Of a DNA stretch of 64,000 bases, positions 1 to 64,000 are shown in pieces. The DNA comes from Enterobacter asburiae (GTDB lineage Bacteria; Pseudomonadota; Gammaproteobacteria; Enterobacterales; Enterobacteriaceae). The position numbers were made by a program, and so were the translations under genes. The notes under the pieces were generated by a model that saw nothing but the letters and a program-made list of their open reading frames with translations, was not told the origin of the DNA and searched no databases. Numbering within the stretch: the stretch's first letter is position 1; the number at the start of each line of letters is the position of its first letter. The stretch is from positions 3,348,001-3,412,000 of the forward strand of contig NZ_AP019632.1 of NCBI RefSeq assembly GCF_007035645.1, read 5' to 3'.

Positions 1-911
1 AGCGTCATGCCCATAAAGCGGTTTACGTAGTCGCCCACGTTGAGCACTAGGGCATTGAGCAGGAACGAGGTATCGCCCATAAACAGCACGAACAGGATCA
101 GGCCTAGCGCCAGCGCCACGTTCAGCTCGGAGAGCACGCGGATGCCTTTATCCACGCCCGACGTCACCGAAATGGTGGCGATAATCACCGACAGCGCTAT
201 CAGCGCCGCTTTGGCCGCCATCGAATCCGGGATATCAAACAGCACACTCAGCCCGTAGTTGAGCTGCACCACGCCAATCCCGAGCGTTGTCGCAATACCG
301 AAGATGGTGCCGATCACCGCCGCGATATCAACGCTGTGGCCAATCGGGCCGTTAATCTTTTTACCGAAGATCGGGTACAGCGCGGAGCGGATGGTGAGAG
401 GCAAATTATAACGATAGCTAAAGTATCCGAGCGCCATGCCCATCAGGGCGTACATCGACCAGCCCGTCAGGCCGTAGTGGAACAGCGTCCAGACCATCGC
501 CTGGCGCGCGGCCTCCATCGTCTGCCCTGCCCCTTCCGGCGGCTGCATATACTGCGTGACCGGTTCCGCCACGGAGAAGAACATCAGGTCAATGCCGATG
601 CCCGCGGCAAACAGCATCGCGGCCCAGCTCAGCAGGCTGAATTCGGGCTTGGACTGCTCAGGCCCGAGCTTCACCGAACCGAAGCGCGAGCAGGCGATGC
701 AGACCACGAAGACGATATAGAGCGTCGCGGCCAGCAGATAGTACCAGCCGAAGGTCTTCGACACCCAGTTCAGGGTGCGCCCAATCCACTCGGCAGAAAA
801 ATCACGAAAGAAGATGGTCGTCAGGGAAAACAACAAAATCAGCCCGGCGGACGTATAAAAAACGACCGGGTTGATTTTGTCTTTTTCTCTGTCTTGTGAA
901 AGGTCTGTCAT
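1..911 (-). CDS. betT: BetT high-affinity choline transporter (3' part lies outside the window)
   Basis: This is the N-terminal ~303 residues of a BCCT-family choline:proton symporter; the rest runs off the left edge. Read on the minus strand from the ATG at 909-911, it begins MTDLSQDREKDKINPVVFY. Hydrophobic segments follow, including the stretch WAAMLFAAGIGIDLMFFSVAEP typical of the BCCT substrate region. It is divergent from betI, betB and betA with 128 bp between start codons, the arrangement seen in E. coli. The protein imports choline for oxidation to glycine betaine by BetA and BetB. Plus-strand reading frames here are shadows. Family assignment is secure; completeness cannot be judged. 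Confidence 0.95.
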   Translation of the reverse strand, partial: MTDLSQDREKDKINPVVFYTSAGLILLFSLTTIFFRDFSAEWIGRTLNWVSKTFGWYYLLAATLYIVFVVCIACSRFGSVKLGPEQSKPEFSLLSWAAMLFAAGIGIDLMFFSVAEPVTQYMQPPEGAGQTMEAARQAMVWTLFHYGLTGWSMYALMGMALGYFSYRYNLPLTIRSALYPIFGKKINGPIGHSVDIAAVIGTIFGIATTLGIGVVQLNYGLSVLFDIPDSMAAKAALIALSVIIATISVTSGVDKGIRVLSELNVALALGLILFVLFMGDTSFLLNALVLNVGDYVNRFMGMT

Positions 912-976
912 CCAGTATCCCCACTGTTTTTGTAACTATTAAAATCCAAATCCGCAACAATTAAGACACATTTTAT

Positions 977-990
977 ATTGAACGTCCAAT
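977..990. promoter_or_regulatory. betI box: Candidate BetI operator dyad
   Basis: The 14 bp ATTGAACGTCCAAT form a near-perfect palindrome (ATTG-R-ACGT-Y-CAAT) in the middle of the betT-betI divergent intergenic region. BetI is known to repress both divergent bet transcripts from this interval in E. coli until choline is bound. The dyad is seen directly; its use by this BetI is inferred from position and family knowledge. Confidence 0.65.
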
Positions 991-1039
991 CAAAAACCGC
1001 TTTAATGTATTACCAACGCTGATGAATGGAGTGGCAAAA

Positions 1040-1627
1040 ATGCCCAAAGTGGGGATGCAGCCGATCCGGCGCAGGCAGCTTATCGACGCCACGCTGGAAG
1101 CAATAAATGAAGTGGGAATGCACGACGCGACGATCGCGCAGATCGCCCGTCGGGCGGGCGTTTCCACGGGGATCATCAGTCACTACTTCAAAGACAAAAA
1201 CGGTCTGCTGGAAGCGACCATGCGCGACATTACCGGCCAGCTGCGCGACGCGGTTTTGAGCCGCTTACGCGCCCTGCCGGACGGCAGCGCGGAGCAACGC
1301 CTGCAGGCCATTGTCGGCGGCAATTTTGATGAAACCCAGACCAGCGGCGCGGCAATGAAGGCCTGGCTGGCCTTCTGGGCGAGCAGCATGCACCAGCCGA
1401 TGCTCTACCGCCTGCAGCAGGTGAGCAGCCGTCGCTTGTTGTCAAACCTGGTGTACGAGTTCCGCCGTGAGCTGCCGCGCGAACAGGCTGAAGAGGCGGG
1501 CTACGGCCTGGCGGCCCTGATCGACGGGCTGTGGCTGCGCGCCGCGCTGAGCGGCAAGCCGCTGGATAAGCCCCTGGCGCAGTCGCTCACCAGCCACTTT
1601 ATCAGCCAGCATTTACCGACCGAATAA
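1040..1627 (+). CDS. betI: BetI, choline-responsive TetR-family repressor
   Basis: A 195-residue TetR-family regulator nearly identical to E. coli BetI (begins [20 protein letters not shown]). The N-terminal helix-turn-helix contains [20 protein letters not shown] at about residues 30-50; the C-terminal part is the ligand-binding/dimer domain. An in-frame ATG at 1022 would add six residues. The start at 1040 was chosen because it gives the family's standard N-terminus and length. It is the first gene of betIBA, 13 bp upstream of betB. It is expected to repress betT and betIBA when choline is absent. Confidence 0.95.
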
Positions 1628-1640
1628 CCGAGGAGAATTT

Positions 1641-3113
1641 ATGTCCCGAATGGCAGAACAGCAGCTTTATATCAATGGTGGTTATACCTCCGCCACCAGC
1701 GGTCGCACCTTCGAGACCATCAACCCGGCCAACGGTGAAGTTCTGGCGAGCGTACAGGCCGCCGGGCGCGAAGACGTGGACCGCGCAGTCGAAAGCGCAA
1801 AACGCGGACAAAAAATCTGGGCGGCGATGACCGCCATGGAGCGTTCGCGCGTTCTGCGTCGCGCCGTTGATATCCTGCGCGAGCGCAACGACGAGCTGGC
1901 GAAGCTGGAAACCCTCGACACCGGTAAAGCGTATTCCGAAACCTCCACCGTCGACATCGTCACCGGCGCGGACGTGCTGGAGTACTACGCGGGGCTGATC
2001 CCGGCGCTGGAAGGCAGCCAGATCCCGCTGCGTGAGACCTCATTCGTCTACACCCGCCGCGAGCCGCTGGGCGTGGTGGCGGGCATCGGGGCGTGGAACT
2101 ACCCGATCCAGATCGCCCTGTGGAAATCCGCCCCGGCGCTGGCGGCGGGCAACGCGATGATCTTCAAGCCGAGCGAGGTCACCCCGCTTACCGCCCTGAA
2201 GCTTGCGGAGATCTACACCGAAGCGGGCCTGCCGGACGGCGTATTTAACGTCCTGCCGGGCGTGGGCGCGGAGACCGGCCAGTACCTGACCGAGCATCCG
2301 GGCATCGCCAAAGTCTCCTTCACCGGCGGCGTCGCCAGCGGCAAGAAGGTAATGGCCAACTCGGCGGCCTCGTCCCTGAAAGAGGTAACGATGGAGCTGG
2401 GCGGCAAATCCCCGCTGATTATTTTCGACGACGCCGATCTGGATCTCGCGGCGGACATCGCCATGATGGCGAACTTCTTCAGCTCCGGCCAGGTGTGCAC
2501 CAACGGTACCCGCGTGTTCATACCCGCGAAATTCAAGGCCGCGTTTGAGCAGAAAATCGTTGAGCGCGTGGGCCGCATCCGCGCGGGCGATCTGTTCGAT
2601 GAACGCACCAACTTTGGCCCGATGGTCAGCTTCCCGCACCGCGACAGCGTGCTGCGCTACATCGCCAAAGGCAAAGAGGAAGGTGCGCGCGTGCTATGCG
2701 GCGGCGACGCGCTGAAGGGCGAAGGTTTTGACAACGGCGCGTGGGTCGCCCCGACCGTGTTCACCGACTGCACCGACGAGATGACCATCGTGCGCGAAGA
2801 GATCTTCGGCCCGGTGATGTCCATCCTCACCTATGAAAGTGAAGAAGAAGCGATCCGCCGCGCCAACGACACCGACTACGGCCTGGCGGCGGGCATCGTC
2901 ATTGCCGACCTGAACCGCGCGCACGGCGCCATTCATCAGCTCGAAGCGGGCATCTGCTGGATCAACACCTGGGGTGAATCCGCCGCAGAGATGCCGGTCG
3001 GCGGCTACAAACACTCCGGCATTGGTCGCGAGAACGGCGTGATGACGCTGCAGAGCTACACCCAGGTGAAGTCCATCCAGGTTGAGATGGGTAAATTCCA
3101 GTCCATATTTTAA
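1641..3113 (+). CDS. betB: BetB, betaine aldehyde dehydrogenase
   Basis: A 490-residue NAD(P)-dependent aldehyde dehydrogenase that oxidises betaine aldehyde to glycine betaine, the second step of osmoprotectant synthesis. The catalytic residues are visible: Glu252 in MELGGK and Cys286 in [10 protein letters not shown]. The length equals E. coli BetB and the sequence is nearly collinear with it. The start is preceded by GAGGAG at 1631-1636. Gene order betI-betB-betA is tight (13 bp on each side), supporting one transcript. It acts in the cytoplasm as a soluble tetramer according to family knowledge. Confidence 0.97.
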
Positions 3114-3126
3114 CCGGGAGGTTTAT

Positions 3127-4791
3127 TTGCAATTTGACTACATCATTATCGGGGCCGGCTCTGCCGGCAACGTACTGGCAACGCGACTGACTGAAGATCC
3201 GAATACCACCGTCCTGCTGCTTGAGGCGGGCGGGCCGGACTACCGCTTTGACTTCCGCACCCAAATGCCCGCCGCGCTGGCGTTTCCGCTGCAGGGCAAG
3301 CGCTACAACTGGGCGTATGAAACCGAGCCAGAGCCGTACATGAACAACCGCCGTATGGAGTGCGGGCGCGGCAAAGGCCTGGGCGGCTCGTCGCTGATCA
3401 ACGGCATGTGCTACATCCGCGGTAACGCGATGGACCTCGACAACTGGGCGAAAGAATCTGGCCTTGAGCACTGGAGCTACCTCAACTGCCTGCCCTACTA
3501 CCGCAAGGCGGAGACGCGCGACGTGGGGCCGAACGACTACCACGGCGGCGACGGCCCGGTGAGCGTTACCACCTCGAAACCGGGCGTGAACCCGCTGTTT
3601 GAGGCGATGGTGGAAGCGGGCGTGCAGGCGGGCTACCCGCGCACAGACGATCTCAACGGCTATCAGCAGGAAGGCTTCGGCCCGATGGACCGCACGGTCA
3701 CGCCGCAGGGCCGACGCGCCAGCACCGCGCGCGGCTATCTTGACCAGGCCAAAAAGCGCCCGAACCTGACCATCCGCACTCACGCCATGACCGATCATAT
3801 TATTTTTGACGGCAAGCGCGCGGCGGGCGTCGAGTGGCTGGAGGGCGAAAGCACTATCCCGTCCAGAGCGACGGCGAATAAAGAGGTGCTGCTGTGCGCG
3901 GGCGCGATTGCCTCCCCGCAGATTCTCCAGCGCTCCGGCGTGGGCAACGCGGAGCTTCTGAAGCAGTTTGATATTCCGCTGGTGCACGACCTGCCCGGCG
4001 TGGGCGAAAACCTGCAGGATCACCTGGAGATGTACCTCCAGTACGAATGCAAAGAGCCGGTCTCCCTCTACCCTGCCCTGCAGTGGTGGAACCAGCCGAA
4101 GATTGGCGCCGAGTGGCTGTTTGGCGGCACCGGCGTGGGCGCGAGCAACCACTTCGAGGCGGGCGGTTTTATCCGCAGCCGCGAGGTGTTCGAATGGCCG
4201 AACATTCAGTACCATTTCCTGCCGGTAGCGATTAACTATAACGGTTCGAACGCGGTAAAAGAGCACGGCTTCCAGTGCCACGTCGGCTCCATGCGCTCCC
4301 CGAGCCGCGGGCACGTGCGCATCAAGTCGCGCGATCCGCACCAGCATCCGGCGATTCTGTTCAACTATATGTCTCACGAGCAGGACTGGCAGGAGTTCCG
4401 CGACGCTATCCGCATCACCCGCGAGATCATGCACCAGCCCGCGCTGGACAAATATCGCGGTCGCGAAATCAGCCCGGGCGTCGAATGCCAGACCGACGAG
4501 CAGCTCGACGAGTTCGTGCGTAACCACGCCGAAACCGCCTTCCACCCGTGCGGCACCTGCAAGATGGGTTACGACGAGATGGCGGTGGTCGACGGCGAAG
4601 GCCGCGTTCACGGGCTGGAAGGGCTGCGCGTGGTGGATGCGTCGATCATGCCGCAGATCATCACCGGCAACCTGAACGCCACCACTATTATGATTGGCGA
4701 GAAGATTGCCGACGCCATTCGCGGGCGCGAGCCGCTGGCGAAGAGCACGGCGGCGTATTATGTGGCGAACGGGGCGCCGGTTCGACGCTGA
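3127..4791 (+). CDS. betA: BetA, choline dehydrogenase (TTG start)
   Basis: A 554-residue GMC-family flavoprotein that oxidises choline to betaine aldehyde at the membrane. The N-terminal FAD motif [12 protein letters not shown] is at about residues 6-17; the GMC signatures [15 protein letters not shown] and the C-terminal [10 protein letters not shown] active-site region are present. An ATG at 3082 in the same frame lies inside betB and would add 15 residues. The TTG at 3127, with GGGAGG just upstream (3116-3121), gives the standard N-terminus (L/M)[10 protein letters not shown], so TTG was chosen. It is the last gene of betIBA. Confidence 0.95.
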
Positions 4792-4933
4792 GGGTATTTC
4801 CCTTTACCCTGGCCCTCTCCCCATAGGCTGAAGGATCCCCAGTAATTTTTAAGCAGCAGCAATAACGTTGTTTAAGAACGACTTAAGCCTTTCAGCGATG
4901 CCCTGGTCCGGCTGTAAATCGCTGAGGCGTTTG

Positions 4934-5180
4934 CCTTCCGGCCGGGGCGAGGCGCATGGATGCGCCGAGAGGGCGGGCTTTACAGGGACGTTACCTCCGC
5001 CCGTCCCCGATAAGCCGGAAGGAATACGCCGAGGGCACCGCGAAGCGGCGATTTACCGCCGGGAGCCCGGGTCGCCAGGGTGGTGGCGACTGAGCCACCC
5101 TGGCACGTTCACCAGTCATGTTGTTACAGAGTAGCAAGGAACATAAAGTGAACGGAATGACCACTACAGCCTTATGTTCC
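4934..5180. repeat. Multi-hairpin intergenic repeat element downstream of betA
   Basis: The 589-base gap between betA and the fasciclin gene holds no convincing gene but is highly structured. CCTTCCGGC (4934-4942) pairs with GCCGGAAGG (5014-5022), enclosing a GCGCAT/ATGCGC hairpin. GCCAGGGTGG (5074-5083) pairs with CCACCCTGGC (5095-5104). GGAACATAA (5138-5146) pairs with TTATGTTCC (5172-5180). Sequences of this type recur between genes in Enterobacter-like genomes as far as I recall. An 88-codon open frame at 4868-5134 crosses it but has no recognisable product. It could act as RNA or as a nucleoid-binding repeat; that is not shown. Confidence 0.5.
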
Positions 5181-5271
5181 CCTCACCCTAACCCTCTCCC
5201 CGAAGGGGAGAGGGGACTGTTCCGTGCTGGCATTACTTTGTGGTGCCCCCTCAGCCCATAGGGGAGAGGGG
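5179..5271. repeat. Two CCCTCTCCCC/GGGGAGAGGG palindromic repeats
   Basis: A perfect 10-bp stem, CCCTCTCCCC (5192-5201) and GGGGAGAGGG (5205-5214) with a GAA loop, sits in a 'ccctcaccctaa' context. A degenerate second copy ends near 5271. Similar elements occur at 4806-4825, 12437-12470 and 38351-38480 in this window, always between genes, marking a dispersed palindromic repeat family. Confidence 0.7.
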
Positions 5272-5309
5272 ATTAACCTACCCCGCCCAAAATTTATTTT
5301 CATTTGCCT

Positions 5310-5336
5310 GCATCCAGTTTCCCCCCTGCCCTCGTA
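5310..5336 (+). promoter_or_regulatory. Candidate ECF-sigma promoter for the fasciclin gene
   Basis: GCATCC (5310-5315) and CGTATG (5333-5338) are separated by 17 bases and lie 43 bases upstream of the fasciclin start. This resembles ECF -35/-10 architecture, and the -35 resembles the CCATCC described for SigK. It would fit autoregulation by the sigma factor encoded two genes downstream. Motif-level inference only. Confidence 0.3.
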
Positions 5337-5380
5337 TGTGAGTATGTGAGCAACGCCTTTGCTCCTTAATCCGAGGATAA

Positions 5381-5947
5381 ATGATGAAAAAGCTACTCAG
5401 TGTTGCATTCGTATCCAGCGCTTTACTCTTCTGTGCAGGCGCATCAGCAGCCATGACGTCAGGCTCCGTGATGGTGGGCGGAGCGGAAATGTTCCCGAGC
5501 AAAAACATTGTTGAAAACGCCGTGAACTCTAAAGATCACACCACGCTGGTGGCGGCGGTTAAAGCGGCCGGGCTGGTGGATACGCTGCAGAGCAAAGGGC
5601 CCTTCACCGTTTTTGCGCCCACCGATGCGGCGTTTGCGAAATTGCCTGCGGGTACGGTGGACAATCTGGTGAAGCCGGAAAATAAAGCGCTGCTCACCAG
5701 TATCCTGACCTATCACGTGGTTGCGGGTAATTACGATATGAGAGCGCTGGAGCAGAAAATTAAACAGGGCGGCGGCCACGCGGAGCTGAAAACCGTTAAC
5801 GGTCAACCGCTGTGGATCATGAGTAACGGCCCGCACAATATTCAGCTCAAGGATGGTAAAGGTAACGTGGCGAATATCAGCACCTATGACGTCCATCAGA
5901 AAAATGGCGTGATCGATGTGATCGATACCGTCCTGATGCCTAAGTAG
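5381..5947 (+). CDS. Secreted fasciclin (FAS1) domain protein
   Basis: A 188-residue exported protein. Residues 1-23 form a signal peptide (MMKKLLSVAFVSSALLFCAGASA). One FAS1 domain fills the rest, with the hallmark block GPFTVFAPTDAAFAKLP, the LTSILTYHVVAG segment and the terminal NGVIDVIDTVLMP. FAS1 proteins are adhesion or cell-surface modules. It is followed 43 bases later by an ECF sigma factor and its anti-sigma factor on the same strand. In Mycobacterium the fasciclin proteins MPT70/MPT83 are the targets of SigK/RskA, so this gene is probably the sigma factor's own target. The paired ATGs at 5381/5384 are equivalent; GAGG lies upstream. Confidence 0.9.
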   Translation: MMKKLLSVAFVSSALLFCAGASAAMTSGSVMVGGAEMFPSKNIVENAVNSKDHTTLVAAVKAAGLVDTLQSKGPFTVFAPTDAAFAKLPAGTVDNLVKPENKALLTSILTYHVVAGNYDMRALEQKIKQGGGHAELKTVNGQPLWIMSNGPHNIQLKDGKGNVANISTYDVHQKNGVIDVIDTVLMPK

Positions 5948-5990
5948 TTGTCTATACTTCGGAAGTGTGACGTTGCCTTCCGGGAAAAAC

Positions 5991-6545
5991 ATGGATAACG
6001 CGCTGGCTGAACAGCATTTGAAATTAATGCAGGCGGTCGCAAACGGCGATCGCCGCGCATTTGAACAGCTTTACCGACTCACTTCACCGCATCTGTTTGC
6101 CGTCGCGCTGCGCATGCTACGCCATCGCGCCTGGGCAGAAGAGATCCTTCACGACTGTTTTGTCACCGTCTGGAGTAAAGCCGAAACCTATAACGCCGCC
6201 CTGAGCTCTCCGATGACCTGGCTTACGCATATTGTTCGCAACCGCTGCATTGACTGGCTGCGCAGCGGGCAAACCCGCGCTGCCGCCCGCGAGGAGTCGT
6301 ATTCCGAAGAGAGTCTGCTTAGCGAAAACGATGAGCAAAACAACTGGTACGATAACGCGCAGGCAGCACGACTCAGGCATTGTCTGGATCATCTGAGTCA
6401 GGAACAGCGCCAGAGCATTACGCTCGCCTACTATCAGGGCATGTCCCACAGCGACATTGCCGACTGGCTCCAGCAGCCCGTGGGCTCGGTAAAAAGCTGG
6501 ATCCGCCGCGCGATGGATCATCTTCGGGAGTGCGTGGGCCTATGA
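5991..6545 (+). CDS. ECF RNA polymerase sigma factor (SigK-like)
   Basis: A 184-residue sigma-70 family ECF factor. Region 2 spans roughly residues 15-85 (FEQLYRLTSPHLF, LRHRAWAEEILHDCFVTVWSKAETY, MTWLTHIVRNRCIDWLR). Region 4 spans about 125-180 (LSQEQRQSITLAYYQGMSHSDIADWLQQPVGSVKSWIRRAMDHLR). A GTG at 5967 would add eight residues; the ATG at 5991, with GG six bases upstream, gives the more usual N-terminus. The stop codon overlaps the anti-sigma start (ATGA), indicating translational coupling and one-to-one stoichiometry. It likely drives the upstream fasciclin gene. Confidence 0.9.
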   Translation: MDNALAEQHLKLMQAVANGDRRAFEQLYRLTSPHLFAVALRMLRHRAWAEEILHDCFVTVWSKAETYNAALSSPMTWLTHIVRNRCIDWLRSGQTRAAAREESYSEESLLSENDEQNNWYDNAQAARLRHCLDHLSQEQRQSITLAYYQGMSHSDIADWLQQPVGSVKSWIRRAMDHLRECVGL

Positions 6546-7189
6546 ATGACAGCGAAAAACGCGATGACATGCTGGCTGCAGAATATGCCCTCGGCACCCT
6601 GCGCGGAGGGGCGCGGCTTCAGTTCCAGAAGAGGCTTGCCGCTGAGCCCGGTCTGGCTGCCCGCGTGGCGTACTGGCAGGAAATGTTCAGCACGCTCGAC
6701 AGTCATCTCGCGCCCGTTCACCCACCCGAGACGGTGTGGAAGAGGATAGCCCTCGATCTGCCACCGAAAAAGCCTTTGCGCCAAAGCCGGCCCTATCTCG
6801 GCTGGGTGGTCGCGGCCGGCCTCGCCGCCGTTACCGTCGTGACCTGGTATTCCACCCGCACGCCGGAACTCGCACCGCTGATGGTGCTCAACGATGCCCA
6901 ACAGCACGGGCAATGGATCGTCAGTGCGGACAGCCGCCGCCAGTATCTGAGCATCACCCCTCTCAGACCGAACGCTGTCGCGGCGCAAAACAGCCTGCAG
7001 CTTTGGCTTATTCCTGCCGGGAAGGCCCCGATATCCCTTGGGCTGCTGCAACGTGATATACCGACTGATGTTGCCCTCAGGAACAACACCCTTACCCCTG
7101 ACGCGATGATAGCCATAAGCCTTGAACCTAAAGGGGGATCACCCACCGGTCAACCCACCGGCCCCGTGCTGTACAGCGGCAAGATTTAA
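6542..7189 (+). CDS. Anti-sigma factor, RskA/anti-sigma-K family
   Basis: A 215-residue single-pass membrane protein. The N-terminal cytoplasmic helices (DDMLAAEYALGTLRGGARLQFQKRL, then VAYWQEMFSTLD) are the sigma-binding part of RskA-type anti-sigma factors. A transmembrane segment WVVAAGLAAVTVVTWYS lies at about residues 88-104, and the periplasmic C-terminal domain contains SLQLWLIPAGKAP and ISLEPKGGSPTGQPTGPVLYSG, typical of the family. The start at 6542 overlaps the sigma stop by four bases; longer in-frame extension upstream lies inside the sigma gene and was rejected. It is expected to hold the sigma factor inactive at the membrane. Confidence 0.88.
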   Translation: MNDSEKRDDMLAAEYALGTLRGGARLQFQKRLAAEPGLAARVAYWQEMFSTLDSHLAPVHPPETVWKRIALDLPPKKPLRQSRPYLGWVVAAGLAAVTVVTWYSTRTPELAPLMVLNDAQQHGQWIVSADSRRQYLSITPLRPNAVAAQNSLQLWLIPAGKAPISLGLLQRDIPTDVALRNNTLTPDAMIAISLEPKGGSPTGQPTGPVLYSGKI

Positions 7190-7463
7190 TCCTCCGGCCT
7201 TGTTCGCAGGGCCGCGGGGTCACCAAATTTTATTCTGTTCATATGATTGTTACATATAAGAATTAAATATTAAGCTTGCAATTAATTTAATTATTAAAAA
7301 ACGTCATTGACATTTTCTTCCGCACTCCATTAAGTTTTAAGCGAGCATTATTTCATTCCAGATACAGAATATATCAAAAACGAGCATTTAAGAATTTTTC
7401 ATAATTCTTAAACCGCTCCCTTATTTTTATTTATTTTGAATCACACAACAGTGAGATAAGATC

Positions 7464-8204
7464 ATGAATAATAGTGCAAACAAAGTTGTTGTTATCACCG
7501 GTGCCAGCAGCGGTATTGGTGAGGCCATTGCCCTTCATCTGGCAAATAAACCTTTCTCTCTGGTGCTGGTTGCCCGTCGTCTGGAGAGAATTAACGCCCT
7601 GGTGGATCGCATTATTCAGCAGGGCGGCCAGGCGATTGCCGTGAAGGCGGACGTGACCCGACAGGAGGAGGTTCAGCGCGCGATTGACGCTGCCGTCGCC
7701 GCATACCAGCGCGTCGACGTGCTGATCAACAACGCAGGCTTTATGGCAATTGCTCCCCTCAGCGAGCTGAAAACCGACGAGTGGGACCGGATGATCGATA
7801 CCAACATCAAAGGCGTGCTGTACGGTATCGCAGCGGCATTCCCGGTATTCCAGCGTCAGGGGAGCGGACACTTTATTAACGTGGCCTCCGTGGCGGGTAT
7901 CAAGGTCCTTGCCCCCGGCGGCGTGGTGTACAGCGCCACGAAATTCGCCGTCCGCGCCCTGAGTGAAGGCTTACGTCAGGAAGCGGGGAAAACCGTTCGG
8001 ACGACCCTTATTTCCCCCGGCGCCGTTGAAAGCGAGCTGCAGTTTGGCAGCTCTGATGCCCCGAGCAAACAGTTCCTGCATGAATTTTATAAGCAGGCTA
8101 TTCCGGCAGAGTCGATTGCCAGAGCCGTATTATTTGCTATCGAACAGCCTGGCGACGTTGATGTAAATGAAATAATTGTCCGCCCTACGCAGGAAGAATT
8201 TTAG
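7464..8204 (+). CDS. Short-chain dehydrogenase/reductase
   Basis: A 246-residue classical SDR. The cofactor motif TGASSGIGE is at residues 12-20 and NNAG follows at about 89-92. The catalytic triad is Ser142 (NVASVAG) and Tyr156/Lys160 (YSATK). It precedes the ThDP-dependent decarboxylase by 33 bases on the same strand, so both probably form an operon. Together they could decarboxylate a 2-oxo acid and reduce the resulting aldehyde, but the substrate is not evident. About 270 AT-rich bases without a gene precede it (7190-7463), probably its promoter region. Confidence 0.88.
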
Positions 8205-8237
8205 CATGAGTTAAATAACGCTGAACGAGGTGTCATT

Positions 8238-9932
8238 ATGATTAAATCATTAACGTCCCTGTCAGACTTAAATATGCGATCGGGTGCCGACATTCTCCTT
8301 GAAGTGCTGGAGAGTGAAGGTGTGGAATATATTTTTGGCAACCCCGGCACCACCGAACTTCCGCTTATTGATGCCCTTCTTCGCCATGAAAATATTCACT
8401 ATATTCTGGCACTCCAGGAGAGCAGCGTGGTCGCCATTGCCGACGGCTACGCGAAAGCCTCCGGCAAGACCGGTTTTATCAATTTGCATACCGCCAGCGG
8501 TCTTGGGCACGGCATGGGGAATCTCATTAACTCGCGGATCATGAAAACGCCGCTGGTTGTCACCGTCGGACAACAGGATACCCGCCACTACGTGCGCGAC
8601 CCGCTCCTGTATGATGACATTGTCTCCATTGGGTCGCCGGTGGTGAAATGGGCGCAGGAGGTCACCAACGCCGACCAGCTTCCGGTGCTGGTGCGTCGGG
8701 CGTTTCATGCCGCCAGCTACCCTCCGGCCGGCCCGGTTCTGCTTTCGCTTCCGATGAACGTGATGGAAGAGCTCAGCGACGCCGGGATACAAACGGCCTC
8801 TAAAGTGAACTACCACACCGTGGCGGGCTCGCTGGACGAGCTGGCGCAGGCGCTAAGCGAAGTCACCCCCGGCAGGATCATGATTGTGGCGGGGGATGAA
8901 GTTCACTCCAGCGGCTCGACGCAGGAGATTGTCCAGCTTGCTGAAGCGCTGGGCGCCCACGTCTACGGCTCCTCCTGGCCGCTGAATTTACCCTTCCCCA
9001 CGCAGCACGCGCTCTGGCGAGGCAATATGCCCACCACCGCAAAGGAAATCGCCAGCGTCGTTAATGCCTACGATGCGGTGTTTATCATCGGCGGCAGAAG
9101 CCTGATTACCATTTTGTATAGCGAGGGCGAGGCGATTCCGGAAACCTGCGCGGTGTATCAGCTCTCGGCGGATATGAACGAGCTGGGACGCACCTACGCC
9201 ACCCGCCTCTCGGTGATGGGAGATATCACACTCTCCCTGAAGGAACTGTTGCCGAAGCTTGAGCAGCGCCGGGTGGCAAGCAAATTGACGCATCAGCGGC
9301 TGCTCAAAGCGGCACGCGCTGAGCGTGAAAAAGAGTGGCAACTGCAGGAAGAGCGTCTGGCAGCCGAGCGGCTGCGCCCGGCGATTTCGCCGATGGTCGC
9401 GGCCTACGAGGTGATAAAGTCCGTTCCGCCGGGCATAACGATTGTCGACGAAGCGATTGCAACGGCCAGACACGTTCGCCGGTTTATCTCCGACCAGCAG
9501 CACCCGCGCTACTACTTTATGCGCGGCGGCGGTCTGGGCTGGGGAATGCCTGCAGCAGTAGGTCACTCGCTGGGGCTGGGGCGCGAGCCGGTTGTGTGTC
9601 TGGTTGGCGACGGCGCCTCCCTGTACTCGCCGCAGGCGCTCTGGACGGCGGCGCACGAAAATCTGCCCGTCACCTTTATCGTGATGAATAACCTGGAGTA
9701 CAACATCCTGAAAAACTTCATGAAAGGACAGCCGGGCTACAGTTCGACAAAGCTGGGTCGTTTTATCGGGATGGATCTGATTAACCCGCGAATTGATTTC
9801 CAGTCGCTGGGGGCCGCGATGGGTATCCGCTGCTGTCGGGTGACCCAGGCCGCGGATATCGCCACGGCGGTGACGCAGGGGCTACAGTCCGGAAAAACCA
9901 ATTTGATCGAAATTGCCATTTCCGCAGATTGA
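8238..9932 (+). CDS. ThDP-dependent decarboxylase, benzoylformate-decarboxylase-like
   Basis: A 564-residue three-domain thiamine diphosphate enzyme. The N-terminal Pyr domain has GNPGTTELPLIDAL and the Glu-containing ALQESSVVAIADGYA. The active-site His of NLHTASGLGHGMG and the His of FPTQHALWRGNMP match the two catalytic histidines of benzoylformate decarboxylase. The C-terminal ThDP motif runs from GDG at 457 to NN at 484-485. The Ser of the BFD GNPGSNE motif is Thr here. About 30 extra N-terminal residues precede the domain. It follows an SDR gene. The substrate is a 2-oxo acid by family; which one is unknown. Confidence 0.8.
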   Translation: MIKSLTSLSDLNMRSGADILLEVLESEGVEYIFGNPGTTELPLIDALLRHENIHYILALQESSVVAIADGYAKASGKTGFINLHTASGLGHGMGNLINSRIMKTPLVVTVGQQDTRHYVRDPLLYDDIVSIGSPVVKWAQEVTNADQLPVLVRRAFHAASYPPAGPVLLSLPMNVMEELSDAGIQTASKVNYHTVAGSLDELAQALSEVTPGRIMIVAGDEVHSSGSTQEIVQLAEALGAHVYGSSWPLNLPFPTQHALWRGNMPTTAKEIASVVNAYDAVFIIGGRSLITILYSEGEAIPETCAVYQLSADMNELGRTYATRLSVMGDITLSLKELLPKLEQRRVASKLTHQRLLKAARAEREKEWQLQEERLAAERLRPAISPMVAAYEVIKSVPPGITIVDEAIATARHVRRFISDQQHPRYYFMRGGGLGWGMPAAVGHSLGLGREPVVCLVGDGASLYSPQALWTAAHENLPVTFIVMNNLEYNILKNFMKGQPGYSSTKLGRFIGMDLINPRIDFQSLGAAMGIRCCRVTQAADIATAVTQGLQSGKTNLIEIAISAD

Positions 9933-9965
9933 TCGACCGTTTCAGATGTACCCTACATAAAACAC

Positions 9966-10664
9966 TTATAACCGAAACGCCTCAAGCCGCTTAATCTGCC
10001 GCCCTTCCCCGTCAAAATTCTCCGCCGCCAGCCAGGCGCGCAGCTCGGCGTCTCTTTGCGGCCACTCGCCGTCAATAATAGAAAGCATATCGCTGTCGCG
10101 GTTGCGCCCTTTGCGCACCAGCTTCTGGCGCAGGCGTCCTTCCCAGACAAACCCCAGCCGCTCCGCCGCATTGCGTGACGCAATGTTCATGGAATCGCAC
10201 TTCCACTCGACGCGCCGGTAGCCATGCTCAAACGCATTTTTCAGCAGCAGCCACACCGTTTCGGTGCCCATCCGGGTTCCTTTCATCCTGCGCGACCAGG
10301 TCACGTGCCCGATCTCCACCGACCCCAGCAGCCGCTCGTTAGCCATATAGCTCACCAGCCCCACCGCGCGTTCGGTGCGTAAATCAATGACGGCAAACGG
10401 CACCAGCTCATCGTCCATCACCTTACCCACGATCCAGTGCACGGTGGCTTCCACGCTCGCTGGCTGCGTGCTGGCAAGCCACGTCCAGTCGCTGTCGTCG
10501 CCCAGCGCGTAGGCCTCATAGAGATCGGCCGCGTGGCGATCGGCGTCCAGCGGCTCCAGGCGGCAATACTGGCCGAACAGCGGCGTGCGTGTTAATACGC
10601 GCGCGCCTCTCCAGTCGGGAACGATATCGTTAACGGTTTGACCATGTTGATTGATTTCGGGCAC
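9966..10664 (-). CDS. GNAT N-acetyltransferase, RimJ/RimL type
   Basis: A 232-residue acetyltransferase of the RimL-like GNAT group. Visible features are YCRLEPLDADRHAADLYEA near the N-terminus, FAVIDLRTERAVGLVSYM, the acetyl-CoA region GTRMGTETVWLLLKNAFEHGYRRVEWKCDSMNIASRNAAERLGF, and the terminal YRQ-like segment with ERLGFVWEGRLRQ. Enzymes of this group acetylate ribosomal-protein N-termini or small amines; the substrate here is unknown. It is convergent with the decarboxylase upstream on the map and divergent from the ABC importer. The start is the first ATG with a full-length domain. Confidence 0.85.
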   Translation of the reverse strand: MPEINQHGQTVNDIVPDWRGARVLTRTPLFGQYCRLEPLDADRHAADLYEAYALGDDSDWTWLASTQPASVEATVHWIVGKVMDDELVPFAVIDLRTERAVGLVSYMANERLLGSVEIGHVTWSRRMKGTRMGTETVWLLLKNAFEHGYRRVEWKCDSMNIASRNAAERLGFVWEGRLRQKLVRKGRNRDSDMLSIIDGEWPQRDAELRAWLAAENFDGEGRQIKRLEAFRL

Positions 10665-10865
10665 GGCGGTGACTCCCTGAAAGGTAAGGAGTTTGTTATA
10701 GCAGGTTAAAAAGCGGGCGAAAAGCAGCGTATTTTAATAGCCCGAGCGCATGCGATATTCCCGCAAGATATAAGCAAAGCTGAATTTCGACTTTGCGGAA
10801 TGTCAGAGTCGACCTAACGTAGCGGAGCATAAAACAATCACAATATATTCTTCTCAGGGATCGCT

Positions 10866-12434
10866 ATGACGAAAAAACTGTTGCCGTTACTGGTGCTGGC
10901 TGCGCTCTCAGGCGCTGTCCACGCCACTACACCGCCCACCACGCTGGTTGTTGCCCAGGGGCTGGATGACATCGTGAGCCTCGACCCGGCCGAAGCCAAC
11001 GAGCTTTCCAGCATCCAGACCGTGCCGAGCCTGTATCAGCGTCTGGTACAGCCGGACCGCGATAACCCGGAAAAAATCACCCCGATTCTGGCAGAAAGCT
11101 GGGAAGCGGACGCGGCAGCAAAAACCCTGACGATTAAGCTTAAGCCCGATGCCAAATTCGCCTCCGGCAACCCGCTGCGCCCGGAAGACGTGATTTTCTC
11201 GTACACCCGCGCCGTGACGCTGAACAAATCCCCGGCCTTTATCCTCAACGTGCTGGGCTGGGACGCGAGCAACATCGCCAGCCAGCTGAAAAAGGTGGAC
11301 GACCATACCCTCCAGCTTCACTGGACGGCGGACGTTAGCCCGTCGGTGGCGCTGAATATTCTCTCAACGCCGATTGCCTCCATCGTCGATGAAAAGCAGG
11401 TTGCGGCGAACGTGAAGGATAACGACTTCGGTAACGCCTGGCTGAAAATGCACTCGGCGGGCAGCGGCGCGTTCAAAATGCGCGTCTATCAGCCGCATCA
11501 GGCTATCGTGCTGGAAGCTAACGAATCGGCGCCCGGCGGCGCGCCGAAGCTCAAAAGCATCATCATTAAAAACGTCCCCGATCCGGCCTCACGCCGCCTG
11601 CTGATCCAGCAGGGTGATGCGGACGTGGCGCGCGATCTCGGTGCAGATCAGATAAGCGCCCTGGACGGCAAGCCGGGCGTGAAGGTACTGAGCATTCCGT
11701 CCGCCGAGCAAAATTACCTGGTGTTTAACACCGGCAACAGCGCCAACCCGCTGCTGAACAACCCGGCGTTCTGGGAAGCCTCGCGCTGGCTGGTCGATTA
11801 TGAAGGCATCACCAAAAATCTGCTGAAAGGCCAGTACTTTGTTCATCAGAGCTTCCTGCCGGTCGGCCTGCCGGGCGCGCTGGAAGACAACCCGTTTAAA
11901 TTTGACCCGGCAAAAGCGAAAGCCATTCTCGCCAAAGCGGGCATTAAAGACGCGCACTTCACGCTGGACGTGGAGAACAAGCCGCCGTTTATCACCATCG
12001 CCCAGTCGATGCAGGCGAGCTTTGCCCAAGGTGGCGTGAAGGTCGATCTGCTGCCTGCCGCCGGGAGCCAGGTCTATGCCCGCGTGCGCGCAAAGCAGCA
12101 TCAGGCGGCGATTCGTCTGTGGATCCCGGACTACTTCGACGCGCACTCTAACGCCAGCGCCTTCGCGTGGAACGACGGTAAATCCAGCACCGTGGCCGGG
12201 CTGAACGGCTGGAAAATCCCGGAGCTGAATAAAGCCACGCTGGCGGCGGTAGCCGAGCCGGATCCGGCGAAGCGTCTTGATCTCTACAAAAAGATGCAGG
12301 AACAGCTGCAGCAGAATTCGCCGTACGTGTTCGTCGATCAGGGTAAAACCCAGATCGTGGTGCGCGATAACGTGAAGGGGTATCAGCAGGGGCTGAACGC
12401 GGATATGGTCTGGTACGATCGCGTCACGAAGTAG
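10866..12434 (+). CDS. ABC importer substrate-binding protein, peptide/nickel class (SBP_bac_5)
   Basis: A 522-residue periplasmic binding protein. A signal peptide occupies about residues 1-20 (MTKKLLPLLVLAALSGAVHA). The body has family hallmarks: DDIVSLDPAEANELSS, YQRLVQ, LAESWEADAAAKTLTIKLKPDAKFASGNPLRPEDVIFSYTRA, and C-terminal LDLYKKMQEQLQQNSPYVFV. It is the first gene of a five-gene importer (binding protein, two permeases, two ATPases). A REP palindrome lies between it and the permease, a common way to keep binding-protein mRNA more abundant. The ligand (oligopeptide, opine or metal complex) cannot be told from sequence. Confidence 0.9.
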   Translation: MTKKLLPLLVLAALSGAVHATTPPTTLVVAQGLDDIVSLDPAEANELSSIQTVPSLYQRLVQPDRDNPEKITPILAESWEADAAAKTLTIKLKPDAKFASGNPLRPEDVIFSYTRAVTLNKSPAFILNVLGWDASNIASQLKKVDDHTLQLHWTADVSPSVALNILSTPIASIVDEKQVAANVKDNDFGNAWLKMHSAGSGAFKMRVYQPHQAIVLEANESAPGGAPKLKSIIIKNVPDPASRRLLIQQGDADVARDLGADQISALDGKPGVKVLSIPSAEQNYLVFNTGNSANPLLNNPAFWEASRWLVDYEGITKNLLKGQYFVHQSFLPVGLPGALEDNPFKFDPAKAKAILAKAGIKDAHFTLDVENKPPFITIAQSMQASFAQGGVKVDLLPAAGSQVYARVRAKQHQAAIRLWIPDYFDAHSNASAFAWNDGKSSTVAGLNGWKIPELNKATLAAVAEPDPAKRLDLYKKMQEQLQQNSPYVFVDQGKTQIVVRDNVKGYQQGLNADMVWYDRVTK

Positions 12435-12436
12435 CC

Positions 12437-12470
12437 CTTCTCCTTCTCCCTCTCCCAGAGGGAGAGGGGG
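12437..12470. repeat. CCCTCTCC/GGAGAGGG palindromic repeat
   Basis: An inverted repeat of the same dispersed family as that near 5190 lies directly after the binding-protein stop codon. It can fold as a GC-rich hairpin and may protect or attenuate the transcript. Confidence 0.6.
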
Positions 12471-12495
12471 TCGTCCGTGCATATTTTCAGTTTTT

Positions 12496-12527
12496 GTAGG
12501 CCGGGTAAGGCGAAGCCGCCACCCGGC
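12496..12527. repeat. REP palindrome
   Basis: The REP-type sequence starts GTAGGCCGGGTAAGGC, has inner arms around GCGAAGC, and ends in GCCACCCGGC. It lies between the binding-protein and permease genes. Its end fixes the permease start downstream of it. Confidence 0.85.
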
Positions 12528-12542
12528 ATGAAGAGATTTCCC

Positions 12543-13556
12543 ATGCCACATCTTTCCACCCGCGTGCTTCAGGGTCTGCTGACCCTGCTGCTCACGCTCC
12601 TCGGGCTGCTGCTCGTCACGTTTGCGCTCTCGGCGTTTTCACCGGTCGATCGCGTGCTGCAGATCGTGGGCGATCACGCCAGCCAGTCAACCTACGATCA
12701 GGTTCGCCATCAGCTTGGGCTGGATCGGCCTCTGCCCGTGCAGTTCTGGCACTACCTGCAAAACCTTGCCCACGGTGATTTAGGCACCGCCAGCGCCACC
12801 GGGCAGCCGGTGCTGCAGGATCTGCTGCACGCGTTCCCCGCCACGCTGGAGCTGGCCACGCTGGCGTTAATCATCGGCGCCGTGCTCGGCGTGATTGCCG
12901 GGGTGCTGTGCGCCCGCTACGCCGGTTCGCCGCTCGATCTCGCCATCAGAACGCTCACCCTGCTCGGCAACTCGGTACCGATTTTCTGGCTCGGCCTGCT
13001 GATGCTGGCCCTGTTCTACGCGAAGCTGCAGTGGAGCGCGGGTCCCGGCAGGCTGGATGATATCTGGCAGTTCACCGTCGAGCCGCGTACCGGCTTTGCG
13101 CTGGTGGATACCTGGCTTTCCGGCGATCGCGAGGCGTTCCGCAACGCCCTCAGCCACCTGGTGCTGCCGGTGCTGCTGCTGGCCTATTACTCGCTGGCGA
13201 GCATCACGCGCCTGACGCGTTCCGCCTGCCTGAGCGAAATGAACAAAGAGTACATCCTGCTTGCCCGCGCCAAGGGCGCCGGGGAGATGACCATCCTGCT
13301 GCGCCACGTGCTGCCGAACATTCGCGGCACCCTGCTGACGGTGATCGCCCTCGCCTACACCAGCATGCTGGAAGGCGCGGTACTGACCGAAACCGTCTTC
13401 TCCTGGCCGGGGATCGGGCGCTACCTCACCACCGCTCTGTTCGCCGGAGACACCACCGCCGTCATGGGCGGCACGCTGCTGATTGGCGTCTGCTTTGTAC
13501 TGATCAATAACCTTACCGACCTGCTCGTGCGGGCGACCGATCCCAGGGTGCGCTGA
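12543..13556 (+). CDS. ABC importer permease, DppB/OppB-like
   Basis: A 337-residue inner-membrane permease of the peptide/nickel importer class. An N-terminal membrane helix (VLQGLLTLLLTLLGLLLVTFALSAF) is followed by the periplasmic QLGLDRPLPVQFWHYLQNLAHGDLG segment, then five further hydrophobic segments. The EAA loop with YILLARAKGAGEMTILLRHVLPN contacts the ATPase. In-frame ATGs at 12477 and 12528 lie upstream of or within the REP element and lack a ribosome site; the ATG at 12543 has AAGAG nearby. The stop TGA overlaps the next gene's ATG. Confidence 0.9.
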   Translation: MPHLSTRVLQGLLTLLLTLLGLLLVTFALSAFSPVDRVLQIVGDHASQSTYDQVRHQLGLDRPLPVQFWHYLQNLAHGDLGTASATGQPVLQDLLHAFPATLELATLALIIGAVLGVIAGVLCARYAGSPLDLAIRTLTLLGNSVPIFWLGLLMLALFYAKLQWSAGPGRLDDIWQFTVEPRTGFALVDTWLSGDREAFRNALSHLVLPVLLLAYYSLASITRLTRSACLSEMNKEYILLARAKGAGEMTILLRHVLPNIRGTLLTVIALAYTSMLEGAVLTETVFSWPGIGRYLTTALFAGDTTAVMGGTLLIGVCFVLINNLTDLLVRATDPRVR

Positions 13557-14389
13557 TGCCGTTTTATCTTTTCTTACGCCGCCTGCGCCGCTCCCCTGCC
13601 GCGTTTTGCGGGCTGGCTGCCATCGCGCTGCTGGTAGCTATCGCCCTGTTCGCGCCGTGGCTCGCGCCGCTTGACCCGAACTGGCAGGACGCCGCCGCGC
13701 GCCTGCAGGCACCGAATACTCAACACTGGCTGGGCACCGACAGCTACGGGCGGGACCTGCTTTCGCGCCTGATTTACGGCACCCGTCCGGCGCTCGGGCT
13801 GGTGGCATTAGTTACCGTAATCACCCTGCCCGCCGGGCTGCTGGTGGGGATTTTGTCCGGCTACTACGGCGGCTGGCTGGAGCGCATCCTGATGCGTTTT
13901 ATCGACGTGGTAATGTCGATGCCGCGCCTGATCCTCGCCTTCGCGTTTGTGGCGATGCTTGGCCCGGGGCTGGTCAACGGCGCGCTGGCGCTGGCCTTAA
14001 CCACCTGGCCGGCCTACGCGCGTCAGGCGCGGAGTGAAATTCAGCGCCTGCGCCACAGCGATTATCTGGCCGCCGCCGAGATGATGGGCATTCGCGGCCC
14101 GCGCCTGCTGGTCGGCCATATTCTGCCCCTGTGCCTGCCGTCCGCGATTGTGCGGCTGGCGCTGGATCTGGCGGGGATTATTCTGGCAGCCGCCGGTCTG
14201 GGCTTCCTCGGCCTTGGCGCGCGTCCGCCGATGGCCGAATGGGGCGCGATGATCGCCGACGGCATGCAGGTGATTTTCGACCAGTGGTGGATTGCCGCCA
14301 TTCCGGGCGGCGCGATTCTGTTTGCCAGCCTCGCCTTTAACCTGCTGGGCGACGGCCTGCGCGACGTACTGGAGCCACAGCATGACTGA
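13556..14389 (+). CDS. ABC importer permease, DppC/OppC-like
   Basis: A 277-residue partner permease. It has an N-terminal helix (FCGLAAIALLVAIALFAPWLAP), the family motif HWLGTDSYGRDLLSRLIYGTR, and the EAA-type segment SDYLAAAEMMGIRGPRLLVGHILP. The first base of its start is the last base of the preceding stop, and it overlaps the downstream ATPase start by eight bases, so translation is coupled along the operon. It forms the channel with the 12543-13556 product. Confidence 0.92.
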   Translation: MPFYLFLRRLRRSPAAFCGLAAIALLVAIALFAPWLAPLDPNWQDAAARLQAPNTQHWLGTDSYGRDLLSRLIYGTRPALGLVALVTVITLPAGLLVGILSGYYGGWLERILMRFIDVVMSMPRLILAFAFVAMLGPGLVNGALALALTTWPAYARQARSEIQRLRHSDYLAAAEMMGIRGPRLLVGHILPLCLPSAIVRLALDLAGIILAAAGLGFLGLGARPPMAEWGAMIADGMQVIFDQWWIAAIPGGAILFASLAFNLLGDGLRDVLEPQHD

Positions 14390-15218
14390 ACAACGCGTCA
14401 TCGTCGATACGCTGAACATCGACTACCCCGCCGCGCGCGTGGTCAATAACCTGAGCTTCACGCTGGGCAACGAGCGGCTGGCGCTGGTGGGGGAATCCGG
14501 CTCGGGCAAATCAATGTCCGCCCGCGCCCTGATGGGGCTGGTGCGTAAGCCCGGCATCGTGAGCGCGAACCGGCTTAACGTGCTAGGCAACGACCTGCTG
14601 ACCCTGAGCACCCGCCGCTGGCAGGCGCTGCGCGGCAACGGGATTGCGATGGTCCTGCAGGACCCGCGCTACGCGCTGAATCCGGCGAAAAACGTCGCCG
14701 CTCAGCTCGATGAAGCGCTGACCCTGCACCAGCGCCTGCCCCGCGCCGAGCGCCTGGCGCGCATTCACGACATCATCCGCGCCGTCGGTCTCAACGAACA
14801 CGTCCTCCAGCGCTACCCCGGCGAGCTCTCCGGGGGCATGGGCCAGCGGGTGATGATCGCCATTGCGCTGCTCAACAACCCGCAGGTGCTGATTGCCGAC
14901 GAACCCACCTCCGCGCTGGACGCCCGCCTGCGCAACCAGATCCTCGAACTGCTGGTGCAGCAGAGCGAAGAACGCCAGATGGCGATGCTGTTAATCAGCC
15001 ACGATCTGCCGCTGGTGGCGGAGCACTGTGACCGCGTGCTGGTGATGTATCAGGGCGAGAAGGTCGATGAGATGGCGGCAAGCCGACTTCCGCAGGCGAC
15101 GCATCCGTACACCCGCACCCTATGGACCTGCCGACCCAATGCGGAAACGTTCGGCCAGATGCTGCCGACGCTGGACCGCACGCAGTCGTGGAAGGAGGCC
15201 GATAATGGCGCTCGTTGA
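14382..15218 (+). CDS. ABC importer ATPase, DppD/OppD-like
   Basis: A 278-residue nucleotide-binding subunit. Walker A GESGSGKS, signature LSGGMGQR, Walker B VLIADEPTSALD and the switch histidine in LLISHDLPLVAEHCD are all visible. It is shorter than typical OppD (~330) because the C-terminal tail after the ATPase core is brief; the cysteine-rich iron-sulfur-type tail seen in some DppD proteins is not evident. It overlaps the permease by eight bases and the next ATPase by 14 bases. Confidence 0.9.
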   Translation: MTEQRVIVDTLNIDYPAARVVNNLSFTLGNERLALVGESGSGKSMSARALMGLVRKPGIVSANRLNVLGNDLLTLSTRRWQALRGNGIAMVLQDPRYALNPAKNVAAQLDEALTLHQRLPRAERLARIHDIIRAVGLNEHVLQRYPGELSGGMGQRVMIAIALLNNPQVLIADEPTSALDARLRNQILELLVQQSEERQMAMLLISHDLPLVAEHCDRVLVMYQGEKVDEMAASRLPQATHPYTRTLWTCRPNAETFGQMLPTLDRTQSWKEADNGAR

Positions 15219-15909
15219 GGTTAAGGATCTCCAGGTGAGATTCGGAGAGAAAACGGCGGTGTCCGCCGCCAGCTTTGTCATCGAGAAAGGTGAAACCTTC
15301 AGCCTGATCGGCGAATCCGGCTGCGGGAAATCGACTATTCTGCGCGTGCTGGCGGGGCTGCAGCGCGAGTGGAACGGCCGCATTTCGATCCTGGGAGACG
15401 CGCTACGGCCAGGACGGCGTTTTGAAGGCGAGCTTCGCCGCAACGTGCAGATGGTGTTTCAGGATCCGTGGGCGTCTCTGCACCCGAACCACACCGTTGC
15501 GCGCACCCTGTCGGTGCCGTTAAACATCCACGGCGAAACGCGGATTGCCGAAAAGGTGGCGGATGCGCTGCTGCAGGTGGGGCTTTCCGCCGACGCGGGC
15601 AAGCGTTATCCGCACCAGCTTTCCGGCGGGCAGCGTCAGCGCGTGGCCATAGCCCGCGCGCTGCTGCTGCGCCCGCAGCTTCTGCTGCTGGACGAGCCGA
15701 CTTCGGCGCTGGATATGTCGGTGCAGGCGGAAATTCTGAACCTGCTCAACCGCCTGAAGGCCGAGCACGGTATGACCTACCTGCTGGTGAGCCACGATGC
15801 GGACGTGATTGCCCATATGTCCGACCGGGCGGCATTTATGGCGCACGGGGAGATCCAGAGGGTGTTTGACCGTGAGGCGATGTTACGGGGCGAGCACAGG
15901 ATGGGGTAA
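15205..15909 (+). CDS. ABC importer ATPase, DppF/OppF-like
   Basis: A 234-residue second ATPase. It contains Walker A GESGCGKS, the Q-loop MVFQDPWASLHPNHTV, signature LSGGQRQR, Walker B LLLLDEPTSALD and LLVSHDADVI. The start at 15205 has GGAAGGAGG upstream and overlaps the preceding gene; a longer frame to 15067 lies inside that gene and was rejected. It pairs with the 14382-15218 product to energise import. The C-terminal oligopeptide-specific tail is short, so this may be a minimal member of the class. Confidence 0.9.
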   Translation: MALVEVKDLQVRFGEKTAVSAASFVIEKGETFSLIGESGCGKSTILRVLAGLQREWNGRISILGDALRPGRRFEGELRRNVQMVFQDPWASLHPNHTVARTLSVPLNIHGETRIAEKVADALLQVGLSADAGKRYPHQLSGGQRQRVAIARALLLRPQLLLLDEPTSALDMSVQAEILNLLNRLKAEHGMTYLLVSHDADVIAHMSDRAAFMAHGEIQRVFDREAMLRGEHRMG

Positions 15910-15923
15910 ATGCGCGCGGCGGT

Positions 15924-16011
15924 GCCCGGTGGCGCTGCGCTTACCGGGCCTACGTTTCGTGCCGCGTTGATGGTTTTTCGTAGGCCGGGTAAGGCATAGC
16001 CGCCACCCGGC
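15924..16011. repeat. BIME: two inverted REP palindromes
   Basis: GCCCGGTGGCGCTGCGC...CCGGGCCTAC (15924-15953) and GTAGGCCGGGTAAGGC...CCACCCGGC (15980-16011) are head-to-head REP units. They lie between the convergent ends of the ABC operon and the cold-shock-domain gene. Confidence 0.85.
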
Positions 16012-16019
16012 AAAAAAAA

Positions 16020-16493
16020 TCACTTCAGCAGCTTCACCGTGGCGTCGATGTCGATCTCATCTTCGGTGAAGATCAGCGTCGTGTTCTGGAAGGTGGTGAT
16101 CGCCAGCTTCTTCACCGTGCGCATTTCGCCCGGCTTTTTCTCGGATTTCGGCTTGATGCTGTTCATCAGCAGCCCCACCGACAGCACCGCGTTCTCTTTG
16201 TCGATTTTGGTATCAGCCGGCTCTTCTTCGTTAAACACCACGAAGGATTTGATGGAGGAGAGCTTCACGCGCTCGCCGGCAATAAAGAGATGTTTGCTTT
16301 CGGGGATCACCTTCACCGCGTAGGCGGAAAGGCCTTTGTTGTTGGTGGTTGGCTCAAAGGTCACCGCGGCATCTTTCTTAATCAGATCGGGGTTCGCGAC
16401 CTTAATCACATGAAAATAGCGGTTGTCGCCGTTTTCATCTTTGATAAATCCAAAGCCTTTATCTTTAAACCACGTTGTGATTGTACCGTTCAT
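16020..16493 (-). CDS. Cold-shock-domain protein with a C-terminal extension
   Basis: A 157-residue protein. The first ~65 residues form a cold-shock/OB domain: GTITTWFKDKGFGFIKDENG carries the RNP1 motif (KGFGFI), and RYFHVIKV corresponds to RNP2. The remaining ~90 residues form a separate domain that I do not recognise (HLFIAGERVKLSSIKSFVVFNEEEP, TTLIFTEDEIDID). Single-stranded nucleic acid binding is expected from the first domain. It is a monocistronic minus-strand gene convergent with the ABC importer, ending next to a BIME. Confidence 0.85.
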   Translation of the reverse strand: MNGTITTWFKDKGFGFIKDENGDNRYFHVIKVANPDLIKKDAAVTFEPTTNNKGLSAYAVKVIPESKHLFIAGERVKLSSIKSFVVFNEEEPADTKIDKENAVLSVGLLMNSIKPKSEKKPGEMRTVKKLAITTFQNTTLIFTEDEIDIDATVKLLK

Positions 16494-16568
16494 CGCTGTT
16501 ACCGCCTGTCAGATCGTAATGACTAAAGTTTTGCAGCGCGCAGTGTAATGCACAATGACGGAGGAGAC

Positions 16569-16597
16569 AAAAAAAAGCCCCTGCACGGGTGCAGGGG
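16569..16597 (-). terminator. Rho-independent terminator of budABC
   Basis: On the minus strand an 8-bp stem, CCCCTGCA paired with TGCAGGGG around a 4-base loop, is followed by a run of eight U. It lies after budC and after the ERIC element, and reads in the direction of the bud operon. Confidence 0.8.
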
Positions 16598-16617
16598 AAA
16601 ACTCATGTCAGAGCTTT

Positions 16618-16740
16618 TACCCTAAATAATTCGAGTTGCATGAAGGCGGCGACGCAGCGAATCCCCGGGAGCGTACATCAGTACGTGACTGGGGTGAGCG
16701 AGGAAAGCCAACGCACAGGCAACTTGAAGTATGACGGGTA
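16618..16740. repeat. ERIC: ERIC (IRU) element
   Basis: A 123-bp imperfect palindrome. Its ends read TACCCTAAATAATTCGAGTTGC and, inverted, TACCCGTCATACTTCAAGTTGC. The core GAATCCCCGGGAGCGTACAT and CGTGACTGGGGTGAGCG match the conserved ERIC core. It lies between budC and its terminator, so it is transcribed with the bud operon. Confidence 0.93.
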
Positions 16741-16749
16741 TATTAGTAT

Positions 16750-19220
<2,471 letters not shown>

Positions 19221-19233
19221 GGTAGTTCTCCTG

Positions 19234-20013
19234 TTAGTTTTCGACGGAACGGATCGCTGCATCAAGATTGCTGGGGTGAAGGTTGGCCTGTAAGAACGCG
19301 CTGTCGGCGGGCAGATCAATCATCAGCTTGTGAATTTCACCGAAGGTGAGCACGCCGCTCTCCAGCTGATAGTCGAGCAGATGGCCCCCGCCCTGACGGT
19401 CGTCGGTGATGAAATGCTCGTGATAGCCGGCCACGTTAATGCCCTGCATATGCTGCGGCGTGCGGAACCCGACCAGCACCCCTTCGCGCTGGTTAAAGCG
19501 GAACACCGGCTGGTCGTCCAGCACGTCGGTCATCGCGCGGTACGGCGGCTTCTGGCGCGGTACCGTGCGGGTATGGGCGTGGCGGAAGTTGCCGTCAATG
19601 CGCAGCGCGCAGAACAGGTTGTCGGAGGGGATCTGCTGGTCGATAACGTCGTGGATCTGCTGACGGCTGACCGGTGCATCGAAGGTTTTGCGGTACTGCG
19701 GCTGGAACCAGGTCATCACCGCGAACGGCGTTTTCTGCTCCGGCTTCGCGGCCCGGGCGCTGCCGTCGGCGCGCAGCTGGTACACCTGGCTGCTGAAGGC
19801 AATCATTTCACCGTCCAGCTCGTTGAAGGTGCCCAGACCAAAATCACCGTGTGCCAGAAGATCGGCGATGGTGGTCTCTCCTTCGTACACGCCGCTTAGC
19901 AGGGCGCTCATTAGCGATGTCTGATAGATCACGCTGTCAGGATGCTGGGCGGAGAACCCCCGCAGGGTCTCGCACAGGCTGGCCTCACAGTCGCAGGCAG
20001 ATGAATGCATCAT
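19234..20013 (-). CDS. budA: BudA, alpha-acetolactate decarboxylase
   Basis: A 259-residue zinc enzyme converting acetolactate to acetoin. The metal-binding histidines are visible in [10 protein letters not shown] and [16 protein letters not shown]. It is close to Klebsiella BudA throughout ([34 protein letters not shown]). The start was set at the first of two adjacent ATGs with GAGG upstream; six more in-frame codons precede it. It is first gene of the operon, divergent from the LysR gene budR, with 105 bp between starts that must hold both promoters. Confidence 0.95.
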
Positions 20014-20118
20014 CGTGCTCGTCCTCTTCAACTTTATTTAGAAAGGTTAAATAAATGTTGACCCGATTCAGCAGAGAGTTCCAATATAGAAACCATGCTG
20101 GTTTGAGACGTTTTAGAT

Positions 20119-21000
20119 ATGGAACTTCGTTATCTGCGGTATTTTGTCGCGGTTGCACGCGAGCGACACTTCACCAGGGCGGCCGAAGCGCTGGGTATTT
20201 CACAGCCTCCTCTGAGTCAGCAGATCAAACGGCTCGAAGAGGAAGTGGGCACGCCGCTGTTCAGACGCCTGACGCGGGGCGTGGAGTTGACCGAGGCGGG
20301 AGAAGCCTTCTACGAGGACGCCTGCAAAATTCTGGCGCTGAGCGATGCCGCGCTGGAAAAAGCCCGCGGCATCGCGCGCGGGCTGAACGGCAACCTGTCG
20401 ATTGGCATCACCAGCTCCGACGCTTTTCATCCCAAAATTTTCGCGCTGATCCGCCAGTTTCAGGTGCAGAACATGGCGGTGCAGGTTCACCAGGTGGAAG
20501 CCAACATGTCGTCGCTGACGACAATGCTGGCGGAGGGTGAACTGGATATCGCCTTCGTGCGCCTGCCGTGCGAGAGCAGCAAGGCGTTCGAGTTAAAAAT
20601 CCTCGACCGGGAGCCGATGGTGGTGGCGCTGCATCGCGATCATCCGCTGGCGGCGTGCGATTCGCTGGCGTTAGAGCAGCTTCGGGATACGCCGGTGGTG
20701 CTGTTCCCGCAGGAGGTCGCGCCGGGGCTGTACGAACGGGTTCACGGCTGCTGCGAGCGGGCCGGAATTGACGTGCAGCACGCGCTGCAGTCGTCGCAGC
20801 TTTCCTCCTCCCTGAGCATGGTTTCCGCGGGCGGCGGGTTCGCGCTGGTGCCGAAATCCATGGCGGCCATTTCACCACCGAATGTCACCTATCACGCGCT
20901 GAGCTCGCCGGAGCTTTATACCGATATCGCGCTCTGCTGGCGGCGCTTTGAACGCTCGCGGACGGTGAAGCGGTTTTTGATGATGATGAGCGAGGGGTGA
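20119..21000 (+). CDS. budR: BudR/AlsR-type LysR activator of the butanediol operon
   Basis: A 293-residue LysR-family regulator. The N-terminal winged helix-turn-helix is clear (MELRYLRYFVAVARERHFTRAAEALGISQPPLSQQIKRLEEEVG), followed by a ~200-residue effector domain beginning near GNLSIGITSSDAFHPKI. It is divergent from budA, the standard place for BudR, which activates budABC with acetate under acidic, low-oxygen conditions in related species. The effector is inferred from the family, not seen. Confidence 0.9.
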   Translation: MELRYLRYFVAVARERHFTRAAEALGISQPPLSQQIKRLEEEVGTPLFRRLTRGVELTEAGEAFYEDACKILALSDAALEKARGIARGLNGNLSIGITSSDAFHPKIFALIRQFQVQNMAVQVHQVEANMSSLTTMLAEGELDIAFVRLPCESSKAFELKILDREPMVVALHRDHPLAACDSLALEQLRDTPVVLFPQEVAPGLYERVHGCCERAGIDVQHALQSSQLSSSLSMVSAGGGFALVPKSMAAISPPNVTYHALSSPELYTDIALCWRRFERSRTVKRFLMMMSEG

Positions 21001-21025
21001 CGGCAATAGAGGGGTTTTGGTTTTT

Positions 21026-21057
21026 GTAGGCCGGGTAAGGCGCAGACGCCACCCGGC
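21026..21057. repeat. REP palindrome
   Basis: A single REP unit beginning GTAGGCCGGGTAAGGC and ending CCACCCGGC lies 25 bases after budR. Confidence 0.85.
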
Positions 21058-21120
21058 AATGCCAGCCTCTGTCGTGCTTAGAACGGTAAAGGTCATGTTG
21101 ATGCACGCTTAGGTACTACG

Positions 21121-21205
21121 TTTTCCTGGTAATTGTCTGCCGCAAACCCTCTGTTACTCTGGCTGCACTCAAGGGATGACAAGGAAGAGAGATGCTGAAT
21201 CCAGG
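21121..21205 (+). repeat. 85-bp leader repeat, copy 1
   Basis: This stretch aligns without gaps to 27028-27112 with about 10 mismatches. It carries a CTGTTACTCTGG segment, the invariant GGGATGACAAGGAAGAGAG ribosome-site region and a start codon with its first codons. In copy 2 this leads into a 197-residue gene; here the reading frame stops after 18 codons. Confidence 0.85.
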
Positions 21206-21248
21206 CTGGCAAGATGCCTTGAAATACCCTGAACAATGGAGGTTTTGA
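21192..21248 (+). CDS. 18-codon leader peptide coupled to the next gene
   Basis: ATG at 21192, with GGAAGAGAG upstream, opens MLNPGWQDALKYPEQWRF and stops at TGA 21246-21248. The last base of the stop is the first base of the downstream ATG (TGATG). Its first residues MLNPG equal the start of the 27099 gene product. It may be a relic of a duplicated gene that now serves as a translational coupler. No experimental support is available from sequence. Confidence 0.4.
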   Translation: MLNPGWQDALKYPEQWRF

Positions 21249-21514
21249 TGACTACACGAGTTATTGCATTTTTGCTTATACTCGGCGCATTCGCTGTAAA
21301 TGCTGCCGATGGCGGTAATGGTGGGGATGGCGGAAACGGTTCTGATGGAGGAAACGGTTCGGATGGCACCGTCTCAGCTCCGGGCCGTGCGGGTTGTCCG
21401 GGCGGAACAAATCCGGACGCGTCGGGAAAATTTTATCTTCCAGGAACAAAACAGCAGTGCAATCCGGGGAAGCAGGATGCCGTGAAAAGCGCCAGGCAAT
21501 CAGATGCAGAGTGA
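21248..21514 (+). CDS. Small secreted Gly/Asp-rich protein, unknown function
   Basis: An 88-residue protein. Residues 1-19 form a signal peptide (MTTRVIAFLLILGAFAVNA). A low-complexity tract follows with repeated GGNGGDGG / GSDGGNG units, then a C-terminal part with two cysteines (RAGCPGG and QQCNPG) that could form a disulfide. The start at 21248 was chosen over 21236 because GGAGG lies five bases upstream of it. I do not recognise the family. It sits behind the duplicated leader and may be translated by coupling to the 18-codon frame. Confidence 0.65.
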   Translation: MTTRVIAFLLILGAFAVNAADGGNGGDGGNGSDGGNGSDGTVSAPGRAGCPGGTNPDASGKFYLPGTKQQCNPGKQDAVKSARQSDAE

Positions 21515-21595
21515 CAGTATGTTAACGCATCCTGGTTCCACATCCTCACTTGCCTCCTGCTTCAGGCATTAATATATGCGCCGGAATACGCAGAA

Positions 21596-22201
21596 CTAGA
21601 CTTTCGCCTCCGCACGTAATGCGGCCTGCACCGCGGGCCGGGCACTGATTTTTTCCCTGTACGCCAGTAGCGCGGGCCAGTCGTTGAGTTCAATTGAGAA
21701 GAACGTGCACCATCCCAGCACGGTGAAAAGATAGGCATCTGCCACGCTGAAAGACGCTCCCGTCAGATAAGCGCTTGCGGAGAGCGTTTCCTGAAGAAAA
21801 TCGAACCGCCTGAACAGCTTCTCACGAAAAATCGATTTGGCCTCTTCGGGCAGCGCACGATTAAAAAGAGGTGCCGATCCCGCGTGTATTTCGCTGGTGA
21901 TAAAGTTTAGCCATTCCTGAAGCCGCACCCGCTCCCAGCCGTCTGCTCGCGGTGCCAGCCCACTTTCTGGCTTGAGGTCTGCCAGGTACTGCAAAATGGC
22001 TGGCCCCTCGGTCAGGATTTTCCCGTCATCCAGTTCAAGCGCAGCGACATAACCTTTGGGGTTGATGGTCAGGAAGTCGCGCCCGTCAGCGGTAAGCTTG
22101 CTCCTGTTGTCCACTTTAACCAGTTCAAACTCAATCGCCAGTTCGCGAAGCACGATATGGGGTGAGAGTGAACAGGTGCCCGGGGCGTAATAGAGTTTCA
22201 T
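21596..22201 (-). CDS. Glutathione S-transferase, bacterial beta class
   Basis: A 201-residue GST similar to E. coli GstA. The thioredoxin-fold N-terminal domain begins MKLYYAPGTCSLSPHIVLRE, with the beta-class Cys10, and includes NPKGYVAALELDDG and LTEGPAILQYLADL. The helical C-terminal domain contains FSVADAYLFTVLGW. It conjugates or reduces electrophiles with glutathione in the cytoplasm. It is divergent from a LysR regulator 109 bp away, which probably controls it. Confidence 0.92.
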   Translation of the reverse strand: MKLYYAPGTCSLSPHIVLRELAIEFELVKVDNRSKLTADGRDFLTINPKGYVAALELDDGKILTEGPAILQYLADLKPESGLAPRADGWERVRLQEWLNFITSEIHAGSAPLFNRALPEEAKSIFREKLFRRFDFLQETLSASAYLTGASFSVADAYLFTVLGWCTFFSIELNDWPALLAYREKISARPAVQAALRAEAKV

Positions 22202-22310
22202 AATCTCTCCGTTAAAGCGGTTGTGTGATTTACATACACTGTGCTTAAAGCCATTCTCACTGTAAAATTAATGATTCATAAAATAGCTATTAGCTGAGCT
22301 ACTGATATCC

Positions 22311-23195
22311 ATGATGAATCTTTTACACTGGCGCTTGCTGGTTGCAGTGGCCGATGCAAGTAATATTTCCCGTGCCGCTAAAGAGGTCGGTATGACGCAG
22401 TCGGGCGCCAGCCAGGCGATCGCTCAGTTAGAGGCCTCATTAGGATTTGCGGTATTCACGCGAGAGCGGCGCCACATCGGCGTGACTGCCCTGGGCGAGC
22501 GGGTTGTCAAAGAAGCAAGGAGTATGCTGGCGCGGCTGGATGCCATCCGTACACTGGCGGATGAGAGCCGGGGGCTGAGCGGCGGGCGCATTCGTCTTGC
22601 CAGTTTTCCTTCGGTGACATCCACGTTTTTGCCCGGGCTGCTGCGGGATTTTAAGCGCCTGCATCCTGAAATCGAGGTGGTCGTACTGGAAGGAACGGAC
22701 CAGGAAGTCGAAGAGTGGCTGGCGGCAGATACGATTGATCTTGGCGTGGTCATGAACCCTGTTCCCGGGCGTGCTGAAGCGCTCCTGGGACAAGATGCGT
22801 GGGTCGCGGTGCTGCCAGCCAGTCACCGTCAGGCTCGTTATGCACGTACGCGCGGCATCACCCTTGAGGAACTGGCAGACCAGCCCTTCGTGCTCGCAAC
22901 CGGCGGTTGTGCCGTTAATGGAAAAAGCCTGATGGAACAGGCGGGCTTGCAGCTGTCTGACGTGCGGGTGACCGTCCGCGACTGGATCAGCGCCTGCCTG
23001 CTGGTACGCGAAGGCATGGGCGTCGCGCTGATACCTGAATCCGCCCTGCCGGGTGAATTACGCGGCCTGTGCGTCGTGCCCGTGACGCCTTCGCTGTGCC
23101 GGGAGTTTGGGCTGGTTTGTTCGCAGGCTGGCAAATCCTCCCGCGCGACGCAGGCGTTATTAGAAGGATTGCTCAAAATGAAAAGGTCTGCGTGA
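22311..23195 (+). CDS. LysR-family transcriptional regulator
   Basis: A 294-residue LysR-type protein. The helix-turn-helix (LLVAVADASNISRAAKEVGMTQSGASQAIAQLEASLGF) occupies residues ~8-45 and an effector-binding domain follows (GGRIRLASFPSVTSTFLPGLL). Adjacent ATGs at 22311 and 22314 are both possible. It is divergent from the GST gene, the usual arrangement for a LysR regulator and its target. The inducer is unknown. Confidence 0.9.
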   Translation: MMNLLHWRLLVAVADASNISRAAKEVGMTQSGASQAIAQLEASLGFAVFTRERRHIGVTALGERVVKEARSMLARLDAIRTLADESRGLSGGRIRLASFPSVTSTFLPGLLRDFKRLHPEIEVVVLEGTDQEVEEWLAADTIDLGVVMNPVPGRAEALLGQDAWVAVLPASHRQARYARTRGITLEELADQPFVLATGGCAVNGKSLMEQAGLQLSDVRVTVRDWISACLLVREGMGVALIPESALPGELRGLCVVPVTPSLCREFGLVCSQAGKSSRATQALLEGLLKMKRSA

Positions 23196-23219
23196 AGGAG
23201 TAACCGTGGTTCAAACTGT

Positions 23220-23312
23220 GCCCGGCGGCGCTGCGCTTGCGCGGGCCTACGGTTCGTGTCGCGGGTTGGTTGACGGTTTTGTAGGCCGGGTAAGGCGTAG
23301 CCACCACCCGGC
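23220..23312. repeat. BIME: two inverted REP palindromes
   Basis: GCCCGGCGGCGCTGCGC... (23220-23250) and GTAGGCCGGGTAAGGC...CACCCGGC (23281-23312) lie head to head after the LysR gene. The rest of this 291-base gap shows no gene. Confidence 0.85.
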
Positions 23313-23486
23313 AATGCCCTTCTGGAAGCCGCCTCGCAAACTTTCAAGAAACCTTATGTAATTCAGGGTGATCCCTTTCCTTCCCTTTTTCGCCGCCGTA
23401 AAGTGCCTGCGTTGCGGCACATCCGTAACCGGGCGTAGGAACCCGTTAGCATAACATGACGTTTTTTTGGACAAAGAGGATGCTAA

Positions 23487-23942
23487 ATGGCGACTACCCC
23501 TGGATTTTCTTACGCGCTCTCTGAGGAAAGCGCAGTTCATCACCTCATCAACACTTCAATTTCCGATTCTGCGGATCTCTTCGAACTGGTCGATGCCTGC
23601 ACTGCGTATGTCAGCGTGCTGGTGGAAACTGACGACGCGGTGACGTTTGCCACGCTCTGTAAGAGATTGCTGGCTGCGCTTAAGCGACTGCGGGAGTGCT
23701 GTGACTCGGAACTTCCGCCGTACCTGGTTGAACAGTTGATTGCGGGTGAAAAGATAACCTCGTGTGTACCGGACTGCTGGCAAGAGACGACGCTGCAGGT
23801 GGATTATGCCGTAGCGTTAACGCTGGCGGTGATGGGCGGGACGTTGCCTGCAAACGTGGCGGAAGAACTCACCGGGCTGCTGCATGATATGGTTTGGTTG
23901 CTGGCGGAATTTGTAAAGGAGCCTTATATTTCGGCACATTGA
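23487..23942 (+). CDS. Hypothetical protein, soluble helical
   Basis: A 151-residue acidic, leucine-rich protein without signal peptide or membrane segment (SDSADLFELVDACTAYVSVLVETDDAVTFATLCKRLLAALKRLRECC...). I do not recognise a domain. AAGAGG precedes the ATG by about eight bases, supporting translation. It stands alone between a BIME and the flavoredoxin gene, with an imperfect hairpin (AATCCTGCT/AGCAGGATT) near 23963 that could end its transcript. Confidence 0.65.
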   Translation: MATTPGFSYALSEESAVHHLINTSISDSADLFELVDACTAYVSVLVETDDAVTFATLCKRLLAALKRLRECCDSELPPYLVEQLIAGEKITSCVPDCWQETTLQVDYAVALTLAVMGGTLPANVAEELTGLLHDMVWLLAEFVKEPYISAH

Positions 23943-24112
23943 GGTGGGTGATAGGTGGCCGGAATCCTGCTGGTTAGAAGCAGGATTTCGACCTTACGCT
24001 AACGTTGAATGTTTGTTAAGAGCGAAAAGCGGACATCTTAAGTAGGTTGTTTTTTTATGCTACTACCTCTATGTAGCAATGTTATATGGCTACATTTATA
24101 CAGAAGTAAGGA

Positions 24113-24685
24113 TTAGTCTTTTCCCGGGCCATAATTGAATTTTGTACCTTTACCAATGGCGTAAAACTGTCCGCCAGCTACGTAATGGACAGTACGTAAT
24201 TCATCTGGCGCATCATCAAAAATCCAGTGCCCATTTCTGAAAACGCGGTCATCACTCCATGCTCCGACAATTTCCCCCATGAACAAGTTGTGCTGCTTTT
24301 CATTTTCTTCATTGGGTATGACCTTACATACTAACCAGCCAGCGCAACCTTCAACTAAAGGCAGATCAAACTCTTTTTGATAAAATAGTGGAATTTTACT
24401 GTTTTTATCGGGTGTGTCGGAATAACTGTTGCCTCCAGCATATAAGACCATATCCATCTGATTTACGACTGGGATCTGTACAACGTAATATCCGCTTTTT
24501 TCTACAAGCCCGCGAGTAAATGCCTGTGGACCTATAAAAGCCATCACTTTGTTATTGCCTACTAATCCCACCCAGGCCGCTGCCATGACATTTTCAATGC
24601 CATCATTTTTAGCCGATATCATCGTCGTTGGCCCGATCTGTAATAGCCGATAGGCTTTGTTTAACTCTACTGGTTGAATTGACAT
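24113..24685 (-). CDS. Flavin reductase-like / flavoredoxin-family protein
   Basis: A 190-residue protein of the FMN-binding split-barrel flavin reductase family, resembling flavoredoxins (TTMISAKNDGIENVMAAAWVGLVGNNKVMAFIGPQAFTRGLVEKSGYYVVQIP). FMN would bind in the N-terminal half; electron donor and acceptor are unknown. It is divergent from a LysR gene 128 bp away. Both look more AT-rich than the bet or bud genes, suggesting transfer. Confidence 0.82.
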   Translation of the reverse strand: MSIQPVELNKAYRLLQIGPTTMISAKNDGIENVMAAAWVGLVGNNKVMAFIGPQAFTRGLVEKSGYYVVQIPVVNQMDMVLYAGGNSYSDTPDKNSKIPLFYQKEFDLPLVEGCAGWLVCKVIPNEENEKQHNLFMGEIVGAWSDDRVFRNGHWIFDDAPDELRTVHYVAGGQFYAIGKGTKFNYGPGKD

Positions 24686-24813
24686 AATTTACTCTTTTGA
24701 TTTCTGATAAAAAGTAAGACAGGTTACTTATATTATTGTTCGATTATATGACTGGAATAGTTGCAAATTAATTGCTATTATCAAAATATATTAATGCAAA
24801 TTTCACAACAATC

Positions 24814-25713
24814 ATGAACAAACTTGATGCTCTAAAATTTTTCATCATCGCCTCTGAGACCTTGAACTTCCGCGAAGCAGCAATCAAGCTGTCGGTTTCA
24901 CCATCAGTAGTAAGCCGAACAGTCGCTGAGTTGGAGAAACAACTTGGTGAACCTCTATTCAAACGCAATACGCGTTCGATCTTTCTCACCAGTTTCGGCG
25001 AACTATTTTTACCCCAAGCGAAGCGACTGCTGGAGGATTCAGAAAAACTATTTCAGACGGCAAAAGATGATAATGAAATGAAGGGCATTGTTCGTATCAC
25101 ATTACTTCGACTTCCAAATCATGAACAAATCTTGTATGAACTATTGACTGCACTACGTCCCTATCCTGAGTTATTTATCGACTGGCGTTTAGATATGATG
25201 AAACTTGATACTATCGAGCATCGTATCGATATAGGTATACGCGTAGGGCGAGAACCTAATCCAAACTTTATCATTAAAAATATTGGGCAAGTTGAACATA
25301 TTTTAGTCGCATCCCCTGAACTCATTGCGCGCCTGGGGGCACCTACTGATTTAGAAGATCTTCGACAGCGTTATCCATTTAGTGGTTTAATTAATCCTGA
25401 GACGGGAAAATCATTTGAGTTTATGAGTGACGCAGTAAATACTTTTGTCCCTCGTCATATTGAATTTTATACTACAGATCCATATGCCGAAATTCAGGCC
25501 GCATTGGCCGGAAAAACGGTTGTACAGTCAAGCGACTTTATCTGTAGAGAGTACTTAGCAAGCGGCCAACTTGTTCCCCCACTGCCAGAATTGCGACAGG
25601 AGAAATGGCAATTTTATTTATACCGGCCTTACCAGCTGATTACTCCAAAAAGGGTGACGGTCGTTTTCTCGCTATTAGAAAAGATATTACGCAAATATTT
25701 CGAATCAAATTAA
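24814..25713 (+). CDS. LysR-family transcriptional regulator
   Basis: A 299-residue LysR-type regulator with helix-turn-helix LNFREAAIKLSVSPSVVSRTVAELEKQLGE at residues ~17-46 and a C-terminal effector domain. It belongs to the LysR subgroup with DWRLDMMKLDTIEHRIDIGIRVGRE in the effector domain. The frame is open 14 codons further upstream (24772), but the ATG at 24814 gives the standard N-terminus MNKLDALKFF. It is divergent from the flavoredoxin gene, its likely target. Confidence 0.88.
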   Translation: MNKLDALKFFIIASETLNFREAAIKLSVSPSVVSRTVAELEKQLGEPLFKRNTRSIFLTSFGELFLPQAKRLLEDSEKLFQTAKDDNEMKGIVRITLLRLPNHEQILYELLTALRPYPELFIDWRLDMMKLDTIEHRIDIGIRVGREPNPNFIIKNIGQVEHILVASPELIARLGAPTDLEDLRQRYPFSGLINPETGKSFEFMSDAVNTFVPRHIEFYTTDPYAEIQAALAGKTVVQSSDFICREYLASGQLVPPLPELRQEKWQFYLYRPYQLITPKRVTVVFSLLEKILRKYFESN

Positions 25714-25726
25714 CATTCTCCTCCAC

Positions 25727-25758
25727 GTCCGCTTCTGGCACAAAGCGGACATTTTTTT
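25727..25758 (+). terminator. Rho-independent terminator after the LysR gene
   Basis: GTCCGCTT pairs with AAGCGGAC around an eight-base loop, followed by ATTTTTTT. It lies 14 bases after the LysR stop codon. Confidence 0.8.
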
Positions 25759-25876
25759 CACAGTCACCTCATACAGTGTTCACACTCATTAAATGACCGC
25801 CGTCAGCACGAGCATTTGAAAACTGTACTCCATCACTTTTTCCATATTATCAACCCACCAACTATCACCTATTATA

Positions 25877-25891
25877 TTTCCAATATGGAAA
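25877..25891. promoter_or_regulatory. Palindromic operator of the decayed higBA pair
   Basis: TTTCCA-ATA-TGGAAA is a perfect 6-bp inverted repeat with a 3-base spacer. It lies 13 bases before the higB-like start. HigA-type antitoxins autoregulate through such dyads, so this is probably the retained operator. Confidence 0.5.
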
Positions 25892-25903
25892 CACGGGGCA
25901 AGG

Positions 25904-26203
25904 ATGCACGTAGTCTCAAGAGCGCCTTTCGACGCGACTACCAGACAATTTCCTAATCAAGCACAAGCCCTGGACGATCTTTACCGAGTACTAAAGAGGA
26001 ACACTACCCGTCACCGGACGATATGCGAAAGCGATTCCCCAGCCTGGAAAGGATGAAATACCGGGTGAAATGGTGGGTCATTGATGTGGGCAGCGGTGAT
26101 GTTTTTTGCTGATTTTGAGCGAGGAAAGATTTTCATCAAGCACATCAGCACACACGCAGAATATGACAAGCTCACGGACCTCTACCGGAGAACGAAAGAA
26201 TGA
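25904..26203 (+). pseudogene. higB: higB-like toxin gene, broken by frameshifts
   Basis: The beginning reads MHVVSRAPFDATTRQFPNQ then ALDDLYRVLKRNT, as in HigB mRNA interferases. The frame then shifts: PSPDDMRKRFPSLERMKYRVKWWVIDVG continues in a second frame. A second lesion after GSGD, with a few codons missing, moves the tail FFADFERGKIFIKHISTHAEYDKL into a third frame ending RRTKE. At least two indels therefore disrupt it. The stop overlaps the antitoxin start (ATGA), the usual higBA layout. No functional toxin is expected. Confidence 0.85.
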
Positions 26204-26507
26204 ATTATGCAGCAGCCATCAAAGCGGCAAAGGATCTGACAAACGCGCTCCCTTTCCTGGGCTCACGCCCGTCGCGGCATGATTACGAGGATGCGCTGAC
26301 GTTGGTGAAGATGCTCACCACTAAAATCGATAAATACGAAAACAAGTCTCCGGTGTTTGCAAAATTTAACGCGCGTGTTGCCAGCATTCCGTCAGGCGTT
26401 GCGTTATTGCGAACGCTGATGGATCAGTACCAACGTTAACGCTGGAGCATATGCGAGCACTGGCGAAGCGTTTTGGTTTGCCGGTGAGTGCGTTTGTGGG
26501 GAAGTGA
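26200..26507 (+). pseudogene. higA: higA-like antitoxin gene with an internal deletion
   Basis: The N-terminal 79 codons (MNYAAAIKAAKDLTNALPFLG to RTLMDQYQR) match the HigA N-terminus and end at a premature stop. The C-terminal end resumes in another frame directly afterwards (TLEHMRALAKRFGLPVSAFVGK). The segment between, which carries most of the DNA-binding helix-turn-helix, is missing: roughly 25 codons compared with the family. A shortened N-terminal peptide could still be made. Confidence 0.82.
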
Positions 26508-26576
26508 TCGAGAGCAGGCGCTTTGTACCCAATCCGCGATAATGCGTCGTTTACATACAAGAACAAAGAGCTATTT

Positions 26577-26987
26577 ATGAAAACAATTGAAGAACTACGA
26601 AACGAGCTTCTAAAAATAGGTGAGCTATTAGGCGGAGGTACAAGGCCTAATCATTACTTCTTTATCCCTGACCAACCCGATGGGGTTGCAACTCCCTATC
26701 TTGAAATTCATGGGAAAGAATATCATTTTATCGTCAGTGAAAGAGGCCTTGAGCTACAGCGAAAAGTAACGCTCAGTGACGATGAAATTCTGTATTGGTT
26801 TGTGGAGAGTGCCGTGGCGGGGATGGCCTCAACCTATGCAGCAAGCCATTCATCTGAACGAGAATTTAGAGAGGTTTATTTCAGAAGGCAATACAGTTTA
26901 ATGCTCTCTATCAAACCTGAATGGGCAACAAGAAAGCGCAAAGAAATCACTGAGCTCCTCCATTCGCAAAGAAGCGAACGTGGTTAA
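26577..26987 (+). CDS. Orphan immunity-like protein (Imm63-type)
   Basis: A 136-residue soluble protein (MKTIEELRNELLKIGELLGGGTRPNHYFF). The central YLEIHGKEYHFIVSERGLELQRKVTLSDDEILYWFVESAVAGMA and the C-terminal EFREVYFRRQYSLMLSIKPEWATRKRKEI resemble the Imm63 family of polymorphic-toxin immunity proteins. The frame is open to 26523, but 26577 gives the family-like start. No cognate toxin is visible within the window. It follows the broken higBA pair, so this is a small accessory spot. Confidence 0.65.
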   Translation: MKTIEELRNELLKIGELLGGGTRPNHYFFIPDQPDGVATPYLEIHGKEYHFIVSERGLELQRKVTLSDDEILYWFVESAVAGMASTYAASHSSEREFREVYFRRQYSLMLSIKPEWATRKRKEITELLHSQRSERG

Positions 26988-27027
26988 CCCAACCGGCTCG
27001 TTACATTTACTTCCCTGTTGCCCTCTC

Positions 27028-27112
27028 TTTTCCTGGTAATTGCCTGCGACACACCATCTGTTACTCTGGCAGGACGCAAGGGATGACAAGGAAGAGAGAT
27101 GCTAAACCCAGG
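27028..27112 (+). repeat. 85-bp leader repeat, copy 2
   Basis: The partner of 21121-21205, about 6 kb away in direct orientation, with about 10 mismatches and no gaps. Here it forms the promoter/ribosome-site region and first codons of the 27099 gene. Confidence 0.85.
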
Positions 27113-27692
27113 ATTCGTTACCCGCAAAGCGCTTGCTCAGTGGAAGGATGTTCCCGCTTTTCTCCCCCAGTTCCAGTTTCATGAAAAACACCTGACGGTC
27201 ATTCACACTAGCCGCCCTGAAAATATTCTGCCGATGATTGCCAGCTTTGACGTCCGGCAAGATGCCGTGATTCAGCGGTTAATGTCATTGCGTCAAATAC
27301 CGCAAAAATTTCTGCGCAACCAGAAGCCACAGTCGATCGGCAACTTTGGTTTGCACAGTTTTACCCTTTTGAAGAACTCTGCATCTGAGCTCTGCTATGG
27401 CTTAAGAGGGCAATTCTGGCGTACCGATTTCGGTCTTGAAAACGTGCCGGATGCCAGTGCTTTTCAGACCCCAGCCGAGCCGGGCAGCGCGAAACTGTTG
27501 CTGCGCTACAAGGTAACGGAGCTGGCGCCCGGCAAACATGAGCTCTCTACGGAAACATTCATCTATTGTCCGGACAGACGCACTCGACTAAAAATGTCGG
27601 CTTACTGGCTGATAATACGGGCGGGAAGCGGCTGGATCCGTAAAAGGACGCTGAAGGCTGTTAAATCGAATATTGAAGGACGGGAGTCATAA
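27099..27692 (+). CDS. Conserved hypothetical protein (SRPBCC/DUF2867-like)
   Basis: A 197-residue soluble protein. The C-terminal pattern LRYKVTELAPGKHELSTETFIYCPDRRTRLKMSAYWLIIRAGSGWIRKRTLKAVK resembles the YW-x-IRPGSG-IR-x-L motif of SRPBCC- or DUF2867-type hypothetical proteins; I cannot choose between these. GGAAGAGAG lies directly before the ATG. The next gene starts two bases after its stop, so the two are co-transcribed. Its 5' end is the duplicated leader. Confidence 0.7.
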   Translation: MLNPGFVTRKALAQWKDVPAFLPQFQFHEKHLTVIHTSRPENILPMIASFDVRQDAVIQRLMSLRQIPQKFLRNQKPQSIGNFGLHSFTLLKNSASELCYGLRGQFWRTDFGLENVPDASAFQTPAEPGSAKLLLRYKVTELAPGKHELSTETFIYCPDRRTRLKMSAYWLIIRAGSGWIRKRTLKAVKSNIEGRES

Positions 27693-27693
27693 G

Positions 27694-28119
27694 ATGCTGG
27701 CTTATATCACAATAGGTACAAACAACTTTCAGCGCTCCGTGAATTTTTATGACGCAGTTTTTAACGTTCTGGGCTATTCACGTCTGCCGGCATGGACTGA
27801 AAGCTGGGCAATGTGGGGAGATGAAAATAATCCCGGCGAGGGCTTCAGCTTCTGTCTTTGTCCTCCTTTTGACCAGCTGCCCGCGACGGCGGGAAACGGG
27901 ACAATGTTTGCATTCAGTGCAGATAACGCGGATCTTGTCAGACGGTTCCATGCAGCTGGCCTCCTTGCGGGAGGAACGGATGAAGGCGAGCCTGGTACGC
28001 GAAGCGCGTACGGCCCCGACTTTTATGTTGCCTATCTGCGCGATCCTGACGGGCATAAGCTCGCATGCGTTTATCAGAATTACTCTCCTGAAGCCGATAA
28101 GTTTGTAGAAAAGGAATAG
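27694..28119 (+). CDS. VOC (glyoxalase/bleomycin-resistance fold) protein
   Basis: A 141-residue vicinal-oxygen-chelate protein. MLAYITIGTNNFQRSVNFYDAVFNVLGY is the typical first beta-alpha unit, and YVAYLRDPDGHKLACVY the closing strand with a metal-site-like Asp/His region. The start at 27694, with GGAG seven bases upstream, was preferred to 27673, which lies within the previous gene. Substrate unknown. It is second gene of a two-gene unit with the 27099 gene. Confidence 0.85.
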   Translation: MLAYITIGTNNFQRSVNFYDAVFNVLGYSRLPAWTESWAMWGDENNPGEGFSFCLCPPFDQLPATAGNGTMFAFSADNADLVRRFHAAGLLAGGTDEGEPGTRSAYGPDFYVAYLRDPDGHKLACVYQNYSPEADKFVEKE

Positions 28120-28135
28120 TCGCTTCAATCCTTAT

Positions 28136-28999
28136 CTACCGCCCCACCGCCACGCTCGCCGACAGCCCCGCCACCAGCTCAACCCCCTCCGGCAACCTGT
28201 CGATATGAATGCGCACCGGCACGCGCTGCGCCAGGCGCACCCAGCTAAAGGTGGGCTCGACGTCGGGCAGGCCCAGCCCGCCCGCCTCATCGTTGCTGTC
28301 CCCGATCCCATGCCCGATGCTCTCCACATGGCCCGTGATGACCGGCTCGTAACCCATCAGCACCACCTGCGCGGCATCCCCGACGCGAATATGGCGTAGC
28401 TTGGTCTCCTCAAAGTACCCCACCACCCAGAAGCTGTGGGCATCGACGATGGCGACCTTCGTCTCCCCCGCCGTCGCGTAGTCTCCGGGGCGAAGCCGCA
28501 GGTGCGTGACGTACCCCGAAACCGGCGCGCGCACGGTGGCGTGCGCCAGATTCAGCTCTGCCAGATCCAGCGCGGCCAGCGCGCCGTGATAATTGGCCGC
28601 CGCGACGTTCGCCGCGCTGCCGGTTTGCTGTAAATCCTCGCTCGAGATGGCGTTTTTAATCAGCGTGCGTCGGTGGGCCGCGTCCTGGCGCATCAGCATC
28701 TCATGGCGTTTCGACTCGACGTCCGCCTGCGCGCTGACCACCGCCAGCTTAAGCCAGCGCGGATCGATGGTGTAAAGCACATCGCCCCGGTTCACCCACT
28801 GATTGTCCCGCACGGCCACGCTGATGACCGGCCCGGAGACGTCCGGCGCAATCTGCACCACGTCCGCCCGCACGCGGCCGTCGCGGGTCCACGGCGTTTG
28901 CGCGTAGTGTTTCCACATCATAAAGGCCAGAAGCGAGGCCGCCGCGGCCGCGCTTAAGGTCAGCGCATAGCGAGCCAGTAAAGAGAGCAGTGATTTCAT
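28136..28999 (-). CDS. Efflux periplasmic adaptor, HlyD family (AaeA-like)
   Basis: A 287-residue membrane-fusion protein. An N-terminal anchor (YALTLSAAAAASLLAFMMW) precedes the biotinyl-lipoyl motif (GRVRADVVQIAPDVSGPVISVAVRDNQWVNRGDVLYTIDP), a short coiled coil, and the barrel (VRAPVSGYVTHLRLRPGDYATAGE). It overlaps the upstream DUF1656 gene by four bases. With the FUSC protein it matches the AaeXAB layout for aromatic carboxylic acid efflux. Confidence 0.9.
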   Translation of the reverse strand: MKSLLSLLARYALTLSAAAAASLLAFMMWKHYAQTPWTRDGRVRADVVQIAPDVSGPVISVAVRDNQWVNRGDVLYTIDPRWLKLAVVSAQADVESKRHEMLMRQDAAHRRTLIKNAISSEDLQQTGSAANVAAANYHGALAALDLAELNLAHATVRAPVSGYVTHLRLRPGDYATAGETKVAIVDAHSFWVVGYFEETKLRHIRVGDAAQVVLMGYEPVITGHVESIGHGIGDSNDEAGGLGLPDVEPTFSWVRLAQRVPVRIHIDRLPEGVELVAGLSASVAVGR

Positions 29000-29211
29000 G
29001 ACAATAACCCCAACGCGGTCAGACCCTGCATCAGCAGGAAAAAGGTGACGATCCAGGTTGAAACATCCATCAGCGGGCGAAACGGCAAGCGCCGGTAGAG
29101 CCTGCTGAGCGAGAAAAGCGCGACGAGGCCCAGCGTGCAGACCAGCGCCGCGAGGGCGACCATCAGCAGCCCCGGAATAAAAACGCCGCCGATATTGAGA
29201 TCGTTAACCAT
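28996..29211 (-). CDS. Small membrane protein, DUF1656/AaeX-like
   Basis: A 71-residue protein with two membrane helices (VFIPGLLMVALAALVCTLGLVALF and WIVTFFLLMQGLTALGLL), as in AaeX. The start at 29211 (MVNDLNIGGV) overlaps the end of the FUSC gene by eight bases; the longer frame upstream lies inside that gene. It is an accessory part of the pump with unclear role. Confidence 0.85.
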   Translation of the reverse strand: MVNDLNIGGVFIPGLLMVALAALVCTLGLVALFSLSRLYRRLPFRPLMDVSTWIVTFFLLMQGLTALGLLS

Positions 29212-31186
29212 GGTCTGGCCCCCGTAATGCACAGTGCAGATCCACCAGCCTGAAGACCAACTGCCGCGCGTGTTCATCTGCCGCAGGCAGTTGGCTCTCG
29301 ATAACAGCGGCAATGCGTTCGCGCAAGGCGTGGCGGTCCGCGGCGTTTATCCGATGAAAAAGCGCATCAACCTCCCTGCCGGGCGGTGCGTCACTGCACC
29401 GTAAATGCATAATCGACAGCCCCAGACGCAGCGCGTGTAACAGTCGATCGAGCGCCTGCTCCGGCGCGCGCGCGCTGCGCTGCAGGCGCGGCAGCAACAG
29501 GGCGGTCCGGTCCATCATCAGGTTGATCCAGTGCGTTTCATCAACCCGCAGCGTGCCCTTCACGCTGCGGCGAATGTCGCGCTGGCAGAGGTTCAGCAGA
29601 CGCTCGATGGCGCCGTCCGCCTGCACGGTTTGCAGCAGGCTCATGCTGATGACGGCAAAGCCGGTCGCGGCAAAGAGCGCAATGGCGGTGTTGGCCGCAA
29701 TGGCGAAGTCTCCGCTGTAGTGCGCCCCCAGCTCGCACAGAATGGGCAGGGTCAGGGTGATGCCCATCGCCATAAACGTGGTGGGCGGGCGCGCCTGAAG
29801 CGACCCGGCCAGCAGATACGCCGGGGCAAGCACCGCCACCAGCACCGGAAAATCGCTCACCAGCGGCAGCAGCGCAAAGCTGTAGAACAGGCTAATGACC
29901 ACGCCCCAGAATGAGCCAATGATGTATTTCACGATATGCGGCGCCGGGGTGTCGAAGCTGCCAAACAGCGTGCAGCAGACGCCGAGTATAGAAACCGCCG
30001 TACCGCCATCCGGCCACGCCGAGAAGATCCAGACCAGACAGCCGCTCAGGATGATAGCGAAAGCCCCCAGCGCCGTGCGGGCGGCTGTTAGGGGATCGCG
30101 GTGGAAAACGTAGCCTTTCGCCGCGCGGGTTTGCACCTCACCAAACACGGGTTTTGCACGGTGGATGGCCCCGGAAAGACGTTCGCACTGCTGCAGAAGC
30201 ACGATCGCCTCCGAGAGGTAGCGGATAAAACTGACCTGCAGCGCGTCGTCAAACGTCTGCGCCTGCGCGGCATACCGATCGATGAGAAGCGCACAGCGGA
30301 GCCGCAGCGACTCTGCCGTACTGCCGGCATCAGCGCCTTCAGCGGTAAGCCAGGCCTGAACGTCGCCCATCAACGCCTGCACGTCGGCGGGCAGGGTTCC
30401 GCTCGCTGGCAGGCGATCGTGCAGTTCACAGTTGACGATAACCAGCCGCGCCAGCCGGTCGTGGATCGCTTTTCTGGCCTGTCGCACCGGGGCTGAAAGG
30501 GCAAAATCGTACGGAATATGGTGGCTGATGCCCTGCAGGAACTGCAGCGCCAGGGCCAGATGCAGAGGGCCGGAAGCCGCGTCAGGTTTGCCTGATAGGG
30601 TGTCCGCCACCCGCGCGCGCGCGGCCTGTAGCGTCTGGGATAATTTAGCGTTGAACTGGCCTGATACGCGCGCGGGCAGCACGTAGCGGTGGATCAGCGC
30701 CGCGCAGAAAATCCCAATCGCGATCTCCTGCACGCGGACGATGGCGACGTTAAAAATGCCGCCGGGATCGGACACCGCAGGAAAACCAATCAGGCTCGCG
30801 GTGTAGCCTGCCAGCACAAAGGCGTAAGCCCGGGGCGTGCGTTCCCGCAGGGAGAGCCACAGGCAGAATACGATCCAGCCCGTCAGCACCACGCTGCACA
30901 GGACTGGCGTATTTGCGAAGGCAGGCACAATCACAACGGTCGCGCTGGCACCCGCCACGGTACCGGCCAGCCGGTAGAGGCTTCTGCTCAGCGATGCGCC
31001 GACCGACGTCTGCGACACGATGTAAACCGTAATAATGGCCCACGAGGGGCGTTCGAGGCCGATCGACAGCGCAATGTAATAAGCCAGCATCGCCGCGGCA
31101 AAGCTCTTCGCAGAGTAGATCAGCGCGCCCGCATCGTTTCGCAGCGCGGCAGGGATGTGCACGGGATGAGAGAAAATGTTTTTCAT
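29204..31186 (-). CDS. Aromatic acid exporter, FUSC family (AaeB-like)
   Basis: A 660-residue inner-membrane transporter. Two blocks of membrane helices (residues ~25-170 and ~370-520) flank and follow cytoplasmic domains, the layout of the FUSC/AaeB family. PSWAIITVYIVSQTSVGASLSRSLYRLAGTVAGA is the family signature. It is first in a three-gene minus-strand operon with DUF1656 and HlyD proteins, and divergent from an AraC regulator 76 bp away. By family it exports p-hydroxybenzoate-type acids or related drugs. Confidence 0.9.
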   Translation of the reverse strand: MKNIFSHPVHIPAALRNDAGALIYSAKSFAAAMLAYYIALSIGLERPSWAIITVYIVSQTSVGASLSRSLYRLAGTVAGASATVVIVPAFANTPVLCSVVLTGWIVFCLWLSLRERTPRAYAFVLAGYTASLIGFPAVSDPGGIFNVAIVRVQEIAIGIFCAALIHRYVLPARVSGQFNAKLSQTLQAARARVADTLSGKPDAASGPLHLALALQFLQGISHHIPYDFALSAPVRQARKAIHDRLARLVIVNCELHDRLPASGTLPADVQALMGDVQAWLTAEGADAGSTAESLRLRCALLIDRYAAQAQTFDDALQVSFIRYLSEAIVLLQQCERLSGAIHRAKPVFGEVQTRAAKGYVFHRDPLTAARTALGAFAIILSGCLVWIFSAWPDGGTAVSILGVCCTLFGSFDTPAPHIVKYIIGSFWGVVISLFYSFALLPLVSDFPVLVAVLAPAYLLAGSLQARPPTTFMAMGITLTLPILCELGAHYSGDFAIAANTAIALFAATGFAVISMSLLQTVQADGAIERLLNLCQRDIRRSVKGTLRVDETHWINLMMDRTALLLPRLQRSARAPEQALDRLLHALRLGLSIMHLRCSDAPPGREVDALFHRINAADRHALRERIAAVIESQLPAADEHARQLVFRLVDLHCALRGPDHG

Positions 31187-31262
31187 GCCGGGATTATTAC
31201 CGGCTTGCAGACCCGCTTAAATACTCTATTCTGTCAAAAAATACCTAAATGCTGCCAGAAAC

Positions 31263-32057
31263 GTGAATCCTCAACCCGCTACTACGCTGTATGACCCCGA
31301 CTCTACCGCCAGCCCGGCGGTGGCGCGTCATCTGGACTTCGTGGACTACGCCGCGGAAGTGCCGGTGCATACCCACCGCAAGGGCCAGCTGATTATTGCC
31401 CGATACGGCGCGGTCAGCTGTTACGCGGAGAATGATATCTGGATCGTGCCGCCGGACTGCGCCGTCTGGATCCCCGGCGGGATCCCGCACAGCGCCAGGG
31501 CGACCTGGAACGCGCATCTTAACTATCTGTTTATTGAGCCCGGCGCGGCGGCGCTGCCGGAAAGATGCTGCACGCTGGCGATCTCGCCGCTGATTAAGGA
31601 GCTGGTCGATCGTCTGACGCGCGAAGGCGTGGATTATCCCCCCGACGGCCACGTCGCCAGATTGACCCGGGTCACGCTGGACGAGCTCGCCAGCATGCCG
31701 CAGCAGAAGCTAAGCCTGCCGGTCTCAACCGATCCGAAAATTCGCGCCATGGCGGACGCGCTGGTTAGCCGCCCTGATGACAGAAGCACGCTGAAGGACT
31801 GGGCGAAACGGCTCGCCCTCAGCGAGCGCTCGTTTGCCCGCCTGATGCAGCGCGAGACCGGGCTGAGCTTCGGGCGCTGGCGCCAGCAGCTGCATTTGAT
31901 TATTGCCCTGCGGGAGCTGGCCAGCGGCGTGCCCGTCCAGAACGTGGCGGCAACGCTCGGGTATGAATCGGTGAATGCATTTATCACCATGTTCAGAAAA
32001 GCGATGGGCAGCACGCCCGCCCACTACTTTGCCGAACGGAAAAACAGCGGCCGTTAG
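31263..32057 (+). CDS. AraC-family regulator with cupin sensor (GTG start)
   Basis: A 264-residue AraC regulator. The N-terminal half is a cupin (VPVHTHRKGQLIIARYGAVSCYAENDIWIVPPDCAVWIPGGIPHSARA), and the C-terminal ~100 residues hold two helix-turn-helix units (LKDWAKRLALSERSFARLMQRETGLSFGRWRQQLHLIIALREL...VAATLGYESVNAFITMFRKAMGSTPAHYF). No in-frame ATG is available before the domain, so GTG at 31263 was used. It is divergent from the FUSC efflux operon, its probable target, and overlaps the convergent PanE-like gene by four bases. Confidence 0.88.
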   Translation: MNPQPATTLYDPDSTASPAVARHLDFVDYAAEVPVHTHRKGQLIIARYGAVSCYAENDIWIVPPDCAVWIPGGIPHSARATWNAHLNYLFIEPGAAALPERCCTLAISPLIKELVDRLTREGVDYPPDGHVARLTRVTLDELASMPQQKLSLPVSTDPKIRAMADALVSRPDDRSTLKDWAKRLALSERSFARLMQRETGLSFGRWRQQLHLIIALRELASGVPVQNVAATLGYESVNAFITMFRKAMGSTPAHYFAERKNSGR

Positions 32058-32944
32058 CCCGGCCCCTCGCTCCCCGCCGCCAGCAGCGGCACCACCACGT
32101 CGCTGATGGGCACCGCAATCCCGTGCTTGCGGCCGTAGCGCTGGATCACGCCGTTGCGGATATCCCACTCCATCGGGCGATCGGCCTGGCGGTCGGCCAG
32201 GATCGACGTGCCCAGATCTACTGGCGCACGCTGGAAGTTCGCCAGGATCTCCTGCGCCACGTCATCGTCCAGCTTCGCCCCTTCGGCGCGGGCGACGGTA
32301 AGCCCCTCGCGCAGGTAGGCCAGCGCAAGCTCGCTGATATCTTCGCGCCTGAACATCCCGGCGCGGCGGTTAGAAAGCACCATCAGCCCGGCGACCGCGT
32401 TTTGCAGCAGCTTGCGCCAGGCGACGGAGGCGAAATCTGTCGAGAGCTCAACCGCGCAGCGCGTACCGCGAAGCGCCTCCACCACCCGCTGCGCCTGCGG
32501 CACGTCCGGCAGGGTCAGGCGCGGTTTGGCGCGCAGCCAGACGGAGGCATCCGGCTCGCGCTGGGCCGGGAACCAGACCACCGACGGCAGCACCGTCGCG
32601 CCGTTAACCCACGGCTCAAGCTGGGCTTTTTGCTCCACGCCGTTTTGCAGGGCGCAGACCACGGTGTTTTCATCGCACAGCGCGCGCAGCCACCCGGCGC
32701 TGTCGGCGTTCTGGGTAGTTTTCACTGCGATGAAAACCAGAGCCACTGGCTGCCTGATGACGGCCGGATCGGTTAATACCGGACCGGGTACCACGGTTTC
32801 ACCCTCGTCGTGGCGCAGGCGTAATTCCGGGTGCGCGGTGCGTCCGCACAGCAGCGGCGTGCGGCCAACGTCATGCAGCACCGCGGCGATGGTGGTACCA
32901 ATTGCGCCAGGCCCAATCAGCGCAATCACTGGATTGTCAGACAT
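32054..32944 (-). CDS. 2-dehydropantoate 2-reductase family protein (PanE/ApbA-like)
   Basis: A 296-residue NADPH-dependent ketopantoate-reductase-like protein. The Rossmann motif IALIGPGAIGTTIAAVL begins at residue ~7; FIAVKTTQ and VVCALQNGVEQ follow, and the C-terminal helical domain has AWRKLLQNAVAGLMVLSNRRAG with the conserved Lys. It may be a PanE paralogue rather than the pantothenate enzyme, since it stands alone here. It is convergent with the AraC gene. Confidence 0.85.
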   Translation of the reverse strand: MSDNPVIALIGPGAIGTTIAAVLHDVGRTPLLCGRTAHPELRLRHDEGETVVPGPVLTDPAVIRQPVALVFIAVKTTQNADSAGWLRALCDENTVVCALQNGVEQKAQLEPWVNGATVLPSVVWFPAQREPDASVWLRAKPRLTLPDVPQAQRVVEALRGTRCAVELSTDFASVAWRKLLQNAVAGLMVLSNRRAGMFRREDISELALAYLREGLTVARAEGAKLDDDVAQEILANFQRAPVDLGTSILADRQADRPMEWDIRNGVIQRYGRKHGIAVPISDVVVPLLAAGSEGPG

Positions 32945-33049
32945 GGTTAACTCCCCTTTTCGCTAAGCCTGCTAACAGTTATACCACCCTGAAAAGTGAG
33001 CGCCACGTCGTTGTCTATACTCAACACACTACAGACAACGGAGTGCGCC

Positions 33050-34171
33050 ATGCCTTTACCCGATTTTAAGTCCTCTGAACCTTTCACCCTCGGCATCGAA
33101 CTCGAACTGCAGGTGGTTAACCCGCCGGGCTACGATCTGAGCCAGGACTCCTCCGCGCTCATCGCCGCCGTCAAAGACGACATCAAAGGCGGCGAGGTCA
33201 AACACGATATCACCGAAAGCATGCTCGAAATCGCCACCGGCGTATGCCAGAACATCGACCAGGCGGCGGCGCAGTTCTCGGTGATGCAGCAGAGCATCCT
33301 GCGCGCGGCGGCGGAGCAGCATATCCAGATCTGCGGCGGCGGGACGCACCCGTTCCAGAAGTGGCAGCGGCAGGAGGTGTGCGACGACGAGCGCTATAAC
33401 GTCACGCTGGAGCGCTTTGGCTACCTGATTTTGCAGGCGACGGTGTTCGGCCAGCACGTGCACGTCGGCTGCCGGACCGGGGACGACGCGATTTACCTGC
33501 TGCACGGCCTGTCGCGATTCGTACCGCACTTTATCGCCCTGGCGGCCGCCTCGCCGTACATGCAGGGCACGGACACGAAGTTCTCCTCGTCGCGGCTCAA
33601 CATCTTCTCGGGGTTCCCGGATAACGGCCAGATGCCGTGGGTCAACAGCTGGCAGGAGTTCGAGGGGCTGTTCCGCCGCCTGAGCTCCACCAGCATGATC
33701 GACAGCATTAAGGATCTGCACTGGGACATCCGCCCCAGCCCGCATTTCGGCACCGTTGAGGTGCGGGTGATGGATACGCCGCTGACGCTCGGCCACGCGA
33801 TTAACATCGCCGGGCTTATTCAGGCGACGTCGCACTGGCTGCTGACCGCGCGGCCCTATAAGCATCAGGAAAAAGATTTTCTGCTGTACCGCTTTAACCG
33901 TTTTCAGGCCTGTCGCTACGGGCTGGAAGGGATCCTGACGGACGTGCACACCGGCGAGCACAAAACCGTGGCGGAAGACATTGCGTGGCTGCTGGAGCAG
34001 GTTGCGCCGTCGGCCGAGAAGCTCGGCGCGACGAGCGCAATCAATGAAATTGCCCTGCTGTTGAAGCAGGGCAAGAGCGAGGCGCAGCGCATGCGGGAGT
34101 TTATCGCCGACGGCGGCTCGCTGATTTCTCTGGTTCAGAAGCACTGCGAGCTGTGGGCGACGAGTCCGTAA
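33050..34171 (+). CDS. ybdK: YbdK, weak glutamate-cysteine ligase (carboxylate-amine ligase)
   Basis: A 373-residue GCS2-family ATP-dependent ligase collinear with E. coli YbdK (MPLPDF...[75 protein letters not shown]). The start at 33050 gives the E. coli N-terminus; the frame is open 18 codons upstream. In E. coli it neighbours ybdJ, ybdF and nfsB, which lie 7.5-12 kb further on here, so efflux and ATPase genes separate a conserved group. Its last 71 bases overlap the convergent RND permease gene. Confidence 0.93.
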
Positions 34172-37100
34172 GACCGTGGCCCCACTCGCGCAGGCGCTGG
34201 AACAGCACGAACAGCGCGGGGATAAACACAATCCCCACCACGGTCGCTACCAGCATGCCGCTGAACACCGTGGTGCCGATGATGCGGCGGCTCTGGGCCC
34301 CCGCCCCGGTCGCCAGCATCATCGGCAGGACGCCGATAATGAACGACACGGCGGTCATCATCACCGCGCGGAAGCGGCGCGAGGCCCCTTCCCGCGCGGC
34401 ATCGACAATCGCCATTCCGTCCATGCGCCGCGCGCGGGCGAACTCCACGATAAGAATTGCGTTCTTGGCGGCGAGGGCTATCAATAGCACCAGACCAATC
34501 TGCACGTACACGTCGTTGGCGTAGCCCGCCAGCCACAGCCAGACCAGCGCCCCGCCGATGGCGAACAGCACCGAGAGCATCACGCTCGCCGGGAGCGTCC
34601 AGCTCTCGTACTGGGCGACGAGAAACAGCCACGCCATCACCACCGCCGCCAGCACGATCCACATCGCCTGGTTACCGGCCTGCTGCTCCTGATACGACAT
34701 GCCGCTCCAGGCGTAGTCGTACCCGGCAGGCAGATTCTGCGCCAGAAGCTCGCCCATCGCCGCCATCGCGGTGCTGCTGCTCACCCCAGCGGCCGCCGAG
34801 CCGCTCACCGACACGGACGGGAACTGGTTGTACTGCTGCAGGAACGGCGCGCCGACGGTCGGCGTAATGGTGACGAGGTTGCTCAGGCGCACCCGCTCGC
34901 CGCTGTTGCTGCGCACGAACAGCTCGCTAATCTGCTCGGCGCGCTCGCGCCACTGCATCTCGTTCTGCATCACCACGTGGTAGACGCGGTTGTTGACGCT
35001 GAAATCCCCGGCGCGCGTGCCGCCAAAGGCGGTTTGCAGGCTGCTGAAGATGCGCGACACCGGCACGTCGAGTCGGGCCGCGCGCTCGCGGTCAACGGTC
35101 AGCGTCAGCTGCGGCACGTTGCTGCTCCAGGTGGTGAACACGCGGCTCAGCTGAGGATGCTGGTTAGCTTTCGCCAGCACCTCACGCGTCACGCGCTCCA
35201 GCTCCGCCGGGCTCTGCCCCGCCTGCGCCTGGATGCGCAGGTCGAAGCCGGAGGCGTTGCCCAGCCCCGGCAGCGTCGGCGGGGCGAAGGTCATGATGGT
35301 CGCTTCCGGCAGGGCCAGCAGCTGGCGCTGCAGGGTACCCATCACCTCGTCCAGCGGCGGACGCTCGCTCCAGTCCTTGAGCATGATGGAGATAAACCCG
35401 CCGTTGGAGGCGCTGGTGCCGTTGAGAATGTTAAATCCGGAGACCTGAATCACGTCCTCCACCGCCGGATTTTTAGCGATGAGTTCGCGCGCCGTGGTCA
35501 TCACCGCTTCGGTGCGCTCCAGCGAGGCCGCCTCCGGCAGCTGGACGCTGGCAAAGAAGTAGCCCTGATCCTCCTGCGGCAGGAAGCCTTTAGGCATCGA
35601 CGTAAAGCTGAACGCCACCACGGCCGCCGCGCCTGCGGTGGCCAGCAGTGCCAGCCACGGGCGAAGGTTGAAGACAGTCACGATGCGGGTGTAGACGCCA
35701 CGCGTGGCCTCCAGCCCCCGGTTGAACCCACGGAAAATCGCCGCGGGCTGCACCGGGCGCGGACGCAGCAGCATCGCGCACAGGGCGGGCGTCAGGGTCA
35801 GCGCCACGAGGCTTGAGAGCGTGACGGCCGTCGAGAGCGTCACCGCAAACTGGCGGTACAGCTCGCCGACAATCCCCGGCAGGAGCGCCACCGGCACAAA
35901 CACCGCCAGCAGCACCAGCGTCGTGGCGATGACCGGCCCGGCGATCTGGCGCAGCGCCAGCGCGGTCGCCGCCGTGCGGCTCTGCCCTTCCGCCATCAGC
36001 GTTTCGACGCTCTCCACCACCACGATGGCGTCATCCACCACCATGGTCAGCGCCAGAATAATGGCGAACAGGCTGAGCGTGTTGGCGGAGTAGCCGAGCG
36101 CGTAGAGCACCGCGAAGGTGCCCACCAGCGATACCGGAATGGCGAGCGCGACAATCAGCGTCGCGCGCCAGCTTTGCAGGAACAGGGACACCACGACCAC
36201 CACCGCCAGCATCGTCAGCGCCAGCGAAACGCCGATCTCTTTAATCGTGGCGGCCACAAAGGAGGTGGTGTCGAATTTCACCTCGTAGACCAGGTCGTCC
36301 GGGAAGCGCGTCGAGAGGCGATCCAGCTCCGCGCGCACCGCGTCGGCCACGCGCAGGGCGTTGGCGGACGGCGTCGGGTAGATGCCGAGATAGGCGGAAT
36401 CGTGCCCGTTCAGCTGCGCGCCGGAGCTGTAGCTGCGCGAGCCGAGCTCGATGGTGGCGACGTCCTTCAGGCGCACCAGCTGGCCCATCTCGCCCGCGCG
36501 GATGATAATGTCGGCAAAGTCTTCGGCCTGGCTTAAGCGCCCCAGGCCGTTGATGGTCAGGGTCTGCTGCTGGCCGTTAAACACCGGCGGCGTGCCGACC
36601 TGGCCTGCCGCACCCTGCACGTTCTGCTCGCGCAGCGCCTGCGCCACGTCGTCGGTGGTGACGTTCAGGGCGTTCATGCGGTCCGGACGCAGCCAGATGC
36701 GCATGCTGTAGTCGCGCGCGCCAAACATCTGCACCTGCCCGACGCCCGGCAGACGCGACAGCGCCTCGCGCACCTGGGTGCTGGCGTAGTTACTCACAAA
36801 CAGCGCCGTGTGGGTGTTGTCCGGTGAGTAAAGACTTACCCCCATCATCAGGTTGGTGGCGCGCTTGCGCACCTGCACGCCGTTTTGCTGCGCTTCGGTC
36901 GGGAGCTGCGCCACGGCCTGCGAGACGCGGTTTTGCACGTCGATGGCGGCGAGGTCCGGATCGGTGCCCGCCGCGAAGGTGATGTTCAGGCTATACGTGC
37001 CTTCGTCCGAGCTGGTGGACTCCATGTAGAGCATGTGATCCACGCCGTTCAGCTGCGTCTCCAGCGGCGTGGCGATAGCCTCCGCCACGTCAGCCGAGCT

Positions 37101-37256
37101 GGCGCCCGGCCAGCTGGCAGACACATTCACCACCGGCGGCGCGATCTGCGGGTACTGCTCCACCGGGATAATCCTCAGCGCAATGGCCCCCAGCAGGGTG
37201 ATGACAAGCGCAATCACCATCGCGAAGCGCGGGCGTTTGATGAAAAACGTCAGCAT
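34101..37256 (-). CDS. RND multidrug efflux permease (HAE1 family)
   Basis: A 1051-residue inner-membrane pump of the AcrB/MexB class. It has an N-terminal helix ([29 protein letters not shown]), the proton-relay pair in [11 protein letters not shown] and the Lys in [17 protein letters not shown]. The duplicated 6+6 helix layout is visible. It is second in an operon, 9 bases after the adaptor gene; no outer-membrane channel gene follows, so TolC is presumably recruited. The C-terminal tail ([23 protein letters not shown]) extends antisense into the end of ybdK. It resembles EefB-type more than OqxB, but no symbol is assigned. Confidence 0.92.
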
Positions 37257-37265
37257 GATGGCTCC

Positions 37266-38330
37266 TTAATTCAGTATCTGGACGGCCGCGCCGCGCTGCA
37301 CGCGCTGCGCGCCGTCAGTAATCGCTCGCTCACCGGGCTTCACGCCGGAGGTAATCCGGAACTGCTGGCCGATCTGTCCGGCGACCTTCAGCGGGCGCAT
37401 TTCGGCTTTGCCGTCGGCGTTAACCACCCAGGCAAAGAACCCGTCGCCGTTCTGCTGGACCGCCGCGGCGGGCAGGGTCAGAGCCGGCTGCTCGCTGGCC
37501 GGGCGCAGCGTCACGTTCACGCTGCCGCCGGGCAGCAGCTGATGGCGCGGGTTGGCAAACTCGGCGCGCAGCATCACGCTGGCGGTGCGCGGATCGATGC
37601 GGTTGTCCACGGACGTCAGCTCGCCGCTGACGCGCTGGCCGTTGCTGTCAATGAACGTCTGCCAGGCCTGCTTCATGGCGCTGATATCCGCATGCTGTCC
37701 GGCTTTGGTGGCAAACGCGCCCTCTTCCAGCGCAAAGGCGATGCGGATGGGATCGAGCTGCACCACCTCCACCAGCACGCCGCTGGCAGGGTTGACCAGG
37801 CTGCCGACGTGGAACCGGCTGTGCCCCACGCGACCGTCAATCGGCGAGGTGATGCGGGTGTAGTTCAGGGTGACATTACGGGTTTCGAGACGGGCTTTAG
37901 CCTGCTCCAGCGCCGCGCTCGCCACGTCGCGCTGCATGCGGGCGTTGTCCACGTCGTGACGGCTGATGGCGTTGCTGCTGCCCAGGCTTTCAAAGCGGGA
38001 AAGCTGCTGCTGCGCCTGGCGCAGCGTGGCTTCGGCGCTTCTTACCTCGGCCTGCGCCAGGCGCAGGGCGGCGCGCGGCTCGGCGTCGTCCAGCTCAAAC
38101 AGCAGGTCGCCTTTTTTCACGTACTGCCCGTCGCGGAAGTGGATTTTGGCGATCGCGCCTTCGGTGCGCGCGCGCAGCTCAACGGTGTGGATGGCTTCGA
38201 TGCGGCCAGGGATCTGGCGCTCGGCGGCGTGGGCGGTCTGTTCCACGGTGGCGACGCGAACGGGGATGGCGGCAGCGAATGCGGGTTGCAGGGTGCAGGC
38301 GAGAAGTGCGAACAGGAGTGGGAGTTTCAT
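37266..38330 (-). CDS. RND efflux periplasmic adaptor (membrane-fusion protein)
   Basis: A 354-residue adaptor. A signal-like N-terminus (MKLPLLFALLACTLQPAFAA) precedes the lipoyl domain (IEAIHTVELRARTEGAIAKIHFRDGQYVKKGDLLFELDD), an alpha-hairpin (ALRLAQAEVRSAEATLRQAQQQLSRFESLG), the second lipoyl half (ITSPIDGRVGHSRFHVGSLV), and the beta-barrel and membrane-proximal domains. The cleavage region lacks a lipobox cysteine at the usual place, unlike AcrA. It is first gene of the pump operon. Confidence 0.92.
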   Translation of the reverse strand: MKLPLLFALLACTLQPAFAAAIPVRVATVEQTAHAAERQIPGRIEAIHTVELRARTEGAIAKIHFRDGQYVKKGDLLFELDDAEPRAALRLAQAEVRSAEATLRQAQQQLSRFESLGSSNAISRHDVDNARMQRDVASAALEQAKARLETRNVTLNYTRITSPIDGRVGHSRFHVGSLVNPASGVLVEVVQLDPIRIAFALEEGAFATKAGQHADISAMKQAWQTFIDSNGQRVSGELTSVDNRIDPRTASVMLRAEFANPRHQLLPGGSVNVTLRPASEQPALTLPAAAVQQNGDGFFAWVVNADGKAEMRPLKVAGQIGQQFRITSGVKPGERAITDGAQRVQRGAAVQILN

Positions 38331-38350
38331 TCAGAGGTACCTCAGATGTG

Positions 38351-38480
38351 TTCCCCTCACCCCGGCCCTCTCCCCAAAGGGGCGAGGGAGAAAACCGAGC
38401 AGCCCCTTCACCTCAGAGCAGAGGGAGAAAACCGGGCGGTCCCCTCTCCCCTTAGGGGAGAGGGATAGGGTGAGGGGTAA
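38351..38480. repeat. Cluster of CCCTCTCCCC/GGGGAGAGGG repeats
   Basis: Three tandem or inverted copies of the 'ccctcaccc(t)ggccctctcccc' palindromic family lie between the RND adaptor and the P-type ATPase (158-base gap). The outermost arms (CCCCTCACCC and GGGTGAGGGG) could pair into one long hairpin. Confidence 0.75.
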
Positions 38481-38488
38481 GGTTTTGG

Positions 38489-41197
38489 TTATGCAGCCTT
38501 ACGGAACCTGCGGGTCAGTCGCTTCTCGATTTCGACGACGAAGAACATCACGCCCGCTACCGCCAGGGTCACAAACCAGTAGCGCAGCGGCAGGGCTTCG
38601 GTGCCGAACAGCATCTGCATCAACGGCAGGTAGATAATCGCCGCCTGGAGCAGGAACAGCACTCCCGTCACCAGCCAGATCCCTTTGTTCGCCAGCAGGC
38701 CGCGGTTCAGGGAGAACCCTTCGGTGTTGCGGCAGTTAATCATGTACACCCACTGGGCGCAGACCAGCATCTGCAGCAGCACGGTGCGGATGAACTCCGC
38801 GCTGTGGCCGCGCGGGGCCAGCCAGGCTTCCAGCGCAAAGGCGGCGATGGCAATCATGGTGCCGACGAAGGCCACGCGCCAGACGGCGTAGGCATCCATC
38901 ACGTGCTGCCCGGTCTGACGCGGCGGACGACGCATGATGTTGCGCTCGGCGGCTTCGAAGGCCAGGCCGAAGGAGAGCGTGGCGGAGGTGGCCATGTTCA
39001 TCCACAGAATCAGCACCGGCGTCAGCGGAATGATGTTCCCCGCCAGCAGCGCAATCACAATCAGCAGCCCCTGCGCGAGGTTGGTCGGCATGATGAACAG
39101 AATCGTCTTCTTCAGGTTGTCGTAAACGCGACGCCCCTCTTTCACCGCGCTGGCGATGGTGGCGAAGTTATCGTCCGTCAGGACCATGTCCGCCGCCTCT
39201 TTGGTCACTTCCGTGCCCTTGATGCCCATCGCGATGCCGACGTCAGCCTGACGCAGCGCCGGGGCGTCGTTCACGCCGTCGCCGGTCATGCCGACTATTT
39301 CGCCTTTGTCCTGCAGCGCTTTCACCAGGCGCAGCTTATGCTCCGGGCTGGTACGGGCGAAGATGTCATACTTCACCGCCGCTTCCGCCAGCGCGGCGTC
39401 GTCCATCTTCTCCAGCTCGTAGCCGGTGACCGCCTGCTCGCTGTTGGCGATCCCCAGCATCTGGCCAATGCTCATCGCCGTCTGCGGGTGATCCCCGGTG
39501 ATCATCTTCACGCGGATCCCCGCCTGCTGGCAGGCGTTAATCGCATCAATGGCTTCCGGACGCGGCGGATCCATCATCCCGGCGATGCCGAGGAAGATCA
39601 GGCCGTGGCTCAGGTCATCGTGCGTCAGTTCCTGCTCGCCGTTTGCCGGCTTGAACGCCGCGGCCACCATGCGCAGCCCCTGACGCGCATAGCGCTCCAG
39701 CTCGGCTTCCCAGTACGCGCGGTTGAAGGCTTCCGCACCGTTGCGGGTCTGCTGCTGCGCGCACAGGGCGAAAATGACGTCCGGCGCGCCGGTGATCAGG
39801 ATCTGCTCCTCACCGCCAATCTGGTAGTGGGTGCTCATGTACTTGTACTGCGAGTCGAACGGGATCTTGTTAACCAGCGTGGTCATGACCGGCTCAAGGC
39901 TGGCCTTCGCCGCCAGCACCTTCAGCGCGCCCTCGGTTGGGCCACCGGTGATGCCCCACAGGCCGCGCTCGTCCTGGATCAGCTGGCTGTCGTTGCACAG
40001 GTCGATGGTGCGCAGGTAGTGCTCCAGCACGGTGCCCGGCTGGATGTGGACCGGCTCATCGCTGCCTTCCAGGTAGATGTTGCCCACCGGCTCGTAGCTG
40101 TTGCCGTCCACGTGGTAGCAGGCGTCAGCGGTGATAATGGCTTTAACCGTCATCTCGTTCATGGTCAGGGTGCCGGTTTTATCCGAACAGACCACGGTCA
40201 TCGCGCCGAGCGTTTCCACCGTCGGCAGCTTGCGGATAATCGCCCGCTTGCGCGCCATCGCCTGCACGCCCAGCGAGAGGATGATGGAGATAATCGCCGG
40301 CAGACCTTCCGGCACGGAGGCCACCGCCAGGCTAATCAGGGAGAGCAGCAGCTCGCCCATCGGGATCTCGCGGAACACCAGGCTGAAGACAAACAGCGCG
40401 GCCATCATCGCCAGAATAATGGCGAAGATCGCTTTACCCAGCTTGTCCATCTGAACCAGCAGCGGCGTGCGGTGCTTTTCGATACCCGCCATCATCTGGT
40501 TGATGTGGCCGAGTTCCGTATCCTTACCGGTCGCGGTGACCACGCCGACGCCGCCGCCCGCGCTTACGGTCGTCCCGGAGAAGACCATATTGGTGCGATC
40601 GCCCAGCGGCAGTTCGCCGCTCAGCGGATTAATATGTTTATCCACCACGGTGGATTCACCGGTCAGAATCGCCTCTTCCACGCGTAAATTATGCGCTTCG
40701 ATTAAACGCATATCCGCCGGAATACGATCTCCCGCGCGTAATACAATAATATCGCCCGGGACTATTTCAGTTGTGGGTAGAGTTTCGTGATTGCCGTTAC
40801 GAATAACGCGCGCCTCGCTGGAGAGCATATTGCGAATACTCTTCAGGGATTTTTCCGCGTTGCTTTCCTGAATATGGCCAATTAAAGCATTGATTACCGC
40901 CACGCCCAGAATTACCAGCGTATCAACCCAGTGGCCCATTACTGCCGTTAATACGGCAGCGGCCAGCAGGACATAAATCAGCACATCATTAAAATGGGCC
41001 AGGAAACGCAGCCAGGCGGGTTTGCCTTTTTTCTCCGGCAGCGCGTTCGGCCCTGTTTTTTGCAGACGCGCCTGCGCCTCTGCACGATCCAGACCGCTGG
41101 CCTGGCTCTGCGTGTGGGTGAGCACCTGCTCTACGGTCTGCTGGTATGCCAGCCCGCCGGAAGGCGGCACGTTTGGGGACACTTTTTTTTCGGTCAT
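38489..41197 (-). CDS. P2-type cation-transporting ATPase with altered ion-site residues
   Basis: A 902-residue P-type ATPase of the Ca2+/Na+,K+-pump-like (P2) group. Actuator TGES lies near residue 185, the phosphorylated Asp339 in CSDKTGTLT, and the hinge motif TGDGVNDAPAL further on. M4 has VPEGLP with Glu297. However, M5 reads PTNLAQGLL, with Gln709 where Ca2+ pumps have Glu. M6 reads WMNMATSATL, with Ser738 where they have Asp. Loss of these carboxylates argues against a classical Ca2+ pump; the ion could be monovalent. A small membrane peptide is encoded divergently 196 bases away. Confidence 0.88.
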   Translation of the reverse strand: MTEKKVSPNVPPSGGLAYQQTVEQVLTHTQSQASGLDRAEAQARLQKTGPNALPEKKGKPAWLRFLAHFNDVLIYVLLAAAVLTAVMGHWVDTLVILGVAVINALIGHIQESNAEKSLKSIRNMLSSEARVIRNGNHETLPTTEIVPGDIIVLRAGDRIPADMRLIEAHNLRVEEAILTGESTVVDKHINPLSGELPLGDRTNMVFSGTTVSAGGGVGVVTATGKDTELGHINQMMAGIEKHRTPLLVQMDKLGKAIFAIILAMMAALFVFSLVFREIPMGELLLSLISLAVASVPEGLPAIISIILSLGVQAMARKRAIIRKLPTVETLGAMTVVCSDKTGTLTMNEMTVKAIITADACYHVDGNSYEPVGNIYLEGSDEPVHIQPGTVLEHYLRTIDLCNDSQLIQDERGLWGITGGPTEGALKVLAAKASLEPVMTTLVNKIPFDSQYKYMSTHYQIGGEEQILITGAPDVIFALCAQQQTRNGAEAFNRAYWEAELERYARQGLRMVAAAFKPANGEQELTHDDLSHGLIFLGIAGMMDPPRPEAIDAINACQQAGIRVKMITGDHPQTAMSIGQMLGIANSEQAVTGYELEKMDDAALAEAAVKYDIFARTSPEHKLRLVKALQDKGEIVGMTGDGVNDAPALRQADVGIAMGIKGTEVTKEAADMVLTDDNFATIASAVKEGRRVYDNLKKTILFIMPTNLAQGLLIVIALLAGNIIPLTPVLILWMNMATSATLSFGLAFEAAERNIMRRPPRQTGQHVMDAYAVWRVAFVGTMIAIAAFALEAWLAPRGHSAEFIRTVLLQMLVCAQWVYMINCRNTEGFSLNRGLLANKGIWLVTGVLFLLQAAIIYLPLMQMLFGTEALPLRYWFVTLAVAGVMFFVVEIEKRLTRRFRKAA

Positions 41198-41393
41198 CGT
41201 ATTTTTCCTTCAATATCCGGTGAACAGAAGCCTGAATTCCTTTCTGGCTAAATAAATTCATTTTTAAGTCTTGCGGGTAAAATTGATCTACCGCAATATA
41301 ATGACTTCTCGGTTATTCAAAACTGATTAAAACTATTTCGATGGCCTGATTTTTACAAAATATTTCTAAACCAACACTAAACGAGGGGGAACC

Positions 41394-41504
41394 ATGTGGG
41401 GTATTTATCGCGGACGCCGACTGGTGTTATACGTTATCGCGGCCATTGTTATTGCCACGTTAATTGGTTATAGCACCTATACATTTGTAAAATTATTTTC
41501 CTGA
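41394..41504 (+). CDS. 36-residue single-helix membrane peptide
   Basis: Reads MWGIYRGRRLVLYVIAAIV then IATLIGYSTYTFVKLFS. GAGGGGGA lies seven bases before the ATG, an excellent ribosome site. A basic N-terminus (RGRR) is followed by one ~20-residue hydrophobic helix, fitting an inner-membrane small protein. It is divergent from the P-type ATPase and upstream of ybdJ. Small helices such as KdpF and MgtR/MgtS accompany P-type ATPases in enterobacteria, so a regulatory or stabilising role is possible but unproven. I recognise no family. Confidence 0.6.
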   Translation: MWGIYRGRRLVLYVIAAIVIATLIGYSTYTFVKLFS

Positions 41505-41674
41505 CAAAGACATTTATTTACATAACGCGATATTAATATAAATGCCGGGTCGTATTTTGTTATTTATTCCCCAAATAATATCTTCGTTTTATTCAATAAC
41601 GTCTTAGTCGCTGATATTGCTTTACGTTACAGGATGCCGGACAATGACATTTTTAACTGACGATTAACATTACG

Positions 41675-41923
41675 ATGAAACACCCGTTAGAATCGCTGCT
41701 TACGGCAGGCGGCATTTTATTGCTGGCCCTGCTCTCCTGTCTGCTATTGCCCGCGCCGTCGCTGGGTCTGGTGCTGGCGCAGAAGCTGGTTCAGACCTTT
41801 CACATGGTCGATCTGAACCAGCTTTACACCATTTTGTTCTGCGTGTGGTTTTTACTGCTGGGTGCCATCGAATTCTTCGTGCTGCGTTTCGTCTGGCGCC
41901 GCTGGTTTTCACTGGCGTCGTAA
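41675..41923 (+). CDS. ybdJ: YbdJ, DUF1158 inner-membrane protein
   Basis: An 82-residue protein collinear with E. coli YbdJ (MKHPLESLLTAGGILLLALLSCLLLPAPSLGL...VWRRWFSLAS). Two membrane helices are visible, residues ~10-35 and ~48-70. Function unknown. In E. coli it lies next to ybdK and ybdF; here ramA, romA and ramR lie between it and ybdF. Confidence 0.92.
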   Translation: MKHPLESLLTAGGILLLALLSCLLLPAPSLGLVLAQKLVQTFHMVDLNQLYTILFCVWFLLLGAIEFFVLRFVWRRWFSLAS

Positions 41924-41928
41924 GCCAA

Positions 41929-41963
41929 TAAAAAAGCCGGGTGGCGACTTCGCCTTACCCGGC
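41929..41963 (-). terminator. REP-derived terminator of ramA
   Basis: GCCGGGTGGCGAC...GCCTTACCCGGC forms a REP-like hairpin. On the minus strand it is followed by seven U, reading out of ramA. It lies six bases after the convergent ybdJ stop, so it may serve both genes. Confidence 0.7.
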
Positions 41964-42005
41964 CTGTGATGGCAATTTTTGTGACCCGCCAGGGCGGAAA
42001 ACAGC

Positions 42006-42347
42006 TCAGTGCGCCTGACTGTGGTTCTCCTTGCGGTACGCCCCAGGCGGCTGGTTGAACGTGCGGGTGAAGATACGGGTAAACGTCTGCTGCGAGTCAA
42101 ACCCGTAACGCAGGCAGATGTCGTACACCCGAGCGTCGGATTCACGCAGATCGCGCGCCGCCAGCAGCAGCTTGCGCTCACGGATATAACGCCCCAGGCT
42201 CTCCCCTTTGTACTGCATAAACAACCGCTGCAGGTGCCACTTCGAGTAGCCCGCGTGGCGGGCAATCTCTTCTATACGTAATGGCTGGTGCAGATTGTCG
42301 TCGATCCATTCGACGATAGTGTCGATGACTTGAGCGGAAATGGTCAT
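42006..42347 (-). CDS. ramA: RamA, AraC-type multidrug-resistance activator
   Basis: A 113-residue MarA/SoxS/Rob-family activator nearly identical to Klebsiella and Enterobacter RamA. Two helix-turn-helix units are seen: RIEEIARHAGYSKWHLQRLFMQYKG and VYDICLRYGFDSQQTFTRIFTRTF; it ends GAYRKENHSQAH. The start at 42347 (MTISAQVIDTIVEWIDDNL) gives the standard length; 15 in-frame codons precede it. It raises acrAB-tolC and lowers porin expression in related species. It follows romA by 32 bases and is under RamR control in relatives. Confidence 0.95.
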   Translation of the reverse strand: MTISAQVIDTIVEWIDDNLHQPLRIEEIARHAGYSKWHLQRLFMQYKGESLGRYIRERKLLLAARDLRESDARVYDICLRYGFDSQQTFTRIFTRTFNQPPGAYRKENHSQAH

Positions 42348-42379
42348 GCTGCTGTCCCCCTCTGCTTCTCGCTTAAACA

Positions 42380-43483
42380 TTATTCCCACCACGCGCGAAA
42401 GGTTTGCGTGGCGTCATTCACCCGGACGGGCTCGCCCAGCGCCGGTGTCAGTAGCCGATAGTTTTTATCCTTGCTGGCTTTAGCCAGCTGGATCAGCGGA
42501 TCGTTCCACGTATGTTTCGCCAGCACGAAGCGCCCGTTATGCCCGGGCACCACGGCTTTCGCGTTCAGATCCACCGAGGCCTGCGCCGTTTCCTCCGGCA
42601 GCATGTGGATGTACTTCCAGTCCTGGTCGTACTGGCCGTTTTCCATGATGGCGATATCCACGCCATCAAACTGCTCGCCGATGGCCTTAAAGTGCGGGCC
42701 GTAGCCGGAATCCCCGCTGTAATAAACCTTCCGATCTGGCGTGACGAACATAAAGCTGCCCCACAGGGTTCGATCGCGCTTGATGCCGCGCCCGGAGAAG
42801 TGACGCGCCGGCAGAACATGCACCGTCAGTTCATCGCTGATGCGTACCGACTGGTTCCAGTCGCGTTCGTCAATAATCTCAGGCTTCATCCCCCAGTAGC
42901 GCAGGTGGGATCCCACGCCCAGCGGCGTCACCACGCGCTTCACCTTCGGCAGTAGCGCCCGGATGGTGGCGTAATCCAGATGATCGTAGTGATCGTGCGA
43001 GATAATCAGCAGGTCGATTTCCGGCATGCTTTCAGCGCGCCACGGATATTCCCCGGCAAAGGCTTTATTCAGGAACGAGAACGGCGCGGCGTAGTTGCCG
43101 AGCACCGGGTCAATCAGGATGCGTTTGCCTGCGAGCTGCAGGTACCACGAGGAGTGGCCGAGCCACACCAGGGTGTCCTGCTCCAGCGGCAGGCTCGCAA
43201 GATCGGTTTTCACCAGCGGCAGCGGCTGGGCCGGGCGCGCGTTTTCGGTTTTTTTGGTCAGAAAATCCCACGTCGCGACCAGCATGTTTTTGTCGCCGTT
43301 ATAGCCCGGCGTCGGCAGCGTATTGTGGAATTTCCCGTCGCGATACTGGGGAGAGGCCTCCACTTCAGTGAGCTGCTCACCCTGCGGCGGCTGGCCGAAT
43401 CCGGCATTCAGTACAAACGGTAAACTCGCAGCTGAAGCAATAATCATGATTAACACCACGCAGATGAAGAGAGGTTTTTTCAT
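42380..43483 (-). CDS. romA: RomA, metallo-beta-lactamase-fold membrane-anchored hydrolase
   Basis: A 367-residue protein with an N-terminal membrane helix (FICVVLIMIIASAASLPFVL). It has the metallo-beta-lactamase metal motif His163-Asp-His165-Tyr-Asp167-His168 in LIISHDHYDHLDY. Later metal ligands are in VLPARHFSGRG and YSGDSGYG. It belongs to the UlaG/NAPE-PLD-like part of the fold. It is transcribed ahead of ramA and divergently from ramR, as in Enterobacter and Klebsiella. Confidence 0.92.
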   Translation of the reverse strand: MKKPLFICVVLIMIIASAASLPFVLNAGFGQPPQGEQLTEVEASPQYRDGKFHNTLPTPGYNGDKNMLVATWDFLTKKTENARPAQPLPLVKTDLASLPLEQDTLVWLGHSSWYLQLAGKRILIDPVLGNYAAPFSFLNKAFAGEYPWRAESMPEIDLLIISHDHYDHLDYATIRALLPKVKRVVTPLGVGSHLRYWGMKPEIIDERDWNQSVRISDELTVHVLPARHFSGRGIKRDRTLWGSFMFVTPDRKVYYSGDSGYGPHFKAIGEQFDGVDIAIMENGQYDQDWKYIHMLPEETAQASVDLNAKAVVPGHNGRFVLAKHTWNDPLIQLAKASKDKNYRLLTPALGEPVRVNDATQTFRAWWE

Positions 43484-43537
43484 ATCCAGACCCGAAAACG
43501 CGCCCCATCCGATAGATTGCGCGGGGTAAACTTGATT

Positions 43538-43557
43538 ATGAGTGAGTAAGCACTCAT
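43538..43557. promoter_or_regulatory. RamR operator
   Basis: ATGAGTG-N6-CACTCAT is a perfect 7-bp inverted repeat, 54 bases before romA and 116 before ramR. It matches the ATGAGTG-N6 dyad known as the RamR site in Salmonella and Klebsiella. Both half-sites are intact, so repression of romA/ramA should be functional. Confidence 0.85.
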
Positions 43558-43672
43558 TATAGATATGATGATAAAGTCGTCAAGACGTTTTCGATCTTTG
43601 ACATTCCGCGTTGCAGCGTGTCAAAGCACGTGTTTCAATCGGGTTTTTATAATTGACAGGGGGAAAAATTTA

Positions 43673-44263
43673 GTGGCACGTCCGAAGAGTGAAGATAAAA
43701 AACAGGCCTTACTGGAAGCCGCAACGGTGGCGTTTGCACAGTCAGGTATTGCCGCCTCAACGTCGTTAATCGCCCGTAACGCGGGCGTCGCCGAAGGGAC
43801 CCTGTTTCGCTACTTTCCCACTAAAGACGATCTGCTGAATGCCCTCTATCTGCATCTGAAGCAGGATCTCTGCCAGGCCATGCTGGCAAACCTCGATCGC
43901 ACCATCACGCTGCCCAAAGAACATACCCGCAATATCTGGAACAGCTACGTGGACTGGGGTATTCGTAACCCCGTTTCTCATGCGGCTATCCGCCAGATTG
44001 GCGTCAGTGAAAAGCTGAGCGCCGAAACCGAACAGGCGGTGAAAGAGATGTTCCCGGAACTCCATGAGCTGTGCCGCCGCTCGGTGCGTCAGGTGTTTAT
44101 GTCAGATGAATTTAAAACGTTTGGCGATGCGCTTTTCTTATCGCTGGCCGAATCCACGATGGAATTTGCCACTCGCGACCCTTCCCGCGCCGTTGATTTT
44201 AAAGCGCTCGGTTTTGAAGTGATGTGGCGCGGGCTGGCCCAGGAAGAGAGCGATGGACAGTAA
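43673..44263 (+). CDS. ramR: RamR, TetR-family repressor of ramA (GTG start)
   Basis: A 196-residue TetR repressor. The N-terminus [55 protein letters not shown] is nearly that of Salmonella RamR; the ligand-binding domain follows. The GTG at 43673, with GGGGG about nine bases upstream, gives the standard N-terminus; the open frame to 43565 passes through the operator and was rejected. No premature stop or frameshift is visible, so the repressor looks intact. It overlaps ybdF by 11 bases. Confidence 0.94.
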
Positions 44264-44621
44264 ATCCTTGCAGGAGCACGCAATGCGCGTGGCCCTTGAG
44301 TTGCCCTTCACCGAGCACTGCTGGCCGTTTGGGCCGGAGTTTGACGTGTTTAAAGTGGGCGGAAAGATTTTCATGATCGCCGCGGTCGCGCACGGGCGAC
44401 CGCACGTCAGCCTGAAGTCAGACCCGGAGAAATCGCTCTTAAATCAGCAGATCTATCGCGGGATAGAGCCGGGCTACCATCTGAGTAAAAAGCACTGGAT
44501 TTCCCTTTACGGCACCGACGACGTGACGCCGGAACTGGTTACTGACCTCATCCGTGATTCCTGGAATCTGGTGGTGGATAAGCTGCCGAAAAAAGACCAG
44601 AAGTGGATCCGTCCGGTCTGA
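44253..44621 (+). CDS. ybdF: YbdF, MmcQ/YjbR-family (DUF419) protein
   Basis: A 122-residue protein close to E. coli YbdF ([79 protein letters not shown]). The double-wing DNA-binding fold of this family suggests nucleic-acid contact, but no function is established. AGGAAGAG precedes the ATG, inside the end of ramR. Probably co-transcribed with ramR; nfsB follows. Confidence 0.92.
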
Positions 44622-44741
44622 TTGTTCGTCTGAGACGAACAGATTAAGCGCTCGAATTGCACTTATCTTTTTCCGCGTCCCGCTGTAATCTGCTTTCCTT
44701 TCGCGCCCGCGAGCGGGCGAATTTCATCACCAGGAGTTGTT

Positions 44742-45395
44742 ATGGATATCATTTCTGTCGCCCTGAAACGCCACTCGACCAAGGCGTTCGACCCAAGCAA
44801 AAAACTGACCGCGGAAGAAGCGGAAAAAATCAAAACCCTGCTGCAGTACAGCCCGTCCAGCACCAACTCCCAGCCGTGGCACTTCATTGTGGCCAGCACC
44901 GAGGAAGGAAAAGCGCGCGTGGCGAAATCCGCCGCGGGCACCTATGTGTTCAACGAACGCAAAATGCTGGATGCTTCTCACGTGGTGGTGTTCTGCGCGA
45001 AAACCGCGCTGGATGACGCATGGCTGGAGCGCGTCGTGGATCAGGAAGAGGCCGATGGCCGTTTCAACACGCCGGAAGCCAAAGCCGCAAACCATAAGGG
45101 CCGCACCTTCTTCGCCGACATGCACCGCGTGGATCTGAAAGATGACGACCAGTGGATGGCGAAGCAGGTTTACCTGAACGTCGGCAACTTCCTGCTGGGC
45201 GTAGGCGCGATGGGTCTGGACGCGGTACCGATTGAAGGTTTCGACGCCGCTATTCTCGACGAAGAGTTTGGCCTGAAAGAAAAGGGCTTTACCAGCCTAG
45301 TGGTGGTACCGGTTGGGCACCACAGCGTGGAAGATTTCAACGCCACGCTGCCGAAGTCTCGCCTGCCGCTGAGCACGATTGTAACTGAGTGCTGA
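44742..45395 (+). CDS. nfsB: NfsB, oxygen-insensitive FMN nitroreductase
   Basis: A 217-residue nitroreductase and dihydropteridine-reductase-like flavoprotein collinear with E. coli NfsB ([85 protein letters not shown]). It reduces nitro compounds with NAD(P)H by two-electron steps. AGGAG lies before the ATG. It is downstream of ybdF as in E. coli; in relatives RamA/MarA-type regulators influence it. Confidence 0.95.
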
Positions 45396-45799
45396 TCTCC
45401 TCTGGCGCGCTGGGATCCGGCGTGCCTGTTTTCAATACCGCATACTCCCGTTGTGTATAAATACATCCGTTAGCAGTCAAATTATTTGTAACAGTACAGA
45501 AATACCTATATCGGAAATTTCGCATACAATTTTATAATTAATAATTACGTTCTTCTATGTGATATCAACCAGTTATAGCCTCTCATCACCCTAATCAATA
45601 ACTATCAAAAATATATCCATTTATTTTTTGTTACGTTCACGTTAATTATTCCCTTCTGGTACCGCATTAATTAATGCACATTTTGTATGAATTGTTACAT
45701 GTCTATTTTTGGAATCGAAGTTCTGCATGTTTTTATGTGCGTCCATTTCGCATGAAGAGAAATGGGAACACTTTTTCAAGGAATTACAAGGATAGATAT
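45396..45799. other. AT-rich intergenic region upstream of tpsA
   Basis: These 404 bases hold no supported gene. The right half is strongly AT-rich with several possible -10 like sequences and presumably contains the tpsA promoter. An open frame from 45674 runs into tpsA but has no ribosome site. The composition change from nfsB marks the left edge of an accessory block. Confidence 0.6.
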
Positions 45800-48409
45800 A
45801 TGAAAAATAAAAGTGCAGTGAGCACAAAGGCTAATTCAAAGGTATTGCACGCCAAACTGGCGCCGACCTGCTTTGCGACCATGCTTGCGCTGGGCATGAT
45901 TATGCCAGCTCAGGCTGCCATCGTGGCAGGTAATACCGATAAACCGGCCATTCATACGGATGCAAGTGGCGCAACCATCGTTGATATCAACAAGGCGAGC
46001 GCGGGTGGGGTTTCCCATAACGTTTATTCCGAATTTAACGTCGACAGCAACGGCGTGATCCTGAATAACAGCGGCACAGCAACCAACACCCAATTAGCAG
46101 GCCAGATCAATGGCAACGCGAATATGGCCGGCGGCAGCGCTAAAGTGATCCTGAACGAAGTGCGTTCATCCGATCCGAGCCAGCTGAACGGCATGGTCGA
46201 AGTGGCGGGCCAGTCCGCGCAGGTGATTATCGCCAACCCATCAGGCATTACCTGTGACGGCTGCGGCTTTATCAATACCAACCACGCTACGCTGACCACC
46301 GGTACTGCCACCTACGATAACAAGGGTAATGTTAGCGGTCTGGATGTGAGCAAAGGTCAGGTGACCATCACCGGTAAAGGGATGGATACCCGCTCTACGC
46401 AGTACACCGACATTATTGCCCGTTCAGTGAAGGTCAATGCGAAACTTCAGGCTAACGAACTGAATATCGTCACGGGTAATAACCACATTGATAAATATGG
46501 CCGCGTGCAGAAGAAGTATGACAGCAGCAATGCCCCGGACGTAGCGCTGGATGTGTCTGCGCTGGGCTCCATGTACGCGAATAAAATCTATATGGAAGGC
46601 ACTGACGCCGGCGTTGGCGTGCATATCGATGGTGCTGACCTGACGGCATCCGACACGCTGTCAATCAACGTTGAGGGTGTGGTCGAAAACAACGGCGGAC
46701 GTATCAGCGGTAAAAATTCAGCTACCGTGATGGGAAGTGATGTCCTGAACCATAACGGTCAGATTACCTCTGAGGGGATGGTGTCCGTTGCCGCAGACAA
46801 CACGCTGGACAACACTAACGGCGTCATTAAAGCTGCGATGGTGAATGTTTCCGGCAAAAATACCGTTAACAGCCATGGTTCCATTCAGGGCAGCCAGAAT
46901 ACCTTTATTACCGCTGACTCGCTGGACAACAGCGACGGTGAAATTCTCAGCAATGGCGATTTGACGATCGGCCGCGCCTCCTGGAATTACAATGCGCAGG
47001 GCGTGAATAACACCCATGGCCGCATTGTTGCTAAGGGTGCCCTCAGCGTTGACGCTGCCAGCCTGAACAACTCCGCTGGCCGCGTAGAAACCAACGGTGC
47101 GATGAGCGTCAATGTCGACACGCTGACGAACGACAACGGTCTCATTTCCGCCGGGAACGGCTGGAACATGATTAGCGCCTCCATGCTGAATAACGATAAC
47201 GGTGTGATTCAGTCTCTGGGATCTGACAGCCAGCTTCAGGTGAGCGGCAACAACATGCTCTCTAACCGCAATGGATCAATCCACAGCGACGGCTCTGTTT
47301 CAATCAATGGCGCGCTGGATAATATGTCCGGCACCATCGCAGCCGAAAAAGACCTCTTTATGTACGGCACGTCCTACTATTCTGACCTTGCCAGTAAGAT
47401 GGAAGCAGGCGGCAATATCGACATGACCGTGACCGGTACGTTCCAGAACGCCGGAACCCTTAAAGCGGGTCAGGATATGATGTTAACCATCGGTTCTAAT
47501 GGCTGGAATAACTATGGCGGCCCGGTGCAGAACAGCGGTTCCATCGCGGCTGGCGGTCGCCTGGCGCTGCAGATGAACAGCAGTCAGTTCGACAACAGCG
47601 GCGACATTACCGCTAATCAGATGGATCTTCAGCTGGCAGACCTGTCCAACAGCGGCTCGATCGTCAGCAAGAATGATATCAACCTGAACACCACTAGCCT
47701 GGAAAACCGGGGCAACGGTACGCTCGTCGCAGACCATAACATCAACATTACCGCCTCTTATCTGATGACCGATGCAGGCAGCCAGATCAACGCGGGTTCT
47801 GATGCCATGCTGTTTGTCATGAACAATCTGGACAACAGCGGTGACATCCGCGCGGCGCATGACATTAATCTCGACGTAATGGGCAGCTACGGCTGGTCTC
47901 AAAGCACCGCGTATAACTACGGCACGATTGTGGCGGGTAATACCCTGAACGCACAGATGGACCGCGTAACCCTCATCAACGGCGGTACGCTGTCTGCTGA
48001 TAACGGTATTACCCTGGTCAGCAACTACCTGACCAACAGCGGTAACATCACCAGTGCAAGCGGTATTACGCTGAACACGACTAACGGCATTAACAACGAA
48101 GCCAGCGGTAATATTACCGGCGATCGCGTGTACACCATGGGTTACGTCAATAACATGGGTGTGATTAACGAGACCGGTACAGCAAATCAAGACAACGGTA
48201 GTAACACTGCTGATAACAATAATACCAACCCAGATTCAGATACCACGGCGAATAATAGTGGAAATACCACCGTTAAGCCAAACGGTACACCTGAAGGTAA
48301 TGGCGTTTGGGAAAACGGCGTTGTCTATTATCCGGGCGATCTGTATTACGGGTATCCCATTCAGGATATCGTTTATTACCCAGGCGGCTACTCCATTTAT
48401 ACCGCTTAA
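45800..48409 (+). CDS. TpsA-type exoprotein with filamentous-haemagglutinin TPS domain
   Basis: An 869-residue secreted protein. Residues 1-39 form an extended signal peptide ending MIMPAQA. The TPS secretion domain spans about 40-280, with NNSGTATNTQLAGQINGNANM, NEVRSSDPSQLNGMVEVAG and Asn146 in ANPSGITCDGCGFINTNHATLTTG. A beta-helix of ~20-residue repeats follows (LDNSDGEILSNGDLTIG, LNNSAGRVETNGAMSV). Residues ~800-840 are a Ser/Thr/Asn-rich tract; the end is Tyr-rich (YYPGDLYYGYPI). It is much shorter than FhaB/CdiA and has no toxin domain. Start chosen from AAGGATAG upstream. An adhesin is likely. Confidence 0.9.
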   Translation: MKNKSAVSTKANSKVLHAKLAPTCFATMLALGMIMPAQAAIVAGNTDKPAIHTDASGATIVDINKASAGGVSHNVYSEFNVDSNGVILNNSGTATNTQLAGQINGNANMAGGSAKVILNEVRSSDPSQLNGMVEVAGQSAQVIIANPSGITCDGCGFINTNHATLTTGTATYDNKGNVSGLDVSKGQVTITGKGMDTRSTQYTDIIARSVKVNAKLQANELNIVTGNNHIDKYGRVQKKYDSSNAPDVALDVSALGSMYANKIYMEGTDAGVGVHIDGADLTASDTLSINVEGVVENNGGRISGKNSATVMGSDVLNHNGQITSEGMVSVAADNTLDNTNGVIKAAMVNVSGKNTVNSHGSIQGSQNTFITADSLDNSDGEILSNGDLTIGRASWNYNAQGVNNTHGRIVAKGALSVDAASLNNSAGRVETNGAMSVNVDTLTNDNGLISAGNGWNMISASMLNNDNGVIQSLGSDSQLQVSGNNMLSNRNGSIHSDGSVSINGALDNMSGTIAAEKDLFMYGTSYYSDLASKMEAGGNIDMTVTGTFQNAGTLKAGQDMMLTIGSNGWNNYGGPVQNSGSIAAGGRLALQMNSSQFDNSGDITANQMDLQLADLSNSGSIVSKNDINLNTTSLENRGNGTLVADHNINITASYLMTDAGSQINAGSDAMLFVMNNLDNSGDIRAAHDINLDVMGSYGWSQSTAYNYGTIVAGNTLNAQMDRVTLINGGTLSADNGITLVSNYLTNSGNITSASGITLNTTNGINNEASGNITGDRVYTMGYVNNMGVINETGTANQDNGSNTADNNNTNPDSDTTANNSGNTTVKPNGTPEGNGVWENGVVYYPGDLYYGYPIQDIVYYPGGYSIYTA

Positions 48410-48427
48410 TCGTTTGAAATAAACCAA

Positions 48428-48461
48428 AGCCCCATTCCTGGAATGGGGCTATCTATTTTTT
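48428..48461 (+). terminator. Hairpin terminator/attenuator between tpsA and tpsB
   Basis: AGCCCCATTCC and GGAATGGGGCT form an 11-bp stem with a 1-base turn, then ATCTATTTTTT. It lies 19 bases after tpsA and before tpsB, so it would lower the transporter relative to the exoprotein. Confidence 0.8.
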
Positions 48462-48502
48462 CGTTATATTCAGGATCCTTCGCGGTCCATAAAGTTATTT
48501 AC

Positions 48503-50161
48503 ATGACTAATTATCGATCTGGCCTCGTTCTGCTATCACTGCTCGCGTCACTTCCCGATACTGTACATGCTGAACCGGCCACCACTCAGCAGCAGGATCA
48601 GGCGAGGCACGAACAGCTTGCACCGCCTGGGAAGTCAGTCCTTTCATCAGAAGGCATGCTCGCAACTGATGCGCTTGCACTGCCACATGAGACAGTGTGC
48701 TACGACATTCAGCATCTGAACATCGACAATACGCAGTCGCTTCCTCACTGGCTCACTTTTCGCGATATCATTCGTCAGGCTGAGAATAACTGTATCGGCG
48801 TGAAGGGAATTAAAGCCATACATACGGCCGTGCAGAATCGATTAATATCCCACGGATTTATTACTACCCGCGTATTAATACCGGAGCAAAATTTGCACAA
48901 GGGAACGTTAACCCTGCGAATTCTGCCTGGACGCGTCAGTGATGTCATTATTCAGGATGAAAGCGGCCTCCCCGTTCATAGCTGGAATAACGTCCCACAA
49001 GGGCCGGACGATCTCCTCGATTTACGCGGTCTGGAACAGGGGCTGGAAAACCTGCAGCGTATTCCCGGTTCGCAGGCCAGTATTCGTCTGGTGCCGGGGG
49101 AAAATCCTGGCGATACCCGCATTGAGATCAAGCGCGACCAGCGTAAAGCCTGGCGACTGGGCAGCTGGTTTGATGATTCCGGTAGTAAATACACCGGACG
49201 GTACCAGGGGGGCCTGGCGCTGTATCTGGATAACCCCACCTCGCTCAACGATATGTTTTATGCAGCGTATGGCGGTGGCTTCAAAAATGAAAACGGCAAG
49301 CGTAACGATAATACCTCGGCGTTTTACTCCGTTCCCTGGGGATACTGGGCGCTGGAACTTTATGCCAGCCAGTACAGAACGACGCAGACTCTCCATAGCG
49401 GTGATTTTAACTACCGGTACAGTAGCGATGAAAAGTTAATGACCGCCGCGCTTAACCGCGTGGTTTACCGCAGCGCGAGCCAGAAAACCACGCTGGACTT
49501 TAAAGGGATCAAGCGGGATTCCCGCTACGATCTTAATGACGTGGAAGTGGAGGTTCAGCACCGGGACACCAGCAGCTGGCAGCTCAGCCTGGAACATTTA
49601 GCCTATCTTCCCTTCGGTCAGCTTACGGCAAGCCTCGGTTATCAACATGCCGCACCGTGGTTTGGTGAAGAACCCGATGCTGAAGAGATGGTGGGCAGTG
49701 CCGACGCGCAGGCGCGCATCATTACGCTGAGTGCAGACGGTACTTTCCCGTTCAAACTGGGCAAGTTTGCCCTCAGCTATGAACCGCACTTCAAGCAACA
49801 GACCTCTCCGGACAGGCTGACCCAGCCCGATAAGTTCACCATCGGCAACCGCTGGACGGTGCGAGGCTTTGACGGAGAGTCCTCATTGTATGCCGACAAA
49901 GGCTGGTATCTGCGCAACGATATCAACCTGAATCTGCCGGTATGGGGAATGCAGCCGTATATTGGCGCAGACTATGGCGAAGTCAGCGGCTCAGAAAATG
50001 ATTACTGGAGCGGGGCGCACATTGCAGGTGCGGTCGCTGGCGTGCGCGGGGTAAAAGGCCATCTGGGGTATGACCTTTTTGCGGGTGTACCACTGGCAAA
50101 ACCGGATGAGATGCATACCAGTCCCGTCACGCTTGGGTTTTCGGTGCAATGGCAGTACTGA
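48503..50161 (+). CDS. TpsB-type outer-membrane transporter (ShlB/FhaC/HecB family)
   Basis: A 552-residue Omp85-superfamily protein. The signal peptide is about residues 1-23. A POTRA domain follows (CYDIQHLNIDNTQSLPHWLTFRDIIRQAENNCIGVKGIKAIHTAVQNRLISHGFITTRVLIPEQNLHKGTLTLRILPGRV), then a second POTRA and a 16-strand barrel. The conserved VRGF motif sits in TVRGFDGESSLYADKGWYLRND. It exports the TpsA protein encoded 93 bases upstream. Start at 48503 gives a clean signal peptide; the frame upstream crosses the terminator hairpin. Confidence 0.9.
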   Translation: MTNYRSGLVLLSLLASLPDTVHAEPATTQQQDQARHEQLAPPGKSVLSSEGMLATDALALPHETVCYDIQHLNIDNTQSLPHWLTFRDIIRQAENNCIGVKGIKAIHTAVQNRLISHGFITTRVLIPEQNLHKGTLTLRILPGRVSDVIIQDESGLPVHSWNNVPQGPDDLLDLRGLEQGLENLQRIPGSQASIRLVPGENPGDTRIEIKRDQRKAWRLGSWFDDSGSKYTGRYQGGLALYLDNPTSLNDMFYAAYGGGFKNENGKRNDNTSAFYSVPWGYWALELYASQYRTTQTLHSGDFNYRYSSDEKLMTAALNRVVYRSASQKTTLDFKGIKRDSRYDLNDVEVEVQHRDTSSWQLSLEHLAYLPFGQLTASLGYQHAAPWFGEEPDAEEMVGSADAQARIITLSADGTFPFKLGKFALSYEPHFKQQTSPDRLTQPDKFTIGNRWTVRGFDGESSLYADKGWYLRNDINLNLPVWGMQPYIGADYGEVSGSENDYWSGAHIAGAVAGVRGVKGHLGYDLFAGVPLAKPDEMHTSPVTLGFSVQWQY

Positions 50162-50223
50162 CGGAGAAAGTCTCAGAATGGACGCAGGAGCGTTAGCCCC
50201 TGTCGGAGGGGGTAAATACAATC

Positions 50224-51962
50224 ATGATTTACCCTCTTCAGGCTCTAATGAACACGCTGACATCCTCTTTGATTACGCTGGCAAATATATTGCTAAACGC
50301 CCGCACGATACGCGTGCTGATACTGTCCACTTTCAGCCTTTACTGGCTGGTGCTACTCCATATCCCCTGGCCTAACAACGGCGATTACGGCATGAACCTG
50401 CCGATGAACCTGCTGTGCTGGGGCGTGATGTCCATGCTGTCGCTGCTGGTATGGCTTTTTTTGCGTACGGCAACCGTGCGTATTACACGCACCAGCATAC
50501 TCATGCTGGCGAGCGCGGTTCTGTTTACGCTGCCGATCCTCTGGTCTCCTTCTGAAGGCTTACCGACTGCCCTACCCCGGCTGGTCGGGATCTGGGGCGG
50601 AGTGTTGTGTTACGTGACTCTGCTTCAGGTTCCTCTTCAGGAGAAAGAAACCACAGGGATTTTTTATCTGCTGGCTATCGCTGCCGTTGTGGAATGTCTG
50701 ATTTCGCTGGCGGGGCTTTACTGCCCGGCGTATCTCCCCTTCCCGCTCAATAACCTGGCTGAAAATTATTCTGGCTACGCACCGGGTATATTTCAGCAAC
50801 TGAATGTCACCGCTCATTTCTGGCGACGGGGCTGGTCGCCCTGCTGTTTGTTCTTGCCGATGCTCGATGCGTCTGTTACCGGGTTCGCGCAGAATCGTAT
50901 CGCCTGCTGTTTATTTGTGTCAGCATCATAGTGATATCGGCCACGCTGGTTGTGTTTCACTCACGCACCGGCTGGCTCGGCGGGTTAATCGGCATTCTGT
51001 GCGTATCGGTGATGTTCAGCCACCCGCGTTTTCGCGTTCGAACGACAAGTCGCCGCCGCCTGCTGGTGGTCCTTTTGCCGTTCGCGGGTGGGCTTTTAGG
51101 CATGCTGATGCTGAATCAGCCTCTGGACGCATCCCTCGCGCACGAAAGCTCCAGCAATCAGCGGATGTTAACCCTGGAATACACGCTACGTATGATCGGC
51201 GTTCATCCTTGGCGGGGCTGGGGGTTAGGAATGTTTGAACCCGCCTTCCAGAATTTTATGGCCGCGCTGCCGTTCGATAATCCAAGCCGGGAAATGATGC
51301 AACACCCGCACAATGAGACGCTGTTTATCTGGGCGGAGGGCGGCGTGATTGCGCTGGCGGGCGGGCTGTGTCTCCTGTGGGGCTGGATAGTTCTTTTCCT
51401 GAGGCGAAAAAGCCTGTGGCAGTGGGCGGCACTGCTCACCACCTTGCCGATTCTGCTGCACACTCAGGTGGAGTTTCCACTCTATTATTCCGTGGCGCAC
51501 TATTTTGCCATTCTGATTTTAATGGCCTCAGCAGACGGAGAACTCCGCACATTTCAGGTTCGCAGTTCGCGGTTACGTTGGCCGCTGGTGTTCATCGCAC
51601 TGTATGGCTTAGTGCTTTCTGCACAGCTTTTTTTTGCCAGCATTGTGCTGGGAAATTTTGAGACGGGCAGACTTGCTTTCCCTGAGAGCATTACCGGTTT
51701 ACACGTGCCGGGACTCATGCAGATGCGCTATCAGCGTGACCTTAGCCAGCTCCATTTGTTGCATTTCAACCGGTCGGGCGATATCGATGAGCTGGAAAAG
51801 TATGCCGTTGAAAACAGGGAGTGGATTACATTGCATATGGTCGAGGATGCCTGGAACGATCAGGTCAATATTATGTCCTTTTTACAGCACCAGAGCGAAG
51901 CTGAGAAATTAAAACTCCAGGCCCACCGGTTAATGCCATGGGACGATCGTTTTAAGCCATAA
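50224..51962 (+). pseudogene. WaaL/PglL-type O-antigen ligase or O-oligosaccharyltransferase, frameshifted
   Basis: Two frames join into one ~579-residue polytopic membrane protein. The first runs from 50224 to GIFQQLNVTA; one base is missing near 50812-50814, after which SFLATGLVALLFVLADA...VVFHSRTGWLGGLIG continues in the other frame to 51962. The Wzy_C signature HSRTGWLGG and the periplasmic HPHNETLFIWAEGG are typical of WaaL and PglL ligases, and the long C-terminal domain resembles PglL. GGAGGGGG precedes the ATG. It follows tpsB by 62 bases, suggesting it once glycosylated TpsA. The lesion is not in a homopolymer. Confidence 0.8.
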
Positions 51963-51980
51963 GGGATCCAAAACGCTTTC

Positions 51981-52007
51981 AGCCGCGTTTATTAACGCGG
52001 CTTTTTT
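51981..52007 (+). terminator. Rho-independent terminator of the tps block
   Basis: AGCCGCGTT and AACGCGGCT pair around a short loop, followed by TTTTTT; 18 bases after the ligase stop codon. Confidence 0.88.
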
Positions 52008-52281
52008 ATATGTGGAATTACGTCCTGAAGGCAGATCCACGTATTCCTCCCTCTCCTCAGAATGTCATCACTCCTGCAGTTTAAAATAGCCTATAGCGAG
52101 GTACGTCCCAGCAAAAAAACCTTCTGGCATTGCGGCTAGAGACAACAGGTTTTGGCGATACGCCATTGAAGATATAGTTGAAGCGGGAAGAAGATTAGTA
52201 TAGACGCTAACTCTGCGTAGATCGCCAGAATCAAACCCGTTCAGGGCAAGAATTGGGAATAGAACGAGGCAGAAACAATGA

Positions 52282-52300
52282 GGCCGGGCGTCCTGCCCGG
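52282..52300 (-). terminator. Possible terminator of the fimbrial operon
   Basis: CCGGGC and GCCCGG form a GC-rich hairpin 16 bases beyond the adhesin stop. The U-tract on the minus strand is weak, so this is tentative. Confidence 0.4.
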
Positions 52301-52316
52301 TCGGTCATTGCGGACG

Positions 52317-53294
52317 TTACTGGTAGATGAGTTCCAGAACTGCCGTGGCATTTGCTGCGCCAGGACGAATTGCTTCTTTAGTTTGAATATAGCGAGCGGT
52401 AATAGGAAAACTTTCTTTCCCGCCGGAAGATTTTTTCAAAGTAATGAGTTTGTTGATTTCAAGCGGCGTGCCATTATAAAGAAGCTGTACGCCTACACCA
52501 TCTGCAACGCCGTTCTGGCCCTGATTGCCACTGAGTGCCAGAATACTCTTTTCGGTGGAATCAGGGTTCTGTACGCCATTAAGCTTAATATTGATATTTG
52601 CGTCGGCATTGCAGTCCAGCTTAAGATCCACCGTGCTCGTCTTATCAGGAGTAGAATTCACCCCTTTAAATTCAGTTGTGAGTACGTCTCCGATCGGAAA
52701 GGACAAGCCATTGCCTGATTCAATTGAACATGCCAAAGAGTTAATATTCCCTCCCGATGTATTTATGTTAAAGAGAACAGTGCTTGTTTCTAAATTGGTC
52801 ACACGGCCTATTTCGCCTGCCGCCAGTCGGCCCGAAGTAATATCTCCCGTCTTTACTAAATAAACGGTTGCAACATTACTTGCTGTCCAATACGTATACG
52901 AACTCATACCAGTCGGGCTACTGAAAGAATTATTCTTCCCTGGATTTTCAAAATAATCGTAAGCTCCGGCACCTGAATGGGTATAAGTAAACACCTTAAT
53001 GCCGACGCCCGGGATGTTTGTATTATAAACGGAGGCGAGTGATGTTTTAGTTGCACCGGCATAATTCATCTTCATCTCTTGCGTGCATGCACCGGCGTAT
53101 GCAGAGATACCTACCGTCGCCGGGACGGAAACCTCCTTCTGCAATAACACGGTGCCTACCGGCACATCTCTTTGTATATTAAGATCGTTAAAGGTAAAAT
53201 CTGCTACCTGGCCTTGACCACCTGGAGTACAACTAGCATAGCTATACCCACAAAACAAAAAGGCAATAAGGAAAAAAAAGATATTTCGATTCAT
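52317..53294 (-). CDS. Two-domain fimbrial tip adhesin (FimH position)
   Basis: A 325-residue exported protein, last gene of the operon. Signal peptide ~1-20 (MNRNIFFFLIAFLFCGYSYA) precedes CTPGGQGQ. The N-terminal ~170 residues have Cys pairs and aromatic-rich strands (VFTYTHSGAGAYDYFENPG, GMSSYTYWTA), a lectin-like receptor domain. The C-terminal pilin domain starts near LACSIESGNGLSFPIGDV and ends with the donor-strand-accepting motif AVLELIYQ. Its size and position equal FimH, but the receptor domain shows no clear FimH mannose-pocket motif, so the ligand is unknown. Confidence 0.85.
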   Translation of the reverse strand: MNRNIFFFLIAFLFCGYSYASCTPGGQGQVADFTFNDLNIQRDVPVGTVLLQKEVSVPATVGISAYAGACTQEMKMNYAGATKTSLASVYNTNIPGVGIKVFTYTHSGAGAYDYFENPGKNNSFSSPTGMSSYTYWTASNVATVYLVKTGDITSGRLAAGEIGRVTNLETSTVLFNINTSGGNINSLACSIESGNGLSFPIGDVLTTEFKGVNSTPDKTSTVDLKLDCNADANINIKLNGVQNPDSTEKSILALSGNQGQNGVADGVGVQLLYNGTPLEINKLITLKKSSGGKESFPITARYIQTKEAIRPGAANATAVLELIYQ

Positions 53295-53414
53295 AACACA
53301 TATCTCATAAAAACCTAAAGTCAGATCAATCCTTCTTTAGTTACTGAAAAAGAAAATACAATGAACTTGTATTAAATATGAAACAGAAAAGCCATAAATC
53401 TGTCATTGGCCGTT

Positions 53415-53942
53415 TCACTCATAATTTATGACAAACGTCACCGTCACATTCGTGCTTCCCGCCGTAACGCTGTCTTTTACAGCCGTATAACGCGCCGAGA
53501 AATCCAATACCGCCTCAGCCTGCTCCGGTTTCAGTGCTACACCCGTGCTGGTTTTCCCCGGTGGGACAGGCTTACCGTTACCGTCATAGATTCCCAGTGC
53601 CAGACCATTGACTGAATCTGAACTGACGTCAATAGCGAATAAATCAGAGTTTAGTGAATCCGCAACGCCCGAAAAGGTAACGGTGGCTTCACTTGCCGCC
53701 GGTCCGCAATGTTCCAAATTAATGGAGAATGACTTATCGGGTGAACTGTCTCCTACTTTCCTGAATTGTTTTTGTGCCATCACCCCCATATCCACAACGA
53801 AATTTTGTGAATCAGAAGCAATTTCGCAAGTGTTATCCTGAATAACACCTGCAATATTCACCGTTCCGTCATGGGCCTGTGACAGGCCACAAAAAATCAT
53901 CACTAACCAGGAAATAAACTGTATCTTATTACATTGAATCAT
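53415..53942 (-). CDS. Minor fimbrial subunit (FimG position)
   Basis: A 175-residue pilin. A signal peptide of ~22 residues (MIQCNKIQFISWLVMIFCGLSQA) precedes HDGTVNIAGVIQDNTCEIA; Cys pair (NTCEI, LEHCGP) and the C-terminal beta-zipper VTVTFVINYE are present. The start at 53942 was preferred to 53996, which overlaps the upstream gene and spoils the signal peptide. Likely a tip-fibrillum adaptor between the FimF-like subunit and the adhesin. Confidence 0.85.
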   Translation of the reverse strand: MIQCNKIQFISWLVMIFCGLSQAHDGTVNIAGVIQDNTCEIASDSQNFVVDMGVMAQKQFRKVGDSSPDKSFSINLEHCGPAASEATVTFSGVADSLNSDLFAIDVSSDSVNGLALGIYDGNGKPVPPGKTSTGVALKPEQAEAVLDFSARYTAVKDSVTAGSTNVTVTFVINYE

Positions 53943-53952
53943 GACCAGTAAC

Positions 53953-54477
53953 TCATTGATATGATAAATCAAAAAATAACACTGCTGTCGCATCACCAGG
54001 CGTCACAGGGTATTTTGTTGATTTGTAACGCAACAGAAAGGAGAGCGTATTTTCTCCCTCATCCAATGGAAATGTCTTCGATTCGGACTTATTAAAAGGT
54101 ATGGTTTTGCCCCCGTTATCCAGCAATTCAATACCAATACCTGTAGCGAGTGTCGTTCCTGTTTCAGTTTCGCTCAGAGCGAGTAATACTGGATTGTCAG
54201 CATCGGGCGTACCCGAAAACTTAACCGAAACTGAAGCCAATTTACTGTAACAATTTGAGAGATTAATATTCATCGCTTTGAATGCAGAATTACTGCCGAC
54301 AGAGGGAAAATCCTTACCTGAAAATGAGCCTATAGTGATTTTTTTTGTGAAAGCAACCTCACAGACGCTTGCCACCACATCGCCAGAGATGGTCAGGGTA
54401 CTTTCGCTCGCCTTAGCCGGGAATATCCCTGCCACAGAAAAAATAAGCAAGAAAAAACATAACACATTATTTTTCAT
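53953..54477 (-). CDS. Minor fimbrial subunit (FimF position)
   Basis: A 174-residue pilin with signal peptide MKNNVLCFFLLIFSVAGIFPAKA, then SESTLTISGDVVASVCEVAFTKKI. The Cys pair lies in SVCEV and LSNCYS, and it ends AVLFFDLSYQ. The start at 54477 gives the clean signal; eight codons of open frame precede it inside the usher end. A tip adaptor by position. Confidence 0.85.
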   Translation of the reverse strand: MKNNVLCFFLLIFSVAGIFPAKASESTLTISGDVVASVCEVAFTKKITIGSFSGKDFPSVGSNSAFKAMNINLSNCYSKLASVSVKFSGTPDADNPVLLALSETETGTTLATGIGIELLDNGGKTIPFNKSESKTFPLDEGENTLSFLLRYKSTKYPVTPGDATAVLFFDLSYQ

Positions 54478-54491
54478 GGTTTCCTTCCCTA

Positions 54492-57122
54492 TTAGCGACA
54501 AATCAATTTGATCTGCGTAATCGCTGTATTTTCTGCTTCAACAGGAAGTTGATAGCTTGCGTTACAGGTCATGTTGCTGCCCTCTCCCCACTGCACCGTG
54601 AATGTGCCCTTTTGCGCCAGGCCGGATAGATAAACCTGTCCATCCTCTCCAACAATGCTGCCAGTACCATCGTCACGCGTGACGGTCGCCCCAAACGGAA
54701 CAGGCTGGTTATTATGCAGCAACGTTATCAGTGCACGGCTACCTACATGGGCCTTGAAGGAGACGCGAACCAGAGCACCTTTTGTAGGAACAACATCTGC
54801 TACCGTGTCCTCAAGATCAACTTTGTCACCCAGTGTTGTGGTGTCCAGGCCTATACGGTTTTTACGGTAGGTCGTTGCGAAAGGCACAACAGCATATCCA
54901 CGCCAGTCCGTTTTCACGCCGGTGGAGTTTTCAACTTTAACGTTATCCGCACCCGGCGCTTCAACCAGGACATTCGTTTCCCCTAGCGGCTGGCTCAGAG
55001 TAATGCCGTGTCGATGCGCCACGATGCCGCCCGCAACGCCGTAGGTCACCTGCTGAGAATTACTGCTGTCGTAGCTGTAACCTACGTTGGCATTACCATA
55101 TCCACCCTGATAAGCAAGGCTGGCATTACCGCTATTACCTGTACCCTGATTACCGTAGCCCTGCTGAACGCTGTAGCTCAGGTTATTGCCTTCCAGCAGA
55201 GTACCGCTGATCCCGGCGTTCTGGGTGACGCTACCGTGGTTATCGTGGTTCATGCTGTACGTCGCAAATGCGTTATTTGACGACGAGGCTCCCTGCGCTG
55301 AGAGCCATTTACCGATCGGTAACGACAGGTTGAATGCAATCATTTTGTCGGCTACGGGTTGGCCGGACATCTGGCTGTAGTTGTAGCTCAAACCGATATT
55401 AATATCCTTCCAGGTGGTGTTATAACCAAACTGCACCAGCGTATCTTTATCATCGTTATGCCAGTAACTTTGCTGGCTTCCGCTGAGATAAATGGAGCCA
55501 AAACCACCCAGTTGTTGAGAAATATTGACCTGCAACTTTCCGCGCTTGGTGTAATAGAGGTTGTAGTAGTCGAACCAGTGCGGCACATCGTTGTTATCAT
55601 CATCATCCTCGTTCAGCGGATTGCTGTTGTAGCCATCCATGTGCTTGTACGTAGTATCCGTAAAGGTGTAATAGCCTGACGTTGAATAGCGATAGCCCAA
55701 TAACTGGAAGTTAGTTCCTATTTCGTTTAACGATTTTGCATAAAGCAAACGCAATGACTGACCGCTATGCTCGGTCTCATCAATAAGCGTACTTTGGGCG
55801 TGAGTGACATCCGCAGACAGCGCGCCCCAGTGGCCCATATTGACCCCCGTCCCGATCGCCATTGCCTTGTAGTTGTCAGACAGCTGTGCGCCGCCATACA
55901 ACGTAAAACCATGCGGCAAGCCCCAGCTTAATGTTCCTTGTGTGAAAGAGACTTGATCTTGCTGTTCGTTGCTGGTGCGGTACTTCGCGGCTGTGGCAGA
56001 ATATTTCAGACGACCTTCGCGCTGTAGTAACGGGACGGCGGAATAAGGGACAGAATAGGAGGTAATAGCACCATCCTGCTCTTTTACTTCTACCGTCAAA
56101 TCCCCGCTTGAGGATGTCGGAAAGAGATCGTCTATTGCAAAGGCGCCAGGCGCTACGTAAGTCTGATAAATAACGTATCCGTTTTGTTTGATCGTCACCT
56201 GAGCGTTGCTTTTTGCAATACCGCGCACCGTGGGGGCGAAGCCTTTTAGGCTGTCCGGCAACATATTGTCGTCTGAGGCCAGCTGAACACCACGGAAGCT
56301 AACGCTGTCAAACACGTCACCACTGGTATAACTGTCACCCACCGTCAGTTCACTTTTCAGCGAGATGATCGTGCGTTCCAGAAAACCACTAATGTGTTGC
56401 CACTGGCTGGTTGTCTCTCCATTACTACTGGTGCTACGGTTAAATGTAGAATAGTCACGATAACGCCATGCTCCCAGGTTTACGCCGCCGTTTAGCCCCA
56501 GAAAATTGCTGCTACCTTCGCCGCTGCTGTCTTTTCGTCTGGAGCCATTCAGGTTGTAGTTCAGAAGCAGGGCGTTAATCCCCTGATCCCATTTTTCCGG
56601 AGGAATGTAGCCCCGTGCGCTATTTTTAAGCGCAACCTGTGGCACACTGAGATCCAGGCGCTGCTTGCTAAAATCAAAACTGGCTTTAGCCCCCTCAATC
56701 AAAGTCGCGATGTCGATACACTGTCCGTCTACAGACTGTTTTCGGTCTTGCGGAATACTCAGATCGAGCCCCAGGCCGCCCAACACCTTCTCAGATAAAC
56801 AGGCCGTCAAACCTGTATCATCGGAGGATGACGGGGCACTGGAATTCTGCGTTTGCCGGGCCTGAAACTCGACATCATGACTGATGATAAAATCATTATT
56901 GAGATAGATGTCTACGCGATATATCCCAGGGGCCTGGCTGCCGTCGTTTTCAAAGCGGGATAGATCGGCAACCTGATTTTTGCCATCCGCTAAAAAAGCC
57001 GGATTAAAATAGTTCTCTGCATGCAAAACACCGGGAAATAAACCCGTTCCAATAACTAAAGCTAATGGAGATAACCGCCAGCAGACTGCATTAATCATTC
57101 GAGCTTGTTTTCGAAGTTTCAT
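54492..57122 (-). CDS. Fimbrial outer-membrane usher (FimD-like)
   Basis: An 876-residue usher. After an N-terminal signal region ending VLHA comes the periplasmic N domain (ENYFNPAFLADGKNQVADLSRFENDGSQAPGIYRVDIYLN). The barrel and plug follow (FRGVQLASDDNMLPDSLKGFAPTVRGIAKSNAQVTIKQNGYVIYQTYVAPGAFAIDDLFPT, the classic usher signature). C-terminal domains contain NTTGVKTDWRGYAVVPF-type sequence and the paired Cys in NMTCNASYQL and IKLICR. It secretes and orders subunits delivered by the 57145 chaperone. Confidence 0.94.
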   Translation of the reverse strand: MKLRKQARMINAVCWRLSPLALVIGTGLFPGVLHAENYFNPAFLADGKNQVADLSRFENDGSQAPGIYRVDIYLNNDFIISHDVEFQARQTQNSSAPSSSDDTGLTACLSEKVLGGLGLDLSIPQDRKQSVDGQCIDIATLIEGAKASFDFSKQRLDLSVPQVALKNSARGYIPPEKWDQGINALLLNYNLNGSRRKDSSGEGSSNFLGLNGGVNLGAWRYRDYSTFNRSTSSNGETTSQWQHISGFLERTIISLKSELTVGDSYTSGDVFDSVSFRGVQLASDDNMLPDSLKGFAPTVRGIAKSNAQVTIKQNGYVIYQTYVAPGAFAIDDLFPTSSSGDLTVEVKEQDGAITSYSVPYSAVPLLQREGRLKYSATAAKYRTSNEQQDQVSFTQGTLSWGLPHGFTLYGGAQLSDNYKAMAIGTGVNMGHWGALSADVTHAQSTLIDETEHSGQSLRLLYAKSLNEIGTNFQLLGYRYSTSGYYTFTDTTYKHMDGYNSNPLNEDDDDNNDVPHWFDYYNLYYTKRGKLQVNISQQLGGFGSIYLSGSQQSYWHNDDKDTLVQFGYNTTWKDINIGLSYNYSQMSGQPVADKMIAFNLSLPIGKWLSAQGASSSNNAFATYSMNHDNHGSVTQNAGISGTLLEGNNLSYSVQQGYGNQGTGNSGNASLAYQGGYGNANVGYSYDSSNSQQVTYGVAGGIVAHRHGITLSQPLGETNVLVEAPGADNVKVENSTGVKTDWRGYAVVPFATTYRKNRIGLDTTTLGDKVDLEDTVADVVPTKGALVRVSFKAHVGSRALITLLHNNQPVPFGATVTRDDGTGSIVGEDGQVYLSGLAQKGTFTVQWGEGSNMTCNASYQLPVEAENTAITQIKLICR

Positions 57123-57144
57123 AACATCTTATGACCTGTCTGCA

Positions 57145-57828
57145 TTACGCATTGCATGTTAGTGCTGGGGTTACTGCGCCATAGTCATTCATGGTCTGGA
57201 AAGAGATACTGCCCTGGGCATTATCTGGCGCCGTTACCTGAAGGTTACCCATTGGGGGAACCATGTTGTTCGGCAATGCTTTCCCTCCAACGCTGAATTT
57301 CACCAGCGAAACAAAATAGGGAGAAGGGTTTGTAATGGTGATGCTTTTTCCACTACGCTGGCAACGCAGCGTTGCAGGTGCATCCATTGATTTCATTTTT
57401 AAATGCGCAGGGCGAACAAATAATTTGATCACACTTTGCGTAGCGATCTGTAAGGTATTACCCTGAAGTTGTTTTTTATCGAGTGAAGGTATTGCTTTGT
57501 TATTGAAGTAAAATACTGACTCGCGATCTTCCGGAAGTTTTGGGCCTACATACATGATGCGCAGAACGTTCGCTTTTTGAGGCTTCATCACAAACAATGG
57601 CGGCGTCACGGTAAACTGTGTGGATTTATTACCCTGGAGATCGGACACCCAAGATTGTACCAAAAACGTCTCTTTGTTATTGGTGTTAACAACATTGATG
57701 CTGGTTTGTTTTTCACCCAACGGATAAATGATTCGGGTGGCCCCCAGTGCGATCCCTTCTGCATAAACAAAATGACTATTTCCCAGACAGAGCATTGGCA
57801 AGAGTAACATTGAAATAAGGGTTTTCAT
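57145..57828 (-). CDS. Fimbrial periplasmic chaperone (FimC position)
   Basis: A 227-residue FGS-type chaperone. Signal peptide ~1-22 (MKTLISMLLLPMLCLGNSHFVYA) precedes EGIALGATRIIYPLGEKQTSINVVN, with the subunit-binding Arg in TRIIY. TPPLFVMKPQKANVLRIMYVG and the conserved Lys in SVIKLFVRP follow. A longer open frame to 57882 was rejected because it lengthens the signal peptide. It is third gene of the operon. Confidence 0.9.
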   Translation of the reverse strand: MKTLISMLLLPMLCLGNSHFVYAEGIALGATRIIYPLGEKQTSINVVNTNNKETFLVQSWVSDLQGNKSTQFTVTPPLFVMKPQKANVLRIMYVGPKLPEDRESVFYFNNKAIPSLDKKQLQGNTLQIATQSVIKLFVRPAHLKMKSMDAPATLRCQRSGKSITITNPSPYFVSLVKFSVGGKALPNNMVPPMGNLQVTAPDNAQGSISFQTMNDYGAVTPALTCNA

Positions 57829-57888
57829 TTTTAAAAAATCCAAAAAAAAAATAAAAAAGCATCCTGGTGAGCACTTATCCATTTTTAC

Positions 57889-58422
57889 TTACTGATAAAT
57901 CACCGAGAAAGTGACGGCCGCACTGGCATCCCCCGCCGTAACGGGCATCGATACAGAGCGATATCGTGCGGTAAACAGTAATGTGTTCTCTCCGGCAATC
58001 AGCGGCATTTTTGCGAGAGGTTGGCTATCAGGAATTACCTGGTTGCCTCTCATATCAAAAATACCAATTCCGACGCCCTTTGCAGCACCAGAGCCAAAAC
58101 CTGCCTGAAAGACCTGTGGATCCTTAAGATCAGCCAGTCCGTTGAAGGTGACGCCTGCCGACTCGCTGGTTGAAGTGGCACAATTTTCAAGCTTAATCCA
58201 GAAGGTGACCGGTTCCGCCCAACTTCCTGGCCCTAAAAATGAACCGGTACGGACTTGACCCATCATGACACTCTGGTCAAAACTCTGCGTATCAATTGAA
58301 CATGAGCTATTAACCACAGCACCATAGAAATGCACTTTTCCCACGGTTGATATATCGCTGCTAATACCTGGCTGAATAAATAGCAGTTGAACGAAAATTA
58401 TCAGTGCTATCAGACGAAACAT
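57889..58422 (-). CDS. Fimbrial subunit (FimI position)
   Basis: A 177-residue pilin. Signal peptide ~1-21 (MFRLIALIIFVQLLFIQPGIS) precedes SDISTVGKVHFYGAVVNSSCSID. The Cys pair is in SSCSI and LENCATS; the end AAVTFSVIYQ is the pilin beta-zipper. Between FimA- and chaperone-like genes, it matches FimI, an anchor or terminator subunit. Confidence 0.85.
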   Translation of the reverse strand: MFRLIALIIFVQLLFIQPGISSDISTVGKVHFYGAVVNSSCSIDTQSFDQSVMMGQVRTGSFLGPGSWAEPVTFWIKLENCATSTSESAGVTFNGLADLKDPQVFQAGFGSGAAKGVGIGIFDMRGNQVIPDSQPLAKMPLIAGENTLLFTARYRSVSMPVTAGDASAAVTFSVIYQ

Positions 58423-58460
58423 GTTTATCTCAATAAAAAATAATGATGAAGCGCCAGAAA

Positions 58461-58489
58461 TATCCCCCCCGGAATTCCAGAGGGGGATA
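58461..58489 (-). terminator. Attenuator hairpin after the major pilin gene
   Basis: TATCCCCC and GGGGGATA form a GC-rich stem with a ~13-base loop between the major subunit and the FimI-like gene. It probably reduces read-through, giving excess major subunit. Confidence 0.55.
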
Positions 58490-58499
58490 AATAAAGCAA

Positions 58500-59051
58500 T
58501 CAGGAATAGATGATCTGGAATGTTGCAACAGCTTCAACAGCACCCGCTGTTGGTTCATCCCCAGTTGTCAGATAATCAACACTCATAGGAATGGTGTTGT
58601 CGCCTTTTGACAGCGGAATGGTGTCAGATGCGGTTCCAGAGTTAACATTCATCGCCTTACCATCTGGCCCAAACAGGCGCAAAGCCACGCCAGTTGCTCC
58701 GCCAGAACCTGCGGTGTTAGCCAAAGCACCTGCAGTTACAGCGTCAGACTGACCGCTGAAACTGATAGCGGCATTCGTATAAGTGCTGACATCGCAGTTA
58801 GTCAGGGTCACGTAGAACGGCTTAGACTGGCCAGAAACGGCATCTTTAGCGCCGAGGCTTTTCAACGTAATTTGATCAATATGGACAACCTGGTCTTCAG
58901 ATTCCAGGGCAACAGCGCACGGTGCGTCAACCACAGAACCCATAAACTTAATATTACCACCGTTAACGGTCGTAGTGGTGCTTGCCGCCTGTGCACAGGT
59001 GGCGCTTGCCATAATAGATGCCATAACTACAGCGAACATATGCTTCTTCAT
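58500..59051 (-). CDS. Major fimbrial subunit (FimA position)
   Basis: A 183-residue pilin. Signal peptide ~1-22 (MKKHMFAVVMASIMASATCAQA) precedes ASTTTTVNGGNIKFMGSVVDAPCAVALESEDQVV. The Cys pair lies in APCAV and LTNCDVS; GATGVALRLFGPDGKAMNV and the C-terminal AVATFQIIYS are family hallmarks. First gene of a minus-strand operon in fimA-I-C-D-F-G-H order, divergent from a second chaperone gene. Confidence 0.93.
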   Translation of the reverse strand: MKKHMFAVVMASIMASATCAQAASTTTTVNGGNIKFMGSVVDAPCAVALESEDQVVHIDQITLKSLGAKDAVSGQSKPFYVTLTNCDVSTYTNAAISFSGQSDAVTAGALANTAGSGGATGVALRLFGPDGKAMNVNSGTASDTIPLSKGDNTIPMSVDYLTTGDEPTAGAVEAVATFQIIYS

Positions 59052-59334
59052 TTAAAACTCCAGATACCTATAAGAAAGAAAAATCCTGTTTTCTCAAATA
59101 AAACATTATTTTTCAGCGAAAAAATACTCAGCATGTTGCAACAATGTTTTACTGACATGGGAATTTTTACAATATTAAATTTCCAGTTCAAATGAAATGC
59201 GATCCTCTCCTGGCTCCTAAATGGGACAATGTTTAGAAGGACAATACCCTTAGCGGTACTTAGAATTACAGCATCAGCATGGAAAACTGTCTTTTCCCGT
59301 TAAGGAGTCATATATTATCTCTTGGAGTTTTACC

Positions 59335-60009
59335 GTGAAAATTATTTCTATTTTACTGCTTGGCTGCACTATCGCTGCCACCTGCCAGATGGCTCATGCA
59401 ACGGTCAATATTGGCGGAACACGCCTCGTCTATGCAGGTGCAAAAAAAGAAGTGTCGCTCAGCGTTCGTAATCCGGACAGTAGTCCTTATCTTATCCAGA
59501 CGGTTATCGATAATCTTGATAGTAGTCCGCAAAAACCGCCCTTTATCATCACCCCTCCGCTTTATCGCCTTGATGGAGGGAAAGAAAACCTGATGCGCGT
59601 TATCCAGTCAGGAAATCTTCCACAAGATAAAGAGTCCATGTTCTGGCTACGTGTTAAGGCAATCCCATCTGCGCCACGTGAAAAAAATACGCTACAGATT
59701 GCGGTATCAACCAGCATCAAACTGATTTACCGCCCGGACTCGCTGAAAAACCTGGATGTAGAGAAAGAGAGCGACAAACTCAGCTGGCATATCTCTGGCA
59801 ACCAACTGGATATCAACAATCCGACGCCCTGCTACATTAATTTCAATGAAATCAGTGTTGCCGGAAAAAAACTCACGAATGTCTCCTATGCGTCTCCAGG
59901 AAAAACAACATCTTTTACGCTACCTGCGGGTGTTAATTCAGGAAATATTCAATTTAGCGTCATCAGCGACTTCGGCGCTGTGGGTAAGATGCACTCAAAA
60001 TCTGCTTAA
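59335..60009 (+). CDS. Second fimbrial chaperone, divergent from the fim-like operon
   Basis: A 224-residue FGS-type chaperone with signal peptide MKIISILLLGCTIAATCQMAHA, then TVNIGGTRLVYAGAKKEVSLSVRN. The Arg of TRLVY, ITPPLYRLDGGKENLMRVI and IKLIYRP are conserved. It is clearly different from the 57145 chaperone. It starts the plus-strand unit with the pilin gene that begins directly after its stop. The 283-base gap to the major pilin should hold both promoters. Confidence 0.9.
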   Translation: MKIISILLLGCTIAATCQMAHATVNIGGTRLVYAGAKKEVSLSVRNPDSSPYLIQTVIDNLDSSPQKPPFIITPPLYRLDGGKENLMRVIQSGNLPQDKESMFWLRVKAIPSAPREKNTLQIAVSTSIKLIYRPDSLKNLDVEKESDKLSWHISGNQLDINNPTPCYINFNEISVAGKKLTNVSYASPGKTTSFTLPAGVNSGNIQFSVISDFGAVGKMHSKSA

Positions 60010-60579
60010 ATGGTTATGATTATGTTTAACGTAAATAAATTCTTTTTATCATCAACAGCCTGTATTTTCCTTGCTGCGGGTATTGTCCACTCGGCTTTTG
60101 CCGTAGACCCAGTACAAATTACCGTAACGGGCAATATTGTCGCCTCACCTTGTGTAATCGATACGGGAAGCGAGTCATTAAATATTTCTCTGGGAGACCA
60201 GTTGCAAAGCGCCGATCTCAATGCAGCAGGAAGCGGTTCTGCATGGGTACCAATTAACGTCGTTTTCAAAAGCTGTCCGGCGGGTACTTCAACCATTACC
60301 GCGACATTTCACGGCACAGCCGATGCTGGGGACCCGAATACACTGTACAGCAACACGGCAGTAGATGCGGGTGAAAACAAAGCGGCCAAAAACATCGCTG
60401 TTCAGCTTGAAGGTTTGGCTAATGAAGCTTACGGCAACGGCAAAACGGCGACTATTGATATTGCCTCCGCAGGCACGACCCCCACCTTTAAGATGCATAC
60501 TCGCGCTTTCAGTAAAGACGGTGGCGCGACACCGGGAAAAATCAGCTCCGTTATCACGATGTCATTCACGTATAACTAA
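60010..60579 (+). CDS. Second fimbrial subunit, paired with the divergent chaperone
   Basis: A 189-residue pilin. Signal peptide ~1-31 (ends HSAFA) precedes VDPVQITVTGNIVASPCVIDTGSESLNISLGDQLQSADL. The Cys pair is in SPCVI and FKSCPAG; the end SSVITMSFTYN is a pilin beta-zipper. ATGs at 60010, 60016 and 60022 are possible; no clear ribosome site distinguishes them, and coupling to the upstream stop (TAA-ATG) is likely. No usher accompanies this pair, so it probably uses the 54492 usher. Confidence 0.85.
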   Translation: MVMIMFNVNKFFLSSTACIFLAAGIVHSAFAVDPVQITVTGNIVASPCVIDTGSESLNISLGDQLQSADLNAAGSGSAWVPINVVFKSCPAGTSTITATFHGTADAGDPNTLYSNTAVDAGENKAAKNIAVQLEGLANEAYGNGKTATIDIASAGTTPTFKMHTRAFSKDGGATPGKISSVITMSFTYN

Positions 60580-60613
60580 CAAACGGGTTTTTCTCCCGGA
60601 TACGGCTCAAGGA

Positions 60614-60636
60614 TGGCCGTTTTCGGTCATTTTTTG
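60614..60636 (+). terminator. Terminator after the second pilin gene
   Basis: TGGCCG and CGGTCA flank TTTT in a short stem with one G-U pair, followed by TTTTTT. Confidence 0.55.
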
Positions 60637-60661
60637 ATTATAGGGTGCTGAAAGGGGTATC

Positions 60662-60730
60662 ATGATTTTCTCTCGCTTTGCGTCTTTGCTGGCTGCATTC
60701 AACGCGTTCTCCCCATCGCCTTTACGTTAA
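60662..60730 (+). CDS. Possible 22-codon small ORF
   Basis: ATG follows AAAGGGG at a spacing of about five bases, and encodes MIFSRFASLLAAFNAFSPSPLR, a short amphipathic peptide. It lies alone between the pilin terminator and the regulator gene. It could be a leader or chance; nothing else supports it. Confidence 0.25.
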   Translation: MIFSRFASLLAAFNAFSPSPLR

Positions 60731-60867
60731 ACATCCTTCACCTTTCAGCCTCTATTAAGATAACGTGTTGTTTGTTGCGCGTAGCCCATGGTGTCATTTA
60801 TAACCTTGTCCTCACGACCACCACTTTTATCAACCTCTGATATACTCGTAGTGATATTTCTCTGGGA

Positions 60868-61488
60868 ATGTTGTACGCTATGAAACCTGAAAATTATATT
60901 ATAAAACTTATACATGAACTCTCTGAACCGGCGCGCGTAAGGGTAGGACGCCAACGGCAAATCATTTCATTGGATCAGCTTGAAGAACCGATGACATTCA
61001 TACTGCATTCCGGCATCGTCGCCGTCTACCGAACGAGAGACCGGCTTCTACTGAAGTTTATCGAAGCCCCGATGATCGTTGGTATGAATGATCTTATTGA
61101 TACCAATGCGGGTTTTTATATGCAGGCCTGCGGTGAAATTAGATATGAAATCAAACCACGAAAATCCACACTTGAAACTATTAACAATCGCAATCTTTGG
61201 CAGGAAGCCGCCTATTCGTATATGTATGCCATAAAACGTTTACTACAAGCTCACGAAACTTCGGTTGGGTTGTCTACATACGAGTTGATTCGTTTAAACC
61301 TTGTGTCACTAATGACCGAAAAAGAAGACGTTCGTCTGTCAGTTAATGCCTGTGATTACATACAGGAAAAAACCCATCTTTCGCGCAGTCGAATTATGAA
61401 GATCCTGAGCGATTTGAAAACAGGCAACTATATTAAAATTGAACGTGGGCTCTTAATGGCAATACACAGGCTTCCGGATCACTACTGA
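60868..61488 (+). CDS. IprA/YaiV-like winged-helix regulator with cNMP-type sensor domain
   Basis: A 206-residue regulator. The N-terminal half is a Crp-like beta-roll (QIISLDQLEEPMTFILHSGIVAVYRTRDRLLLKFIEAPMIVGMND). The C-terminal half is a winged helix (VNACDYIQEKTHLSRSRIMKILSDLKTGNYIKIERGLLMAIHRLPDHY), whose IQ.KT.LSRS...GNYI...RLP.HY pattern matches E. coli YaiV/IprA. ATG at 60880 is an alternative. Next to the fimbrial cluster, it may regulate it; IprA-type proteins modulate oxidative-stress and surface genes. Confidence 0.8.
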   Translation: MLYAMKPENYIIKLIHELSEPARVRVGRQRQIISLDQLEEPMTFILHSGIVAVYRTRDRLLLKFIEAPMIVGMNDLIDTNAGFYMQACGEIRYEIKPRKSTLETINNRNLWQEAAYSYMYAIKRLLQAHETSVGLSTYELIRLNLVSLMTEKEDVRLSVNACDYIQEKTHLSRSRIMKILSDLKTGNYIKIERGLLMAIHRLPDHY

Positions 61489-61503
61489 CCCGGGTAACCA
61501 GGT

Positions 61504-62373
61504 TTATTTGTTCTGCTTCGCCAACCATGCCATTGCCCTTTCTCCCGCCTCATCCACCGGTAAATACACCAGCAGCCGCGACCCGTTTCGCGGCGCTGAG
61601 TACCAGTACATCTGCTGCAGCGTAAAATCCCCCAGCTCGGGATGGGTAAACAGCTTGAGCTGGTTCTCCACACCGCGCACGTCGTTGCGCTGGTGCCACA
61701 GGGTTTTAAACTCTTCCGACACCGCAAAGAAGCGCGCCAGTTTGACCTCCCACAGCGGATCGCCCCGGTGCTCGGCCATCGCCGCCCGGAAATAGGAAAC
61801 AAATATGGGCAGCACATCGTCACGCCTGCCGAGACGCGCGCGCCACGCCGGGTTGGTGAGGAACAGGTAAATACAGTTGCGGTCTTCCGGCGGGATTTCA
61901 TTGAAATCGACGCCCATCAGGTGCCCGAAGCTGTCGTTCCACGCCACGATGTCGAAATTCGGTTTCTGAATGCTGGCGGGTTTAGGCATCAGCGTATCCA
62001 GCAGGCGGCGCGTGCCCTCGCTGATACCCTCGCAGCAAACCGCCTGCGGCGCTTCACCCGGCGGCAGCCCGGCTAACACAAACAGGTGTCGGGCCTCGGT
62101 CGGGGTGCATTGCAGCGCTTTTGCCACAGCGGCCATCACCGCGCTGGACGGATTGACGTCCCTGCCCTGCTCAAGCCAGGTATACCAGGTCACGCCCACG
62201 TCCGCGAGCATCGCCACCTCTTCCCGGCGCAGACCCGGCGTGCGGCGACGACCGCTGCGCGGCAGGCCGAGACGCTGCGGATCGAGGCTTTCGCGTCGCG
62301 CGCGTAAAAATGCCCCCAGCTGTTTTCGGGTGTCATCCTGAAGTGAGACGACGGGTTCAGACATCAAGGCCAT
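61504..62373 (-). CDS. XRE-family regulator with MmyB-type ligand-binding domain
   Basis: A 289-residue regulator. The N-terminal helix-turn-helix has the MmyB-group pattern LGAFLRARRESLDPQRLGLPRSGRRRTPGLRREEVAMLADVGVTWYTWLEQGRDVNPS. The C-terminal PAS-like MmyB domain follows (ISEGTRRLLDTLMPKPASIQKPNFDIVAWNDSF...IYLFLTNPAWR...HPELGDFTLQQMYWYS), a fold reported to bind fatty-acyl ligands in one homologue. GGGGG lies four bases before the ATG at 62373. Divergent from an MFS exporter, its likely target. Confidence 0.9.
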   Translation of the reverse strand: MALMSEPVVSLQDDTRKQLGAFLRARRESLDPQRLGLPRSGRRRTPGLRREEVAMLADVGVTWYTWLEQGRDVNPSSAVMAAVAKALQCTPTEARHLFVLAGLPPGEAPQAVCCEGISEGTRRLLDTLMPKPASIQKPNFDIVAWNDSFGHLMGVDFNEIPPEDRNCIYLFLTNPAWRARLGRRDDVLPIFVSYFRAAMAEHRGDPLWEVKLARFFAVSEEFKTLWHQRNDVRGVENQLKLFTHPELGDFTLQQMYWYSAPRNGSRLLVYLPVDEAGERAMAWLAKQNK

Positions 62374-62397
62374 AAATCCCCCTGCATGGTAGTGCCA

Positions 62398-62457
62398 GTA
62401 CCAGTATAAGCAAGAACTGGTACCCGTTTATCAGATGGTTGATGCTACGACCATCTG
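62398..62457. promoter_or_regulatory. Paired operator dyads between the XRE and MFS genes
   Basis: Two perfect inverted repeats share one geometry (8 bp, 10-base spacer, 8 bp). GTACCAGT-N10-ACTGGTAC occupies 62398-62423 and CAGATGGT-N10-ACCATCTG occupies 62432-62457. Their centres are 34 bp apart. They fill the 107-base divergent promoter region, so they are candidate regulator sites. Confidence 0.55.
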
Positions 62458-62480
62458 TTGAATGACGCAATGGAGTTACC

Positions 62481-63917
62481 ATGAATACGTCAGTTGTTTC
62501 ACCGGGCCGCGCTGGCCTGATATTGCTGCTAACCGGCCAGATGCTGCCGATGATTGATACCTCAATCACCAACGTCGCGCTGGACGCCATCACCCACTCG
62601 CTGAACGCCACCGCCACCGAGCTGGAGCTGATAGTCGCCCTCTACGGCGTGGCCTTCGCCGTCTGCCTCGCGCTCGGCAGCAAGCTGGGGGATAACTTTG
62701 GCCGTCGGCGTCTGTTCATGTGGGGCGTCGCGAGCTTTGGCCTGGCCTCGCTGCTGTGCGGGATGGCGGGGAACATTGAACAGCTGCTGGCCGCGCGCAT
62801 CGTTCAGGGGGCGGGGGCCGCGCTGATCGTGCCGCAAATTCTTGCTACCCTGCACGTGACGCTGAAAGGTACGGCGCACGCTAAAGCCATCAGCCTGTTT
62901 GGCGGCATCGGTGGGATTGCGTTTATCGTCGGCCAGATGGGCGGCGGCTGGCTGGTGTCGGCGGATATCGCCGGGCTGGGCTGGCGTAACGCCTTCTTCA
63001 TCAACGTGCCGATTTGTCTGGTGGTGCTGGCACTGAGTCGCCATTTCGTACCCGAAACCCGTCGCGAGACGCCGTCACGCATCGACTGGACCGGAACCGT
63101 GCTGCTGGCGATCATTCTTTGCTGCCTGCTGTTCCCGATGGCGCTCGGCCCACAGTGGCACTGGTCGTGGCCGCTGAAGGTTATGCTTCTCGCCATTATT
63201 CCGCTGGGCTGGCTGACGGCGCTGAATGCGCGCAAAAAGGAGCGTGAGAACGCCCATCCGCTGATCCCGCCGCGCCTGCTGCAGCTTCGCAGCGTTCGCT
63301 TTGGCATTCTGATTGCGATGCTCTTTTTCAGCGTCTGGTCCGGGTTTATGTTCTGTATGGCGCTGACCATGCAAACCGGTCTGGGGATGGCACCGTGGCA
63401 GTCCGGAAACAGTTTTATCGCGCTGGGCGTAACTTACTTTATTTCGGCGTGGTTCGCGCCGAGGCTGATTGCTCGCTACAGCACCAGTACCATTCTGCTG
63501 ACGGGTCTGGCGATCCAGATTGCCGGCCTGCTGGCGCTGATCGCCACGTTCCGCGTCTGGGGAATGGAGAATACCGCCCTGACGCTGGCGCCCGCGACCG
63601 GGCTGGTCGGCTACGGGCAGGCGCTGATCGTGAACAGCTTCTACCGCATCGGGATGCGCGATATTCAGCCTGACGACGCGGGGGCTGCGAGCGCCATTCT
63701 CAGCACGCTGCAGCAGGCCGCGCTGGGGCTTGGCCCGGCCATTTTTGGCGCGATTTTGCTGCACGCGCTGCAAAACCATCACGGGGATTACACCCAGGCG
63801 GTGAACGTCTTCCTGATGGTGGAAACGGCGATGATGGTGGTGCTTGCCCTGGCGACGCTGCGCATCCGCCATCGCCTGTGCCTGCCGGTGGTGAAGGTCT
63901 GCCAGGCCACCAAATAA
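62481..63917 (+). CDS. MFS drug exporter, DHA2/EmrB-like (14-helix)
   Basis: A 478-residue major-facilitator transporter. The loop 2-3 motif GSKLGDNFGRRRLFMWG, the DHA-type motif AARIVQGAGAALIVPQI, and GPAIFGAILL are present. Hydropathy gives about 14 helices, as in the DHA2 family. Such proteins export drugs or metabolites by proton antiport. GGAG lies seven bases before the start. Divergent from the MmyB-type regulator. A GCAGCC/GGCTGC hairpin follows at 63943-63964. Confidence 0.9.
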   Translation: MNTSVVSPGRAGLILLLTGQMLPMIDTSITNVALDAITHSLNATATELELIVALYGVAFAVCLALGSKLGDNFGRRRLFMWGVASFGLASLLCGMAGNIEQLLAARIVQGAGAALIVPQILATLHVTLKGTAHAKAISLFGGIGGIAFIVGQMGGGWLVSADIAGLGWRNAFFINVPICLVVLALSRHFVPETRRETPSRIDWTGTVLLAIILCCLLFPMALGPQWHWSWPLKVMLLAIIPLGWLTALNARKKERENAHPLIPPRLLQLRSVRFGILIAMLFFSVWSGFMFCMALTMQTGLGMAPWQSGNSFIALGVTYFISAWFAPRLIARYSTSTILLTGLAIQIAGLLALIATFRVWGMENTALTLAPATGLVGYGQALIVNSFYRIGMRDIQPDDAGAASAILSTLQQAALGLGPAIFGAILLHALQNHHGDYTQAVNVFLMVETAMMVVLALATLRIRHRLCLPVVKVCQATK

Positions 63918-63982
63918 GCCCGGGAATTTGCATAATAGATCCGCAGCCGCCATTATGGGGCTGCATCAATACAGGAGACGTT

Positions 63983-64000
63983 ATGCAGGAATTAATTGCT
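63983..64000 (+). CDS. Start of an unidentified gene cut by the window edge
   Basis: AGGAGACGTT precedes ATG at 63983, opening MQELIA before the sequence ends. The ribosome site is good, but six codons are too few to identify the product. Confidence 0.5.

What the first reader, a model, noticed from the sequence alone, without database searches (positions are those of the whole stretch)
45800..51962. Two-partner secretion pair followed by a PglL/WaaL-type ligase: a possible dedicated exoprotein O-glycosylation system
The sequence shows a short TpsA, its TpsB, and 62 bases later a Wzy_C-family ligase (HSRTGWLGG, HPHNETLFIW, long C-terminal domain). The ligase is bounded by the block's terminator, so it belongs to the unit. 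O-oligosaccharyltransferases of the PglL class are known to be encoded next to their protein substrate and to modify Ser/Thr-rich low-complexity tracts. TpsA carries such a tract (about residues 800-840, rich in N, T, S, D, G, P) just before its Tyr-rich end. HMW1A is glycosylated by a cytoplasmic N-glycosyltransferase; a TPS system with an O-OTase would be different and, to my knowledge, little described.
Basis: partly seen in the sequence, partly recalled or inferred. Interest (0 to 1): 0.78.

Follow-up and report, generated by a model that had tools for sequence, protein, structure and literature searches.

The report
Fimbria-linked PglL-type glycosylation enzyme, broken here
A broken gene lying behind a secreted-protein pair belongs to a family of probable protein-glycosylating enzymes that in related bacteria is encoded again and again inside operons for hair-like surface fibres (fimbriae), suggesting that some enterobacteria may sugar-coat such fibres.

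Summary
In detail: TpsA, TpsB and, 62 bases on, a Wzy_C/Wzy_C_2 ligase split over two frames. The PglL half of the reading is supported by domains and diagnostic residues. The TPS half is not: none of 81 other ligase loci of the family carries TpsA or TpsB, and the TpsA tract also occurs in orthologues with no ligase nearby. The ligase goes with chaperone-usher (CU) fimbriae instead: 69 of 81 loci have an usher within 7 kb (about 3% expected), 31 lie within 100 nt of a same-strand fimbrial gene, and ligase and usher distances correlate. In the window a CU operon lies tail-to-tail 354 bases away, and the window ligase groups with five ligases whose ushers are the closest to its own. Best explanation: a CU-linked O-oligosaccharyltransferase that decorates pilus subunits, broken in this strain. 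Linkage is shown; activity and acceptor are inferred. Against: the closest usher in the genus, at the same chromosomal site, lacks the ligase; most close usher relatives do too; no acceptor signature was found. Ten searches of the held library turned up no CU-linked O-OTase; Yersinia WaaLXS is probably one.

The parts
45802..48409 (+). tpsA, short TPS exoprotein (ORF opens at 45674; likely start 45802)
   Evidence: Pfam TPS E 6e-46, TIGR01901, FHA-type repeat; start from the ribosome-binding site seen
48428..48450 (.). terminator-like hairpin between tpsA and tpsB
   Evidence: 10 pairs, 6 GC, T-rich tail
48503..50161 (+). tpsB, outer-membrane transporter (ORF opens at 48443)
   Evidence: Pfam ShlB, POTRA_2, POTRA_3
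50191..50250 (+). hairpin directly behind tpsB, with a counterpart in G012, which has no ligase there; no T run
   Evidence: (-26.6 kcal/mol, z -4.4)
50224..50931 (+). PglL-type ligase, N-terminal piece (start possibly 50251); last residues out of frame
   Evidence: aligns with intact relatives up to about residue 199-211 in most; FQQLNV motif
50931..51962 (+). PglL-type ligase, C-terminal piece with Wzy_C and Wzy_C_2 (its frame is open some way upstream of 50931)
   Evidence: 41% identity to the intact ligase of G124 over residues 2-343
51981..52002 (+). intrinsic-terminator-like hairpin behind the ligase
52317..53294 (-). probable fimbrial tip adhesin, last gene of the CU operon, tail-to-tail with the ligase
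   Evidence: Pfam Fimbrial + MrkDrd
53415..53996 (-). fimbrial minor subunit
   Evidence: Pfam Fimbrial
53953..54501 (-). fimbrial minor subunit
   Evidence: Pfam Fimbrial
54492..57122 (-). fimbrial usher
   Evidence: Pfam Usher, PapC_N, PapC_C
57145..57882 (-). periplasmic chaperone
   Evidence: Pfam PapD_N, PapD_C
57889..58422 (-). fimbrial subunit
   Evidence: Pfam Fimbrial
58500..59051 (-). fimbrial subunit, first gene of the operon (likely major pilin, by position)
   Evidence: Pfam Fimbrial
59335..60009 (+). second periplasmic chaperone
   Evidence: Pfam PapD_N, PapD_C
60010..60579 (+). probable further fimbrial subunit
   Evidence: profile label; no Pfam Fimbrial hit; 58% to a Pfam-Fimbrial ORF in L360
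60868..61488 (+). HTH_46 regulator; a homologous ORF (by inspection) stands behind tpsB in G012, which lacks ligase and CU genes there

Best explanation
The third gene is a broken member of a branch of PglL-type O-oligosaccharyltransferases (O-OTases) that in enterobacteria is mostly encoded in, or beside, chaperone-usher (CU) fimbrial operons. Its partner is the CU operon at 52317-60579, not the TPS pair. Working model: in strains with an intact gene, the inner-membrane ligase takes an undecaprenyl-diphosphate-linked glycan (an O-antigen, common-antigen or locally made unit) and transfers it to Ser/Thr of periplasmic pilus subunits or the tip adhesin before or while chaperone and usher assemble them, so the fibre is displayed glycosylated. 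In this Enterobacter the ligase lies tail-to-tail with its operon, behind tpsB, and is frame-disrupted, so it is probably inactive. Shown: family, conserved linkage, correlated distances, purifying selection on intact copies, interruption here. Inferred: enzymatic activity, glycan donor, acceptor, and effect on the pilus.
For: Linkage: 69 of 81 ligase loci in the family have an usher within 7 kb, 58 of these on the same strand, and 31 of 81 lie within 100 nt of a same-strand CU gene (gene orders, with overlaps of 4 and 11 nt). Expected about 3.3%, from 676 usher matches in 70 genomes and a typed mean genome of 4.85 Mb. Named set: 12 of 13 enterobacterial loci have the usher, the 13th being a 5.8-kb contig; 67 of 67 Vibrionaceae loci have uvrA instead and no usher within 7 kb. 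A further genus, probably Yersinia: 21 of 23 ligases lie within 3.7 kb of an usher domain. Distances: ligase and usher distances correlate, r 0.63 for 69 pairs (best of 2000 permutations 0.19) and 0.46 for 44 non-redundant pairs (0 of 5000); the window ligase clusters with L164, L169, L023, L165 and L168, whose ushers are the five closest to the window's among ligase-linked ushers (56-60%, next 36%). On an usher tree the label 'ligase-linked' changes 5 times, against 33 in shuffles. Class: Wzy_C and Wzy_C_2 in 5 of 5 CU-linked relatives scanned, PglL_A in 4 of 5, one of them below its cut-off; columns matching Q178, N180, G316, G318, H400, E404, P406 of Schulz 2013 (PMC3643930) are invariant in 24 of 24. 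Selection: dN/dS 0.12-0.35 in 12 intact pairs. Independent: Y. enterocolitica WaaLXS/Ye777 can act as a ligase yet has no LPS role at home, as told in PMC3643930 (passages).
Against: The closest usher in the genus (75%, L360 in G004) lies at the same chromosomal site with neither ligase nor tpsAB. Of the 13 ushers in 61 genus genomes that are at least 57% identical to the window's, 3 (G000, G467, G026) have a ligase in or beside their own operon, and one more (the second of G467) lies downstream of the same ligase; the other 9 have none. In the window the ligase is on the other strand from the CU operon and on the same strand as tpsAB. 12 of 81 loci have no usher within 7 kb, or no ligase ORF. 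Subunits of linked operons have shorter, not longer, hydrophobic-free runs than subunits of 40 ligase-free operons, and no shared C-terminal Ser/Thr was seen, so no acceptor is identified. The 40 comparison operons were picked by hand from listed ushers of genomes that carry a ligase elsewhere. The ligase tree was printed without support values. No activity was measured.
Confidence: 0.6

Rival explanations
1. One reading: tpsA-tpsB-ligase is one dedicated unit in which the O-OTase glycosylates the TpsA low-complexity tract.
For: Same strand and 62 bases apart; a tract rich in N, T, S, D, G, P exists; the hairpin between tpsB and ligase lacks a T run; the 6 of 392 genomes with a close TpsB orthologue, window genome included, all carry a PglL-type ligase somewhere, against 58 of 392 overall, and so does G012 in the genus.
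Against: 0 of 81 other ligase loci carry TpsA or TpsB; the tpsAB loci L158 and L160-L163 have no ligase beside them yet keep the tract; a similar hairpin stands behind tpsB in G012 without the ligase.
Confidence: 0.07
2. The ligase is a general O-OTase, like those of Neisseria or Vibrio, that modifies many exported proteins, TpsA and pilins among them, and merely lives in fimbrial operons.
For: Neisseria PglL is a general enzyme (PMC3643930, passages) and tight linkage to one substrate is said not to be widely observed for PglL (PMC12645811, passages); TpsB orthologues co-occur with ligases in trans.
Against: The repeated CU linkage with correlated distances is unlike the uvrA-linked enzymes, which sat by uvrA in 67 of 67 Vibrionaceae loci.
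Confidence: 0.17
3. A WaaL- or Wzy-like ligase or polymerase that builds a surface polysaccharide co-regulated with the fimbria, with no protein acceptor.
For: In L025, L170 and L228 a nucleotidyltransferase, a WavE-type protein and an ABC exporter follow the ligase; some ligases overlap LuxR-type or EAL genes; Yersinia WaaLXS can replace WaaL in E. coli (PMC3643930).
Against: PglL_A, Wzy_C_2 and PglL-specific residues; own genome has a separate Wzy_C protein.
Confidence: 0.12
4. Chance or hitch-hiking: ligase and CU genes share variable islands without a functional tie.
For: Patchy presence; the window site itself shows four configurations.
Against: Expected 3.3% against 69 of 81; overlaps of 4-11 nt with chaperone or subunit genes; distance correlation.
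Confidence: 0.04

Closest known systems
PglL of Neisseria, Vibrio cholerae (VC0393), Acinetobacter and Burkholderia
   Same: Domains PglL_A, Wzy_C, Wzy_C_2 and the PglL-specific residues (residues from PMC3643930).
   Different: In Table 1 of PMC3643930 they lie by type IV pilin homologues, by uvrA-type genes or by others; this branch lies mostly in CU fimbrial operons. The window's C-terminal piece is at most 41% identical to any other ligase found in the family.
WaaLXS / Ye777 of Yersinia enterocolitica
   Same: PglL homologue with ligase ability but no LPS role at home, speculated to be an O-OTase (PMC3643930, passages). Y. massiliensis by name (L308) and 21 of 23 ligases of a genus that is probably Yersinia are CU-linked.
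   Different: Ye777 itself was not fetched; the 2013 table labels its context a type IV pilin homologue, where these relatives show ushers.
TfpO/PilO, TfpM and PglS O-OTases
   Same: O-OTases often encoded near their substrate (PMC12645811, passages).
   Different: They serve type IV pilins, not CU pilins (recalled).
WaaL O-antigen ligase (PDB 7tpg)
   Different: The match ends at residue 427; the relative has a further helical C-terminal domain and Wzy_C_2. The own-genome Wzy_C protein (taken as WaaL-like without proof) is at most 22% identical to any of the ligases.
HMW1A/HMW1C two-partner secretion glycosylation
   Same: A TPS exoprotein next to a glycosylating enzyme (recalled).
   Different: HMW1C is a cytoplasmic N-glycosyltransferase (recalled); the TPS link here is not conserved.

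Membership tests
PglL-type O-OTase | Wzy_C O-antigen-ligase domain | tested here: met
   Window C-terminal piece E 4e-16; 5 of 5 CU-linked relatives scanned
PglL-type O-OTase | Wzy_C_2 domain | tested here: met
   Window piece E 2.5e-9, above the Pfam cut-off, over positions 1-74 of 191; 5 of 5 CU-linked relatives scanned
PglL-type O-OTase | PglL_A motif | tested here: inconclusive
   No Pfam hit in the window's N-terminal piece, though FQQLNV is there. Of 5 CU-linked relatives scanned, L024, L169 and L183 pass the cut-off, L164 falls just short and L023 has no hit
PglL-type O-OTase | PglL-specific residues Q178, N180, G316, G318, H400, E404, P406 and shared R224, R298, P313, H349 (PMC3643930) | tested here: met
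   Window pieces by inspection, spacings close but not identical; in 24 relatives the matching columns are invariant, except those for R224 and P313, which are nearly so. Matching is by order and pattern; no Neisseria sequence was aligned
PglL-type O-OTase | Location outside LPS loci | tested here: met
   Window neighbours are TPS and fimbrial genes; a separate Wzy_C protein lies elsewhere
PglL-type O-OTase | Transfers lipid-linked glycan to Ser/Thr of proteins | not testable with these tools
   Needs glycoproteomics
PglL-type O-OTase | Intact reading frame in the window | tested here: not met
   Two pieces in different frames; a degenerate member, or an assembly error
WaaL O-antigen ligase | Gene in LPS-core locus, no Wzy_C_2 | tested here: not met
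Dedicated TPS-O-OTase unit | Conserved tpsA-tpsB-ligase order | tested here: not met
   0 of 81 other ligase loci; 0 of 6 loci with tpsAB or its remnant, L158-L163
Chaperone-usher fimbria | Usher, PapD-type chaperone, Fimbrial-domain subunits, adhesin | tested here: met
CU-linked ligase branch (proposed here) | Groups with CU-linked ligases and has a CU operon within 7 kb | tested here: met

The most novel reading that the evidence does not exclude
Chaperone-usher pili of many enterobacteria are O-glycosylated by an O-oligosaccharyltransferase encoded in their own operon: a glycosylation system tied to the CU pathway, in some lineages with its own glycan synthesis and export genes. This would also explain the orphan Yersinia ligase WaaLXS.
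Probability: 0.5. Interest if true: 0.85.

Novelty: new variant of a known kind. Interest (0 to 1): 0.62.

Why it matters
CU pili are among the best-studied bacterial adhesins and are generally treated as unglycosylated (recalled). A fimbria-linked O-OTase in a minority of enterobacterial species (a ligase match in 58 of 392 sampled genomes), by name in Enterobacter, Kluyvera, Serratia, Hafnia, Erwinia and Yersinia, would change how binding, stability and antigenicity of such pili are read. It makes the idea testable, since the operon names both enzyme and candidate acceptors.
Full report
WHAT IS THERE. The window lies in a 4.77-Mb genome, which I take to be Enterobacter: two genomes of the same genus have contigs of exactly the length of records named Enterobacter (G026, G467). 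Downstream of ramA, a romA-like gene, a TetR-family gene and a nitroreductase gene stand a short TpsA (TPS domain E 6e-46), its TpsB (ShlB E 2e-91) and, 62 bases on, a ligase in two frames: 50224-50931 without a Pfam hit and 50931-51962 with Wzy_C and Wzy_C_2. The pieces match the two halves of intact relatives, so I infer one frame disruption between them. A terminator-like hairpin follows at 51981-52002. Then, 354 bases on and on the other strand, comes a chaperone-usher operon with all its parts: adhesin, two minor subunits, usher, chaperone, two subunits (52317-59051), with a second chaperone and a probable subunit facing away at 59335-60579.

THE TPS LINK FAILS. I searched the C-terminal piece in 392 genomes of the tool's family (58 with a match) and 61 of the genus (14), and Wzy_C_2 in 60 relatives (16). 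The matched loci of the family outside the window were fetched: 81 stretches, mostly 18 kb. Profiles seeded with the window's TpsA and TpsB hit only the window and the loci fetched for their tpsAB. Those loci (L158, L160-L163 with both genes, L159 with a tpsB remnant) have no ligase, and the C-terminal low-complexity tract is there in the five with tpsA. A hairpin just behind tpsB has a counterpart in G012, where no ligase follows; it lacks a T run, so it is no proof of a transcription stop.

THE FIMBRIAL LINK HOLDS. 69 of the 81 loci have an usher within 7 kb; 58 of these on the same strand; 31 of 81 lie within 100 nt of a same-strand CU gene. The 12 others are one short contig, two loci without a ligase ORF, and nine without an usher in reach. 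A typical order in the window's branch is subunit-chaperone-usher-subunits-chaperone-ligase, with overlaps of 4 or 11 nt (L169, L023). In the 80 best of 283 named hits, 12 of 13 enterobacterial loci are CU-linked and 67 of 67 Vibrionaceae loci are uvrA-linked; several of the 13 are the same records as G loci, so they are not independent. In the genus of G435, probably Yersinia, 20 of 25 genomes have 23 ligases, 21 of them within 3.7 kb of an usher domain; the other two (G474, G490) lie on contigs with no usher in the list, which was cut.

CO-INHERITANCE. Ligase and usher distances correlate (r 0.63, 69 pairs; r 0.46, 44 non-redundant pairs, 0 of 5000 permutations). The window ligase groups with L164, L169, L023, L165 and L168, and the ushers of these five are the closest to the window's among linked ushers (no support values printed). 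On a tree of 69 linked and 41 ligase-free ushers the label changes 5 times against a mean of 33 in shuffles; the ligase-free ones were picked by hand. Intact ligases are under purifying selection (dN/dS 0.12-0.35 in 12 pairs). The reverse does not hold: of 13 ushers in the genus at least 57% identical to the window's, 9 have no ligase near. The ligase is an optional part of these operons.

THE SITE. Against G012 the match to the window stops at the tpsB stop and resumes at 61068; against G452 it stops at 50164 and resumes at 61520. In G004 the same site holds CU genes (usher 75%) with the regulator but neither tpsAB nor ligase, and several CU genes are missing or short. So tpsAB and the ligase/CU block are separate pieces; the site alone does not prove which piece brought the ligase. 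The family-wide pattern argues for the CU operon. In the window the ligase faces the operon tail-to-tail; loss of its own transcription unit may explain its decay (inference).

MECHANISM. Inferred: transfer of an undecaprenyl-linked glycan to pilus subunits in the periplasm. No acceptor site was found: linked subunits have shorter hydrophobic-free runs than those of 40 comparison operons, and C-termini show no common Ser/Thr. In L025, L170 and L228 a nucleotidyltransferase, WavE-type protein and ABC-2 exporter follow the ligase (Pfam on L228, the others by lengths and sequence starts); L229 has a shorter run and L227 its first two genes. This may be a local glycan supply or a separate polysaccharide system.

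NOVELTY. Ten searches of the held library listed no paper whose title or abstract start ties a CU fimbrial operon to an O-OTase. Six papers hold both 'PglL' and 'chaperone-usher'; by title they are on Acinetobacter or UTI vaccines, and I did not open them. Only passages and one section of PMC3643930 and passages of PMC12645811 were read. The library lacks most subscription journals. The nearest print is WaaLXS of Y. enterocolitica, thought to be a protein O-OTase and tabulated beside a 'type IV pilin homologue'; the original paper is not held.

LEFT OPEN. The 6 of 392 family genomes with a close TpsB orthologue, the window genome included, all carry a ligase somewhere, in three genera; in the genus G012 agrees, and G452, with a remnant of tpsB, has none. 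It is post hoc and few lineages, but a role of such ligases on TpsA in trans is not excluded.

Noticed in passing
L025, L170, L228 (partly L229, L227): Behind the CU-linked ligase follows a run: nucleotidyltransferase, about 570-aa and 155-aa unknowns, WavE-type protein, ABC-2 permease and ATPase, about 210-aa unknown, HAD hydrolase (Pfam on L228; L025 and L170 by gene lengths and sequence starts; L229 shorter, L227 only the first two genes and no usher).
   Followed up: partly
L177, L184, L187, L201, L204, L205: The ligase stop overlaps by 4 nt the start of the next ORF: an EAL-domain protein in L177 and LuxR-type (GerE) regulators in L184 and L187; the others were not scanned.
   Followed up: partly
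L019, L172, L193, L202, L208, L216, L218: Ligases of two clades, all but L208 with an usher near, sit before what looks by gene lengths like the same run of downstream genes (an ABC transporter by sequence in L019 and L208), as if cassettes were exchanged at one chromosomal site.
   Followed up: no
G158, G167, G273, G345, G405, G012: Genomes with close TpsB orthologues all carry a PglL-type ligase elsewhere; in four of them (G167, G273, G345, G405) it lies about 125 kb away on the same contig.
   Followed up: partly
L159:10476-10979: In G452 a transposase-like ORF (IS1 type by recall) stands where tpsA should be and tpsB is truncated.
   Followed up: no
L164:9747-10721: A DsbA-like thiol oxidoreductase gene lies between the chaperone and the ligase of the G124 CU operon.
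   Followed up: no
window 42006-44263: ramA, a romA-like gene and a TetR-family gene at the ramR position stand upstream of the TPS pair (ramA by NCBIfam; romA and ramR by recall and position).
   Followed up: no
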